DNA from: Clostridia bacterium
Lineage (GTDB): Bacteria > Bacillota > Clostridia > Oscillospirales > Acutalibacteraceae
Direction: 5' to 3'
DNA: 45,714 bases
NCBI GenBank assembly: GCA_017409845.1
Contig: JAFQRY010000009.1
Coordinates: 1 to 45,714, forward strand
Both the position numbers and the translations under genes were made by a program. The first letter of the stretch is position 1. Each line of letters begins with the position of its first letter. The notes beneath the pieces are model-generated. The model had not been told where the DNA came from and made no database searches. It saw only the letters and a program-made list of their open reading frames with translations. Shown here one piece after another: positions 1 through 45,714 of this stretch.

Positions 1-67
1 GAGGTTTGCAAATACTTCTCCGCAAGCCTCCGGTGATTGAAAGTCAACAATTTTTGGAGGTTTAACA

Positions 68-691
68 ATGAAAAATGACTGCATCATTCGTTTGGAAAGA
101 ACAGAAGAACACCGTGAAACCGAAACTCTCGTCAGAGAAGCGTTCTGGAACGTTTACCGTCCCGGCTGTCTTGAACATTACTTGCTCAATCAGCTGAGGA
201 ACGATGAAGCGTTTGTGCCCGAACTGAATTTCGTTATGGAAAAAGACGGCAGGCTGATTGGTCAGAATATATTTATGAGGGCGGTTATCAAAGCCGATGA
301 CGGCTCAAATTTGCCCATTATGACTATGGGACCGATTTGCATTACTCCCGAATTGCAGGGTACAGGTTACGGCAAGATTCTGCTTGATTATTCTTTGGAA
401 AAGGCGGCAGAGCTTGGCTGCGGTGCGCTTTGCTTTGAGGGAAACATCAATTTTTACGGTAAAAGCGGATTCACTTATGCGAGCGAGTTCGGTATACGTT
501 ACCACGGTTTGCCCGAAGGTGCGGACGCATCGTTCTTTCTGTGCAAGGAGCTGAAAAAAGGTTATCTTGACGGCATCAGCGGTGAATATACTCCGCCGAA
601 GGGATATTTTGTTGATGAGGCAGATGCCGAAGAATTCGACAAACAATTCCCGCCGAAAGAAAAGCTGAAACTTCCCACACAACTGTTTTAA
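68..691 (+). CDS. GNAT-family N-acetyltransferase
   Basis: A 207-aa GNAT acetyltransferase, expected to move the acetyl group of acetyl-CoA to an amine on an unknown small molecule or protein. The core motif A lies around residues 87-112: a TMGPICI strand, then QGTGYGK, the Q/RxxGxG/A pyrophosphate-binding loop for CoA. The motif NFYGKSGF near residues 127-134 matches the conserved FYekxGF strand of the YhbS-like branch. The start is set by TTTTTGGAGG ending 7 nt before the ATG. It is a single gene, convergent with the TipAS gene and separated from it by a hairpin. The substrate cannot be read from the sequence. Confidence 0.88.
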   Translation: MKNDCIIRLERTEEHRETETLVREAFWNVYRPGCLEHYLLNQLRNDEAFVPELNFVMEKDGRLIGQNIFMRAVIKADDGSNLPIMTMGPICITPELQGTGYGKILLDYSLEKAAELGCGALCFEGNINFYGKSGFTYASEFGIRYHGLPEGADASFFLCKELKKGYLDGISGEYTPPKGYFVDEADAEEFDKQFPPKEKLKLPTQLF

Positions 692-708
692 TCTGACCGA
701 ACAAAAAG

Positions 709-736
709 AGCCGTCCGAGAAATCGGACGGCTTGAT
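709..736. terminator. Bidirectional terminator between GNAT and TipAS genes
   Basis: A 10-bp perfect stem (709-718 with 723-732) closes a GAAA tetraloop. On the minus strand it is followed by CTTTTTGT, so it best serves the TipAS gene; the plus-strand tail (TGATGTTTGT) is weaker. It sits between two convergent genes. Confidence 0.8.
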
Positions 737-745
737 GTTTGTCTG

Positions 746-1114
746 TTATTTGCAATAGATTCTGATTGCTTCAGATATGAACTCTGCGGTGCCTGCTCCG
801 TTTTTGTCGATGTTGGATTTGAAGCGGTCATCGGCAACATACATCTGTCCGAGACCTGCGAGGATTTCGTCAGTGCAGGTGTAGAAGTTATCGGTTATAT
901 ATTGCTGAAGCTTTTTGACGAGCGACTTTGCGCTTTCGCTTTCGGGTGTAGTTCCGTCTTTGAGTGCAACCGCAAATTCGGCAAGAACTGCATCCAGCCC
1001 TGCGTTGACATCGTTCCACTTATCGGCGGAATAGTCTGCGGTTTTCTGCTTGCTTTCTTTGTAGGCATCCGTGTTGCCCCAACGCTGTTTTACTTCGTTA
1101 TCAAATGTATTCAT
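746..1114 (-). CDS. Stand-alone TipAS antibiotic-recognition domain protein
   Basis: A 122-aa all-helical TipAS-domain protein without the usual N-terminal MerR DNA-binding part. It is closely similar along its length to the C-terminal half of the MerR-TipAS regulator at 36787-37515; shared blocks include AEFISEAI, GLGQMYVAD and YITDNFYTCT. TipAS domains bind thiopeptide-type antibiotics and other ligands. I start it at the ATG at 1114 because AAAGGAG lies 8 nt upstream. The frame stays open to 1183, but that extension has no ribosome site and reads poorly. It could be a ligand sink, a decoy or a relic of a truncated regulator. It ends at a strong hairpin shared with the convergent GNAT gene. 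Confidence 0.82.
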   Translation of the reverse strand: MNTFDNEVKQRWGNTDAYKESKQKTADYSADKWNDVNAGLDAVLAEFAVALKDGTTPESESAKSLVKKLQQYITDNFYTCTDEILAGLGQMYVADDRFKSNIDKNGAGTAEFISEAIRIYCK

Positions 1115-1196
1115 AGGTTTTTCTCCTTTTCGGCTTGTAATAAAATTATATAGTTTGATGCTCAACCTTGTCAAGCAATGCAACCTCTGAATTTTA

Positions 1197-1225
1197 TTGT
1201 AAAAATTTTTTCTGTATGGTATAAT
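1197..1225 (+). promoter_or_regulatory. Sigma-A-type promoter of the GH43 gene
   Basis: TTGTAA (1197-1202), a 17-bp spacer, and a perfect TATAAT (1220-1225), about 35 bp before the GH43 ATG. Confidence 0.7.
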
Positions 1226-1260
1226 GAATTCAGTTGAAAAGGGAAGGAGAAAACGTAAAA

Positions 1261-2274
1261 ATGAGTATAATTACAAAAATCGTTTCCGTTTCAGTTGCGT
1301 TACTGATTCAGCTTTGTGCGCTGACGGGACTTCCTTTTCTTGGCAAAGAAACTGAGATGCCCGTTGATTTCAACGAAGGCGGAGACCCGTTTATGGTTGA
1401 GGACGGCGGATACACATATTATATGTATACGCTCAATGACCGCATTGATATTATCAAAATTGCATCGCCCGAAGATACTGCCGAAATTGAACGCAAAACC
1501 GTTTACAGAACGGGGCAAGACGGCGTAAAAGACAATATATGGGCACCCGAAATATTCAGAATCGGAGAAAAATGGTATATTATTTCCTGCGGTGTTTTTG
1601 TCAGCGAAACCGTGCCGAGAGGTGCAATGCCATACGGTAACACCGACGAAGATCACGGTGATTATTACCGCTATGGTTTTGTGCTTGAGAGCAAAACCGA
1701 TGATATTATGGGTGAATATGAATTCAAGGGGATTCTTGCTCCCGACGGTCTTAATAACATTGACGGCACCTATTTCAAACACGGCGAAAAACTCTATTAT
1801 GTCTGCTCGGCTTATCTGAACATCGGACACCAATGCATTTATATTGCCGAAATGGAAAATCCCTACACACTCAAGTCAGGTCAGAAAGGCGCAATGATTT
1901 CGGAACCCGAATATAACTGGGAAAAAAGAGGCTGGTGGGTTAACGAAGGACCTGCGGCACTTTACAAGGGCGACAGTTCTTATTTAGTCTATTCCGCAAG
2001 CGGCTACAGCTCAGGCGGATACTGTATGGGAATTCTGACCCTTTCAGGCAATGACCCGATGAATCCTCGTTGCTGGATAAAGAGTGCAATACCGTTCTTC
2101 AGCAAAAACACAACAGCAGGTCTCTATCACACGGGGCATTGCAGTTTTCTTTACCGTGACGACGGTATTTATATGGTGTTTCACGCAACAGACAGCGAAG
2201 ATTTCGACAAAAAACGCCGTTGTACTTATATCAGAAAACTGAATTTCATCGGCGACTGCCCTGTTTCCGTATAA
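1261..2274 (+). CDS. Secreted glycoside hydrolase, family 43-like
   Basis: A 337-aa five-bladed beta-propeller glycosidase of the GH43 type (arabinofuranosidase, xylosidase or arabinanase activities are typical). Residues 1-25 form a signal peptide, so the protein acts outside the cell. Family landmarks run in order: GGDPFMVEDG near residue 40 with the general-base Asp, the WAPEI block of blade two, IDGTYF with the pKa-modulating Asp, NEGPAAL with the general-acid Glu, and YHTGHCSF with the metal-binding His. The start is ATG 1261, preceded by AAGGAGAA; an in-frame TTG at 1234 lies upstream of the ribosome site. It has its own promoter and appears monocistronic. The exact sugar is not visible. 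Confidence 0.85.
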   Translation: MSIITKIVSVSVALLIQLCALTGLPFLGKETEMPVDFNEGGDPFMVEDGGYTYYMYTLNDRIDIIKIASPEDTAEIERKTVYRTGQDGVKDNIWAPEIFRIGEKWYIISCGVFVSETVPRGAMPYGNTDEDHGDYYRYGFVLESKTDDIMGEYEFKGILAPDGLNNIDGTYFKHGEKLYYVCSAYLNIGHQCIYIAEMENPYTLKSGQKGAMISEPEYNWEKRGWWVNEGPAALYKGDSSYLVYSASGYSSGGYCMGILTLSGNDPMNPRCWIKSAIPFFSKNTTAGLYHTGHCSFLYRDDGIYMVFHATDSEDFDKKRRCTYIRKLNFIGDCPVSV

Positions 2275-2297
2275 ACACATTGATACACAGAAAAAGA

Positions 2298-2329
2298 CCG
2301 CTCGAGCAAAAACTCGGGCGGCTTGATTT
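2298..2329. terminator. Terminator between GH43 and nuclease genes
   Basis: A 9-bp stem with one G-T pair (2298-2306 with 2313-2321), followed on the plus strand by CTTGATTTTTA. It lies between convergent genes and likely serves both. Confidence 0.75.
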
Positions 2330-3214
2330 TTATATGTTCATATTACTCTGGTCGCAGAGTCTGAAGCTGAAATTGTTTACGATTTCGGCTTTGTTTTTAT
2401 CTTTGCTAAGACCTTTGGCAGTTTGAAGATAATCAACAATAACATCAAAAAGTGCTTTGAAATCAACGGAGTTACATTCATTGCAGGTCTGCTCATAAAT
2501 GCTGTGGATTTCTTCTTTACCCTCATTGATTTCGATAAACTTGGGGTTGAAAAGCAGATATATAAAGTCAATCTTTTTATCAAACTCGCCTTTTAGATAA
2601 GCGGTTGCAACACCCAGCAGGTGGCTTATCATCTGTTTCATATCGAATGAGTGGATTTCGATTTCACCCGACATAAACTTAACTTCCATTTTGCGCTCAT
2701 CAATTACATATATATCGCAAGAAACGGCAGTTTTATCGGATGCGGTGATTGCTTTATATAAATCCTCGTATTTTCTTTCGATGATGCCGTCTTTGGAGGT
2801 ATAAGGCTCTCGGCATTTTGCTTCAACAAAAACGCATTTATCTGCAGTTTCCGTAAAGCCGTCAAGATTTGCGATACCGCCGACAGTTGTGGGAAGTTTC
2901 TTTTCAAACAGAAAACCGTCAACATCTTTCATCAGGTTATAAATCATTCTGCTTGACGAACCGAAAGAAGCCATTTTCGGGGGATAAACATTCGCTCCGC
3001 TTTTACGCTCTTCAAGCTCTTTTCCTCCGCCTTTGCCGTACATTTCATAAGCAACGGGATGATTAGTTTTCATATCTTCAACAAACTCCGCGAACGAATC
3101 GTTGGAAAGATAGTTGTCATAGGTCTTTCCGTTGGTAACATATCCCGATTTTATTGGCTTTTTTGCGGTTTCGTCTGCCATAATGGCATAGTCTAAAATT
3201 TTATTGAGTTCCAT
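2330..3214 (-). CDS. PD-(D/E)XK-type nuclease paired with KAP NTPase
   Basis: A 294-aa protein with a probable PD-(D/E)XK nuclease core. NLDGF places Asp118 at the end of one strand, and VFVEAKCREPY places Glu131 and Lys133 in the E-x-K of the next strand, with Glu104 upstream as a possible fourth catalytic residue. It resembles restriction-endonuclease-like proteins of the PGN_0703 type. The ATG is one base beyond the stop codon of the KAP NTPase gene, and its ribosome site GGAG lies inside the last codon of that gene, so the two are translationally coupled and probably act together. The expected activity is cleavage of DNA. No DNA-recognition domain is recognisable. Confidence is good for the fold and low for the biological role. 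Confidence 0.72.
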   Translation of the reverse strand: MELNKILDYAIMADETAKKPIKSGYVTNGKTYDNYLSNDSFAEFVEDMKTNHPVAYEMYGKGGGKELEERKSGANVYPPKMASFGSSSRMIYNLMKDVDGFLFEKKLPTTVGGIANLDGFTETADKCVFVEAKCREPYTSKDGIIERKYEDLYKAITASDKTAVSCDIYVIDERKMEVKFMSGEIEIHSFDMKQMISHLLGVATAYLKGEFDKKIDFIYLLFNPKFIEINEGKEEIHSIYEQTCNECNSVDFKALFDVIVDYLQTAKGLSKDKNKAEIVNNFSFRLCDQSNMNI

Positions 3215-3215
3215 T

Positions 3216-4838
3216 TTACTCCTTCATATATTTTTCAATCAGATAATTAAACTCATCAATTTTGTCCTGTTTTAAGGAATAACAGAAATATCTGCCACGG
3301 AAGTTACCGTATTTACCTGAACGGACATCATCGTCAACGAGTTCTTCTTTAACATACATATCAATGTTCAGGTTGGTTTTACGAATATATGCATCAAAAA
3401 CGAGATGTCCCTGATATTTGAGCGATACGTGAGAATTATTGCCTTTTTTTGCTGTGATTTTGTAATCAGGGCTTTCAGCAGTTTTTGTTTTATAATAGTC
3501 AACAACCTTTTTCAGCAAGGGTTTTGACGGCCAATCAAGTTCTTCAACAAAGGTGTCAACGTCGCATTCAACAGCACCTCTTCTGACAGGTGCGGCACTT
3601 GTTGAGGTTATTGTTGAAGATTCAAGCACCGACTTCAGCTTCTCAATGTCTGAAGTATCAAGCACATCATCGTTGTTGCAGATTGTTGCATAAACTGCAC
3701 CCATAAGATTCGCAACTGACTCGTGCTTTTCTTCGGGAATATTTATACCTGCATAAATTTCGGGATATTCATCCTCTTTTTTCAGGGTTTCCATAAATAC
3801 TTCATCAAGTTCGTTTTTGTTATAAACGATATGATTATAAAGTTCTTCACAGGTCTGCTGCAAACAAAGAATAGCGAAAAGGATAGCTTTTTTGTGTTCG
3901 TCGTTTGCTATTTCATCACCCGAAATTTTCTGAAGAAGTGAGAATGCGTTGAAAAGTCGCTTCATTCCTCTGGGATTATATCCCACAGAAAGACCGATGA
4001 GATCTCTGTATGTTTCAAGTTTATCGGAAGATACGCTGATTCCGCTGCTTACAAGACAGTTCTCGATGTAAGTTTTAATTTCATAGTTGGCAACGGGCAT
4101 TTTGAACGGCACCTGAATTATCTTATCAAAAAAGCTCTTGCCTTTTTCTTCGCCGATAAGATCGCCGTATTTTTCCGAAACACCTCTGCTGACAACACCG
4201 TAGTCAATCGCAAGAACAAACACGCATTTGTCACAGTCAAGGAAGAGTTTCAGCACTTCAAGAAGTTCAACAGCTTTACCCGGATTAAGACGGTCAAGGT
4301 CATCAACAAACACAACAATTCGGTCTAAATTTTTGTTTTTACAAATCTCATCGATTGCATTCTGAAAACTGTCTTTCAGTTTTCCTATGGCATCGGGAAG
4401 ACTTGCTTCTTCGCCATCGCTAAACAAACAGTTTTCAACACCTTCGGTTGCGCCGTTTGTGACGTTGCTGACTACCGTCATACCCATTTTGAAGATGGTT
4501 TTAAGGGCTTTTTTGGCATTTTCCTTTGCATTGCTGTGACTCGATTCTTCTGTGATTTTTTCAAGAAGCGATGAAAGGAGAATCAACGGCAACTGGTCGC
4601 CCATATTGAACTGGGAATACTGCCAGGTATTGAACCACACGCATTTAACTCCTGTGAGTTCTTTCCTTACCATTTCCATAATGCTTGTTTTACCCGTGCC
4701 CCAGTCGCCCTGAACGGCAATAGTCATAGGCACTTCGCAATCTTTGATAAATGCTGCAAGACCTTTTATGTATTTCTCAATTTTAAATTTATCTTCCAAT
4801 GCGGGTTTATCTGCCATTCCCTTTGCATTTTTGGACAT
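3216..4838 (-). CDS. KAP-family P-loop NTPase
   Basis: A 540-aa KAP P-loop NTPase of the STAND-related class. The Walker A motif GDWGTGKT is at residues 44-51 and the Walker B motif VVFVDDLDRL at about 175-184 carries the acidic DDLDRLNP signature of KAP proteins. NTWQYS near residue 70 is another family block. Many KAP proteins have transmembrane helices inserted between the Walker motifs; here that stretch (about 111-135) is only mildly hydrophobic, so this one may be cytosolic. The last 110 residues form a separate alpha/beta domain that I do not recognise. AAAAGGAG precedes the ATG. It is followed at once by the nuclease gene. KAP-nuclease pairs are plausible NTP-gated defence effectors. 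Confidence 0.85.
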   Translation of the reverse strand: MSKNAKGMADKPALEDKFKIEKYIKGLAAFIKDCEVPMTIAVQGDWGTGKTSIMEMVRKELTGVKCVWFNTWQYSQFNMGDQLPLILLSSLLEKITEESSHSNAKENAKKALKTIFKMGMTVVSNVTNGATEGVENCLFSDGEEASLPDAIGKLKDSFQNAIDEICKNKNLDRIVVFVDDLDRLNPGKAVELLEVLKLFLDCDKCVFVLAIDYGVVSRGVSEKYGDLIGEEKGKSFFDKIIQVPFKMPVANYEIKTYIENCLVSSGISVSSDKLETYRDLIGLSVGYNPRGMKRLFNAFSLLQKISGDEIANDEHKKAILFAILCLQQTCEELYNHIVYNKNELDEVFMETLKKEDEYPEIYAGINIPEEKHESVANLMGAVYATICNNDDVLDTSDIEKLKSVLESSTITSTSAAPVRRGAVECDVDTFVEELDWPSKPLLKKVVDYYKTKTAESPDYKITAKKGNNSHVSLKYQGHLVFDAYIRKTNLNIDMYVKEELVDDDVRSGKYGNFRGRYFCYSLKQDKIDEFNYLIEKYMKE

Positions 4839-4975
4839 AGTTTATATCTCCTTTTATTTTCCATATTTAAATTAATTATATATTCGGGATATTGCAAAAT
4901 CCATTGACACATAATCCAAAAATGACTGTTTCGTTTTATGCAAGATGATATCTTTAGGATCAGAAAAGCGCCACC
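4839..4975 (-). other. AT-rich leader of the KAP-nuclease pair
   Basis: No reading frame with a ribosome site was found. On the minus strand a TATAAT near 4880 could be a -10 element, but no -35 hexamer sits at the right distance. A weak stem (CCATCC with GGGTGG) overlaps the end of the 15-codon ORF at about 4972-4988 and is followed by CGCTTTTC, so partial termination between the small ORFs and KAP is possible. Confidence 0.3.
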
Positions 4976-5023
4976 CTAAACGGATGGTTTTTGTTTAATC
5001 GAGGTTGTTTTTTCATCAAGCAT
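4976..5023 (-). CDS. Candidate 15-aa peptide
   Basis: A 15-codon ORF (begins MLDEKTT, ends KQKPSV). Its GAGGAA ribosome site overlaps the stop codon of the 24-aa ORF upstream, 6 nt before the ATG. It is hydrophilic, unlike its two neighbours. It is very short and overlaps a weak stem, so it may be a leader peptide or chance. Confidence 0.3.
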   Translation of the reverse strand: MLDEKTTSIKQKPSV

Positions 5024-5033
5024 AGTTGATTCC

Positions 5034-5108
5034 TCAATCGTAATAATCTTTAGAAATTTCTTTCCAGAATACACCGACAGATAAAGTAATCAGAAAAACT
5101 ACCCACAT
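5034..5108 (-). CDS. Candidate 24-aa single-pass membrane peptide
   Basis: A 24-codon ORF (begins MWVVFLITLS, then VGVFWKEI, ends KDYYD) with AGAGAGGTG about 8 nt upstream of the ATG. A hydrophobic half-helix is followed by a charged tail with aromatic residues at the interface. The layout matches the 22-aa peptide just upstream (hydrophobic stretch, then F-W/Y-K-x-I), which suggests the two are related. It lies between the HIRAN gene and the KAP NTPase on the same strand. It could be a small membrane partner of the cluster or a type I toxin-like peptide. The call rests only on ribosome-site spacing and composition. Confidence 0.5.
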   Translation of the reverse strand: MWVVFLITLSVGVFWKEISKDYYD

Positions 5109-5137
5109 ATTATGCACCTCTCTAACTTGTTGTGGTT

Positions 5138-5206
5138 TTACATGCCCTTTGTTATCGCTTTATAAAAAGCCGCTAATCCTGCTAAAAATGATAATAACCA
5201 TATCAT
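5138..5206 (-). CDS. Candidate 22-aa single-pass membrane peptide
   Basis: A 22-codon ORF (begins MIWLLSFLAG, then LAAFYKAI, ends TKGM). Its GAGAGGT ribosome site overlaps the stop codon of the HIRAN gene, 7-8 nt before the ATG, so it is probably translated from the same message. It is a short hydrophobic helix with a basic C-terminal tail, and its layout resembles the 24-aa ORF that follows. Function unknown. Confidence 0.5.
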   Translation of the reverse strand: MIWLLSFLAGLAAFYKAITKGM

Positions 5207-5218
5207 ATTTGTTACCTC

Positions 5219-5605
5219 TCAAAATCCGATTTTTGCTTTTGTTTTTTGTTTGGTGCTGCCCGATTCTTTTTCTTTGACGGGCGTAGTATCCTTGTCGACT
5301 TCAACCTCATCGGGTGAAAGAACAAGTGCGATAACGCTCGAATGAGTGATAAACATTGTCTGTGCATATGCATAATCATCGATTTTGTCGTAGAGTCTGC
5401 CAGCGCTGACAGTACCCGCATAAACAGTGTTTGTGCTGTTGGCAACATAACCGATTGTGTCAATGGCAGAAAGCTCTGCACGGATTGCTTCCTCATCATA
5501 ATCATTGTCTTCTTCCTTGACAATTCTGAAAATCTTACCAACCTTGAAAGGTTTCATACCGAAATAATTCTTGACTCCTGTGATTGTTATAAAAACATTT
5601 TCCAT
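5219..5605 (-). CDS. HIRAN-domain protein
   Basis: A 128-aa protein whose first 100 residues look like a HIRAN domain: FITITGVKNYFG (5-16), a basic strand KIFRIVKEE, the signature N-D-Y-D-E-E-A-I at 34-41, then IGYVAN at 51-56. HIRAN domains recognise DNA ends or damaged and single-stranded DNA, and occur with helicases and nucleases. The last 25 residues are a charged, disordered Lys/Glu tail. AAAGGAAT precedes the ATG by 7 nt. It is the first gene of a minus-strand series: HIRAN, tiny membrane peptides, KAP NTPase, nuclease. This fits a DNA-sensing role, but no experiment links them. Confidence 0.62.
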   Translation of the reverse strand: MENVFITITGVKNYFGMKPFKVGKIFRIVKEEDNDYDEEAIRAELSAIDTIGYVANSTNTVYAGTVSAGRLYDKIDDYAYAQTMFITHSSVIALVLSPDEVEVDKDTTPVKEKESGSTKQKTKAKIGF

Positions 5606-5857
5606 AACCGTATTCCTTTCTTTGATGTCAATTTTAATATCCTATGTCTATATAATAAAATTTTTGATGTCCCATAAAACTCCCTTCAAAAAGCAAATTG
5701 CCCGGCACATTAAAGTACCGGGCAGTTCAGTTTTTAGATAATGTATAATTAAAAGCAAATAAGATAGCCTTATATGGCTTTTTGTGCGCAACAGAGGCCG
5801 TGTTTCCGTATTCGCGTTAAAGTTTGTGCGCTATAGAACGTGACGTGATTATCCGAT
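5606..5857. other. Intergenic region between HIRAN and DUF6809 genes
   Basis: Divergent spacer. Apart from a GC-rich hairpin at 5699-5724 I see no gene. TTGACA occurs on the minus strand at about 5621-5626, too close to the HIRAN start to be a -35 for it. Confidence 0.4.
5699..5735. terminator. Hairpin, possible terminator
   Basis: A 7-bp GC stem (5699-5705 with 5718-5724), followed by AGTTCAGTTTTT on the plus strand and by AATTTGCTTTTT on the minus strand. No gene ends here, so it may be a remnant or an insulator between divergent units. Confidence 0.5.
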
Positions 5858-5894
5858 TTTTGTTAAAATTGATGTGTAGAAAATTTTAACAAAA
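5858..5894 (+). promoter_or_regulatory. 13-bp inverted repeat next to the ribosome site
   Basis: Perfect 13-bp arms (5858-5870 and 5882-5894) with an 11-nt loop. The right arm runs directly into the AAAAGGAGG ribosome site at 5891-5899 of the next gene. It could be a repressor operator or an RNA hairpin that limits ribosome access. Confidence 0.6.
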
Positions 5895-5904
5895 GGAGGA
5901 TTAT

Positions 5905-6168
5905 ATGAGGTTCATTTCGGAATTTTTCTATGGGAATATCGAAACGCAATCTTACAGTCCGGAATTTGCAAACGAACTTAAGAAAAAGCTGAACACTTTG
6001 ACAGAACTCGAAAAACAACTTGCCGATAAACTGGCAGAAGGCGAGAACGGAGAGTTGTTTCAAAAATATGTAGATGCTTATAATGAGTTTGCATCAACAT
6101 CTCTCGCAGATGCTTTTACAAATGGGTTTCGCATTGGTGCCAAGTTCACACAAGACACATTTAAATAA
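5905..6168 (+). CDS. Small DUF6809-like protein
   Basis: An 87-aa, mostly helical, soluble protein. It begins with RFISEFFYGNI, which resembles small Firmicutes proteins of the DUF6809 type. The middle (about 22-50) is a charged amphipathic helix rich in Lys, Glu and Leu, as in a short coiled coil. There is no signal peptide and no Cys. AAAAGGAGG lies 5-6 nt before the ATG. It is 21 nt upstream of the phosphoesterase gene and presumably co-transcribed with it. Function unknown. Confidence 0.65.
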   Translation: MRFISEFFYGNIETQSYSPEFANELKKKLNTLTELEKQLADKLAEGENGELFQKYVDAYNEFASTSLADAFTNGFRIGAKFTQDTFK

Positions 6169-6189
6169 CTGTTAAGGGGGTAAAGTACT

Positions 6190-6948
6190 ATGATTTATTG
6201 TACAGGTGATACACACGGTGACTGGACCAGATTCTCCGCTGATATTTTTCCTGAACAAAAGGAAATGTCCCGAGATGATTTTGTAATCATTTGCGGTGAT
6301 TTTGGATTGTGGCATGATACCGATGAAGAAAGACACTGGCTGAATTGGTTAAACGATAAGCCTTTTACAACACTTTTTGTTGACGGCAATCATGAAAACT
6401 ATACTCGTCTGAATAATGAATTTGAGGTTGTTGATTTTTACAGCGGTAAGGCTCACAAAATCCGTGATAATATTTATCATCTGATGCGCGGATATCTTTT
6501 TGATATTTGTGGTAAAAAAATATTTGCTTTTGGCGGAGCAAGGAGTCATGACATAGACGATGGTATTCTTGACCCTGCAGATTTTGAAACATCAAAAGAA
6601 TTCAAAGATGAACTCAAACGCTGGACCAAAGCAAATAAGTTCTTTCGGGTGAATAATGTTTCTTGGTGGAAAGAAGAAATGCCGAGCACAGAAGAAATGG
6701 AATTCGGATTAAAATCTCTTGCCGAACACAATTTTGATGTGGATTTTATAATCACTCATTGCTGTCCGCAACAAGTGGTTGCTATGTTTTCAGGCGGTTG
6801 TTACAAAGCTGATGAACTGACGGAATATTTTGATGTTGTAACGGAAAAGACAAAATTCAAAAAATGGTTCTTCGGACACTATCATGACAACAGACATATA
6901 ATGAGTGAATATGTGATGCTCTACGAACAGATTATCAGGATTGTTTAA
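6190..6948 (+). CDS. Calcineurin-like metallophosphoesterase
   Basis: A 252-aa metallophosphoesterase with every motif of the two-metal site: GDTHGD (Asp7, His9), GDFG (Asp37), GNHE (Asn67, His68), THC (His190) and FGHYHDN (His230, His232). The family hydrolyses phosphoesters on nucleotides, proteins or small molecules. There is no signal peptide, so it acts in the cytosol. AGGGGG precedes the ATG. It is the second gene of a two-gene unit with the DUF6809-like gene and ends at a 15-bp perfect terminator hairpin. Substrate unknown. Confidence 0.9.
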   Translation: MIYCTGDTHGDWTRFSADIFPEQKEMSRDDFVIICGDFGLWHDTDEERHWLNWLNDKPFTTLFVDGNHENYTRLNNEFEVVDFYSGKAHKIRDNIYHLMRGYLFDICGKKIFAFGGARSHDIDDGILDPADFETSKEFKDELKRWTKANKFFRVNNVSWWKEEMPSTEEMEFGLKSLAEHNFDVDFIITHCCPQQVVAMFSGGCYKADELTEYFDVVTEKTKFKKWFFGHYHDNRHIMSEYVMLYEQIIRIV

Positions 6949-6966
6949 CTTATCACTCCGTATAAA

Positions 6967-7014
6967 AAGACCTCCTTGTATTTGGCGATACCATACAAGG
7001 AGGTCTTGATTTTT
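6967..7014 (+). terminator. Strong intrinsic terminator
   Basis: Perfect 15-bp stem (6967-6981 with 6993-7007) with an 11-nt loop, then TTGATTTTTCTCTTTT. Confidence 0.93.
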
Positions 7015-7146
7015 CTCTTTTCGTTCACCTTCTGTGTATACAAAAGGGTTTTAATGTAGTTAATGATTAAATATAAATATAAAAAGAGTGGCAGTCGCTC
7101 TGAACCGCCCCAAATTGTGCGGACAGTAAATCAATCGGACTGACGT

Positions 7147-8070
7147 TTATTCTTTGATTTTGTTTTTAACCTCTTTGGCTCTTTTCTCTGCTATATCAGC
7201 CTCGACATCGTAACCTCTGCTGCGGTAGATATCTGCCATTTTCATGCATTCATTATAAGCCTTTTCATATTCTTCCATTTCTTCATACAGACCGACTTTG
7301 CAATCCATTTCATCGCAGAAGTATGTTCCGATTTCGCCTGCTCTGTTGTAGTATTCCAGTGCCTCATCATATTTTTTGAGTTTCTTTGCGATGTCACCGC
7401 CGTGAATATACATCCGCCAATCATCGGGAAATTTTTTTATTGCCTGTGTGAAAAGATCATAGGCATTGTCATATTTTTCATCCCAGATAAGAGCAATCAG
7501 GAGATTGTCTGTTTCTCTCGGATTGTTGGGGTCAGCCTTTATTTTTTCTTCAAGCTCTGAAATGATTTCATCATTTTTATGAAGAAGGAAATACATCCAT
7601 ATTCTCTGCATACAGGCGATTTGATAATTTTCAGGGTCATCATTCGGGTCATCGCTGACTGCTTTATCATACCACTCAACCGCAATATCCCTGCAATAAT
7701 TCATCATATACATATGAATCCAGGCGTAGAGCCACTTATCTTCAGTTGACAGCTCACCGTTTTTCATAAGCTTTTCGTATTCGATACGGCAACGCATAAA
7801 GTCCTCAGGGTCACGGGATTTCTCATAAACAGAAGCAAGACGCTGTGCATAGTTATCGTAAGCAACGGTGCTCTTTTTATAAAAATCATCAACAGTCACT
7901 TCATAAAGCCTTGCGAGTTCGGGCAGGGTGAGAACATCGGGGAGAGTTGTTCCGCATTCCCAACGAGAAACAGTCTGAGAATTAACATTCAGTTTTTCTG
8001 CAACCTGCTCTTGGGTCAAGCCTTTTGCAAGACGGAATTTCTTGAGATTATCGCTGAAAATATTGTTCAT
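7147..8070 (-). CDS. XRE-family regulator with TPR repeats
   Basis: A 307-aa cytosolic regulator. Residues 1-60 are an XRE/Cro helix-turn-helix (LTQEQVAEKL, then SQTVSRWE, the recognition helix). From about residue 70 the protein is a series of tetratricopeptide-like helical pairs, for example YDNAYDLFTQAIKKFPDD and YDEALEYYNRAGEI. This layout is common in peptide- or partner-sensing regulators (the RRNPP style), although the ligand cannot be seen. ATG 8070 follows AAAAGGTG at good spacing; a longer frame to 8184 overlaps the promoter and is unlikely. It is divergent from the HTH-desulfoferrodoxin gene. The promoter carries a palindrome that may serve self-repression. Confidence 0.85.
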   Translation of the reverse strand: MNNIFSDNLKKFRLAKGLTQEQVAEKLNVNSQTVSRWECGTTLPDVLTLPELARLYEVTVDDFYKKSTVAYDNYAQRLASVYEKSRDPEDFMRCRIEYEKLMKNGELSTEDKWLYAWIHMYMMNYCRDIAVEWYDKAVSDDPNDDPENYQIACMQRIWMYFLLHKNDEIISELEEKIKADPNNPRETDNLLIALIWDEKYDNAYDLFTQAIKKFPDDWRMYIHGGDIAKKLKKYDEALEYYNRAGEIGTYFCDEMDCKVGLYEEMEEYEKAYNECMKMADIYRSRGYDVEADIAEKRAKEVKNKIKE

Positions 8071-8103
8071 CGTTTTCACCTTTTCATTTTTTCTCGAAGC
8101 TTC

Positions 8104-8139
8104 TGATATAATTATATCACGCATAATCACGATTGATAA
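8104..8139 (-). promoter_or_regulatory. Promoter with 16-bp palindrome for the XRE-TPR gene
   Basis: On the minus strand TTATCA (8139-8134), a 17-bp spacer, then TATAAT (8116-8111). A perfect 16-bp palindrome at 8104-8119 covers the whole -10, which suits an operator for a dimeric HTH repressor, possibly the XRE protein itself. Confidence 0.6.
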
Positions 8140-8204
8140 GGTCTTATTTTGTGAACAGACTCTTGAATTATGTGTAGTTGACAAGCTGTTCCACGAAGCG
8201 TAGG

Positions 8205-8233
8205 TTGAGATTTTATTTCAAATAAATTATACT
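8205..8233 (+). promoter_or_regulatory. Sigma-A-type promoter of the HTH-desulfoferrodoxin gene
   Basis: TTGAGA (8205-8210), 17-bp spacer, TATACT (8228-8233), 23 bp before the ATG at 8257. Confidence 0.7.
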
Positions 8234-8256
8234 GTAACCGTAAAGGAGAAACGGCT

Positions 8257-8841
8257 ATGGATAATTATATAACAGGTGCAACAATCAAACGCTTGCGAGA
8301 AGCAAAAGGTATTACGCAGGCTCAGCTTGCAGAGCAGATAGGCGTCAGCGATAAGGCTGTGTCAAAATGGGAAACGGCAAAGGGTCTGCCCGATATTACG
8401 CTGATTGAACCGCTTGCAAAGGCGCTCGGTGTGTCGGTTATGGAGCTGATGTCAGGCGATACGGTTATCAACAAAAACATTTCGTCAAATATACTGCGTT
8501 CAAAGTTTTACGTATGCCCCGTATGCGGTAACGTAATTCGCACAACGGGCGACACGGTTATAAGTTGCTGCGGCATTACTCTGCCTCCGCTTGAAGCGGA
8601 AGACATTGACGAAGCGCACGGAATAACCGTTGAAAAGGTTGAATATGAGCATTTCATCACCGTCAACCACGAAATGACAAAGACTCATTTTATTTCGTTT
8701 ATCGCATATCTTACGTCCGACAGAGTGCAGTTTGTCAAATTCTATCCCGAAGGCAACGCAGAAACACGCTTGCAACTCCGTGGCAGAGGATATCTGTATA
8801 TTTACTGCAACAAACACGGACTCATGAAAAAGAAAATATAG
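8257..8841 (+). CDS. XRE regulator fused to a desulfoferrodoxin-like module
   Basis: A 194-aa fusion. Residues 1-65 are an XRE helix-turn-helix (ITQAQLAEQIGV, then DKAVSKWE). Residues 84-110 match the desulforedoxin FeCys4 domain: CPVCG (Cys87, Cys90) and SCCG (Cys104, Cys105). Residues 117-190 match the superoxide-reductase fold; the five ligands of the catalytic iron appear present as His121, His138, His144, Cys184 and His187, with the family spacings (6 between the middle histidines, 3 in YCNKHG). The lysine before the first ligand in enzymes (EKH) is replaced (EAH), which may favour sensing over turnover. It is probably an iron-based redox or superoxide-responsive regulator. AAAGGAG precedes the ATG. 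Confidence 0.78.
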   Translation: MDNYITGATIKRLREAKGITQAQLAEQIGVSDKAVSKWETAKGLPDITLIEPLAKALGVSVMELMSGDTVINKNISSNILRSKFYVCPVCGNVIRTTGDTVISCCGITLPPLEAEDIDEAHGITVEKVEYEHFITVNHEMTKTHFISFIAYLTSDRVQFVKFYPEGNAETRLQLRGRGYLYIYCNKHGLMKKKI

Positions 8842-8886
8842 TGCAATTATGGGTTCATTGATAATGGCAAATTCACTGATAACAAT

Positions 8887-9759
8887 TTACACATCAAGAG
8901 ATATCTTCTCAATACATATAGATGCTTTTTTGTAATCATAGTAAATGTCCGGAATTAAAGAAAAATTGCTGACTATCATATCTATATACTCAATTCCAGC
9001 GTATATTATTCCGATTGTAATACTTTTAGTGTTTGTAAAAAGCAGTAAACTTACTACTAATATGACTAACACAATAATGTCAACCCATAGATTCCCTTTT
9101 GCATCAATTTTAGAAATGTTTGCAGTTAAACTGTATTTATTTTTTAAAAACTTTTTATAAGTATTTGGGTTCCTGCTACCCACTTCAACTCTTTCGGTTT
9201 CGTTTAGTTGATGCAGTTCTCTTAAATATGGCAGTTGTTTTTTGTTAAATAAAACCGCTATCCCAGTAAAGATTAAACATAGTATTAGCACTGAAATGCC
9301 TATACTAATTCCAAGATTTGCACACATATATACTACAGATACGAACAATCCAACAATAGCATTAATAGTGTTTAAGAAAAAGCATCTGATCAATTCTACG
9401 GGCTCATCTACCAACTCAAGATTGGCATCAATTATCGCAGTGTGCACATCTTTTTTTATCGCTGATTCATAGTAATCGGTTCTGAATTTTAATTTTATAT
9501 CGTTATAAATAACATCATCTTCAATATTGTTTATGTGATTTATGACAATGCTAATCAGAAACACAACAGCAAAAACTATAATCCCTTTATAATTTTTGTT
9601 TAATAACCCGTCTATTGCGTAACCAATTAAACAAGGTCTTAAACAATCAAAGATTATATCAAAAAAATCAAACATCCATAACATTAATATGTTTTTTGGG
9701 GAGTAGCAAAACATTTTTTTGAAATATTTTATGGTTTTATTTTCGATTTTAATTTTCAA
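8887..9759 (-). CDS. Orphan ABC transporter six-helix membrane domain
   Basis: A 290-aa integral membrane protein with about six hydrophobic helices arranged as in type IV ABC exporters, including the long cytosolic loop after helix two (VIYNDIKLKFRTDYYESAI). No nucleotide-binding domain follows: the frame ends after IEKISLDV and the next gene is on the other strand. It resembles stand-alone ABC membrane-region families. The start is a TTG at 9759 with AAAGGAG exactly 8 nt upstream. The gene and its flanks are clearly more AT-rich than the neighbouring ppdK and hydrolase genes, which suggests transfer. Its partner ATPase is not in the window. Confidence 0.72.
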   Translation of the reverse strand: MKIKIENKTIKYFKKMFCYSPKNILMLWMFDFFDIIFDCLRPCLIGYAIDGLLNKNYKGIIVFAVVFLISIVINHINNIEDDVIYNDIKLKFRTDYYESAIKKDVHTAIIDANLELVDEPVELIRCFFLNTINAIVGLFVSVVYMCANLGISIGISVLILCLIFTGIAVLFNKKQLPYLRELHQLNETERVEVGSRNPNTYKKFLKNKYSLTANISKIDAKGNLWVDIIVLVILVVSLLLFTNTKSITIGIIYAGIEYIDMIVSNFSLIPDIYYDYKKASICIEKISLDV

Positions 9760-9833
9760 ATATTACTCTCCTTTAATGTATCTGAAATTTTATTACATTA
9801 TAATACATTTACAACACAAACACAACAAATAAA

Positions 9834-9870
9834 ACTCCCTCTGCCGTTTCCGACAGAGGGAGTCATTTTT
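9834..9870. terminator. Terminator downstream of ppdK
   Basis: Perfect 10-bp stem (9834-9843 with 9854-9863). The minus-strand tail is TTTTATTTG and the plus-strand tail CATTTTTTAG. It begins 6 nt after the stop of the 44-codon ORF, so that ORF is inside the ppdK transcript. Confidence 0.85.
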
Positions 9871-10004
9871 TAGATATAAAGGTTTATTTTGACATCATGC
9901 CAGTGGTTAACACGTTGTTTTTCCGGGTAATGCATCATAACAAACCGCAATGCATGCTCATATCCGATTGTTAACTCGGCAATCTTCAAAGAACCTTTCT
10001 CCAT
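9870..10004 (-). CDS. Candidate 44-aa ORF coupled to ppdK
   Basis: A 44-codon ORF whose ATG overlaps the ppdK stop codon (TGATG), the usual arrangement for translational coupling. The product begins MEKGSLKIAEL, is soluble and mixed in composition, and contains three histidines and aromatic residues (HALRFVMMHYPE). Its stop lies 6 nt before the terminator hairpin. Possibilities are a real small protein, a remnant of a longer gene, or chance. I know of no matching family. Confidence 0.38.
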   Translation of the reverse strand: MEKGSLKIAELTIGYEHALRFVMMHYPEKQRVNHWHDVKINLYI

Positions 10005-12625
10005 CAACCTTTTATTGCTGCCTGTGCTGCTGCGAGGCGAGCGATGGGAACACGGAAGGGTGAGCATGATACATAGTTGAGGCCGATCTTGTGGCAGAAT
10101 TCAACTGATGAGGGATCGCCGCCGTGTTCGCCGCAGATACCGTAGTGGAGGTTCTTGCCGCTTGCCTTACCCTTTGTAACAGCCATATCCATAAGAGCGC
10201 CAACGCCGTTCTGGTCAAGCTTTGCGAAGGGATCGAACTCGAAGATCTTTGTATCATAGTAAGCATTGAGGAACTTACCTGCGTCATCACGGCTGAAGCC
10301 GAATGTCATCTGAGTAAGGTCGTTTGTGCCGAAGCAGAAGAAGTCAGCTTCCTTAGCGATTTCGTCTGCAGTGATGCAAGCTCTGGGGATTTCGATCATT
10401 GTACCAACTTCATACTTGAGGTCAGCACCTGCAGCTGCGATTTCAGCATCAGCAGTCTTAACAACGATATCCTTAACGAACTTGAGCTCCTTAACTTCAC
10501 CAACAAGGGGAATCATGATTTCGGGAACGAGGTTCCAGTCTGCATGAGCCTTCTTAACGTTGATAGCTGCACGGATAACAGCCTTTGTCTGCATTGCAGC
10601 GATTTCGGGATAGGTAACTGTGAGACGGCAGCCTCTGTGACCCATCATGGGGTTGAACTCGTGAAGGCTTGCGATAACAGCCTTGATTTCGTCAACGCTC
10701 TTGCCCTGAGCTGCTGCGAGAGCTGCGATGTCAGCTTCTTCTGTGGGAACGAACTCATGGAGAGGAGGATCGAGGAATCTGATGGTTACGGGGTTGCCTT
10801 CAAGAGCTTCATAGAGAGCTTCGAAGTCGCCCTGCTGATAGGGAAGGATCTTATCAAGAGCAGCTTCTCTTTCAGCAACTGTATCTGCACAGATCATTTC
10901 ACGGAAAGCAGCGATTCTGTCTGCTTCGAAGAACATGTGCTCTGTACGGCAAAGGCCGATACCTTCTGCACCGAGTTCTCTTGCCTTCTTAGCGTCAGCA
11001 GGAGTATCAGCGTTTGTGCGAACCTTGAGGGTTCTGAATTCGTCAGCCCAAGCCATGATTCTGCCGAATTCACCTGCGATTTCAGCGTCAACTGTGGGGA
11101 TGATGCCGTCGTAGATGTTACCGGTTGAGCCGTCGATTGAAATATAGTCACCTTCATTGTAGGTCTTGCCTGCAAGAGTGAACTTCTTGTTTTCTTCGTC
11201 CATGTTGATATCGCCGCAGCCTGATACGCAGCAAGTACCCATACCACGAGCAACAACAGCAGCATGTGAAGTCATACCGCCACGAACTGTGAGGATACCC
11301 TGAGCAGCCTTCATGCCGGTGATATCTTCGGGTGATGTTTCAAGACGAACAAGAACAACCTTTTCGCCTCTTTCGTTCCATTCAACAGCATCTTCAGCTG
11401 TGAATACAACCTTACCGCATGCAGCACCGGGTGATGCGCCGAGACCCTTACCAGCGGGAACAGCAGCCTTGAGAATCTTTGCATCAAACTGAGGATGAAG
11501 GAGAGTGTCAAGGTTTCTGGGGTCGATCATAGCAACAGCCTGCTTCTTGTCGATCATGCCTTCGTCAACGAGGTCACAAGCGATCTTGAGAGCAGCCTTA
11601 GCGGTTCTCTTACCGTTTCTTGTCTGGAGCATATAGAGCTTACCGTCTTCAACGGTGAATTCCATATCCTGCATATCTCTGTAGTGGTCTTCAAGAATAG
11701 CACAAACTTCGTTGAACTGCTTGAAAGCTTCGGGGAACTTTTCAGCCATTTCAGCGATGGGCATGGGAGTACGAACGCCTGCAACAACGTCTTCACCCTG
11801 TGCGTTGGTGAGGAACTCACCCATAAGACCCTTTTCACCTGTAGCGGGGTCACGAGTGAAAGCAACACCGGTACCGCAGTTGTCACCCATGTTGCCGAAT
11901 GCCATCATCTGAACGTTAACAGCTGTACCCCATGAATAGGGAATATCGTTGTCACGACGGTAAACGTTTGCACGGGGGTTGTCCCATGAACGGAAAACAG
12001 CTTCAACAGCACCCATGAGCTGCTCTTTGGGGTCTGTGGGGAAGTCTGAACCGATCTTGTTCTTATATTCAGCCTTGAACTGGCCTGCAAGAGTCTTGAG
12101 GTCTTCAGCGGTAAGGTCAACGTCCTGAGTAACGCCCTTTGCTTCCTTCATCTCGTCGATGAGCTCTTCAAAGTACTTCTTACCAACTTCCATAACAACG
12201 TCGGAATACATCTGAATGAATCTTCTGTAGCAGTCCCAAGCCCAACGGGGGTTGCCGCTCTTTGCTGAGATAGCTTCAACAACTTCTTCATTAAGACCGA
12301 GGTTGAGGATTGTGTCCATCATGCCGGGCATTGATGCACGGGCACCTGAACGAACTGAAACGAGAAGGGGATTTTCCTTATCGCCGAACTTCTTGCCTGT
12401 GATTTCTTCCATCTTAACGATGTATTCCATGATCTGAGCCTGGATTTCATCGTTGATCTTCTTGCCGTCCTCATAATACTTTGTGCAGGCTTCGGTTGAA
12501 ATTGTGAAGCCCTGGGGAACGGGGAGACCGATCTTTGTCATTTCTGCAAGGTTTGCGCCTTTGCCGCCGAGGGTGTTACGCATTGTTGCGTCGCCTTCGG
12601 AGAACAAATAAACATACTTGTACAT
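10004..12625 (-). CDS. ppdK: Pyruvate, phosphate dikinase
   Basis: An 873-aa pyruvate phosphate dikinase, which interconverts pyruvate, ATP and Pi with PEP, AMP and PPi; in anaerobes it serves glycolysis or gluconeogenesis with PPi saving. The N-terminal ATP-grasp domain starts with NTLGGKGANLAEM. The phosphohistidine loop GGMTSHAAVVARGMG places the catalytic His at 454. The C-terminal TIM barrel carries LCRTEHMFF and CGEHGGDP with the catalytic Cys at 831. Length and both catalytic positions fit the clostridial enzyme. GGAGG lies 9 nt before the ATG. Its codon use is strongly biased, as in highly expressed genes, and this creates long open antisense frames that are not genes. Confidence 0.98.
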   Translation of the reverse strand: MYKYVYLFSEGDATMRNTLGGKGANLAEMTKIGLPVPQGFTISTEACTKYYEDGKKINDEIQAQIMEYIVKMEEITGKKFGDKENPLLVSVRSGARASMPGMMDTILNLGLNEEVVEAISAKSGNPRWAWDCYRRFIQMYSDVVMEVGKKYFEELIDEMKEAKGVTQDVDLTAEDLKTLAGQFKAEYKNKIGSDFPTDPKEQLMGAVEAVFRSWDNPRANVYRRDNDIPYSWGTAVNVQMMAFGNMGDNCGTGVAFTRDPATGEKGLMGEFLTNAQGEDVVAGVRTPMPIAEMAEKFPEAFKQFNEVCAILEDHYRDMQDMEFTVEDGKLYMLQTRNGKRTAKAALKIACDLVDEGMIDKKQAVAMIDPRNLDTLLHPQFDAKILKAAVPAGKGLGASPGAACGKVVFTAEDAVEWNERGEKVVLVRLETSPEDITGMKAAQGILTVRGGMTSHAAVVARGMGTCCVSGCGDINMDEENKKFTLAGKTYNEGDYISIDGSTGNIYDGIIPTVDAEIAGEFGRIMAWADEFRTLKVRTNADTPADAKKARELGAEGIGLCRTEHMFFEADRIAAFREMICADTVAEREAALDKILPYQQGDFEALYEALEGNPVTIRFLDPPLHEFVPTEEADIAALAAAQGKSVDEIKAVIASLHEFNPMMGHRGCRLTVTYPEIAAMQTKAVIRAAINVKKAHADWNLVPEIMIPLVGEVKELKFVKDIVVKTADAEIAAAGADLKYEVGTMIEIPRACITADEIAKEADFFCFGTNDLTQMTFGFSRDDAGKFLNAYYDTKIFEFDPFAKLDQNGVGALMDMAVTKGKASGKNLHYGICGEHGGDPSSVEFCHKIGLNYVSCSPFRVPIARLAAAQAAIKG

Positions 12626-12661
12626 TGGAATCTACCTCCATATAAAATAATAAACGTTTTT

Positions 12662-12707
12662 GTGGGCTCTTTCTGCAAGACAGACTGAGCCACTAATGAT
12701 TATAACA
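12662..12707 (-). promoter_or_regulatory. ppdK promoter and leader hairpin
   Basis: On the minus strand an extended -10 (TG-T-TATAAT, 12707-12699) with no good -35. A stem with one bulged G (12662-12669 with 12687-12693) lies in the first part of the leader, with no U-run after it, so it is not an intrinsic terminator. Confidence 0.5.
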
Positions 12708-12789
12708 GATAAAAATATAAATTTCCATATGTTTTTAAGAAAATATACAAGAAATTTACAATTCGTTTTTAGTAACTATTTACATATTG

Positions 12790-13599
12790 TTATTCTGCGG
12801 TCTTTATTCCATAGAAATGGATAACATTCATGTCCTCTTCCATATCAAGACCGTGGGAGCCGCAGCCGCCGTCGATTTCATGGCAGCCGTGGTCGGGGCA
12901 GAAGCCGTAGAATACGCTGTGATTTTTCCACTCACGGTTGATTTTTGCAATAAGCTCAGAATAAAAAGCAATGTTCATTTCAAGAGCGGCAAGGGATTCG
13001 GAGGCTTCGGGTCCATGCTTGTGCATTGTGCCGTCATAGTTGCCGTTATAGATAACTATGAGGTCAAAGCGGTCCTCATCAATGAGGGAAAGAGCCTTTT
13101 CGTTGACCTCCTCAGGTGTATCATATATAAAGTATTCCATATCACGGTCAAGAAAAATCATGGAAATGCTGTCATTTGCCGTCGAAACAATGGCGGCTTT
13201 TTTGCCTGCGTTTGCAAAGCTGTCAAAAATTGTGTTGACGGTCAGCACGGGCTTGGTATACTTCTTTATGCCGTGGATATCGGGCATAACTCCGCTGTAC
13301 ATTGATGCAAAGCATACGGGAGTAACACTCGGCATAACCGAGAGCATGGGCAGGGCAACATCGGAGCAGAGTGCAGCGTCGGCAAACATGGCGGTATACT
13401 TCTGATAAATCCAGAGTGCAACGGCATCGGGATTATAGATAACAACCTTGTCAACGGGCTTTCCGCTGAGCTTTTTTTCTGCAAGTGCGGTCAGTACGGG
13501 ATTGGGTTTTCCGATGCTTTCGGGAATATCAATGCCTGCAATTCCGAGTGCGGATGCCTTGACAGACGAGATGCAGATTGAGCTGTATAAATCGGACAT
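12790..13599 (-). CDS. Alkaline-phosphatase-superfamily phosphodiesterase
   Basis: A 269-aa protein of the type I phosphodiesterase/nucleotide pyrophosphatase branch of the alkaline phosphatase superfamily. The nucleophile region MPSVTPVCFASMYSG (about 104-118) has the catalytic Thr and is followed by the HGI block. Metal ligands come from NYDGTMHKHGP (an Asp and two His) and DHGCHE near the C-terminus. No signal peptide is present, so it is cytosolic. ATG 13599 follows AAAGGTGA; an upstream extension to 13656 has no ribosome site. It faces away from the secreted hydrolase pair. The substrate is unknown; nucleotides or phosphosugars are possible. Confidence 0.8.
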   Translation of the reverse strand: MSDLYSSICISSVKASALGIAGIDIPESIGKPNPVLTALAEKKLSGKPVDKVVIYNPDAVALWIYQKYTAMFADAALCSDVALPMLSVMPSVTPVCFASMYSGVMPDIHGIKKYTKPVLTVNTIFDSFANAGKKAAIVSTANDSISMIFLDRDMEYFIYDTPEEVNEKALSLIDEDRFDLIVIYNGNYDGTMHKHGPEASESLAALEMNIAFYSELIAKINREWKNHSVFYGFCPDHGCHEIDGGCGSHGLDMEEDMNVIHFYGIKTAE

Positions 13600-13718
13600 G
13601 ACTATCACCTTTCTTTTTTCTTTGTCAGATAAAGAATACTCCGATATTGCCGACATGTCAACAGCAGAGTGAAATTGAAAATATTTAATAATTGTTACAT
13701 ATTTATTTTAATATACTG

Positions 13719-13774
13719 TTGAAATCACATAAAATTTGTGATAATATAAGGTGTATATTTGACATTAAGTCAAA
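13719..13774 (+). promoter_or_regulatory. Promoter and small inverted repeat before the hydrolase pair
   Basis: TTGAAA (13719-13724), 17 bp, TAATAT (13742-13747). Downstream, TTGAC and GTCAA form an inverted repeat with a 5-nt centre at 13760-13774, between promoter and ribosome site, a possible operator. Confidence 0.45.
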
Positions 13775-13794
13775 AAAAGGAGAGTGTTTAAAAA

Positions 13795-15669
13795 ATGAAA
13801 AACAGAATCAAAAGAGTAGTTTCTCTTATTCTGTGTGCTGCAATGCTTGTTTCGGCAGGTGCAACAGGTGCACTCGCAGCAACAGAGGACGAATGCGACG
13901 GAAACTGCGGCAGATCGCCCGTTGTTATTCTTCCCGGCATCAACCATTCACCCACATATCTTTACAATGAAGACAACACCCCTTATCTCGATGCTGACGG
14001 CAACGAGGTTGGCGGAACTCTTCTTATCCTTGAGCTCAGCAAGCTCTGGGGTACTCTTCCCAAGCTTATCGTAAGCCTTCTCACAACCCTCACTCTTCAG
14101 ATTCCCATCGGTCTTGAAGATGCTGCCTATGAAGCTGCAAGTGCTGCTTTCTGGGTTCAGAAGTGTGATAACGACGGTAACCACATCAACAACCTTCAGA
14201 CAAAGAGATGGAATCATCCCATTTCCGAAATGAATGAAGATGATAAGGATTGGCTCTACACAATGATTCCCCTTCAGGCAGTTGAAAAGGAAATCGGCGG
14301 CGATCATATCTATATGTTCACCTTCAATCTTGTCGGTGATCCCATGCAGTCGGCAAAAGAGCTTGATGCATATATTGATATGGTCAGAGAGCAGACAGGT
14401 CACGATAAGGTTACTCTTCTTCCCGTTTCTCTCGGCGGCACAATCCTTACCGCATATCTTGACGAATACGGTCACGGCAAGGTTGACGAAATCGTTAATG
14501 CCGTTGCATGTCTTGACGGTACCGATATCGTTGCAGATATGATGGAAAGAAAATGGAACCTTACCGATGAATTCCTTTATCACGAATTTATCCCTCCCAT
14601 TCTCGGCGATGATGCTGCACTCGGCTATCTTATCAACACTGTTCTCCACATCATTCCCAGAGCAGGTGTTGAGGCTATTCTCAGAGGTGCAATCAGCGGC
14701 GTTCTTGACACAATGATGCTCAATTGTCCCCAGATCTGGGCAATGATTCCTTCCTACAGATACGATGCAATTGCTGAAAAATATCTCAGCAATGCACCCG
14801 AAAAGGCAAAGCTCAAGGAAAAGACAGACCGCTTCCAGCAGGCAAGACTCAATCTCAAGCAGAATGTTCTTGATGCTGTTGCAGACGGCGTTAAGGTTAA
14901 TTCAATTGCAGGTGCAAACCTTGCATTCGGTGAGCAGGACTACACCTTCTTCGGCATCGTTGCTTCCGCTCACGATTATAACACCGACGGTATCATCAAT
15001 CTTTCATCAACAACCCTCGGTGCAACAGGTGCTCCCGCAGGCAAGACACTTGATGATATCGCATACAAGCAGGAATCATACGGCAAGAAGTATTGCCTTG
15101 ACAGTGCCCACAACCATATTTCTCCCGACAGAAAGGTTGACGTTTCAACTGCAATTCTTCCCGAAAATACATGGATTTTCCTTGATCAGCATCACGAAGT
15201 AGGTAACAATGACGTTGTTCTCAACCTTGTCAAGGCTATCCTTGCAGGTGATGTTTCGGATGTTAACGATGATCCCGAAAACTATCCTCAGTTCAACTAC
15301 AGCTGCAACACCAAGTACATCCGCCGCTGGAGACTTCCCGATGCAAGAGAGCTTCTTGAAAAGGATGCAAAGGGAGAAATTGTTCTTCCCGAAGAAGATA
15401 AGAAGGAGCTTGAAGAAGCAATCAAGGACGGCGAAGCTGTTATCAACGCAACTGTTGTTGATGAAGAAAAGTTCAAGGCTGCAGAAGACAGACTCAATGC
15501 AATTCTTGCAAAATATGACCTTTATACCTACCCCGAAGAGCCCTCAAAGTTTGACATTTTCCTCAATGATTCAATGATGAATCTTAGCAAATTCCTTGTC
15601 GGCTGGCTCGGCGGCGGAAACCTTATCGACTGGATATTCTCACCCATCACAAATCTTTTCAAAAAATAA
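13795..15669 (+). CDS. Secreted alpha/beta hydrolase, lipase-like (copy 1)
   Basis: A 624-aa secreted protein. Residues 1-28 form a signal peptide ending ALA. After a CDGNC segment comes PVVILPGIN (42-50), the oxyanion-hole strand of lipases. The nucleophile elbow is LLPVSLGGT with Ser212, a P-x-S-x-G form of the usual G-x-S-x-G. HNHISPDR and DQHHE are the blocks shared with copy 2 that may hold the catalytic His. Residues 520-575 form a charged helical segment, and the end (FLVGWLGG to NLFKK) is hydrophobic. It probably cleaves esters outside the cell or at its surface. AAAGGAGAG precedes the ATG. Copy 2 follows 18 nt downstream. Confidence 0.72.
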   Translation: MKNRIKRVVSLILCAAMLVSAGATGALAATEDECDGNCGRSPVVILPGINHSPTYLYNEDNTPYLDADGNEVGGTLLILELSKLWGTLPKLIVSLLTTLTLQIPIGLEDAAYEAASAAFWVQKCDNDGNHINNLQTKRWNHPISEMNEDDKDWLYTMIPLQAVEKEIGGDHIYMFTFNLVGDPMQSAKELDAYIDMVREQTGHDKVTLLPVSLGGTILTAYLDEYGHGKVDEIVNAVACLDGTDIVADMMERKWNLTDEFLYHEFIPPILGDDAALGYLINTVLHIIPRAGVEAILRGAISGVLDTMMLNCPQIWAMIPSYRYDAIAEKYLSNAPEKAKLKEKTDRFQQARLNLKQNVLDAVADGVKVNSIAGANLAFGEQDYTFFGIVASAHDYNTDGIINLSSTTLGATGAPAGKTLDDIAYKQESYGKKYCLDSAHNHISPDRKVDVSTAILPENTWIFLDQHHEVGNNDVVLNLVKAILAGDVSDVNDDPENYPQFNYSCNTKYIRRWRLPDARELLEKDAKGEIVLPEEDKKELEEAIKDGEAVINATVVDEEKFKAAEDRLNAILAKYDLYTYPEEPSKFDIFLNDSMMNLSKFLVGWLGGGNLIDWIFSPITNLFKK

Positions 15670-15687
15670 TCAGGGGTTGATTACATA

Positions 15688-17532
15688 ATGAAAAAAATAG
15701 TTTCCGTTATACTTGCAATAATAATGGTATTTTCCGTTATGACTGTCGGTGCTTCGGCTGCCGCAGTCAAGACGGAATGCGGCGGCAACTGTGACACATG
15801 TCCTTCAATCGTTGTTCCCGGCATCGGTCAGTCGAATGTTTGGGCACTCGATGAAAACGGCGATTATCTTCTTGATGACAACGGCGAAAGAATGAGCTGC
15901 TTCCCTGCGATATTCGATATCGGATACATAATCAAGAGAGCTATCTTCCCCGTTCTTCTTACCCTTCTCACTCAGAGCGATGCCGGTCTTTCGGCTGCTC
16001 TTTCGGATGTTATCCTTGACAGCTTTGCAGTCAACATGTGTGACGATAACGGCAAAAATACGGGTAACATTGAGGTTGAGAAATATCCTTATTCGGTTGC
16101 CGAATGCAGCGAATACGAAAAAGAACAGATTTATGACAATGTTCCCCTTATCAACTATGCAAATCAGGCAGGTGAAGATCATCTTTATTACTTTGCATAC
16201 AACTCATTTGCCAATCATCTCGATATCGTAAACGAGCTTTACGATTTCGTTCAGATGGTCAAGAAGGATACGGGTCACGATAAGGTTAACCTTGTTCCCA
16301 TCAGCATGGGCGGATCGGTTATGAACGGTCTTCTTGAGTATCATCCCGATGTTATGGATGATATCAACAAGGTTGTTTACATTGTTCCCGCACTCGACGG
16401 TTCAACAATCGTCGGCGACCTTCTTATGAAGGATCTTACCTTCCTTGATAAGGATTTCCTTTTCAACGGCTTCCTTGAAACACTCATGGATGAAGACGAG
16501 GCAAGAATGATTGAGGTTATTGCAAGAATCATTCCCGACGATGTTCTTCTCAAGGGTCTCAAGGCTGCGGTCAACACTCTTGTTGACGAGGTTGCGGTAA
16601 ATATCACAACCCTCTGGGCACTCAGCCCCTCATCATATTATCCCCAGCTTGCACTCATGCATCTCACAGACCCCTCAAAGGCTGAAATCAAACGTCAGAC
16701 AGAGATGTATTATTATGCTCAGGTTAATTCCGACAAGAATATCAGGACCCTTATAGACAAGGGTGCTCAGGTGTTCAACATTGTTGACTATGATGTGCCT
16801 CTTTACTGCATCGGCAATACATGGAATGAAGACAATGCAGACGGTGTTATCCACCTTGATTCAACATCAATGGGCGTTAAGAGTGCGAAGGTCGGAGAAA
16901 CTCTTCCCGAGGGTTATGTTCAGGCAAACACAAACTGTTCAAATCCTGCACATAACCATATTTCTCCCGACAGAGTTGTTGATGCTTCAACAGGTCTTCT
17001 TCCTGACACAACCTTCTATTTCGATGCTCAGAATCATGAGAAGACAGCGAGAAACGATATCATAATTTCTCTTGCAACAAGGCTTCTTGCAACTGACGAT
17101 ATCACAGATGTTTATTCATCTCCCGATTATCCTCAGTTCAACGGTGCAAGAGACCCGAGAGGACTTAAAAACAGCCACATTCCCGCAGCGAAGGCTGTTG
17201 ACACATCGGCACTTTCGCCCGAGGTTGCCGCTGAGCTTGAAGCCGCACTTGCGGAAGCAGAGGCTTTCGTTAACGGAACGGTTTGCTATGCAGGTCAGCA
17301 GGACGAGATTGAAGAAAAGCTTATCGGTGCTCTTGTCAAGGCAGGCGTATATACCGCAGAAGAAGAGGAAGAGCCCTCGGATTTCTTTGGCAAGCTCAGC
17401 CTCTGGCTCTATGACAATTACGGCACAGAGGGCTATATTGAAATGCCGCCCATCACGGTTAACCTCATTGCAAAAGGATTTATCACTCTTCTTAATGAAT
17501 ATATCCTTGAACCGATAAATAAAATGCTTTAA
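15688..17532 (+). CDS. Secreted alpha/beta hydrolase, lipase-like (copy 2)
   Basis: A 614-aa paralogue of the preceding gene with the same order of blocks: signal peptide 1-25, a Cys-rich CGGNCDTC segment, SIVVPGIG (40-47), the nucleophile elbow LVPISMGGS with Ser206, then NHISPDR and QNHE near the same places as in copy 1. Overall identity looks moderate, so the duplication is not recent. AGGGG precedes the ATG at 15688 and the gene is in one operon with copy 1. A strong terminator follows. The two may have related but different lipid or ester substrates. Confidence 0.72.
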   Translation: MKKIVSVILAIIMVFSVMTVGASAAAVKTECGGNCDTCPSIVVPGIGQSNVWALDENGDYLLDDNGERMSCFPAIFDIGYIIKRAIFPVLLTLLTQSDAGLSAALSDVILDSFAVNMCDDNGKNTGNIEVEKYPYSVAECSEYEKEQIYDNVPLINYANQAGEDHLYYFAYNSFANHLDIVNELYDFVQMVKKDTGHDKVNLVPISMGGSVMNGLLEYHPDVMDDINKVVYIVPALDGSTIVGDLLMKDLTFLDKDFLFNGFLETLMDEDEARMIEVIARIIPDDVLLKGLKAAVNTLVDEVAVNITTLWALSPSSYYPQLALMHLTDPSKAEIKRQTEMYYYAQVNSDKNIRTLIDKGAQVFNIVDYDVPLYCIGNTWNEDNADGVIHLDSTSMGVKSAKVGETLPEGYVQANTNCSNPAHNHISPDRVVDASTGLLPDTTFYFDAQNHEKTARNDIIISLATRLLATDDITDVYSSPDYPQFNGARDPRGLKNSHIPAAKAVDTSALSPEVAAELEAALAEAEAFVNGTVCYAGQQDEIEEKLIGALVKAGVYTAEEEEEPSDFFGKLSLWLYDNYGTEGYIEMPPITVNLIAKGFITLLNEYILEPINKML

Positions 17533-17538
17533 ACAACA

Positions 17539-17576
17539 AAAAGCAAGTCTGCTTTGCGGCAGACTTGCTTTTTTAT
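17539..17576. terminator. Terminator between hydrolase pair and OmpA lipoprotein
   Basis: Ten-bp core stem (17543-17552 with 17559-17568), a 6-nt loop and TTTTTT. A-rich sequence on the other side lets it work for both convergent genes. Confidence 0.93.
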
Positions 17577-17577
17577 A

Positions 17578-18423
17578 TCAGTCAATATTAATAGTGAATC
17601 TGAAGGTTACTCTGCGTGATTGGTCAAGGTTGATGCTGCCGTCTTCATTGAGAACGGGGCGGGAGTTTGAGCAGCCTTCTGCAAAGAGAAACGCTGCAAG
17701 CTTTGCAACGGTTTCGTTTTCAAGTCCTGCGGATGCCGAAAGGCAATAATTCTTAACGGTATTTGCTCTTTCTGTTGAAAGAGGAAGTCCGCTTTCGTAG
17801 GTGCTGTTTTCAAGGCGGGCGGTATGTCCCTCGATAAATACCTTTGAAATGAAGCCGTCATATTTTTCCTTGAGAAGAACCGATGCATAAGCTCCGATGA
17901 ATTTGTTGAGAAATTCTTTTCCGCTTTCGGAAAGCACGGCGGAATCTCCGCTGAAAAGCACTGTTTCATCAAGCGTGACAATGCCGCTTGTTTCGTCGAT
18001 ATCAATGTCGAGCTGTGCTTTTGCGAATGCAAAGAAAAGGTCTGAAATCAGCTGGCTTTTTCTGACTGCGAGTGCACGGATTTTATATGCATCCATTTTC
18101 TTGAAGCGTTCAAGGTCTTCGGGGTCGATGTTATATCTGAAATCATCACCGAAATCATCAGATCCATCGGGAATTGAAGGTATGAACGGAGCAGTTTTTT
18201 CGTCTTTTCCGTTATCGCCGGAGGGCAGGGTGAAGGACGGAGACGGAGTGTCGGGGGTTGCGGGAGCATCGGACCCGGTTGCAGGCAGAAAATCGGGAAG
18301 GCTTCCCTCTGCATGCTCCGTTATGCCGAATGACGGATAGCTTGCAGGGGATTTTTTGTCTTTGCAAGCGGTAAGTGAAAATAAAAGGACAAAGACGGCA
18401 GCAATTGCCGTTATTTTTTTCAT
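17578..18423 (-). CDS. Lipoprotein with OmpA-like peptidoglycan-binding domain
   Basis: A 281-aa lipoprotein. The signal peptide ends in the lipobox LTAC at about residues 18-21, so the mature protein is tethered to the membrane by its N-terminal Cys. Residues about 30-90 are a Pro/Ser/Asp-rich linker. From about 160 an OmpA_C-like domain is seen: FSGDSAVLSESGKEFL, then FIEGHTA and LSTERANTVKNYCL, and RRVTFRF at the end. Such domains bind peptidoglycan non-covalently. AAAGGAGG precedes ATG 18423; the open frame to 18504 is unsupported. OmpA domains are typical of Gram-negative bacteria and less usual on Gram-positive lipoproteins. Confidence 0.82.
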   Translation of the reverse strand: MKKITAIAAVFVLLFSLTACKDKKSPASYPSFGITEHAEGSLPDFLPATGSDAPATPDTPSPSFTLPSGDNGKDEKTAPFIPSIPDGSDDFGDDFRYNIDPEDLERFKKMDAYKIRALAVRKSQLISDLFFAFAKAQLDIDIDETSGIVTLDETVLFSGDSAVLSESGKEFLNKFIGAYASVLLKEKYDGFISKVFIEGHTARLENSTYESGLPLSTERANTVKNYCLSASAGLENETVAKLAAFLFAEGCSNSRPVLNEDGSINLDQSRRVTFRFTINID

Positions 18424-18510
18424 TATATATATGCCTCCTTTAAATCCGGAAGAATAAGCATTGTCTTTTTGAAACAGTTTATCAGTTATTGCGGATGTTG
18501 TCAAATGAAA

Positions 18511-18870
18511 TATGCTTTTATTAACAAATGAAGAGTAAATAGTTTTGAAAGGGAATTGCTCTTGCCCGATTTTTAATAAAAAATGAATAATGAAAAATTA
18601 TGGAATGGCTACGCCCTTACCTGATTATATTTTAAATTCATCCGTCTTTTGGCTTCTCCAAAATCCACCCTCCTTAAAAGGCAGGTTATAAAAACAGTCG
18701 GCTGTTTACATAGCGGAAACCAGCTTCTTCGGCTCCCTCTTGAGGGAGCTGTCACGGAGTGACTGAGGGAGTTTAATCATTTTTTACGGAGCAATTATAT
18801 TTTTCGGAGCGAAGCGACCCTTAATTTTTCGCTCTTCATTTTTCACTCTTCATTTGTTAATAAAAGCATA
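18511..18870. mobile_element. MITE-like element with 26-bp terminal inverted repeats
   Basis: The ends 18511-18536 and 18845-18870 are perfect inverted copies over 26 bp, and the match continues beyond one mismatch. The 360-bp interior has no gene. It carries tandem AATGAA-type sequences and two hairpins. Size, long terminal repeats and no transposase are what is expected of a miniature inverted-repeat element. It sits upstream of the LRR gene promoter without disrupting it. Confidence 0.75.
18724..18772. repeat. Double-hairpin intergenic repeat inside the MITE
   Basis: Two adjacent stems: 18732-18739 with 18742-18749 (8 bp) and 18751-18755 with 18759-18763 (5 bp), followed by another CTGAGGGAG. 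Sequence of this kind is a frequent intergenic repeat in gut Clostridia (recalled, not searched). Confidence 0.6.
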
Positions 18871-18929
18871 ATAATTGAAACCGTAAAAGTCTTGTGATAA
18901 AATATAAAAAAAAAAACTTCAAAAATTTT

Positions 18930-18967
18930 TGTTACATTCCGGATTTTTGTTGACTACTTAATGAAGG
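18930..18967 (+). promoter_or_regulatory. ECF-type promoter of the first LRR gene
   Basis: TGTTAC (18930-18935), 12 nt, TGTTGACTAC (18948-18957) and TTAATGAAGG (18958-18967). The same string with the same spacing occurs on the minus strand at 42043-42006 upstream of the ECF sigma gene. The match suggests recognition by that sigma factor. Confidence 0.65.
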
Positions 18968-18992
18968 ACAAAATATCAAGGGAGGTTTCAAC

Positions 18993-21900
18993 ATGAAAAA
19001 AATCATAAAAAGGATATTGATATCAGCCGTCATTGCGGCGATGACCGTTACCGCCATGCCGCTTGCGGGTGTGGATTTCAGGGATATATTTACCGTTGCA
19101 GGTGCATACGATATCAAAACCTATGTGTGCGATGACTTTGAATATGCGATATATCATAACGATAACAATGAAAGCACAGCGTGGATTTTTGATTATCACG
19201 GCAGCGAAAAAAATCTTGTTATTCCCGAAACGCTTGACGGTAACATAGTTGAGCTTATAAATCAAAGCTGCTTTGAGGATAATCAGACCCTTGAAAGTGT
19301 TTATCTGCCCGACACTCTGGAGGCAATATGGGAGGCTGCTTTCAGAAATTGCAAAAATCTTAAAACCGTCAGATTTCCCGAAACCGATGTTGCTCTTGAC
19401 CATTCCTGCTTTTACGGCTGTGAAAGTCTGGAGGAGGTGACAATAAACCTTGACTACACGGATGAATGGGTCTGGGGTGTCGGAGAAGCGGTTTTTGCAA
19501 ACAGCGGTGTTAAAAAAATCAATCTTGTCGGAGAAATCACCACCTTCCCTGAAGGGTTGCTTGACGGAACCTTGGTTGAAGAAATCGAAATGCCCGAAAA
19601 CATCACAGCCATTCATAAGGACGCATTTAAATACAGCATATGTGAAACCGTAAAAATAAAAGGTGTTATCAATCCGAAAGAGCCCAGTAGCTGGGCAGAT
19701 AACAATACCGAAAACGGACAGATTGATAAAATAATTTATTATCAGCCGCCTGCAAGATCGGGTGACAGCAATTACTATTTCAGCAGATATGACAGTGAAA
19801 ACAACTATTGGATTTGCGAATATTTTGTCGGCTACGAGGATGATGAAATCAGATATATTGATGACGGATATTTCCGCTACGGTATAAAAGAAAACGGAGA
19901 AGCACTCCTCTGGGAATACACGGGTGAAGAAACGGAATTATTTATTCCTTCGGAAACCTGCGAAGGGAATCCCGTTGTTGCAATTTTTGACGAAACCTTC
20001 AGAGGCAATAAAACGCTGAAAAAGGTTGTTATTCCGCCGTCGGTAAGAACAATCGGCACAGATGCATTCAGAGCCTGCACGGCACTTGAAGAAATTATCA
20101 TTCCCGATTCGGTTGAAATCATCGGAGATGAAGCGTTTATCGGATGCACAAGCCTTAAAAGTGTTGATTATCCGCCTCTGGATTATATTCCGATAGGTGC
20201 GTTCTCGAGATGCTCGTCGCTTACTGAATTTGTTGTTCCCGAAACGGTTAAGGCAATCGGTGCCTATGCCTTCGGCAGCTGCACTTCGCTTTCATGCGTG
20301 ACACTTAACGAAGGCTTGAAACAAATCGGCTACAGCGCTTTCAGCAAAGCACGCGTCGGTGCAAATAATTCCGAACCCTGTATAACGGAGCTTGTTTTAC
20401 CCGAAAGCCTTGAATACATAGGCGACTATGTGTTCAGAAGTCTGCCTCTTAATGAAATATCAATTCCCTCGGGAGTCAAAAAAATCGGCGATTATGCTTT
20501 CTCGGATACCGATATATCAAAGGTTACTCTGAATGAAGGTCTTGAAAAAATCGGCAGTAACGCATTCAGCTACTGCGGAAATCTTGAAGCAATAGATTTG
20601 CCCGATACGGTTAATTATATCGGCAGCTATGCTTTTTGTGATTGTGCAAAAATAAAAAGCGTTGAAATTCCTCCGCTTGTTACGGAAATATGTCGGGGTG
20701 CTTTTCTGGGTCTTGACGGAATGAAAAGCGTAACAGTTCCTTCAACAGTTAAAATAATCGGCATGGATGCGTTTGCCGACTGCGAAAATCTTACAGATAT
20801 AGTAATTGAAAACGGTGTTGAAGAAATAGGCGACCTGGCGTTTGACTACTGTATGGCAAAGGAACTGACAATTCCCGAAAGCGTAAAAATAATCGGCAAG
20901 GAAATAATCGGCAATTCTCTGACTGAAACCGTTTGTTTTAATGCTTCCGATATTTCGGACAGCAGTCAGTATCGTGGCAGCCCGGGAACAAATGCAAAGT
21001 CGGTAATGGGTTCAAATCTGAAGCTGAAGAAAATCGTATTCGGCGAAAATGTCAAAAATGTTCCTTCGTATTTTTGCTTCAAAGCAGAAACGCTTGAAGA
21101 AATTGTGTTTTCCGACAGCATTGAGAGAATCGGACCCTATGCATTCAGAGAGTGCACCGCCATCACCTCGATTGATTTACCGCGAAGCCTGAAATCATTG
21201 AACGGCGAAACGTTTTACGGCTGCCGTTCTTTGACAGAGATAACAATTCCCGAAAGCCTTGAAAGCATGTATTCGCATGATTTTACGGGCTGCAGTAAAA
21301 TAACAACAATCAATTTCAATGCTGCAAGCTGCGAATTCAGAAATCTCGAAGCAACCGTAACAGACGGAATATATTATTCTCCGTTTTTTGCTCTCGGCAA
21401 GCTTGAAAGCATCAACCTTGGCGAAAACATAAAAGAGCTTCCCGCATATCTTTTCTGCGGCATAGAAACGATTGATGAAATCATTCTTCCGTCAACGATT
21501 ACGGATGTGGGTGTGGGCTCATTTGCATTCAGCAGTATCACAAGCTTCAAAGCTTCCGATAACCTTGAAAGCATTGAAGAATATGCGTTCTATGGCTGTA
21601 AAAATCTTGAATCCGCAGATTTGGGAAATAACATTATGCTTCTCGGTGCCGATGCATTCGCAGGTTGTGAAAAGCTGACGGAAATTTATATTCCCGACAC
21701 CGTAACCATCATTGAAATGGATGCGTTCAAGAATTGCTCCGCACTCCACACCGTTCGCATGTCGCCGAATGTTGATTATATTCCCCGTGAAGCGTTCTAC
21801 AACTGTAAAGAGCTTTCAACTTTCACTTGGAATGCAGAAAGCAAGCTTGTAGGCAGACTTGCATTCGGCAACTGCATCAAGCTCACAGACTTTGATTTCC

Positions 21901-22787
21901 TCAATGTTGAAAAACTCTATGTCAACAGCTTCCTCGGCAGCGGCGTGAATGTAGTTCAGCTTGGTGAAACTGAAAACGAAGCAAGCCGTACTCCGCTGAC
22001 AACAGTTGAAGTTCAGAGTTTTATGGATTGCGAAAATCTTGCAACTCTCGGTATCGGCGGTAATGTTACAACAATCAAAACTCAGGCATTTGCAAACTGC
22101 GAAAACCTTGAAACCGCAGTTATTGCAGACAGTGTTACCGAAATTGCGGATGATGCCTTTGACGGCTGCGACAGCCTGACAATCTATTGCTCAGAGGGCT
22201 CATATGCTTATTCTTATGCCAGGGCTCAGGGAATAAGGGTCAGCACCTTTGTTATTGCTCCCATTCCCAATCAGACCTACACGGGCTTTGAAATCAGACC
22301 GGATGTGGCGGTATCTCTTTCGGGTGAAGCACTCGATAAAAATATTGATTTCGGCGTGAGCTATGCAAATAACATCAATGTCGGCAATGCAGATGTTACG
22401 GTTAAGGGCAAGGGCGATTTCAGGATGTTCGCAAGCAAAGCGATGTTCACAATCGTCACAAAGAATATTTCCGCTGCGACCGTTGCACCAATTGCAGAAC
22501 AGGTTTATACGGGTTCTTCCGTTACTCCCGCTGTTACGGTGACAGACGGAATAAAAATTCTCCGTGAGGGGACGGATTATACCGTGGCATATTCAAATAA
22601 TACAAACGAAGGCACGGCAACCGCAAAAATCATGGGTATCGGCAATTATTCGGGCAGCATATCCGCAGAATTCGTGATATCAAAAGAAGCGGAGCCCCCG
22701 CAGACAAATCTTTTTACAAGAATACTTGAATTTTTCTCGGGCTTTTTCAGGGATATCGTTTCGTTTATTTACGGTATTTTTAATTGA
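18993..22787 (+). CDS. Secreted BspA-type LRR_5 surface protein
   Basis: A 1264-aa secreted protein. Residues 1-37 form a signal peptide. Most of the protein is leucine-rich repeats of the LRR_5/BspA (Treponema pallidum) type, seen as repeated I-P-x-S-V-x-x-I-G-x-x-A-F-x-x-C units. Near the C-terminus are two beta-sandwich repeats, each with a YTG...NN.N.G pattern and GxGxF or GNYSG. The end is a 25-residue aromatic, amphipathic tail (FFSGFFRDIVSF). There is no LPXTG or visible sortase signal. Such proteins bind host or plant glycans and proteins. It is paralogous to the LRR protein at 37585. GGGAGG precedes the ATG, and its promoter matches that of the ECF operon. Confidence 0.88.
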   Translation: MKKIIKRILISAVIAAMTVTAMPLAGVDFRDIFTVAGAYDIKTYVCDDFEYAIYHNDNNESTAWIFDYHGSEKNLVIPETLDGNIVELINQSCFEDNQTLESVYLPDTLEAIWEAAFRNCKNLKTVRFPETDVALDHSCFYGCESLEEVTINLDYTDEWVWGVGEAVFANSGVKKINLVGEITTFPEGLLDGTLVEEIEMPENITAIHKDAFKYSICETVKIKGVINPKEPSSWADNNTENGQIDKIIYYQPPARSGDSNYYFSRYDSENNYWICEYFVGYEDDEIRYIDDGYFRYGIKENGEALLWEYTGEETELFIPSETCEGNPVVAIFDETFRGNKTLKKVVIPPSVRTIGTDAFRACTALEEIIIPDSVEIIGDEAFIGCTSLKSVDYPPLDYIPIGAFSRCSSLTEFVVPETVKAIGAYAFGSCTSLSCVTLNEGLKQIGYSAFSKARVGANNSEPCITELVLPESLEYIGDYVFRSLPLNEISIPSGVKKIGDYAFSDTDISKVTLNEGLEKIGSNAFSYCGNLEAIDLPDTVNYIGSYAFCDCAKIKSVEIPPLVTEICRGAFLGLDGMKSVTVPSTVKIIGMDAFADCENLTDIVIENGVEEIGDLAFDYCMAKELTIPESVKIIGKEIIGNSLTETVCFNASDISDSSQYRGSPGTNAKSVMGSNLKLKKIVFGENVKNVPSYFCFKAETLEEIVFSDSIERIGPYAFRECTAITSIDLPRSLKSLNGETFYGCRSLTEITIPESLESMYSHDFTGCSKITTINFNAASCEFRNLEATVTDGIYYSPFFALGKLESINLGENIKELPAYLFCGIETIDEIILPSTITDVGVGSFAFSSITSFKASDNLESIEEYAFYGCKNLESADLGNNIMLLGADAFAGCEKLTEIYIPDTVTIIEMDAFKNCSALHTVRMSPNVDYIPREAFYNCKELSTFTWNAESKLVGRLAFGNCIKLTDFDFLNVEKLYVNSFLGSGVNVVQLGETENEASRTPLTTVEVQSFMDCENLATLGIGGNVTTIKTQAFANCENLETAVIADSVTEIADDAFDGCDSLTIYCSEGSYAYSYARAQGIRVSTFVIAPIPNQTYTGFEIRPDVAVSLSGEALDKNIDFGVSYANNINVGNADVTVKGKGDFRMFASKAMFTIVTKNISAATVAPIAEQVYTGSSVTPAVTVTDGIKILREGTDYTVAYSNNTNEGTATAKIMGIGNYSGSISAEFVISKEAEPPQTNLFTRILEFFSGFFRDIVSFIYGIFN

Positions 22788-22815
22788 CAGATAAGTTTTT
22801 ACAGATTCACAATTT

Positions 22816-22865
22816 AAACCGCAGGGTTTCTCCGCAGCACGGAAAATCCCTGCGGTTTTATTTTG
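22816..22865. terminator. Terminator after the first LRR gene
   Basis: Perfect 11-bp stem (22816-22826 with 22848-22858), extended by further pairs inside the loop, then TTTTATTTTG. Confidence 0.9.
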
Positions 22866-22873
22866 TTTTACAA

Positions 22874-22902
22874 TTGAAAAAGCAATACACATTTGATATA
22901 AT
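22874..22902 (+). promoter_or_regulatory. Sigma-A-type promoter of the reductase operon
   Basis: TTGAAA (22874-22879), exact 17-bp spacer, perfect TATAAT (22897-22902), 32 bp before the first start codon. Confidence 0.8.
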
Positions 22903-22934
22903 AAATTAATACAATCTCACGGGAGTGTTTAACT

Positions 22935-23702
22935 TTGAAAAATGATGCAACAATAATTGCCCTTTCAGGCAAGGGCGGAGTGGGCAAAACCTCAATTTCC
23001 GCCGCAATAGTCAAGCTGCTTGTGCAGGCTTATCCCGATAAAAAAATTCTTGCAATTGATGCTGACCCTGCGGTCGGTCTTTCAACCGCACTCGGCATTG
23101 ACGTTAAAATGACAATCGACGATATCCGCAAGGAAATCGTTGAAACCGTTGAGGACGGTCAGACGAGGGCTGCAATCGAGCTTCTGGGCGATGCAAGATA
23201 CAAGATTTTTGATGCACTTGTTGAAACAGACGGCTTTGCGTTCATCGCTGTCGGCAGACCCGAAAGTGCGGGCTGCTACTGCAAAATCAACTCCTATCTC
23301 AAAGAGGTTATCAGCATTCTTTCAAACGAATTTGATTTTGTTGTTATCGACGGTGAGGCGGGAATTGAGCAGATTAACCGCCGCGTTATGGAAAAGGTTA
23401 CCCATCTTCTGCTTATCACGGATGCAAGCAAAAAGGGCACTCAGGTTATTTCAACCATCAAGAGTGTTGCCGATGAGCTTGTGATGTATAAAAAAATCGG
23501 TGCGATAGTCAACAGAATTCCCGATGAAAGTGTTATTGAGCATATAGACACAAACGGAATTCCCGTTTTGTCATATATTCCCACGGATTCAAACCTTGCG
23601 ATTTATGACATTGAAGGAAAAAACATAACAAAGCTTCCCGATGATTCAAATGTTGTTGAGGGAGTTAAAAAGGCTCTTGTTGAATTGGAGATTTTGAAAT
23701 GA
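22935..23702 (+). CDS. CooC-like metal-centre maturation ATPase
   Basis: A 255-aa SIMIBI-class ATPase related to CooC, which helps insert nickel into carbon monoxide dehydrogenase, and to AcsF. The deviant Walker A GKGGVGKT is at 12-19, IDADP at 41-45, and the switch/Walker B FDFVVIDGEAG at about 133-143. GCYCKIN supplies the C-x-C pair (Cys114, Cys116) by which CooC dimers bind metal. No CODH gene is in the window; instead it heads an operon of dehydratase-type Fe-S proteins. The start is a TTG with GGGAG 9 nt upstream. It overlaps the next gene by 4 nt (ATGA). Its likely role is metal-cluster assembly or charging for the operon's enzyme. Confidence 0.8.
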   Translation: MKNDATIIALSGKGGVGKTSISAAIVKLLVQAYPDKKILAIDADPAVGLSTALGIDVKMTIDDIRKEIVETVEDGQTRAAIELLGDARYKIFDALVETDGFAFIAVGRPESAGCYCKINSYLKEVISILSNEFDFVVIDGEAGIEQINRRVMEKVTHLLLITDASKKGTQVISTIKSVADELVMYKKIGAIVNRIPDESVIEHIDTNGIPVLSYIPTDSNLAIYDIEGKNITKLPDDSNVVEGVKKALVELEILK

Positions 23703-24904
23703 GAGATTTGAAGCATCTTTATGAGTTTGAAAAGCTTCTTCAGGAAGCGAATAATGAGCTTGTTCAGAAGGCGAAGGCGGACGGCGGAATAGCTCTCGGC
23801 TACACCTGCTATCATATTCCCGAGGTTCTTCTCAACTGCGGCAACTGCTTTTCTGTAAGACTCCGTGCACCGAGAACGGGCTCAATGGATATTGCTACTT
23901 ATTACATGAGCAATTTCCTCTGCGGCTTTTCAAAAGCGATTCTGGAGCGTGCCATTGAGGGCGGATATAATTTCCTTGATGCACTTCTTGCGAGCGAAAC
24001 CTGCTCCGAAATGAACAGAACAGCCGAGCATTTTGAATTGCTTAATCTTGTTGAGAACGACAAATTCTTCCTGACATTTCTTGACATGCCGTTCAAGATT
24101 GCAGACCACACGGTGAAGCATTATGTTACTCAGACAAGGAACAAAATTCTCAACAAAATGACAGAGGTTTACGGCATTGACACTTCGGATGCCGCACTTC
24201 TCAAAGCGGTTGAGGAGCATAACGAGGTCTGCCGTCTTATGACGGAAATCGGCAATTACCGCAAGGAGGATAATCCGAGAATAACGGGCTATGAATACCA
24301 TATTCTCAGCCTTATTACATATTGTTGCCCGAAATCGCTTATTCTTCCCATGCTCCGTGAAACGGCGGAGGAGCTTAAAACCCGTGAGCTCGATGAAAAG
24401 AAGAATTTCAGGGCAAAAATCGTTGTTGTCGGCTCGGAGATGGATGACCCCGACTTCACCGCACTTATCGAAGACAGCGGTGCTCTTGTTGTTGCCGACA
24501 GATATTGCTTCGGCACGATGCCGGGCAGAGAAGAAATAAAAATCAATCCCGATGAGGATGTTCTCACTCAGATTTGTCTGCACTATCTCAAAACAAGTCA
24601 GTGCCCCCGATACATGAGCCATGAAAAGGTTCAGGAGAGAAGGGATTATGTCAGGCATCTTGTTGACGAATATCATGCAGACGGTGTTATGTATGAGCAG
24701 CTCAAATTCTGCGAATACTGGGGCTACGAAAGAGCTCTTGCGTCATATGTTATGAGCAATGATTACGGAGTGCCCACCGCTGCGGTTGACCGACAGTATA
24801 CTGCCTCGGCATCCGGTCAGCTCCGCACAAGGGTTCAGGCTTTTGTTGAAAGCCTTGAAATAAAGAAAATCCAGAAGGAAAGGAAGGCGAAGGAAAATGG
24901 CTGA
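23699..24904 (+). CDS. 2-hydroxyacyl-CoA dehydratase-type Fe-S subunit (HgdB-like)
   Basis: A 401-aa member of the 2-hydroxyacyl-CoA dehydratase D-component family (HgdB/FldC/BzdN, including double-cubane cluster proteins). The N-terminal signature GYTCYHIPEVLLNCGN contains Cys37, and Cys102 (ASETCSE) and Cys338 (KFCEYWGYE) are placed like the three cluster ligands of the family. The Fe-S cluster receives electrons from the ATP-driven activator encoded downstream. It overlaps CooC by 4 nt and the next subunit by 8 nt. No CoA-transferase or amino-acid pathway gene is nearby, so a classical dehydratase role is not supported by context. Confidence 0.8.
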   Translation: MRDLKHLYEFEKLLQEANNELVQKAKADGGIALGYTCYHIPEVLLNCGNCFSVRLRAPRTGSMDIATYYMSNFLCGFSKAILERAIEGGYNFLDALLASETCSEMNRTAEHFELLNLVENDKFFLTFLDMPFKIADHTVKHYVTQTRNKILNKMTEVYGIDTSDAALLKAVEEHNEVCRLMTEIGNYRKEDNPRITGYEYHILSLITYCCPKSLILPMLRETAEELKTRELDEKKNFRAKIVVVGSEMDDPDFTALIEDSGALVVADRYCFGTMPGREEIKINPDEDVLTQICLHYLKTSQCPRYMSHEKVQERRDYVRHLVDEYHADGVMYEQLKFCEYWGYERALASYVMSNDYGVPTAAVDRQYTASASGQLRTRVQAFVESLEIKKIQKERKAKENG

Positions 24905-26429
24905 TCTCGGCAAGCTCTATTCAGAAGACCGCAAGGCTGTTCTTAAACACAGAGAATGGCGCGGCTTCAGGGATACGATGTATGATTATTACCGCTGGCT
25001 TGTAACGTGGAAAGACATGATAGTCATGGTGCTTAAAGCACCGGTATCAACCGTTAAGGGTCTGTGGCGTTACCGCTGGATGGCATCATATCTTTCAACT
25101 CCTTCGTTTATTGACAGACACACCGCAGGCTTAAGGGGAACACACCTGCGTATCGTTCACCTTCACTTCAACATGATAGTAAAGCATGCAACGGGGCTTA
25201 TTCACACCTCGTTTGTTGCAGACGAAAAGATAAATCCGAAAAACAAGCTTTCAAAGAAAATTGTTCTTACCGATGAAATCATACCCAACGAGATTTTTTC
25301 GGGCTTCCCCAACCTGACGGTCATTCCGCTGCAGACCATCCCCATTTTCCTCACCTCAATGGTTGACCAGCAGATAACTCCGCCCTATCTTGAGGTTACG
25401 GAAAGCTTCGGTGTGCCTGCCGATGTGTGCCCTCTTCCGAGTGCGGAGGCAGGTGTTGCAATTGAGGATGATTACCCGAAAATGGGCTGCTGCATGGTTG
25501 CAACGAATATGCCCTGCGACGGCTCGGTTATGAATTCAACCTTCCTCGACCGCCGCCTTAACCTTCCCGTTCATCTTTTCAACATTCCGCTCCGCTACAA
25601 TGATGAGGATGTTCAGGAATATGCGGTTGAAGAGGTTAAGGAGCTTATTAAATTCATCGAAGAGCAGACGGGCGAAAAGTTTGACTGGGATGTTTTCTTT
25701 GAAGCTCTTAAAAATTCAAACAAGCAGCTCGGATATGAGATGGAAAAATGGGATATCAACAAAACCGACTGCCCGCAGATGACGGGTGCTGCCTTCTGGC
25801 TTTACAGAATCTATTATTTCAATCTTTCGGGCGGCGTTGACAAGCGTTTCCTCAAGGTTGATAAAAAGGTCAACAAGCTGATGCTCAAGGGCTACGAGAA
25901 AAAAGAGCCCGTTTCAAAGGAAATGCGTCACCGTGCTGTTGTTTGGAGCTGCCCCGCAAACTATTACACAAGCTTTGCAAACTGGCTTGAAAACTGCTGG
26001 GGCATGAATGTTGTTATGGATATGGAAACCATGATTTCCTATATCAGATATAATACTGAAGATAAGGAGCAGGCTCTTAAGGACGTTGCAAAAACCTATC
26101 AGCGTTCGATTATGCGTAAGCACACAAAGGGCGGCTACAGAAACGTTGTTGACGAGCTCTGGAGAATAGTTGAGGAATATGATGCCGATACGGTCATCAT
26201 GTATGACCAGATTTCGTGCAAGGGCATGGACGGACTTGCAGGCATTTTTGATGATCAGGCAAGAGAACGCAATATCAACTTCATCTGGGTCAAGCAGGAC
26301 CTTATGGACCCGAGAACGATTTCAAGAAGAGACATGCGTGAGCAGGTCAACAAATATATGCAGACAGTTCTTCAGGAGGAGCCTCTTGACCCCTCACTTG
26401 TTGATTTTGAAGATGATCTGGCATGGTAA
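24897..26429 (+). CDS. 2-hydroxyacyl-CoA dehydratase-type second subunit (HgdA-like)
   Basis: A 510-aa protein of the same superfamily, longer and more diverged than the preceding subunit. Possible cluster ligands are in ADVCPLPSAEAG (Cys178), KMGCCM (Cys198, Cys199), NMPCDGS (Cys207) and DQISCKGMDG near residue 440. Blocks such as ANYYTSFANWLENCWG are typical of the second Rossmann-like half. Residues 33-60 contain an extra amphipathic or hydrophobic segment (DMIVMVLKAP) not usual in HgdA. It probably forms a heterodimer with the 401-aa protein. A 16-nt gap with AAAGGAG leads to the activator gene. Confidence 0.75.
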   Translation: MADLGKLYSEDRKAVLKHREWRGFRDTMYDYYRWLVTWKDMIVMVLKAPVSTVKGLWRYRWMASYLSTPSFIDRHTAGLRGTHLRIVHLHFNMIVKHATGLIHTSFVADEKINPKNKLSKKIVLTDEIIPNEIFSGFPNLTVIPLQTIPIFLTSMVDQQITPPYLEVTESFGVPADVCPLPSAEAGVAIEDDYPKMGCCMVATNMPCDGSVMNSTFLDRRLNLPVHLFNIPLRYNDEDVQEYAVEEVKELIKFIEEQTGEKFDWDVFFEALKNSNKQLGYEMEKWDINKTDCPQMTGAAFWLYRIYYFNLSGGVDKRFLKVDKKVNKLMLKGYEKKEPVSKEMRHRAVVWSCPANYYTSFANWLENCWGMNVVMDMETMISYIRYNTEDKEQALKDVAKTYQRSIMRKHTKGGYRNVVDELWRIVEEYDADTVIMYDQISCKGMDGLAGIFDDQARERNINFIWVKQDLMDPRTISRRDMREQVNKYMQTVLQEEPLDPSLVDFEDDLAW

Positions 26430-26445
26430 AGGAGATTGAATAACT

Positions 26446-27240
26446 ATGAAATATTTCGGCGGATGTGACGTAGGCTCAACCTATACAAAATGCGTTATTC
26501 TTGACGAAAACGGAAAGATGGTAGCCAATGTCACAAACAGAAGCAAGATAAATCCCGTTGCAAGTGCTGAAATCGCTCTGGGTGATGCGGTTGCACAGGT
26601 CAGCGGACTCAATTCGGCTGAGGAGCTCAGCTATCTTATCGGCACGGGCTATGGCAGAAACAAGGTTCCCTTTGCGGATGAAAACATTTCGGAAATCAGC
26701 TGCCATGCAATGGGCGTTCATGTTACGAATCCCGAGGTCAAGGCAATTATTGATATCGGCGGTCAGGATGTAAAGGGTATTTCAATCGACACCGACGGTA
26801 CGGTCAAAAACTTTGCAATGAACGATAAATGTGCTGCGGGCACGGGCAGATTTTACGAGGCTATGGCAAATGCGTTTGAAATGACTCTCCCCGAGTTTTC
26901 AAAGCTTTCGCTCAATGCAAAGAATACAATTCCCATCACCGCTCAGTGCACCGTTTTTGCCGAGAGCGAGGTTATTTCTCTTGTCGGCGAAGGAAAGCCC
27001 ATGGATGAAATCGCCGCAGGAATCCAGCTTGCCGTTGCAAAGCGCTGCTTTGTTATGGCGAAAAAAGCAGGTGCAACCGACAGCATAACCCTCACGGGCG
27101 GCTGTGCAAAGAATGACGGACTCAAAAAGGCAATCGAGAAGGTTCTCAAAATCAAGGTTTTTGAGCTTTCAACCGACCCTCAGCTCATGGGTGCTCTCGG
27201 TGCGGCGGAATATGCCCGTCAGAAAGGTCTGGCGAAGTAA
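26446..27240 (+). CDS. Acyl-CoA dehydratase activase, BadF/BcrA/HgdC ATPase
   Basis: A 264-aa ASKHA-fold ATPase of the HgdC type. A homodimer holds one [4Fe-4S] cluster and uses ATP hydrolysis to push an electron to its partner at very low potential. Landmarks: GCDVGSTYTK (phosphate-1, residues 6-15), IDIGGQDVK (102-110), DKCAAGTGRF (Cys129) and AQCTVFAESEV (Cys168); these two Cys are the cluster ligands. GGCAKNDGL is the adenosine motif. The size is normal for HgdC. AAAGGAG precedes the ATG. The next ATG follows its stop codon directly. Confidence 0.9.
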   Translation: MKYFGGCDVGSTYTKCVILDENGKMVANVTNRSKINPVASAEIALGDAVAQVSGLNSAEELSYLIGTGYGRNKVPFADENISEISCHAMGVHVTNPEVKAIIDIGGQDVKGISIDTDGTVKNFAMNDKCAAGTGRFYEAMANAFEMTLPEFSKLSLNAKNTIPITAQCTVFAESEVISLVGEGKPMDEIAAGIQLAVAKRCFVMAKKAGATDSITLTGGCAKNDGLKKAIEKVLKIKVFELSTDPQLMGALGAAEYARQKGLAK

Positions 27241-27396
27241 ATGGAAGTATTATTTATAATTCTCGGCGTTATTCTTGCTCTTTTCGTGATAACCTTCACA
27301 ATCTATTTTTTCAATATGGATATGAAGCTTATCCGCAAGGTATATGACCTTCTCGGCAAGCATTACGACACCATGAAAAGGGATAAAAAGCTCTGA
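27241..27396 (+). CDS. 51-aa single-pass membrane protein in the reductase operon
   Basis: A 51-codon ORF directly abutting the activase stop codon (TAA then ATG) and overlapping the next gene as TGATG. Residues 3-24 are one strongly hydrophobic helix (VLFIILGVILALFVITF); residues 27-51 are basic and amphipathic, with KLIRKVYDLLGKHYD. It is the tight packing, with no room on either side, that makes it convincing. It may anchor or couple the soluble Fe-S proteins to the membrane, or link them to a membrane redox donor. I do not recognise a family. Confidence 0.72.
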   Translation: MEVLFIILGVILALFVITFTIYFFNMDMKLIRKVYDLLGKHYDTMKRDKKL

Positions 27397-28082
27397 TGAA
27401 ATTTTTTGATTCTCTTGTTGCGGAGCTTGACGGAATTACGGCTCCGCTTGAAAAAAAGTCATGTTCCGTTGGTAACGCATGGAAAGATGCGGGCTCAAAT
27501 CAGGTTATAATGAAGCGGGATACCGCATTTGAGCTTGACGGAGTCGGCTTCAATCTTATAACCGCTGAAAAAACAGCCGATGAAATCGTTGTTATCGGCG
27601 ATGACCTCGGAAAAATAAATACAGACGGCGGTTTCGCACGAATTGCGGTTATCGAAATTGAAGATAACGGGGATGAGCAGGCGGCATACAAGCTTATTAA
27701 AAAAATTGAGTATGTCAAATACCATTGCTTCCCCGACGGCTATATGTCGAGAAGCACCTCCCGTTCACACAAAGAGGCTGTCAGAGTTTCAAAAAAGGCG
27801 GTTGCAGACGGAATAAGTTTTCAATCTGTCGGCTCGCTTCTGATTAAAAAATACAAAGAAATACCCGAGGTCAGGGGAGTAAGGCTTATATTTATAACCG
27901 ATCCCCGTGCAAATTTCGGAAAAATCGAAAAGCTTGCAATAAAAAACCGTGAAATCACCGAAACCCTCAACCATGTAATGAACAGCATCAATTTCGATTG
28001 CGATACCTGCAATCTGAAAGCGATATGCGATGAGGTTGAGGGGATGAAAGAGCTTCATTTCAAAAATTCGGAAAACGGCTGA
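27396..28082 (+). CDS. Acetyl-CoA synthase (AcsB/CdhC) beta-domain-like protein
   Basis: A 228-aa protein resembling a middle part of the CO dehydrogenase/acetyl-CoA synthase beta subunit. Matching blocks in order: DEIVVIGDDLGKI (62-74), GGFARIAVIEI (78-88), EAVRVSKKAVADGI (127-140), a YKEIPEV to LIFITDP run (153-170), and the C-terminal C-D-T-C-N-L-K-A-I-C-D-E-V-E-G-M run (Cys202, Cys205, Cys211). The full enzymes are 470-730 aa, so this is a reduced form. It could bind a metal through the three Cys. The CooC-like first gene fits a nickel or CODH/ACS-related theme. It overlaps the 51-aa gene by TGATG. Confidence 0.58.
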   Translation: MKFFDSLVAELDGITAPLEKKSCSVGNAWKDAGSNQVIMKRDTAFELDGVGFNLITAEKTADEIVVIGDDLGKINTDGGFARIAVIEIEDNGDEQAAYKLIKKIEYVKYHCFPDGYMSRSTSRSHKEAVRVSKKAVADGISFQSVGSLLIKKYKEIPEVRGVRLIFITDPRANFGKIEKLAIKNREITETLNHVMNSINFDCDTCNLKAICDEVEGMKELHFKNSENG

Positions 28083-28094
28083 AAGCAAAAAATA

Positions 28095-28139
28095 AAACCG
28101 GCTTGAGAAAGATTGGTAATCTGCTCAGGTCGGTTTTTG
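28095..28139. terminator. Terminator of the reductase operon
   Basis: Thirteen-bp stem with two G-T pairs (28095-28107 with 28124-28136), then TTTTTGT. A-rich on the other side, so it may also serve the convergent zinc-ribbon gene. Confidence 0.88.
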
Positions 28140-28142
28140 TAA

Positions 28143-28547
28143 TTATATTGTTATTGTAATATCCAATGCCGTGATAATCGAAATATACAGCATGCCGAGA
28201 ATCAAAAAGATTACATACGCGGCAAGAACATACAAAATAACTTTTTTCGCAATTTTGCCGTCATCAATCTTTTTTACCGGATTTCCGCAGCCCGTGCAGA
28301 AGTTTTCGGCGTTGCGTATTTTTGCTCCGCACGATCCGCACTTCAGACGGGCAATTTTTATGCGGATGACTATGTAAACGGGAAGAGCATAAAAATTGAA
28401 CAGCAGCACCATGACCGCCCAGATCCACGCCTTCATTTTGTGACGGTATGCGTCAATGAAAACTATGGCAGCGAGAATCACGGTCATAGCAATAAAGCAA
28501 ATCCATGCTATGCCGCCCGTTATCATTCCGACAAGCATTGCTCCCAT
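28143..28547 (-). CDS. Membrane protein with zinc ribbon (copy B)
   Basis: A 134-aa membrane protein: two hydrophobic helices (about 8-30 and 40-62), a cytosolic zinc ribbon (CGSCGAKI, then CTGCGNPV, four Cys), and a third helix region (about 103-128). It is the last gene of a minus-strand series, its ATG directly after the stop of copy A, and GGAGG for it lies inside copy A. Copies A and B share the order helices, C-x2-C...C-x2-C, helix. Function unknown. Confidence 0.7.
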   Translation of the reverse strand: MGAMLVGMITGGIAWICFIAMTVILAAIVFIDAYRHKMKAWIWAVMVLLFNFYALPVYIVIRIKIARLKCGSCGAKIRNAENFCTGCGNPVKKIDDGKIAKKVILYVLAAYVIFLILGMLYISIITALDITITI

Positions 28548-28958
28548 TTATATTCCTCCCTGATAACTGTAATAAACGGCGGCAATCAGCATGCCGACAC
28601 GCGCAAGAATATATACGGCAACAAGTGCGATGCAGATGTCGATTATTGTTTTTGCAACCATGCCGAGCCTTGGTCTTACGCTGTCAAGCTCAACTCCGCA
28701 GGAGGTGCAGAATTTTGCTTTTGCAGGAGTATCTGCCAGACATGCGGGGCATTTTTTGTTGAAATAAATTTTCCGTGCAATAAGGTAGGCGATAAGTCCG
28801 GGTATATTCAGCACAGCACCGATGACAGTCCACAAAAGAGGATTCATCCTGCGTTTTTTCGAGTCTTTATAAACATAAAAACCGATAATAACCGAAAGCA
28901 CCGCAAGCACGAACAGTGAGGCAAGGTATATGAAAATTGATACCAGCATTGTAAACAT
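28548..28958 (-). CDS. Membrane protein with zinc ribbon (copy A)
   Basis: A 136-aa paralogue of the following gene: helices at about 5-28 and 42-62, zinc ribbon CPACLADT and CTSCGVEL, and a final helix at about 100-128. It begins 6 nt after the MFS transporter stop codon and is presumably co-transcribed with it. Zinc-ribbon membrane proteins of this size are common in Clostridia and uncharacterised. Confidence 0.7.
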   Translation of the reverse strand: MFTMLVSIFIYLASLFVLAVLSVIIGFYVYKDSKKRRMNPLLWTVIGAVLNIPGLIAYLIARKIYFNKKCPACLADTPAKAKFCTSCGVELDSVRPRLGMVAKTIIDICIALVAVYILARVGMLIAAVYYSYQGGI

Positions 28959-28964
28959 GGAAAA

Positions 28965-30359
28965 TTACCCTATTTCATCAAGATTCGCACCCTTTGTTTC
29001 TTTGACTCTGAGTGCAAAAATTATTGCGGCAACGGTGACCGTGGGGATTGAAATTGCGAGGCATGCTGTCCAGATAGGCATAATTATCATGCCGACCGTT
29101 GCACTCAGATATCCCACAACAAGACCGATGATAACAAGAAGACCTTCAGCACCCACAACCGATGCACGGATATCCGTGGGAACCTTTTCCGTCATCATAA
29201 CATTCATGTAGTCTCTGCCGATCCAGTAGGAGCCCTGATAAAGACCTGCGAACGAGCCGATAAGGTAAGGATTCCAGCCGTTGAGAATACCTGCAACAAA
29301 AAGGATATATCCCGTCACGCAGGTCACGGAAAAGAGTATTACCGTTGTTTTTCTGCCTGCCTTGTCGGCAAGGAAGCCTGAAAGGAAGGTTATTGATGCA
29401 TAAATCACGGGCACCATGAAAAGAGCCTTTGTGATATCGCTTGTGCTCATGCCTGCACGGTGCATTGAGGATTCAAAATAAAGGGCGATTGCAGGCATTG
29501 CCGCATCAAAAATGATGTGGGAAATAATAAGCATTTTTGTATCCTTGTTTGCAAAAATGTATTTTACGCCGTTGAAAACGCCCGACTGATTTCTCTGAGC
29601 TTCCTTCTGATGTTTTTTGAGCTCTTTTTCTTTCTGCCTTTCCTCATAGGGGCGTGAAAGATATTCAATCCTTTCGCCGATGAAAACCTTTGTGTCCTTT
29701 GCAAGAATAACAACAAGCACAACAGCCGCAAAGCCGATGAGTGCGGGCACAAGGAAGATTTCACGCCATTTTGTTGCATCGTTGCCCATGAGAAGGTCAC
29801 GCAGGGTCGGAATAAGGATAACGCCGAGAATGCCGAAGCTTTTAAGAAAGCTGTAAATCTTTGCACGGTGCTTGTCGGGTGCTTCCTCGAGAATATAGAT
29901 AATCTGAATATCGTGGCCCATAAAGAAGCTGATGATTGCAAAGCCGACAAGGAACATTATGTAGCTTGAAGAAAGGTGAATGACAAGCAGACCTGCCGCC
30001 ATTCCGAGAGTTGAAATTGCAAAGAGCGGCTTTCTGCCCCATTTATCGGCAAGTGCTTTGTAAAACGGAGTGAAAAGTCCGAGCACATAGGTGAAAACGC
30101 CTATTCCCGAATGAAAGGCAAGTCCGTCCTCGTAGGTATAATATTTACCCATAAAGGGATTGTTGACAAAGAATTCCGTTACGAATGACGATTGCACCGT
30201 AACGGTCAGGTTACTTGTCACCTCGTCAAGGATATTTACAATCGCAATGAGCATGAGCAGAATCAGAAAATAACCGCTTCCTGAATTGCGGCTCTGCATT
30301 TTTCTGAGCCTTGAAATCTCTTTTTGTTCGCTTTTCAGAATTTTTTCGGTAGTTTGCAT
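28965..30359 (-). CDS. Major facilitator superfamily transporter
   Basis: A 464-aa MFS permease with about 12 hydrophobic helices. Motif A appears twice: DKWGRKPLF after helix two and DKAGRKTTV in the second half. A long charged cytosolic loop (about 230-262, rich in Lys, Glu and Gln) divides the two six-helix bundles. The N-terminal 25 residues are hydrophilic. ATG 30359 is preferred because GAGGTG lies 7-8 nt upstream; a GTG six bases before it would overlap the ribosome site. The class could be sugar- or drug-type, and the substrate is not readable. Confidence 0.85.
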   Translation of the reverse strand: MQTTEKILKSEQKEISRLRKMQSRNSGSGYFLILLMLIAIVNILDEVTSNLTVTVQSSFVTEFFVNNPFMGKYYTYEDGLAFHSGIGVFTYVLGLFTPFYKALADKWGRKPLFAISTLGMAAGLLVIHLSSSYIMFLVGFAIISFFMGHDIQIIYILEEAPDKHRAKIYSFLKSFGILGVILIPTLRDLLMGNDATKWREIFLVPALIGFAAVVLVVILAKDTKVFIGERIEYLSRPYEERQKEKELKKHQKEAQRNQSGVFNGVKYIFANKDTKMLIISHIIFDAAMPAIALYFESSMHRAGMSTSDITKALFMVPVIYASITFLSGFLADKAGRKTTVILFSVTCVTGYILFVAGILNGWNPYLIGSFAGLYQGSYWIGRDYMNVMMTEKVPTDIRASVVGAEGLLVIIGLVVGYLSATVGMIIMPIWTACLAISIPTVTVAAIIFALRVKETKGANLDEIG

Positions 30360-30390
30360 ATCCACACCTCACAGGAGTTTATTTATGTGA

Positions 30391-30975
30391 TTAAAACAAG
30401 AAACAGGAATTATCTTTGTGGGAATTATTGTTAAGGCTGAGCTTGCCTGAAAACGCAAGCTCAAAAACAAATACGCAGGCTCCGACAGGTGTTCCGAAAG
30501 CGGCTGAAAACAATGCCGCCATACCGCAGAGCGTGAGCAACGAACGCGTTTTTACATCTGCTTTGATAACTTTTGAAACAAGAGATGCTATTCCGCCTTC
30601 GATTTGAAGTGCCGCACCTTCTTTGCCTGCCGAGCCGCCGAAAAGATGGGTTATTACCGATGCCGTGAATACGGCAGGTATAAGCAGAACGGGAGTTTCC
30701 GACTCTCCTTTTGCCGCTTCAATTACCGTGTTAGTGCCGATGCCTTCTGTTTTTGCAAGCTTATATATCCCTGCCGAAACGAGGCCGCCTATGGGAAGAA
30801 GATAAATAATCCACGGGTATTCCGACCTCAGAGCGGTCACAAAAGCTATGCTTCGGGCAAAGCCTCCGCCTATTGCACCGCAAAGCAGACCGACTGCCGC
30901 AGCAGAAAGAACAAGACCTGCCCATTTCAGAATCCGCTTTGACTCACACGGGAATTTTTTTGATAGAGAACTCAC
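30391..30975 (-). pseudogene. Truncated ClC-type chloride channel
   Basis: A 194-aa protein matching only the N-terminal half of ClC channels and antiporters. GGSAGKEGAALQIEG near residue 113 is the helix-F selectivity motif (GKEGP form, with Ala for Pro), followed by the AAFGTP-like FGTPVGACVFVFEL. A full ClC core has 380-450 aa with a second half carrying GxFxP and the gating Tyr. Here homology stops right after this helix and a short unrelated tail (NNNSHKDNSCFLF) ends the frame 31 nt before the MFS gene. The second half has been lost, so a working channel is unlikely. The start is a GTG with AGGTG. Confidence 0.72.
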
Positions 30976-31047
30976 TGTATCACCTGAAATTTTGCTTGTA
31001 GAATAATCTTTTTATATATTATCAAAAACCGTTTAAAAATGCAATAA

Positions 31048-31073
31048 GGAGACTGTCTTTACAGGCAGTCTCC
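31048..31073. terminator. Hairpin downstream of the flavodiiron gene
   Basis: Eight-bp core stem (31048-31055 with 31066-31073). On the minus strand it is followed by TTATTGCATTTTT, a weak terminator tail. Confidence 0.5.
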
Positions 31074-31163
31074 GTTGACTGTCGATAAAGTCGCTGAAAC
31101 ATAAACGAAAAGACAGAGTTTTGATTCTCGTCAGCTTCCTTTCTCAACAGTTTCCTGCTTTTT

Positions 31164-32318
31164 TTATTTGCAGAGCTCCGCAGCAAGGGCTTCAATCTGT
31201 GCAACATTTTCGTTGTTTACCGCTGATTTGATGTGAACGCCCGCTTCGGTATAGGCTAAATTTTTGCAGCCTTCAAGTGCTCTTCGCATAAACTTTTCAG
31301 CCATAAGACCCCATGTGCCGTTTTCAATGAATCCGACGGTTTTATTCTGGAAATTGCGTTCGGCAAGCTCTTCAAGGAAGGTTCTCATAAACGGGAACAT
31401 TTCGCCGTTGTAGGTGGTTGTTGCAAAAACGATTTTACCGTAGCGGAAAGCATCCTCAACAGCTTCAGCCATATCACAGCGTGCAAGGTCGTTGACAACA
31501 ACCTTTTCACAGCCGTTTTCCTTAAGCTTTTCGGCAAGCATTTCAACAGCTTTCTTTGTGTTACCGTAAACGGAGGTGTAAGCAATAACAATTCCTTCGC
31601 TCTCAACGCCGTATGATGACCAGGTGTTATAAAGGTCAAGATAATAGCCGAGGTTTTCCGTGAGAACAGGGCCGTGAAGGGGACAGATAATCTGAATATC
31701 GAGAGCGGCCGCTTTTTTGAGAAGTGCCTGCACCTGAACGCCGTATTTGCCGACGATGCCGAAATAATATCTTCTTGCTTCGCATGCCCAGTCCTCATCC
31801 GCATCAAGTGCACCGAATTTTCCGAAGCCGTCGGCGGAGAAAAGAACCTTATCCTTGCTGTCATAGGTTACGATAACCTCAGGCCAGTGCACCATGGGTG
31901 CGGTAACAAATGTGAGCCCGTGTTCGCCGAGCGAAAGTGTGTCGCCGTCACCGACAACAACCTGTCTGTCGGCATAGCTGTTGCCGTAAAACTGAAGCAT
32001 CATAACAAAGGCTTTCTTTGATGCAACGATTTTTGCTTCGGGATAAGCCGATGCAAAAAGATTGATATTTGCCGAGTGGTCGGGCTCCATGTGCTGAATG
32101 ATGAGGTAATCGGGGCTTCTGTCACCGAGAGCAGCCTTGATATTTGCAAGCCATTCCTCGCCGAAGCGTGCATCAACGGTATCGAAAACCGCAATTTTCT
32201 CATCGCTTATGATGTAGGAATTGTATGCCATTCCGTTTTCAACAACATACTGACCCTCAAACAAATCAATCTCCCGGTCGTTAACGCCGATGTATTTTAT
32301 GTCTTTTGTAATCTGCAT
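31164..32318 (-). CDS. Flavodiiron protein (FprA type)
   Basis: A 384-aa A-type flavoprotein that reduces O2 (to water) or NO in anaerobes and protects them from oxidative or nitrosative stress. The metallo-beta-lactamase-like domain supplies the di-iron ligands: H-x-E-x-D-H at His76, Glu78, Asp80 and His81, His144, Asp163 and His215. The flavodoxin domain follows, with the FMN phosphate loop YTSVYGNTKK at 247-256. ATG 32318 follows AAAGGAG; the longer frame to 32453 runs through the promoter. It is divergent from the amino-acid symporter. Its electron donor is not encoded next to it. Confidence 0.95.
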   Translation of the reverse strand: MQITKDIKYIGVNDREIDLFEGQYVVENGMAYNSYIISDEKIAVFDTVDARFGEEWLANIKAALGDRSPDYLIIQHMEPDHSANINLFASAYPEAKIVASKKAFVMMLQFYGNSYADRQVVVGDGDTLSLGEHGLTFVTAPMVHWPEVIVTYDSKDKVLFSADGFGKFGALDADEDWACEARRYYFGIVGKYGVQVQALLKKAAALDIQIICPLHGPVLTENLGYYLDLYNTWSSYGVESEGIVIAYTSVYGNTKKAVEMLAEKLKENGCEKVVVNDLARCDMAEAVEDAFRYGKIVFATTTYNGEMFPFMRTFLEELAERNFQNKTVGFIENGTWGLMAEKFMRRALEGCKNLAYTEAGVHIKSAVNNENVAQIEALAAELCK

Positions 32319-32349
32319 AATCTGACTCTCCTTTTTTGTTGCTTTACTG

Positions 32350-32378
32350 ATTATAACATTATTTTCAAATAATATAAA
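32350..32378 (-). promoter_or_regulatory. Promoter of the flavodiiron gene
   Basis: On the minus strand TTTATA (32378-32373), 17 bp, TATAAT (32355-32350) with an extended TG. Overlapping it is a 7-bp inverted repeat (ATTATTT and AAATAAT), a possible operator. Confidence 0.6.
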
Positions 32379-32436
32379 GATGTAAATTATACTTTTTTTC
32401 AAAGGATTATCATAATCATTTACTGAGGTGAAACAG

Positions 32437-33765
32437 ATGCTTTTTGAAATCAATTCGGCACTCAGCTTATTTCTGTGGGGTCCGCCGATGCTTGCCGTAT
32501 TTCTCGGAACGGGAATTTTTCTTTCGTTCAGATCCGGATTTTTTCAGATTTCGGGAATCAGGCGTTGGGTCGGAGAAACGGTTATTTCCGCATTCAGAAA
32601 CAGAAATAAAAAATGCACCGACGGCTCAATAACGCAGTTTTCCGCACTCACTTCCGCACTTGCAGCCTGCCTCGGCACGGGCAACATCATCGGAGTGGCA
32701 ACTGCAATCTGCTCGGGTGGTCCGGGTGCTCTTTTCTGGATGTGCGTTTCGGCAATTTTCGGAATGATGACCTGCTGCTGCGAAAATATACTCGGAATAA
32801 AATACAGAATCCGTGATTTTTCAGGTAAATTCAGGGGCGGACCGATGTACTACATAGAAAACGGACTCGGGATGAAGCGGCTTGCTTGCACCTATGCGTT
32901 TTTTCTTACTGCCGCCTCACTCGGAATGGGCAACATGACTCAGGCAAATTCCGTTGCTCAGGGCATGAGCGGTTTCGGAATTCCGCCTGCCGTTACTGCC
33001 GTTGTGCTTTGTGTTTTGCTCGGATTTGCGGTTTCGGGCGGCCTCGGCAGAATTTCAAAAATTTCCGAAAAGCTGATTCCCGTGCTGACGGCGGTTTTTG
33101 TTGCCGCGTGTTTTATCATAATAATCAAGAATGCAGAAAACATAATCCCTTGCTTTAAAACAGTTATTAAAGAAGCGTTTACCGTTAAAGCGGTCGGCGG
33201 CTTCGGACTTGCCAAGGCGGCAAGATACGGTATTTCAAGAGGCGTTTTTTCAAATGAAGCAGGTCTCGGAAGCAGTGCAATTATCCATGCCTCCGCAGAT
33301 TGCAAAAATGCGGGCGAGCAGGGGATGTGGGGGATTCTCGAGGTCTTTATTGACACGGTTTTTATGTGCACGGTCACGGGGGCGGCGATACTCACAAGCG
33401 GAGTGTGGTCACCCGAAGCGGATATCAACGGTGCAGGGCTTTGCGCTGCGGCTTTTGAAAGCGTTTTCGGCAGGGCAGGGGGATATTTTCTCAATGCCTG
33501 CATCTGTCTTTTTGCGTTTGCTACCCTGACCGCATGGTCTTATTACGGCAGATGCGGCGCGGAATATCTTTTCGGAGAAAAAGCAAACAGATTTTATAGC
33601 ATTCTGTATGTAATATGTGCTTTTGCGGGAAGCCTTATCAAACTTGAAAGTGTGTGGAGTCTGTCGGATACCTTCAACGGACTTATGGCAATTCCGAATA
33701 TCTTTGCCCTTCTTCTTCTGAATAAAGAGGCAATCGGCGAACTGAAAGCTCCCTCGAAATTGTGA
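32437..33765 (+). CDS. Sodium:alanine/glycine symporter (AGCS family)
   Basis: A 442-aa integral membrane symporter with about ten or eleven helices. The family signatures are GTGNIIGVATAICSGGPGALFW near residue 84 (residue run split in the protein by a conserved Gly pair), GGPMYYIENG, and SNEAGLGSSAII in the middle. The family imports alanine or glycine with sodium. GAGGTG lies 8 nt before ATG 32437; a GTG at 32428 is the only upstream alternative. It stands alone, with no riboswitch-sized leader. Confidence 0.92.
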   Translation: MLFEINSALSLFLWGPPMLAVFLGTGIFLSFRSGFFQISGIRRWVGETVISAFRNRNKKCTDGSITQFSALTSALAACLGTGNIIGVATAICSGGPGALFWMCVSAIFGMMTCCCENILGIKYRIRDFSGKFRGGPMYYIENGLGMKRLACTYAFFLTAASLGMGNMTQANSVAQGMSGFGIPPAVTAVVLCVLLGFAVSGGLGRISKISEKLIPVLTAVFVAACFIIIIKNAENIIPCFKTVIKEAFTVKAVGGFGLAKAARYGISRGVFSNEAGLGSSAIIHASADCKNAGEQGMWGILEVFIDTVFMCTVTGAAILTSGVWSPEADINGAGLCAAAFESVFGRAGGYFLNACICLFAFATLTAWSYYGRCGAEYLFGEKANRFYSILYVICAFAGSLIKLESVWSLSDTFNGLMAIPNIFALLLLNKEAIGELKAPSKL

Positions 33766-33802
33766 TTTTGCATAAAAAAATCAAAAACATATAAATTTTT
33801 TC

Positions 33803-33831
33803 TTGCAATTTTTATATGTGTGTTATACAAT
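33803..33831 (+). promoter_or_regulatory. Promoter of the phosphoribosyltransferase gene
   Basis: TTGCAA (33803-33808), 17-bp spacer, TACAAT (33826-33831), 33 bp before the ATG. Confidence 0.6.
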
Positions 33832-33863
33832 ATTCATAATCCCATATGTCAAGGAGGGTTTTT

Positions 33864-34508
33864 ATGCCTACATCAAGCATTACAAAAATAAAAACCAAGA
33901 GAAGTGACCTTTATCTCAGAGTTGCAAAGGGTCATTTCGCAACCAACCATGCTCACAGCAACTATTATATTGATGTTGCAGCCCAGAAATCGCGTCTTTC
34001 CGAAGCAAAAGCTGTGGCACAGGAGCTTTGCAGCAACAGCAGCTACAAGGTGAAAATCGTTGACACCATTCTCTGTCTTGACGGAACGGAGGTTATCGGT
34101 GCATGCCTTGCAGATGAGCTTACAAAAAATCATTGGATGAATATAAATGCACACCAGACGATTTATGTTGTTACTCCCGAAACAACGAGCAGTGCTCAGC
34201 TCATGTTCAGAGATAATATCGTTCCCATGATTAAGGGCAAACATGTGCTTGTGCTTGCCGTTTCGGTTGCTACGGGCGGTACTGTCAGGGCAGCTATGGA
34301 TGCAATAAAGTATTACGGCGGCGAGGTTGTAGGTATTGCTTCAATTTTCGCAACTGCCGATGAATGCGACGGATACACAGTCAATTCTGTTTTCAATCCC
34401 AAGGATCTGCCCGGCTATTATTCGCTGCCTTCACACGAATGCCCCCTTTGCAAAGAAGGAAAGAAGCTGGATGCACTTATCAACAGTCACGGCTTCTCAA
34501 AGCTCTGA
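33864..34508 (+). CDS. Phosphoribosyltransferase, orotate PRTase-like
   Basis: A 214-aa type I phosphoribosyltransferase. The PRPP-binding loop region is HVLVLAVSVATGGTVRAAM (about 130-148), where the usual pair of acidic residues is replaced by AVSVATGGT. Upstream, HSNYYIDV resembles the flexible region of orotate phosphoribosyltransferase-like proteins. A C-x2-C pair (CPLCKEG) near residue 198 could bind zinc. Because the acidic PRPP signature is altered, it may be a regulator-type or salvage-type homologue instead of PyrE itself. ATG 33864 follows AGGAGG; the ATG at 33846 lies upstream of that site. A strong terminator follows. Confidence 0.72.
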   Translation: MPTSSITKIKTKRSDLYLRVAKGHFATNHAHSNYYIDVAAQKSRLSEAKAVAQELCSNSSYKVKIVDTILCLDGTEVIGACLADELTKNHWMNINAHQTIYVVTPETTSSAQLMFRDNIVPMIKGKHVLVLAVSVATGGTVRAAMDAIKYYGGEVVGIASIFATADECDGYTVNSVFNPKDLPGYYSLPSHECPLCKEGKKLDALINSHGFSKL

Positions 34509-34529
34509 TGCTTAAAAACAATAAAGAAT

Positions 34530-34571
34530 AAGCGGCATGCATCGGTTTAACCCATGCATGCCGCTTTTTTC
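34530..34571 (+). terminator. Strong intrinsic terminator
   Basis: Perfect 13-bp stem (34530-34542 with 34554-34566), further pairs in the loop, then TTTTTT. Confidence 0.93.
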
Positions 34572-34595
34572 AAGAGGAAAATTATGTTGTTCTGA

Positions 34596-34673
34596 TTAAA
34601 ATACTCTGCAGACGATTGCCACTGCCATTACTGCTGCTACGCAGACGATTGCTGTTGTTGCTACTGTTACCAT
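34596..34673 (-). CDS. 25-aa hydrophobic peptide (tandem copy 2)
   Basis: A 25-codon ORF with GGGGAGG 9 nt upstream of the ATG. Consensus with its neighbour: MVTV-x-TT-x-I-x-CVA-x-V-x-AVAI-x-CR-x-F. Both Cys (11 and 22), the Arg and the final Phe are kept. The product is a single membrane helix with almost no charge. The two copies differ at synonymous sites, which points to selection on the peptide. Confidence 0.65.
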   Translation of the reverse strand: MVTVATTAIVCVAAVMAVAIVCRVF

Positions 34674-34700
34674 CTTACTGTCCTCCCCGTTTTCTTTCAA

Positions 34701-34778
34701 TTAAAATGTTCTGCAGATGATTGCTACTGCTGCTACGACTGCCACACAAATGATTGATGTTGTTACTACTGTTACCAT
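34701..34778 (-). CDS. 25-aa hydrophobic peptide (tandem copy 1)
   Basis: A 25-codon ORF with GAGGT about 8 nt upstream of the ATG; first of two tandem copies 27 nt apart. The peptide is one helix of Val, Ala and Ile with Cys11 and Cys22 and ends CRTF. The leader (34779-34925) is AT-rich and has TTATTATAC as a possible -10 on the minus strand. The terminator of the zinc-ribbon gene lies further upstream, so the pair is probably transcribed separately. Candidates are type I toxin-like peptides or small membrane regulators. Confidence 0.65.
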   Translation of the reverse strand: MVTVVTTSIICVAVVAAVAIICRTF

Positions 34779-34925
34779 TTTTCTTACCTCATTTTCAAAG
34801 TTTATTTTTTTCAGGTGGTGTTCCCTGTTGACATCTGTATAATAACGTAAATTTTCATTCATTTGTGTGAAATGTAATTTTTGACGTGTTTTTTGTAATT
34901 TTTGATTGAAACGGGCAAAAAACAA

Positions 34926-34952
34926 AAGCGGCCTGCAAAATGCAAGCCGCTT
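34926..34952 (-). terminator. Terminator of the zinc-ribbon gene
   Basis: Twelve-bp stem with one mismatch (34926-34937 with 34941-34952), then TTGTTTTTT on the minus strand. Confidence 0.85.
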
Positions 34953-35004
34953 GTTTCAGGGCTGTTAAACAGCACCTTCTTTAAGCATGTTATAAAGTCA
35001 GAGC

Positions 35005-35283
35005 TTATGCCTGCTCCTGCTTCTTTGCGAAGCACTCGCTGCAGTAAACAGGTCTGTCCTCACGGGGCTTAAAGGGAACCTTTGCAACTCCACCGCAGGA
35101 ATCACATGTTGCCTCAAACCATTCACGCTCGCCACGGGCAGCATTCTTGCGTGCGTCACGGCATGTCTTGCAGCGCTGGGGCTCGTTTACAAAGCCTTTT
35201 TCAGCATAGAATTCCTGTTCACCTGCTGTGAAGATGAATTCTTCGCCGCATTCCTTACAGATGAGAGTTTTGTCTTCGTACAT
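35005..35283 (-). CDS. Small zinc-ribbon protein
   Basis: A 92-aa soluble protein with three Cys pairs: CKECG (9-13), CKTC (38-41), CDSCGG (60-65) and a last CSEC (81-84), enough for two zinc sites. The N-terminal half fits the probable zinc-ribbon (zf-trcl) family and the C-terminal half the CxxCxGG family seen together in many Firmicutes. The family is widespread and has no assigned function; RNA or ribosome contact is often guessed. GAGGT lies about 9 nt before the ATG. A degenerate tRNA-like sequence lies 32 nt upstream, in the leader. Confidence 0.8.
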   Translation of the reverse strand: MYEDKTLICKECGEEFIFTAGEQEFYAEKGFVNEPQRCKTCRDARKNAARGEREWFEATCDSCGGVAKVPFKPREDRPVYCSECFAKKQEQA

Positions 35284-35314
35284 TGTTTTTAACCTCGCTT
35301 GAAAAAATTTTTTA

Positions 35315-35378
35315 CGCCCTTGGACGGAATCGCACCGCCACCTTTGATTATCAACGCTCTGCTTTAAGCTACGTGGGC
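35315..35378 (-). other. Degenerate tRNA-like sequence
   Basis: On the minus strand this 64-nt stretch reads like a damaged tRNA: a partly paired acceptor stem (4 of 4 outer pairs, then two mismatches), TAGCT...AGAGC as in a D-arm, and GGCGG-TGCGATT-CCGTC as a T-arm. The anticodon arm is shortened by about 7 nt to a stem with a three-base loop, so no anticodon exists, and CCA is absent. It is not a working tRNA. It may be a relic or a structured leader of the zinc-ribbon gene. Confidence 0.5.
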
Positions 35379-35386
35379 ATATTTCA

Positions 35387-35400
35387 ACTCCCGAAGGAGT
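35387..35400 (-). terminator. UUCG hairpin at the end of the sigma gene
   Basis: ACTCC and GGAGT close a TTCG tetraloop just after the sigma stop codon. No U-run follows, so it may stabilise the 3' end or cause partial termination. Confidence 0.5.
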
Positions 35401-35990
35401 TATTTGTTGAGTTTTCTTTGCATTTTGTTTTTGATACGCTGAAGTGCATTGTCAACGGCTTTTTCGCTTCTGCCGAGCTCGGAGGCAATCTGAGCATAGC
35501 TTTTATTGTGCAGCCGCAGGTCAATGACCTTTTTTTCAAAATCAGAAAGACCGCTGCTGAGAAGGCTTGAAAGGTATTCCGTTTCAAACATATCTGAAAC
35601 AATATCGGCAGGGTCGCGGTCGCCGCTTATTTCGGCATTTTCCGCCTCAAATGATACTGCGTTTGAAAGGGCAGCATTTTTGCTGTTGTAATTCATACGC
35701 ACGGCGGAAATAATGCGGTTGTTGATGCAGGCTTCGGCAAACGCCCTGAAGGGCACTCCCTTTGACGGGTCAAATTTTTTAACGGCATCAAGAAAACCGA
35801 GCATGCCTTCCTGCACTAAATCTTCATTTGAAATTCTTGCTTTTGCAAAGGCGGATGCTTTTGCTTTTGCAACGGGCATAACGGCGGAAATAAGATGAGC
35901 CATTGCTTCGTCGTTGCCTGCCGCGGCAAGCATTACCAATTCTTCGTCAGACAAATTTTTTTGTCCGTTAAGCACATTAAAATACCTCAT
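35400..35990 (-). CDS. Sigma-70 family factor, sigma-H-like
   Basis: A 196-aa sigma factor. Region 2 is clear (EDLVQEGMLGFLDAVKKFDP, then FRAFAEACINNRI, about 55-95) and region 4 has a C-terminal helix-turn-helix (YAQIASELGRSEKAVDNAL, about 165-185). The opening L-S-D-E-E-L-V-x-L-A and the lack of region 1.1 fit the Spo0H/SigH group, which in Firmicutes acts in stationary phase, sporulation or competence. The ATG at 35990 has a weak ribosome site; a GTG 15 bases downstream has GAGG 9 nt before it and could be the real start. Two promoters lie upstream. Confidence 0.82.
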   Translation of the reverse strand: MRYFNVLNGQKNLSDEELVMLAAAGNDEAMAHLISAVMPVAKAKASAFAKARISNEDLVQEGMLGFLDAVKKFDPSKGVPFRAFAEACINNRIISAVRMNYNSKNAALSNAVSFEAENAEISGDRDPADIVSDMFETEYLSSLLSSGLSDFEKKVIDLRLHNKSYAQIASELGRSEKAVDNALQRIKNKMQRKLNK

Positions 35991-36008
35991 AAAATTCTAT
36001 TAATAAAT

Positions 36009-36037
36009 ATAATAAGCTATATCTTGAAATTTGTCAA
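36009..36037 (-). promoter_or_regulatory. Near-consensus promoter of the sigma-H-like gene
   Basis: On the minus strand TTGACA (36037-36032), 17 bp, TATTAT (36014-36009). A second TTGACA with 16 bp to TACTAT lies further upstream near 36080-36105. Confidence 0.8.
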
Positions 36038-36192
36038 CAACTTTTTTGCTCTTTGTTGTATTTTTATTGGTGAATAGTAACTAAAGTGGACATTTTGTCA
36101 AGATATTGTGTAAATGTTTGATTTTTCCGATGGCGAAAATTAATTTTTTTATATCCGTAACGGTTATATTAATATCGGGGGATGATAAATAA

Positions 36193-36750
36193 TTGAATGA
36201 AAAAACAAGATATCTGTGGAAGCTTGTCGCAATTCTGGCGGTGAATTTTGCGTTGCTTATCGTTATTTCGCTTACCGAAGCACAGGCGGTGAGGCTCGGT
36301 GACAGCGGAGAAAGAGCTGCACAAATCCGTCGGGAATTGCGTGAAAGAAAAATAATCGACGGGGAGATAAACGGAGTTTTTGATATGGAAACAAGAAAAG
36401 GGATTTCTGACTTTCAGCTGTCGGCGGGGCTTGAAAGGAGCGGAGAAGCGGATTTTGAAACTCTTTGTGCACTCGGTCTTGACAGCCGCTGCTCCGAATG
36501 CTTCTCCGTGCAAACCGAGCTTCTTGCACGCTGTATAATGCTCAGCGGATGCCGTACCTATCCCGAAATGCTCGGAAGTGCTGCCGAAATTCTCAGAAAG
36601 ACCCGCGGTGCAAAAACACTCGGAAGGTATATTTCAGAAAATTATCCTTATTTTTTCAAAAAAACCGAAACACCTTCCGACGATGCTTATAACGCTGCCG
36701 TTCAGTCGGTTAAATATATGCAATACGGAGTTACGGGGCTGCCTCAATGA
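36193..36750 (+). CDS. SleB-like protein with degenerate hydrolase domain
   Basis: A 185-aa protein. Residues 8-28 are an uncleaved or cleaved export helix. Residues 34-96 are a peptidoglycan-binding domain of type 1 (LGDSGERAAQIRREL, then INGVFDMETRKGISDFQ). The C-terminal part (about 109-180: ELLARCIMLSG... ending AVQSVKYMQYG) follows the outline of the SleB/CwlJ hydrolase, but the conserved Glu block (EARGE) is replaced by SGCRT, so cell-wall cleavage is unlikely. The start is a TTG with GGGGGA about 11 nt upstream; no in-frame ATG exists nearby. It is probably a wall-binding protein of the spore or envelope. Confidence 0.68.
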   Translation: MNEKTRYLWKLVAILAVNFALLIVISLTEAQAVRLGDSGERAAQIRRELRERKIIDGEINGVFDMETRKGISDFQLSAGLERSGEADFETLCALGLDSRCSECFSVQTELLARCIMLSGCRTYPEMLGSAAEILRKTRGAKTLGRYISENYPYFFKKTETPSDDAYNAAVQSVKYMQYGVTGLPQ

Positions 36751-36786
36751 TGAGACAGCCCCCGCGATAAAGCCTTTTCCGTGGTG

Positions 36787-37515
36787 TTATGCACAGAAGA
36801 TTTCAATTGCTTCGGAAATAAATTCGGCGGTGCCGATGCCGTTTTTGTCAATATTGGCTCTGAAACGTTCGTCGGCAACATACATCTGCCCAAGACCTCT
36901 GAGGATTTCGGGAGTGCAGGTATAGAAATTGTCGGTTATGTATGTCTGAAGCTTTCTGACGAGCGACTGAGCGGTTTCGCTTCCGGGAGTTACGCTGTCT
37001 TTGATTGCCGCAAACTCCGCAAGAACCGCATTCAGACCTGTATTCACCTCGCCCCATTTTTCGGCGGAATAGTTCGCGGTTTTTTGCTCGCTTTCTCTGA
37101 AAGCTTCCGTTCCGCCCCATTTTTGCTTTGCTTCGTCGGCATACTGCCTGCGTGCGGCTTCGTATTCGTTGTTATTGAATGCGTTCATCGGTGTTTCTCC
37201 TTTTTCTGCTTTGTCAAGGGCGGTAATCAGCCTTTCAAGCCGCTCTTTTTTGAGCATCAGCAGCTCTTTCTGTTTGCGGATTGCCGCCGCTTTATCGTAT
37301 TCGGGTGACGAGAGAATTCCGAGGATGCTTTTCAAAGGAAAATCAAGCTCACGGTAAAAAAGAATTTCTATCATCCTCTCAAGGGATTTTTCGTCATAAT
37401 CCCTGTAACCGTTACGCTCATCAACAAATGCAGGCTTCAGCAGCCCGATTTCATCATAATAGTGCAGCGTTCTGACGCTGACACCGGTCAGCTCTGCAAA
37501 TTCCCTGATATGCAT
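36787..37515 (-). CDS. MerR-family regulator with TipAS domain
   Basis: A 242-aa TipA-like regulator. Residues 1-70 are a MerR winged helix (MHIREFAELTGVSVRTLHYY, then GLL), followed by the coiled dimerisation helix (about 75-105) and the TipAS ligand domain (about 110-242). Homologues bind thiopeptides or other ligands and activate a resistance or stress gene. ATG 37515 has GAGG 8 nt upstream. Inside the gene, ATG 37188 has its own AAAAAGGAG exactly 8 nt before it and would yield the ligand domain alone, as known for TipAL and TipAS in Streptomyces. A separate TipAS-only paralogue is at 746. Confidence 0.9.
   Translation of the reverse strand: MHIREFAELTGVSVRTLHYYDEIGLLKPAFVDERNGYRDYDEKSLERMIEILFYRELDFPLKSILGILSSPEYDKAAAIRKQKELLMLKKERLERLITALDKAEKGETPMNAFNNNEYEAARRQYADEAKQKWGGTEAFRESEQKTANYSAEKWGEVNTGLNAVLAEFAAIKDSVTPGSETAQSLVRKLQTYITDNFYTCTPEILRGLGQMYVADERFRANIDKNGIGTAEFISEAIEIFCA
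37188..37204 (-). promoter_or_regulatory. Internal ribosome site and start within the MerR-TipAS gene
   Basis: On the minus strand AAAAAGGAG is followed after 8 nt by ATG (37188). It opens the frame of the TipAS domain. The same ribosome site, spacer length and first residues (MNxF) start the independent TipAS gene at 1114. Confidence 0.7.
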
Positions 37516-37584
37516 TCTCATCACCTCTGATACGATTATAAACCATAACGCAGCGTGAGAGTCAAGCGGATTCAGGAAAATATT

Positions 37585-40398
37585 TTATAAAACCGTGAAA
37601 ATGCCGAAAAATTTCGCGAAGAAATCCGTGATGAAGCTGATAAAACGGTTTATGAAAAGCTCGCTGCCGTCAAGCTCCTTGATAACAAAGCTTTTCTGAA
37701 CCGAGCCGGAATAGTTACCCGTGCCCGCAACCGAAACATACGCAGTTCCGTAGTTTATATTATTATAATAATATACATTATAATCCTTGCCTTCCTTAAG
37801 ATACCGCCCGTTATCCGTAACGGTGAGAGAAGGCTTTACCTGCGAGCCTGTGTATTTCTGGGGGTTGATATCCGCAATGCTTGCTTTTGAAATGCTTCTT
37901 GTCACAATCGTGAAGGTGGCTTTGCCGGAGAATTTATCATAGCTGCCCATACCCTGAATAACAACCGTTGCATGACCTACATTTATGTTGTTTGAATAGC
38001 TGACGGAATAGTCAACGCCTTTTGTGAGCACTTTGCCTGAAAGGGTTACGGTGAATGAAGGTTTGATTGCCGAGCCGGTATAGACCTGATTGGGTATTGA
38101 TGAAATAACAAAGGTGCTCACGGAAATACCGTTTGCGGTTGCGTAGCTGTAGGCGTATGAGGTTTCTGAGCAATAGATTGTGAGGCTGCTGCAGCCGACA
38201 AACGCATTATCGGCGATTTTTTCAACGCTGTCGGGAATAATTGCAGTTTTGAGATTCGAGCAGTTTTTGAACGCAGCGGTACCGATTACCTCAACGGAAT
38301 CGGGGATTGTTACGGCTTCAAGCGTTTCGCAATTTTCAAATGTGCCGCAGGTTTCTGAATCGTTGCTGATTGCTGTTATGTTTTCACCAAAATAAATGTT
38401 TGTGATTTTTGTTGCATAGAAAGGTGACGCTGTTGCCCAGTCTTCGGGTACAAATTCTTCTTCACCGGGTTTCTGACAGACTTTACAGTCTGTTGCATTA
38501 AAATAAACTGTTGTAAGATTTGCATTTCTTGAAAAAACATGATAGCCGAGAATTTTCAGGTTTTTCGGAAGTGTTATTTCTGTGATACTGTTGCATTGGC
38601 TGAATGCCGAGCTCCAGATATATTCAATGCTTTCGGGCAAAACAACATCGGCAAGGTTACTGCAGGCAAAAAACGCACCGCTTTCGATTGTTCTCAGACC
38701 TTCATTGAAGGTTACATTTTTCAGACCTGAATTATAGAAGCATTTTGAACCCACAGAAACAAGCTTTGAAGGAAGCCTGATACTTTCAAGTGCATGACAA
38801 GCCTGAAAAACTCCTTTTTCAAGATATTCAAGATTATCGTTGAGAATAACCTCTTTAAGTTTTCTGCATTCGCCGAATGCAAACCTTCCGATTCGGGTGA
38901 CCTTTGACAGGTCAAGGCGTTCGATTGACTTGCAGCGGTAAAACGCTTCAACACCGATTTCTGTCAGATTTTCGGGCAATTCATTGATTACCAGCGAATG
39001 ACAGTAGCAGAAAGCTTCATCTCCGATTTTTTCTACACCGGGCATGCCGACAGTTACAAGGTCATAACAACCTCTGAATGCGTTTTCTCCGATTTCTTTT
39101 ACTCCCTCGGGAAGTGAGATGCTCTTGAGATTTTCACAGTAATAAAAAGCCCTGCCTTCAATTTCAACAACACCTTCGGGCATGTCAACATATTCAAGAG
39201 ATGTGCAGTCCTTGAAGCATTCATAAGGAACGGTTGTTAAATTTTCGGGTAAATTTATTTCCGTGAGACCGGCATTTCCGGCAAATGCACACATTCCGAT
39301 TTTCTTTATTGTGTCAGGTAAAGATATTGATTTTATAAAAGAATCTGTTTCAGATGTTGTGCCGTCATAATTGAAATTAGCAAAGCTGAAATCATCAAGC
39401 ACAGTTACGGGATAATTTCCGCCGAGTGTTTCGGGAATAATGACATTTTCTTCATTGCCGAAGTACTGAGTGATTACCGCTTCATTGTTTCCGTTGATAT
39501 AGTATCCGAATCCGTCCGAAACCGATATTTCCGATTTAATGCTTTCATCTGAAGAAAAAACAATGCTTCCGTCTGGATTGAAGCAGTGATAAAAGCCTGC
39601 TTCTCTCATGTAAACGACTGTGTCGTAATCCGCACCGTTTTTACATGTTATTGTTTTTATATTGCCAAATGATGTTAAAAGGCTTTCGGAGTCAACCGTA
39701 AAGCTGCCGTTGAAAACTATTTCGCTGAGGGCTGTGTCGCGAACGGTCAGGTTGATTTTTTCAATATAAACATTTTCGGCATTGCATATGATTTTTTTCA
39801 GAACGGATTCTTCAAAATCATATAAGCTCAGATTTGTTACGTTTGAGCCTAAAACAAGCTCTGTGATACCCGTATTTTCAAAAGAAGTAAAGCTGAAGCT
39901 TTTAAAGCTTTCGGGAAGCCTGATTTCCGTGAGAAGCGGACAGTCTGCAAATGCAAATTCTCCGATAATTTCAAGTCCTTCGCTAAGAATAACCTCAGAA
40001 AGGCTTTCGATAAAGGTGAATGCCTCGTGACCGATTGATTTTACGGAAGAGGGGATGACAACCCTGCGTATATTATTGTTGTTGGCTGAGTTGGGATGAT
40101 AATATGATCTGTCATTGCCGTGAAAGCTGTTTTCACCTATCGAGGTCACGGGCATTCCGTTGATTTCCGAAGGAATAACAATCTCCGTGTCATCTCCGTA
40201 ATATGTTTTTATTTCAACCTCGTTTGTGTTGATGATTATGCATTCATAATCGCCCCACATAAAGGGTTCGCTTTTTTCGGCGGCGGATGCTTTGAATGTG
40301 AAAATATCCGCAGCATCAATCCCCGTCAGCGGCATTGCGGTTATAGCAGTTACCGCAGCGAGGGTAATTATCAATAATTTTTTTATGATTTTCTTCAT
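37585..40398 (-). CDS. Secreted BspA-type LRR_5 surface protein (second)
   Basis: A 937-aa secreted protein paralogous to that at 18993. Signal peptide 1-39 (MKKIIKKLL... AMPLTGIDA), LRR_5 repeats for most of the length (units like LPEGVKEIGENAFRGC), then two Ig-like beta repeats with YTG and GNYSG motifs, and an amphipathic aromatic tail (FITDFFAKFFGIF). No LPXTG is present. AAGGAGG lies 7 nt before the ATG. It follows the anti-sigma gene by 85 nt on the same strand, so it is probably the third gene of the ECF operon, and the sigma factor would control its own surface protein. Confidence 0.88.
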   Translation of the reverse strand: MKKIIKKLLIITLAAVTAITAMPLTGIDAADIFTFKASAAEKSEPFMWGDYECIIINTNEVEIKTYYGDDTEIVIPSEINGMPVTSIGENSFHGNDRSYYHPNSANNNNIRRVVIPSSVKSIGHEAFTFIESLSEVILSEGLEIIGEFAFADCPLLTEIRLPESFKSFSFTSFENTGITELVLGSNVTNLSLYDFEESVLKKIICNAENVYIEKINLTVRDTALSEIVFNGSFTVDSESLLTSFGNIKTITCKNGADYDTVVYMREAGFYHCFNPDGSIVFSSDESIKSEISVSDGFGYYINGNNEAVITQYFGNEENVIIPETLGGNYPVTVLDDFSFANFNYDGTTSETDSFIKSISLPDTIKKIGMCAFAGNAGLTEINLPENLTTVPYECFKDCTSLEYVDMPEGVVEIEGRAFYYCENLKSISLPEGVKEIGENAFRGCYDLVTVGMPGVEKIGDEAFCYCHSLVINELPENLTEIGVEAFYRCKSIERLDLSKVTRIGRFAFGECRKLKEVILNDNLEYLEKGVFQACHALESIRLPSKLVSVGSKCFYNSGLKNVTFNEGLRTIESGAFFACSNLADVVLPESIEYIWSSAFSQCNSITEITLPKNLKILGYHVFSRNANLTTVYFNATDCKVCQKPGEEEFVPEDWATASPFYATKITNIYFGENITAISNDSETCGTFENCETLEAVTIPDSVEVIGTAAFKNCSNLKTAIIPDSVEKIADNAFVGCSSLTIYCSETSYAYSYATANGISVSTFVISSIPNQVYTGSAIKPSFTVTLSGKVLTKGVDYSVSYSNNINVGHATVVIQGMGSYDKFSGKATFTIVTRSISKASIADINPQKYTGSQVKPSLTVTDNGRYLKEGKDYNVYYYNNINYGTAYVSVAGTGNYSGSVQKSFVIKELDGSELFINRFISFITDFFAKFFGIFTVL

Positions 40399-40483
40399 GC
40401 TTATGCCTCCTTGCAGATTTAAAATAGCATTGAATCATTACTGCTTCAAGCGATTTGTCGAACTGCCGGTTTTTTATGTCGTT

Positions 40484-41446
40484 TTACTGAAAAATCGTTT
40501 TCTGCTCCACGGAAATCGCAAACGAACATGAGCATCTTTCATAGCTGACTGTCACAAAAGCCTCTTCTTTGAATAAATGCTTTTCAATTTCAATATCGAG
40601 GGCGTATTCATCAGCTGTAAGCTCCCTTTCATCGCCGTTGCTGTAAACGGCGTAAACCTGCATTGCGGAAAGGTCGATGTTATTCAGATCTTTTGCCGTG
40701 AAAGTAAAATCATCGGGAAATACGGCGTAAATTGAATTCAGCTTTTTAGTTTCAATGCTTTCGATTACCCTCACTTCAAGGGTCTGAGTGAAGCTGCCGA
40801 CCGAAATTTTAACCGTTTCATATTTCGGCTCCGTGCCGAAGCTGTCGGAAACCTCAACCGTGTAATCATCAATACGCACAAGCCTTTTTTCACCGTTGTC
40901 ATATTCGCCGAAAACCTTCAGTCCGTTGCTGCTGAATCTTTCGCCCACATAATATTCCGTTTTGAAATCGGGCGTTGCTTCAACGCTGATGCTTATCAGG
41001 CTTGCTTCTTTTTCTGTTGCGGTTAATGTTGTTGCAGGCTGAGTGGTTGTCTCTTCAGCCTGTTTTTCGTCTGTGAAGAAATCCGAAACGATGCCCGAAA
41101 GTGCCTGAACGATTGAAATGTTTTCTTCAACTTCAATCTGTGTTCCTGCGGTGAAAAGAATTGCGATTGCTGCAGCCGCCGCAACAAGAATTTTAAATTT
41201 GCGTTCGGCTTTAATGCCGATTTTATCAAGAAAAGCCTTGCGTGAAATAAGGGGAAGTATCTGCGAATCATCGCCTGAGCGGATAGCGTTTATCGCATCG
41301 GCACATTCGTCGATAAAATCAAAATCCGTGTCATCGCCCTTGTCAAATTCAGCATCAATAATCTCTTCGAGCATTCCGCAAAGCTCGTTCGCAAGATCAG
41401 TCATAAAATCGGGATGCATGAGTATTTCTTTGCTCAGAGTCATCAT
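40484..41446 (-). CDS. Membrane anti-sigma factor with extracellular Ig-like domains
   Basis: A 320-aa single-pass protein in the position of an anti-sigma factor. The N-terminal 80 residues are cytosolic and acidic-helical (likely sigma-binding). A helix at about 85-101 (ILVAAAAAIAILF) crosses the membrane. A Thr-rich linker (about 130-145) leads to two bacterial Ig-like group-3 domains outside (YYVGERFSSNGLKVFGEY, then a similar AVYSNGDERELTADEY). This is a sensor layout, with Ig domains reading the wall or a ligand. It starts a few bases beyond the sigma stop, with AGGAGG overlapping the sigma end, so the pair is translationally coupled. Confidence 0.75.
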   Translation of the reverse strand: MMTLSKEILMHPDFMTDLANELCGMLEEIIDAEFDKGDDTDFDFIDECADAINAIRSGDDSQILPLISRKAFLDKIGIKAERKFKILVAAAAAIAILFTAGTQIEVEENISIVQALSGIVSDFFTDEKQAEETTTQPATTLTATEKEASLISISVEATPDFKTEYYVGERFSSNGLKVFGEYDNGEKRLVRIDDYTVEVSDSFGTEPKYETVKISVGSFTQTLEVRVIESIETKKLNSIYAVFPDDFTFTAKDLNNIDLSAMQVYAVYSNGDERELTADEYALDIEIEKHLFKEEAFVTVSYERCSCSFAISVEQKTIFQ

Positions 41447-41450
41447 TCCG

Positions 41451-41984
41451 TCAGCCTCCTTTCGTATAATAATAAACCATATCTTTAATTTTGTTTCTCA
41501 GCCGCATCAGCCGCATTGATGCGGCGGGCCGTGAAATTCCGAGTTTTTCCGCTATATCCTCAACACCGTTTTTCTGTATGTACCGCAAATCATAGATTTG
41601 TTTTTCTTCATCGGTGAGAAGACCGAGAAGATGCTTTGCACATTCCTCATAATCAATCAGATCGAGCTGTGCGGTGTAGTTATCGTTGGTGGTGCCGATA
41701 TCCTCCGCTGCTTCAAGCGGCACCTGCCGCCGCAGCTCTGAGGCATCTTTTTGTTTTTGCCGTCTGACAAAATTATCGGCTGTCCGATAAAGGAAAGCTC
41801 TCGGATTTTCAAATTCCTCTCCGTCAAGTAGTTTGTTATAGAAAACGATGAAGGTCTCCTGCACACAGTCGTCTGCAGCCTCCCGTGAGCCGTCAAGGCG
41901 TGACAGACAATAGCTGAAAAGTCTGATGCGGTATTCGTTATAGCATTTCTGCAGCAATGCATCTGCACGCTTCTTTTCGCTCAT
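41451..41984 (-). CDS. ECF-type RNA polymerase sigma factor
   Basis: A 177-aa ECF sigma factor with region 2 (AADDCVQETFIVFYNKL, about 35-55; then FLYRTADNFVRRQ) and region 4 (LLTDEEKQIYDLRYIQ, then VEDIAEKLGISRPAASMRL). ATG 41984 follows AAAGGAG by 8 nt; an upstream ATG at 42002 overlaps that ribosome site. It heads the operon sigma, anti-sigma, LRR protein. Its promoter at 42006-42043 shares sequence with the promoter of the other LRR gene, which suggests self-regulation plus at least one distant target. Confidence 0.93.
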   Translation of the reverse strand: MSEKKRADALLQKCYNEYRIRLFSYCLSRLDGSREAADDCVQETFIVFYNKLLDGEEFENPRAFLYRTADNFVRRQKQKDASELRRQVPLEAAEDIGTTNDNYTAQLDLIDYEECAKHLLGLLTDEEKQIYDLRYIQKNGVEDIAEKLGISRPAASMRLMRLRNKIKDMVYYYTKGG

Positions 41985-42005
41985 TATCCTCACTCCTTTC
42001 ATCAG

Positions 42006-42043
42006 CCTTCATTAAGTAGTCAACGAAAATTCAAAATGTAACA
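42006..42043 (-). promoter_or_regulatory. ECF-type promoter of the sigma operon
   Basis: TGTTAC (42043-42038), 12 nt, CGTTGACTAC (42025-42016), then TTAATGAAGG (42015-42006). The same elements and spacing occur at 18930-18967. Confidence 0.68.
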
Positions 42044-42117
42044 GAAATTTTTTAAAATTTTTTTGCTTTTATTATAATCCATGGAAACGGATATGGCAAT
42101 ATGAGTGCCTTACGGAT

Positions 42118-42172
42118 AAAGCAAAGCCTCCCCGCATACGGCATTACCGGCTGCAGGGAGGCTGCTTTTATC
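42118..42172 (-). terminator. Terminator of the beta-helix/GH31 unit
   Basis: Eight-bp core stem (42125-42132 with 42156-42163) extended by AAAGC with GCTTT after a two-base bulge. It separates the glycosidase unit from the ECF operon. Confidence 0.75.
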
Positions 42173-42177
42173 TGATG

Positions 42178-44094
42178 TTATGATATTTCCGTTTTGAATA
42201 TCGCCTTGTTTTTTGAAACGTGAAGCTCTCCGAAAAACAGACTGCTGAAATCCCTGACCGTTATTTCCTCGGGAGGAACAACGGGATATTCCGCATTGTA
42301 TGAATCGGAGGTGTGCTTTGAATTGACCTTAGTAAAAAGATAATTGATTCCTGCTCTGTGAATAAAAAAGCCGTCGATTGTTATTCTCTGAGGCAGATAG
42401 CAGGTATAGCCAAAATCATGGTCCTCGGAATTTTCTGCCTTTATGATATGGCTTGCTATTGCCGTGGGATAAAATCTGCAGTTGCGGATAATCATTTCAC
42501 CGTTCCAGGTTGAACCGTAATCCGAACGAAGGTCAACAAAATCCTCGGCAAGAACGGTTGTGTTCTCAATCAGAGCCGTTCCGCTTCCGATAAGCTTTAT
42601 TCCGTGATGACCGAGAACGGAGTTTCTAACCGTTGCGTTGAGAACTCCCTGATGTGCATCAAAGCGTGAGAGTGCACAGCCGTCATATACAAGATTCTTG
42701 CAATAGTTTGTGCCTGCAATTCCCCAGAAATCGCTGTCGGTTATATCGTTTGTCTGGCTGCAGTTGATGAAGCTTGCATTAACCGCCGTTGCGGCACCGA
42801 TATCGTAGGTACCCATGGTTACGCTTGTTCCCGCAGAGCCGGTTGTTGAATATTTTTTATGCCCCGTGAAGGTGCAGTTTTTTACCGTCACATCAGCACA
42901 GCATGAAAGGCTGACGAAAGCCGAATACGGTGCACCCGTTTTGCCTTCGTTGGTAATATCGTGATATAAGCCGTCTATAACGGTGTTTGAGCGACGGACC
43001 TGAATTCCTCTTGTATAGTAGCTGTATTCGGAAGCGGCATTATTTGCAACGGTTGTGAAAAATCCGCCCTTTACGGTTAATACTTCGGTATCAAGCGGAT
43101 ATGCCACAGCGGATGTAACCGCATCAAAATCCCATATAAGCGGAGTGTCGGGAGAAATGTTTCCGTTTTTATCAACGAGAATAACATCTGTCTGATTGCT
43201 GCCCGAATTCTGATTTGCACCCTTGCGGATATACCTTTTCACATTGGAATCCGTGAGCACAACGAGGCTTTCACCTTCAAGCACCGTGCCGATGTTTACG
43301 GCATTAATTTTAAGCGGAGAAACTTTATCTGTTATGTTTATCACGCCCTGCGACGGAGCAACATTGAATATCCATGCACTTCTGTTTTCAACCTGAGTGT
43401 CGTCAATTATAAAGCGTGCGGTTGACCAGTCGGTATCGGTCATAATGCAGGCTGTTTTGTCTGCACCGCCGATATAATATGTTGCGGTTTCGTTTGCAAA
43501 AACGCTCAGGGAGTTTGCGTTTGCATATTCGTGAGCTTTTACGATTGCATCCGAATCATCCGTTTTGCCGTCGCCCACGGCACCGAAATCCTCATAGGTC
43601 ACATAATCGGAAAAGGTTTTGCTGAATTCATAGCCGTCTCTGAAATCAAAGCTGCCTTCCGAAACGAGCAGAACTTCATCCGCAAAATCACTTATTCCTC
43701 TTGAAATTCCCGCTTCAGAGCTGCCCGTGATATAAATATTGCCGTTTTCAACCTTCAGGCTGAAGCTGTCGGTATCGTTAAGCGTTTCGTTGATTATGAA
43801 TGCGTTTTGAGCGGCATTTCCGACTGATATATTTTTGCCGCAAGCCTTACGGATTTCATCGGAAAGCGTCTGTGCGGCATATGAATACAGCGTGCCCTCG
43901 GGGGCTGAAATGCGGTATTCGTCAACGGAAACGCCGTTTACGGTTATCTCGCTGAGAGGTCTTACTATATACGGGCTTTCGTAGCCGCCTTTTGCAAGCA
44001 CGGCTTTAAGCTCCGCTTCGGAGAAGAGCTGCGAAAACTGAGCGGTGAAAACCGATATAACGCTCATAATCACCGCTATTATTCGTGAAAGCAT
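42178..44094 (-). CDS. Secreted right-handed beta-helix protein, pectate-lyase-like
   Basis: A 638-aa secreted protein. The signal peptide is residues 1-26. Residues 35-150 form an N-terminal alpha/beta domain (sugar-hydrolase accessory type). At about 165-200, VTYEDFGAVGDGKTDDSDAI is the classic opening of Pectate_lyase_3 beta-helix enzymes. The rest is a parallel beta-helix with repeated N-C and N-T turns (CCADVTVKNCTFTG, then ALIENTTV). Catalytic residues cannot be assigned. It may depolymerise or remodel a plant or mucin polysaccharide. ATG 44094 follows AAGGGTG. It is 27 nt after the GH31 gene, so both are likely in one operon. Confidence 0.78.
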   Translation of the reverse strand: MLSRIIAVIMSVISVFTAQFSQLFSEAELKAVLAKGGYESPYIVRPLSEITVNGVSVDEYRISAPEGTLYSYAAQTLSDEIRKACGKNISVGNAAQNAFIINETLNDTDSFSLKVENGNIYITGSSEAGISRGISDFADEVLLVSEGSFDFRDGYEFSKTFSDYVTYEDFGAVGDGKTDDSDAIVKAHEYANANSLSVFANETATYYIGGADKTACIMTDTDWSTARFIIDDTQVENRSAWIFNVAPSQGVINITDKVSPLKINAVNIGTVLEGESLVVLTDSNVKRYIRKGANQNSGSNQTDVILVDKNGNISPDTPLIWDFDAVTSAVAYPLDTEVLTVKGGFFTTVANNAASEYSYYTRGIQVRRSNTVIDGLYHDITNEGKTGAPYSAFVSLSCCADVTVKNCTFTGHKKYSTTGSAGTSVTMGTYDIGAATAVNASFINCSQTNDITDSDFWGIAGTNYCKNLVYDGCALSRFDAHQGVLNATVRNSVLGHHGIKLIGSGTALIENTTVLAEDFVDLRSDYGSTWNGEMIIRNCRFYPTAIASHIIKAENSEDHDFGYTCYLPQRITIDGFFIHRAGINYLFTKVNSKHTSDSYNAEYPVVPPEEITVRDFSSLFFGELHVSKNKAIFKTEIS

Positions 44095-44121
44095 TTTTAT
44101 CACCCTTACAGCTTTTTTACT

Positions 44122-45714
44122 TTATCTGCTGAGACTGCGGATTTCTTTGATGGGACCTGCAAATTCCTTGGAAACAGAGGGGAGTGCTTTGCCGTTCTTT
44201 ACGAATGAAGTATAAATCATACCCTTCTTATCGGTTGACATCTGGAATTTTGAAATGAGCTTTATGAGCTCCTGCTTTTCTTCTTTGTTTTTAAGATATA
44301 CACAATTGCTCAGAATGATTTTTATATCTGAAACAGCCTTTGCCTTAACGGTGATTTCAAGGGTGCCGCCGATTTTTTCAATCTTTGCATCATAAGAATT
44401 GCCGTCAACGGTTACTGCCGCATCCGCAGAAACGATATCTTTGAATTTAAAGATAAAGGTTCTGTTTTCGGGAGCGACGGATGCAACGCCGTCTGCCTTT
44501 GCGGCGGAAAATTCAACCTTGTCGCCGCTTTCGGAAACGGTGAATACAGTTTTGAGATATTCGCCGTTCTGATAAGAAAGGGTTTCACCGTCATCCTCAT
44601 AGAGAGTGAAGGTGTTGTTGCCTCTGTAAATCAGGAGCTCGAGCTCTTCGGGATTTGAGCAGTCATTGGTTCTGTCGTTGACGCTCATGGGAATAATCGA
44701 GCCTTCTTTTGCAAGAACGGGGATTGTTTCAACATCGCGGAACATCTTCACGAATTTGTTGCCCTCGTAAATTCTGCCCGTAAAAATATCGGTGTATCTT
44801 CCGTCGGGAAGCCACACATTAACGCCTGCAAGATTGGTTTTTGCCGAGGTGTGCTCCGTTATCGGTGCAACGATGAGCTCCGTACCGAAGAAGAATTCGT
44901 TTTTGCAATTATATGCATTTTTATCTTCGGGATAAGCGTAATACATCGGCTCGCAGATGGCTCTGCATTCGGTGTGGGTGCGGTAATTCATTGTGTAAAT
45001 ATAAGGGAGGAGCTTGTGACGCAGACGGAGAGCATCGCTTGCGATTCTCTGAACGGGGCCGCTGAATTTCCACGGCTCCTTGCCTGCAAATTCATTGTTG
45101 GTTGAATGCAGACGGTTAACGGGGCTGAAAACACCGAGCTGAACCCAGCGGAGATAAAGCTCGTCATCTCTTTTGCCCATGCAATGGCCGCCGATATCGT
45201 GGCTCCACCACGGATAGGCAACGTTGGATGCGGTGGCTGTGAAGCCCGGCTGGAAGTCAAGGCTTTTCCAGGTCTGGGTTGTGTCGCCGCTGAAGCCGAG
45301 AGGATATCTCTGACTGCCTGCACCGCAGAAGCGTGAAAGAATGAGCGGTCTGTGGTTATCTTTTGCATTATCGAGGAAATGATAGTGGTTGAGTGCCCAG
45401 AGGGGGTCAAGACCGGGAGTGGCGGTATTCTTGCCCTGCTGCCAGTCAATCCACCAGAAGTCAACGCCTGCTTTTTCAAGCGGATGATGAAGAATGTCAA
45501 AATAATTTCCGGTGAATTTTTTATCCGTTATGTCAAATGCAACGGGCTTTTTTTCGGCAGGATTCTGACCCATTGCCTTGCACATGTCATTGTATTGGTC
45601 TTCAAACCAACGAACACCCATTGACGGATGAATGTTGAATGTGACATGGTAATTATCATCCTTGAGCTTTTTTATGAACCCGTAGGGGTCGGGGAAAAGC
45701 TCGGTGTTGAAGCT
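44122..45714 (-). CDS. Glycoside hydrolase family 31 (partial, 5' end outside window)
   Basis: At least 530 residues of a GH31 retaining alpha-glycosidase; the frame stays open to the window edge, and the missing part includes the N-terminal domain. Visible landmarks: NIHPSMGVRW, FWWIDWQQG with the catalytic nucleophile Asp, GFSGDT with the general-acid Asp, YPWWSHDIGGH, then RHKLLPYIY and the C-terminal beta domains (WLPDGRYTDIFTG, LYEDDGETL). Family members act on alpha-glucosides, alpha-xylosides or related sugars. No signal peptide can be judged. A beta-helix protein follows downstream, consistent with joint polysaccharide use. Confidence 0.93.
   Translation of the reverse strand, partial: SFNTELFPDPYGFIKKLKDDNYHVTFNIHPSMGVRWFEDQYNDMCKAMGQNPAEKKPVAFDITDKKFTGNYFDILHHPLEKAGVDFWWIDWQQGKNTATPGLDPLWALNHYHFLDNAKDNHRPLILSRFCGAGSQRYPLGFSGDTTQTWKSLDFQPGFTATASNVAYPWWSHDIGGHCMGKRDDELYLRWVQLGVFSPVNRLHSTNNEFAGKEPWKFSGPVQRIASDALRLRHKLLPYIYTMNYRTHTECRAICEPMYYAYPEDKNAYNCKNEFFFGTELIVAPITEHTSAKTNLAGVNVWLPDGRYTDIFTGRIYEGNKFVKMFRDVETIPVLAKEGSIIPMSVNDRTNDCSNPEELELLIYRGNNTFTLYEDDGETLSYQNGEYLKTVFTVSESGDKVEFSAAKADGVASVAPENRTFIFKFKDIVSADAAVTVDGNSYDAKIEKIGGTLEITVKAKAVSDIKIILSNCVYLKNKEEKQELIKLISKFQMSTDKKGMIYTSFVKNGKALPSVSKEFAGPIKEIRSLSR

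Follow-up and report, generated by a model that had tools for sequence, protein, structure and literature searches.

The window, meaning the whole 45,714-nt stretch of DNA that we analysed (C3:1-45714), belongs to the 2.53-Mb genome of an anaerobic bacterium of gut type, 95.8% complete in 35 contigs. It contains six adjoining genes, here called A to F, which are preceded by a promoter-like site (Table 1). A and B share an ATGA junction (4-nt overlap), B and C overlap by 8 nt, C and D are separated by a 16-nt gap, D and E abut with 0 nt between them, and E passes into F through TGATG. The sequence-only reading had described the same six ORFs, junctions and promoter-like site, and its positions agree with ours. 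TTGAAA-17-TATAAT was the top one among 11 sites in the region; as shuffled sequence has 8.5 such sites on average, agreement with the consensus does not prove a promoter. Since the gene set and its order recur in other genomes, as described below, the operon is not a product of chance. In the window's own genome, B and C are the two HGD-D matches, and F is the sole match of the CdhC type.

Table 1. Genes A to F and the promoter-like site, with positions in the window.
Feature	Position	Strand	Remarks
Promoter-like site TTGAAA-17-TATAAT	22874-22902	+	11/12 matches, TG before second hexamer
A, CooC-type ATPase	22935-23702	+	255 aa, TTG start
B, HGD-D subunit	23699-24904	+	401 aa
C, HGD-D subunit	24897-26429	+	510 aa
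D, BadF/HgdC-type activase	26446-27240	+	264 aa
E, peptide with one hydrophobic stretch	27241-27396	+	51 aa
F, ACS middle-domain protein	27396-28082	+	228 aa

The core of the operon, consisting of B, C and D, belongs to a known kind of enzyme. Both B (302 bits) and C (163 bits) exceed the Pfam HGD-D cut-off of 28.4, and a fold search showed the predicted fold of C to agree with this superfamily. Similarly, D scores 214 bits against the NCBIfam model CoA_E_activ (cut-off, 125.4) and retains C129 and C168, which we take to be the activase cluster cysteines, in 65/65 aligned rows. C possesses three [4Fe-4S] cysteines, C178, C207 and C441 (72/72 rows), and B has the double-cubane cysteines C37, C75, C102, C270, C302 and C338 (63/63 rows), as assigned by alignment and from the ligand list of BzdN (PMC11971306). 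According to the same paper, BzdO carries Cys128 and His131, whereas in C a Ser sits three residues after C207. These cysteine counts include the seed proteins and leave out short or truncated ORFs; the fold alignments drew on 54 rows for F and 30 for C. At its N terminus, C is extended by a conserved stretch of roughly 80 residues (1-80); fold searches listed no match for it, which does not argue for a new fold.

That B, C and D constitute an HgdA/B-like pair with its activase, acting as a reductase, had been proposed from the sequence alone. This stands at the level of HGD-D and CoA_E_activ, but the narrower equivalog cut-offs for dehydratases and double-cubane cluster proteins (DCCP) are missed; as a whole, the sequence-only interpretation is partly supported. 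The NCBIfam model double_cubane is the best one for both B and C, and B finds the DCCP structure 7yyl at 2.6e-27; the respective scores of 140.8 and 61.5, however, stay below the DCCP cut-off of 350. Likewise, both proteins fall short of the benzoyl-CoA reductase (BCR) equivalogs (B, 101.9 versus 453.8 for BzdN; C, 24.8 versus 486.55 for benz_CoA_red_B) and of the 2-hydroxyacyl-CoA dehydratase models (NCBIfam Had; B, 84.5 versus 700; C, 26.7 versus 750).

An instructive comparison is with the class I BCRs BzdNOPQ and MbdONPQ, which like the operon combine a heterodimer of two HGD-D subunits with a BadF-type activase, and which carry, as B and C do, the six double-cubane cysteines on one subunit and the three for the [4Fe-4S] cluster on its partner (PMC11971306). 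The operon differs from them in having one activase gene instead of two (a divergent locus, L226, excepted) and in the N-terminal extension of C, the membrane peptide and the A-F pair, all of which are extra; moreover, its modules lack an AMP-ligase motif within three genes (107 modules).

Turning to the ends of the operon, the solved structure nearest to A is that of CooC1 (3kje, 1.8e-16), followed by MinD-type proteins at 5e-8. The deviant Walker motif GKGGVGKT and a C114-x-C116 pair, the latter kept in 61/61 rows, are features that A has in common with the CooC/AcsF nickel-insertion ATPases, bearing out the proposal of a CooC-like ATPase with a CxC metal pair. Unlike these, A has neither CODH nor an ACS client in its operon, F being its only ACS-like neighbour. 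A is ~36% identical (up to 119 bits) to GCYC-type CooC-like proteins that adjoin acsB elsewhere and only 23-28% identical to those of the GCVC type, also next to acsB, which makes ACS maturation no more than a loose parallel.

F had been read as a reduced AcsB/CdhC-like domain with three C-terminal cysteines, and we indeed recovered the similarity, with a score of 26.0 bits against Pfam CdhC (cut-off, 24.0) and residues 24-195 matching the ACS middle domain by predicted fold and alignment. Directly thereafter the protein ends in C202-x2-C205-x5-C211, in which CxxC...C is in register with the A-cluster motif. The three cysteines are kept in 85/85 rows, although for C211 this is partly a matter of selection because the scan pattern that found 80 of the loci includes it; C202 and C205 were not part of the pattern. 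In contrast to AcsB, where CxxCx8Cx9C plus CGC occurs in 25/26 rows (the 26th being a 537-aa partial ORF), F has just three of the four A-cluster cysteines and, at 228 aa, lacks both the N-terminal domain and the CGC domain. As with the window, in which CODH had been noted as missing, the entire genome gave no CODH match; of 12 F-bearing genomes searched, 3 gave a CODH match and the other 9, the window's included, gave none, some of the 12 being possibly incomplete.

The small protein E has its best 19-residue hydropathy (3.09) starting at residue 3, and its D27 and K29 are invariant (93/93 rows). It follows in 86 of the 89 modules with room for it and is absent from three (L117, L123 and L146). 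An enzyme of related build with a membrane substrate is PlsA, the anaerobic plasmalogen synthase, a reductase of HGD-type and activase-type parts that acts on a membrane lipid and is made as one fusion protein of about 1,400 aa. For comparison, separate weak HGD-D matches turned up in a 1,419-aa ORF of G300 and a 1,431-aa ORF of G299. We considered a plasmalogen or other lipid substrate here as well, but it is hinted at solely by E and the extension of C, and no further support was found.

To what extent is this arrangement conserved? Scanning 84,980 species genomes with a sequence pattern yielded 303 relatives, the best 80 of which were studied; together with four loci from class genomes and the window, this made 85 loci, all found through F. 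Among the 58 of these with at least 5.2 kb upstream, 51 show the order A-B-C-D-E-F, a neighbourhood that is conserved to this extent and found across Clostridia. The other seven comprise four with A-F and one each with F, BCEDEF and EF (L089). In all, we found seven A-F loci (L046, L047, L049, L051, L052, L064 and L068), which suggest that A and F form a unit of their own.

With a sensitive query, F was detected in 5 of 291 class genomes, all five of which have C. In the class sample of 391 genomes, full-length C (>590 bits) occurs in seven genomes and F in the same seven, five of them by Pfam CdhC (one below the cut-off) and two (G184 and G202) by the sensitive query; across the 391, F was sought with Pfam CdhC only, which misses the F of these two, and other genomes of the sample may hold F but no C. 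True AcsB is present in two of the seven. A phylum sample contained F in 2 of 398 genomes, and 60 others matched via ORFs of at least 396 aa scoring <47 bits, which were taken as AcsB. C was found in 9 of 37 genomes of the window's genus and, one 17-bit match apart, in none of 23 from other families of its order. A divergent locus is L226 in a genome of another class (G559), where F is present and the C-family search gave no match. This locus encodes, in this order, an acyl-CoA dehydrogenase-like protein, B, a C-like protein, two activases reminiscent of BzdPQ, F and A. Here B, C, A, F and the two activases retain their ligand cysteines at 19-42% identity, whereas F lacks R82 and H221. Its content indicates that the A-F pair accompanies such reductases beyond the window family.

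Several of the genomes carry the reductase genes in multiple copies. Twelve genomes with F had 6 to 15 HGD-D matches each, numbers that are no fair sample since ten of these genomes were picked for having A-F or F apart or at contig edges and two as Butyrivibrio; six further genomes had 1, 1, 1, 1, 2 and 3 full-length C. A C-family gene was seen in 39 of 40 stretches around HGD-D matches, the remaining one (L145) having an ordinary dehydratase-like pair. F, in turn, is single-copy in 18/18 genomes, the extra match in G184 being a 738-aa AcsB. Full-length D was recovered from 12 of the 18 and was missing or in pieces in six: as 217-residue pieces in G302, as short pieces mostly at contig ends in G291, G295, G297 and G301, and with none found in G293. 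This pattern suggests that repeated copies of D break the assembly, and the counts of D per genome are provisional. At three loci, identity to the window's proteins was 76-94% for D, 28-59% for F and 45-47% for C (91% in the closest).

For hints at a substrate, we surveyed three genes either way of 107 distinct modules. HtpG was near 21 of them, OYE/BaiCD-like flavoproteins near 11, and IsrA-like plus HypA genes near 4; a CoA-transferase (sought with one CaiB-type seed) or an AMP-ligase motif was near none. Against the bilirubin reductase model, whose cut-off is 750, the OYE-like protein scored 364 bits, and the label IsrA-like reflects a GltD-like plus ferredoxin make-up and the adjoining HypA, not a comparison with IsrA itself. 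Illustrative examples, identified by eye, are L228, with IsrA-like and HypA-like genes directly downstream of F, and L227, where ferredoxin, AOR-like, MoaD-like and ADH-like genes precede the operon. No substrate gene is constant, and the neighbours point to no single substrate. A link to LysR regulators looked promising in the first stretches, yet these were near only 3 of the 107 modules. The isoprene reductase isr operon was set aside; IsrA-like plus HypA genes are near the four modules above and follow F in L228. We also discarded the mercury-methylation and Sao selenoprotein systems (Haft and Gwadz 2023), for which a review gives other genes, and the mlp clusters of Kountz and Balskus, which have corrinoid methyltransferases and another gene set.

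From the genes, their order and co-occurrence, the predicted folds of C and F, and the ligand cysteines, we infer a model for the clusters, electron flow, membrane location, metal, role of F and kind of substrate. We give a probability of about 50% to the operon encoding a membrane-associated, ATP-driven reductase of the BCR/double-cubane type together with a metal-loading pair that serves B-C. Reduced ferredoxin would deliver electrons to a dimer of the activase D, whose ATP hydrolysis would push them singly into an [8Fe-9S] double cubane of B; the latter would store them and hand them on to the [4Fe-4S] cluster of C, where an open coordination site could allow the reduction of an unsaturated or oxygenated organic substrate. 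This chain is what the known chemistry of the superfamily, taken together with the conserved ligands, leads one to expect. E and the extension of C would anchor the enzyme at the membrane. F might receive nickel or iron from A and carry the metal by means of its ACS middle domain and shortened A-cluster motif; in this loaded state it might then mature or prime B-C. These steps are suggested by family, adjacency and single copy. In genomes with several B-C-E modules, these presumably act on different substrates while sharing one F and probably few D. Several observations count against our proposal. BzdNO has been made in E. coli and its structure shows the double cubane (PMC11971306), so a dedicated maturase is seemingly not needed in general for this cluster. 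Further points are the much lower conservation of F than of D, odd for a shared partner, the provisional counts of D, the likeness of A to the GCYC and not the GCVC type, the scarcity of OYE-like and of IsrA-like/HypA neighbours with nothing constant among them, the occurrence in G559 of F without a C-family match, and the partial selection for C211.

The main rival, which we regard as unlikely but worth taking seriously, is that F is an electron carrier rather than a maturation partner. Its three cysteines would hold a metal cluster, loaded by A, through which electrons move either between ferredoxin and the activase or from the activase to B-C. The invariance of these cysteines (partly selected for C211) directly after the ACS middle domain would suit this role, as would one F per genome even with several B-C pairs. 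To our knowledge, however, activases draw on ferredoxin or flavodoxin without an F-like partner; in addition, the three-cysteine site appears truncated and not ferredoxin-like, and the family of A is one of metal insertion. It is far less probable that F is a catalytic miniature ACS which handles CO, methyl or acyl groups with B-C, an idea that draws on its middle-domain fold and the start of an A-cluster motif. F is short of one A-cluster cysteine and of the nickel motif CGC, both present in AcsB, and most of the searched F genomes, some perhaps incomplete, gave no CODH match.

Other alternatives concern B-C itself. It seems improbable that the pair is DCCP-like, reducing small molecules of the acetylene, azide or hydrazine type for stress protection. 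DCCP is certainly a close relative, judging by the 7yyl and double_cubane matches, and shares with the operon the double-cubane cysteines of B and, in its reductase, the activase; in DCCP, however, a single gene supplies both halves of a homodimer and every monomer has its own double cubane (PMC11971306), whereas C is without three of the six cysteines, and the module expansion and OYE- or IsrA-like neighbours fit diverse organic substrates better. We consider it very improbable that the operon makes an ordinary (R)-2-hydroxyacyl-CoA dehydratase that works in amino-acid fermentation, A and F being unrelated passengers. Folds and activase type are the same as in HadBC, the (R)-2-hydroxyisocaproyl-CoA dehydratase, but B has the full ligand set of a double cubane, of which HAD enzymes have lost both (PMC11971306). 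The scores far under the family cut-offs, the absence of a CaiB-seed match or AMP-ligase motif within three genes of the 107 modules, and the conservation of A and F together with B-C likewise led us to reject an ordinary dehydratase operon.

A more far-reaching version of the metal-loading proposal, which we offer as speculation, is that F is a minimal A-cluster protein of a new kind. It would receive nickel or another metal via A on a [4Fe-4S]-type CxxCx5C site and then assist a Birch-type reductase tethered to the membrane, either by supplying or completing a heterometal site in it or by making it more strongly reducing. With exchangeable B-C-E modules, gut Clostridia could then reduce a wide range of organic compounds without prior activation by CoA. 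Full-text searches of the open-licence literature in PMC gave no description of the operon's gene set; what appears new is that the reductase core is joined by an ATPase of the CooC type, a truncated domain of ACS and a membrane peptide, and that its modules have multiplied.

Double-cubane and BCR-type reductases rank with the strongest reductants in biology, yet substrates have been assigned to few of them (see also PMC11971306). The window's B and C reach the cut-off of no named family, and the conserved six-gene system, which in some Clostridia of gut and rumen has several B-C-E modules, would represent a large unexplored enzyme set. Because a CooC-type ATPase and the middle domain of ACS are reused in genomes that lack CODH, a role of nickel or of a maturation pair in such chemistry becomes directly testable, and this reuse bears on how ACS may have arisen from parts. 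If true, a minimal A-cluster protein F would link carbon-monoxide enzymology with the chemistry of benzoyl-CoA reductases.

The divergent locus L226 pairs the reductase subunits B and C with two activases (D and D'), the ACS middle-domain protein F and the CooC-type ATPase A, and an acyl-CoA dehydrogenase-like gene adjoins the set. It is a BzdNOPQ-like reductase with a CooC/ACS-like pair, in a class other than the window's; the two activases recall BzdPQ of class I benzoyl-CoA reductase.

Genes near the operon and at compared loci
Feature	Location	Strand	Remark
1,264-aa protein	window 18993-22787		directly upstream of operon
Two adjoining small membrane-type proteins	window 28143-28958	minus	just downstream of operon
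B-C-D-D'-F-A set	L226 (G559:C8:30000-48000), 8599-14221		two activases
Ferredoxin-, AOR-, MoaD-, ADH-like genes	L227 624-4580		upstream of operon; by eye
AOR- and MoaD-like pieces	L012 1-660		by eye
IsrA-like oxidoreductase, HypA-like gene	L228 11224-14518		directly 3' of F; by eye
Activase-type ORF, 973 aa	G000:C13:55868-57571		window genome

The 1,264-aa protein carries many leucine-rich-like repeats that are BspA-type by eye. The two small proteins have zinc-ribbon-like CxxC pairs and, by eye, resemble each other. Both loci with AOR-type genes belong to family f58 and carry an NtrC-like regulator, again by eye. Pairs comparable to the IsrA-like/HypA-like genes lie near B-C modules at L058, L130, L144 and L154. 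In the neighbour survey, a gene for Hsp90-like HtpG adjoined B-C modules at 12 loci (L048, L050, L053, L063, L066, L073, L075, L078, L080, L084, L093 and L143), mostly between B-C-E and A.

Activase-type ORFs of 1,410 to 1,449 aa occur in seven genomes (G184, G202, G223, G299, G300, G308 and G325); these are of PlsA-like size, with plasmalogen synthase as a candidate identity. As for activase D itself, pieces of it lie at contig ends in G292, G294, G297, G301 and G302, which suggests that these genomes hold multiple near-identical activase genes that broke the assembly.
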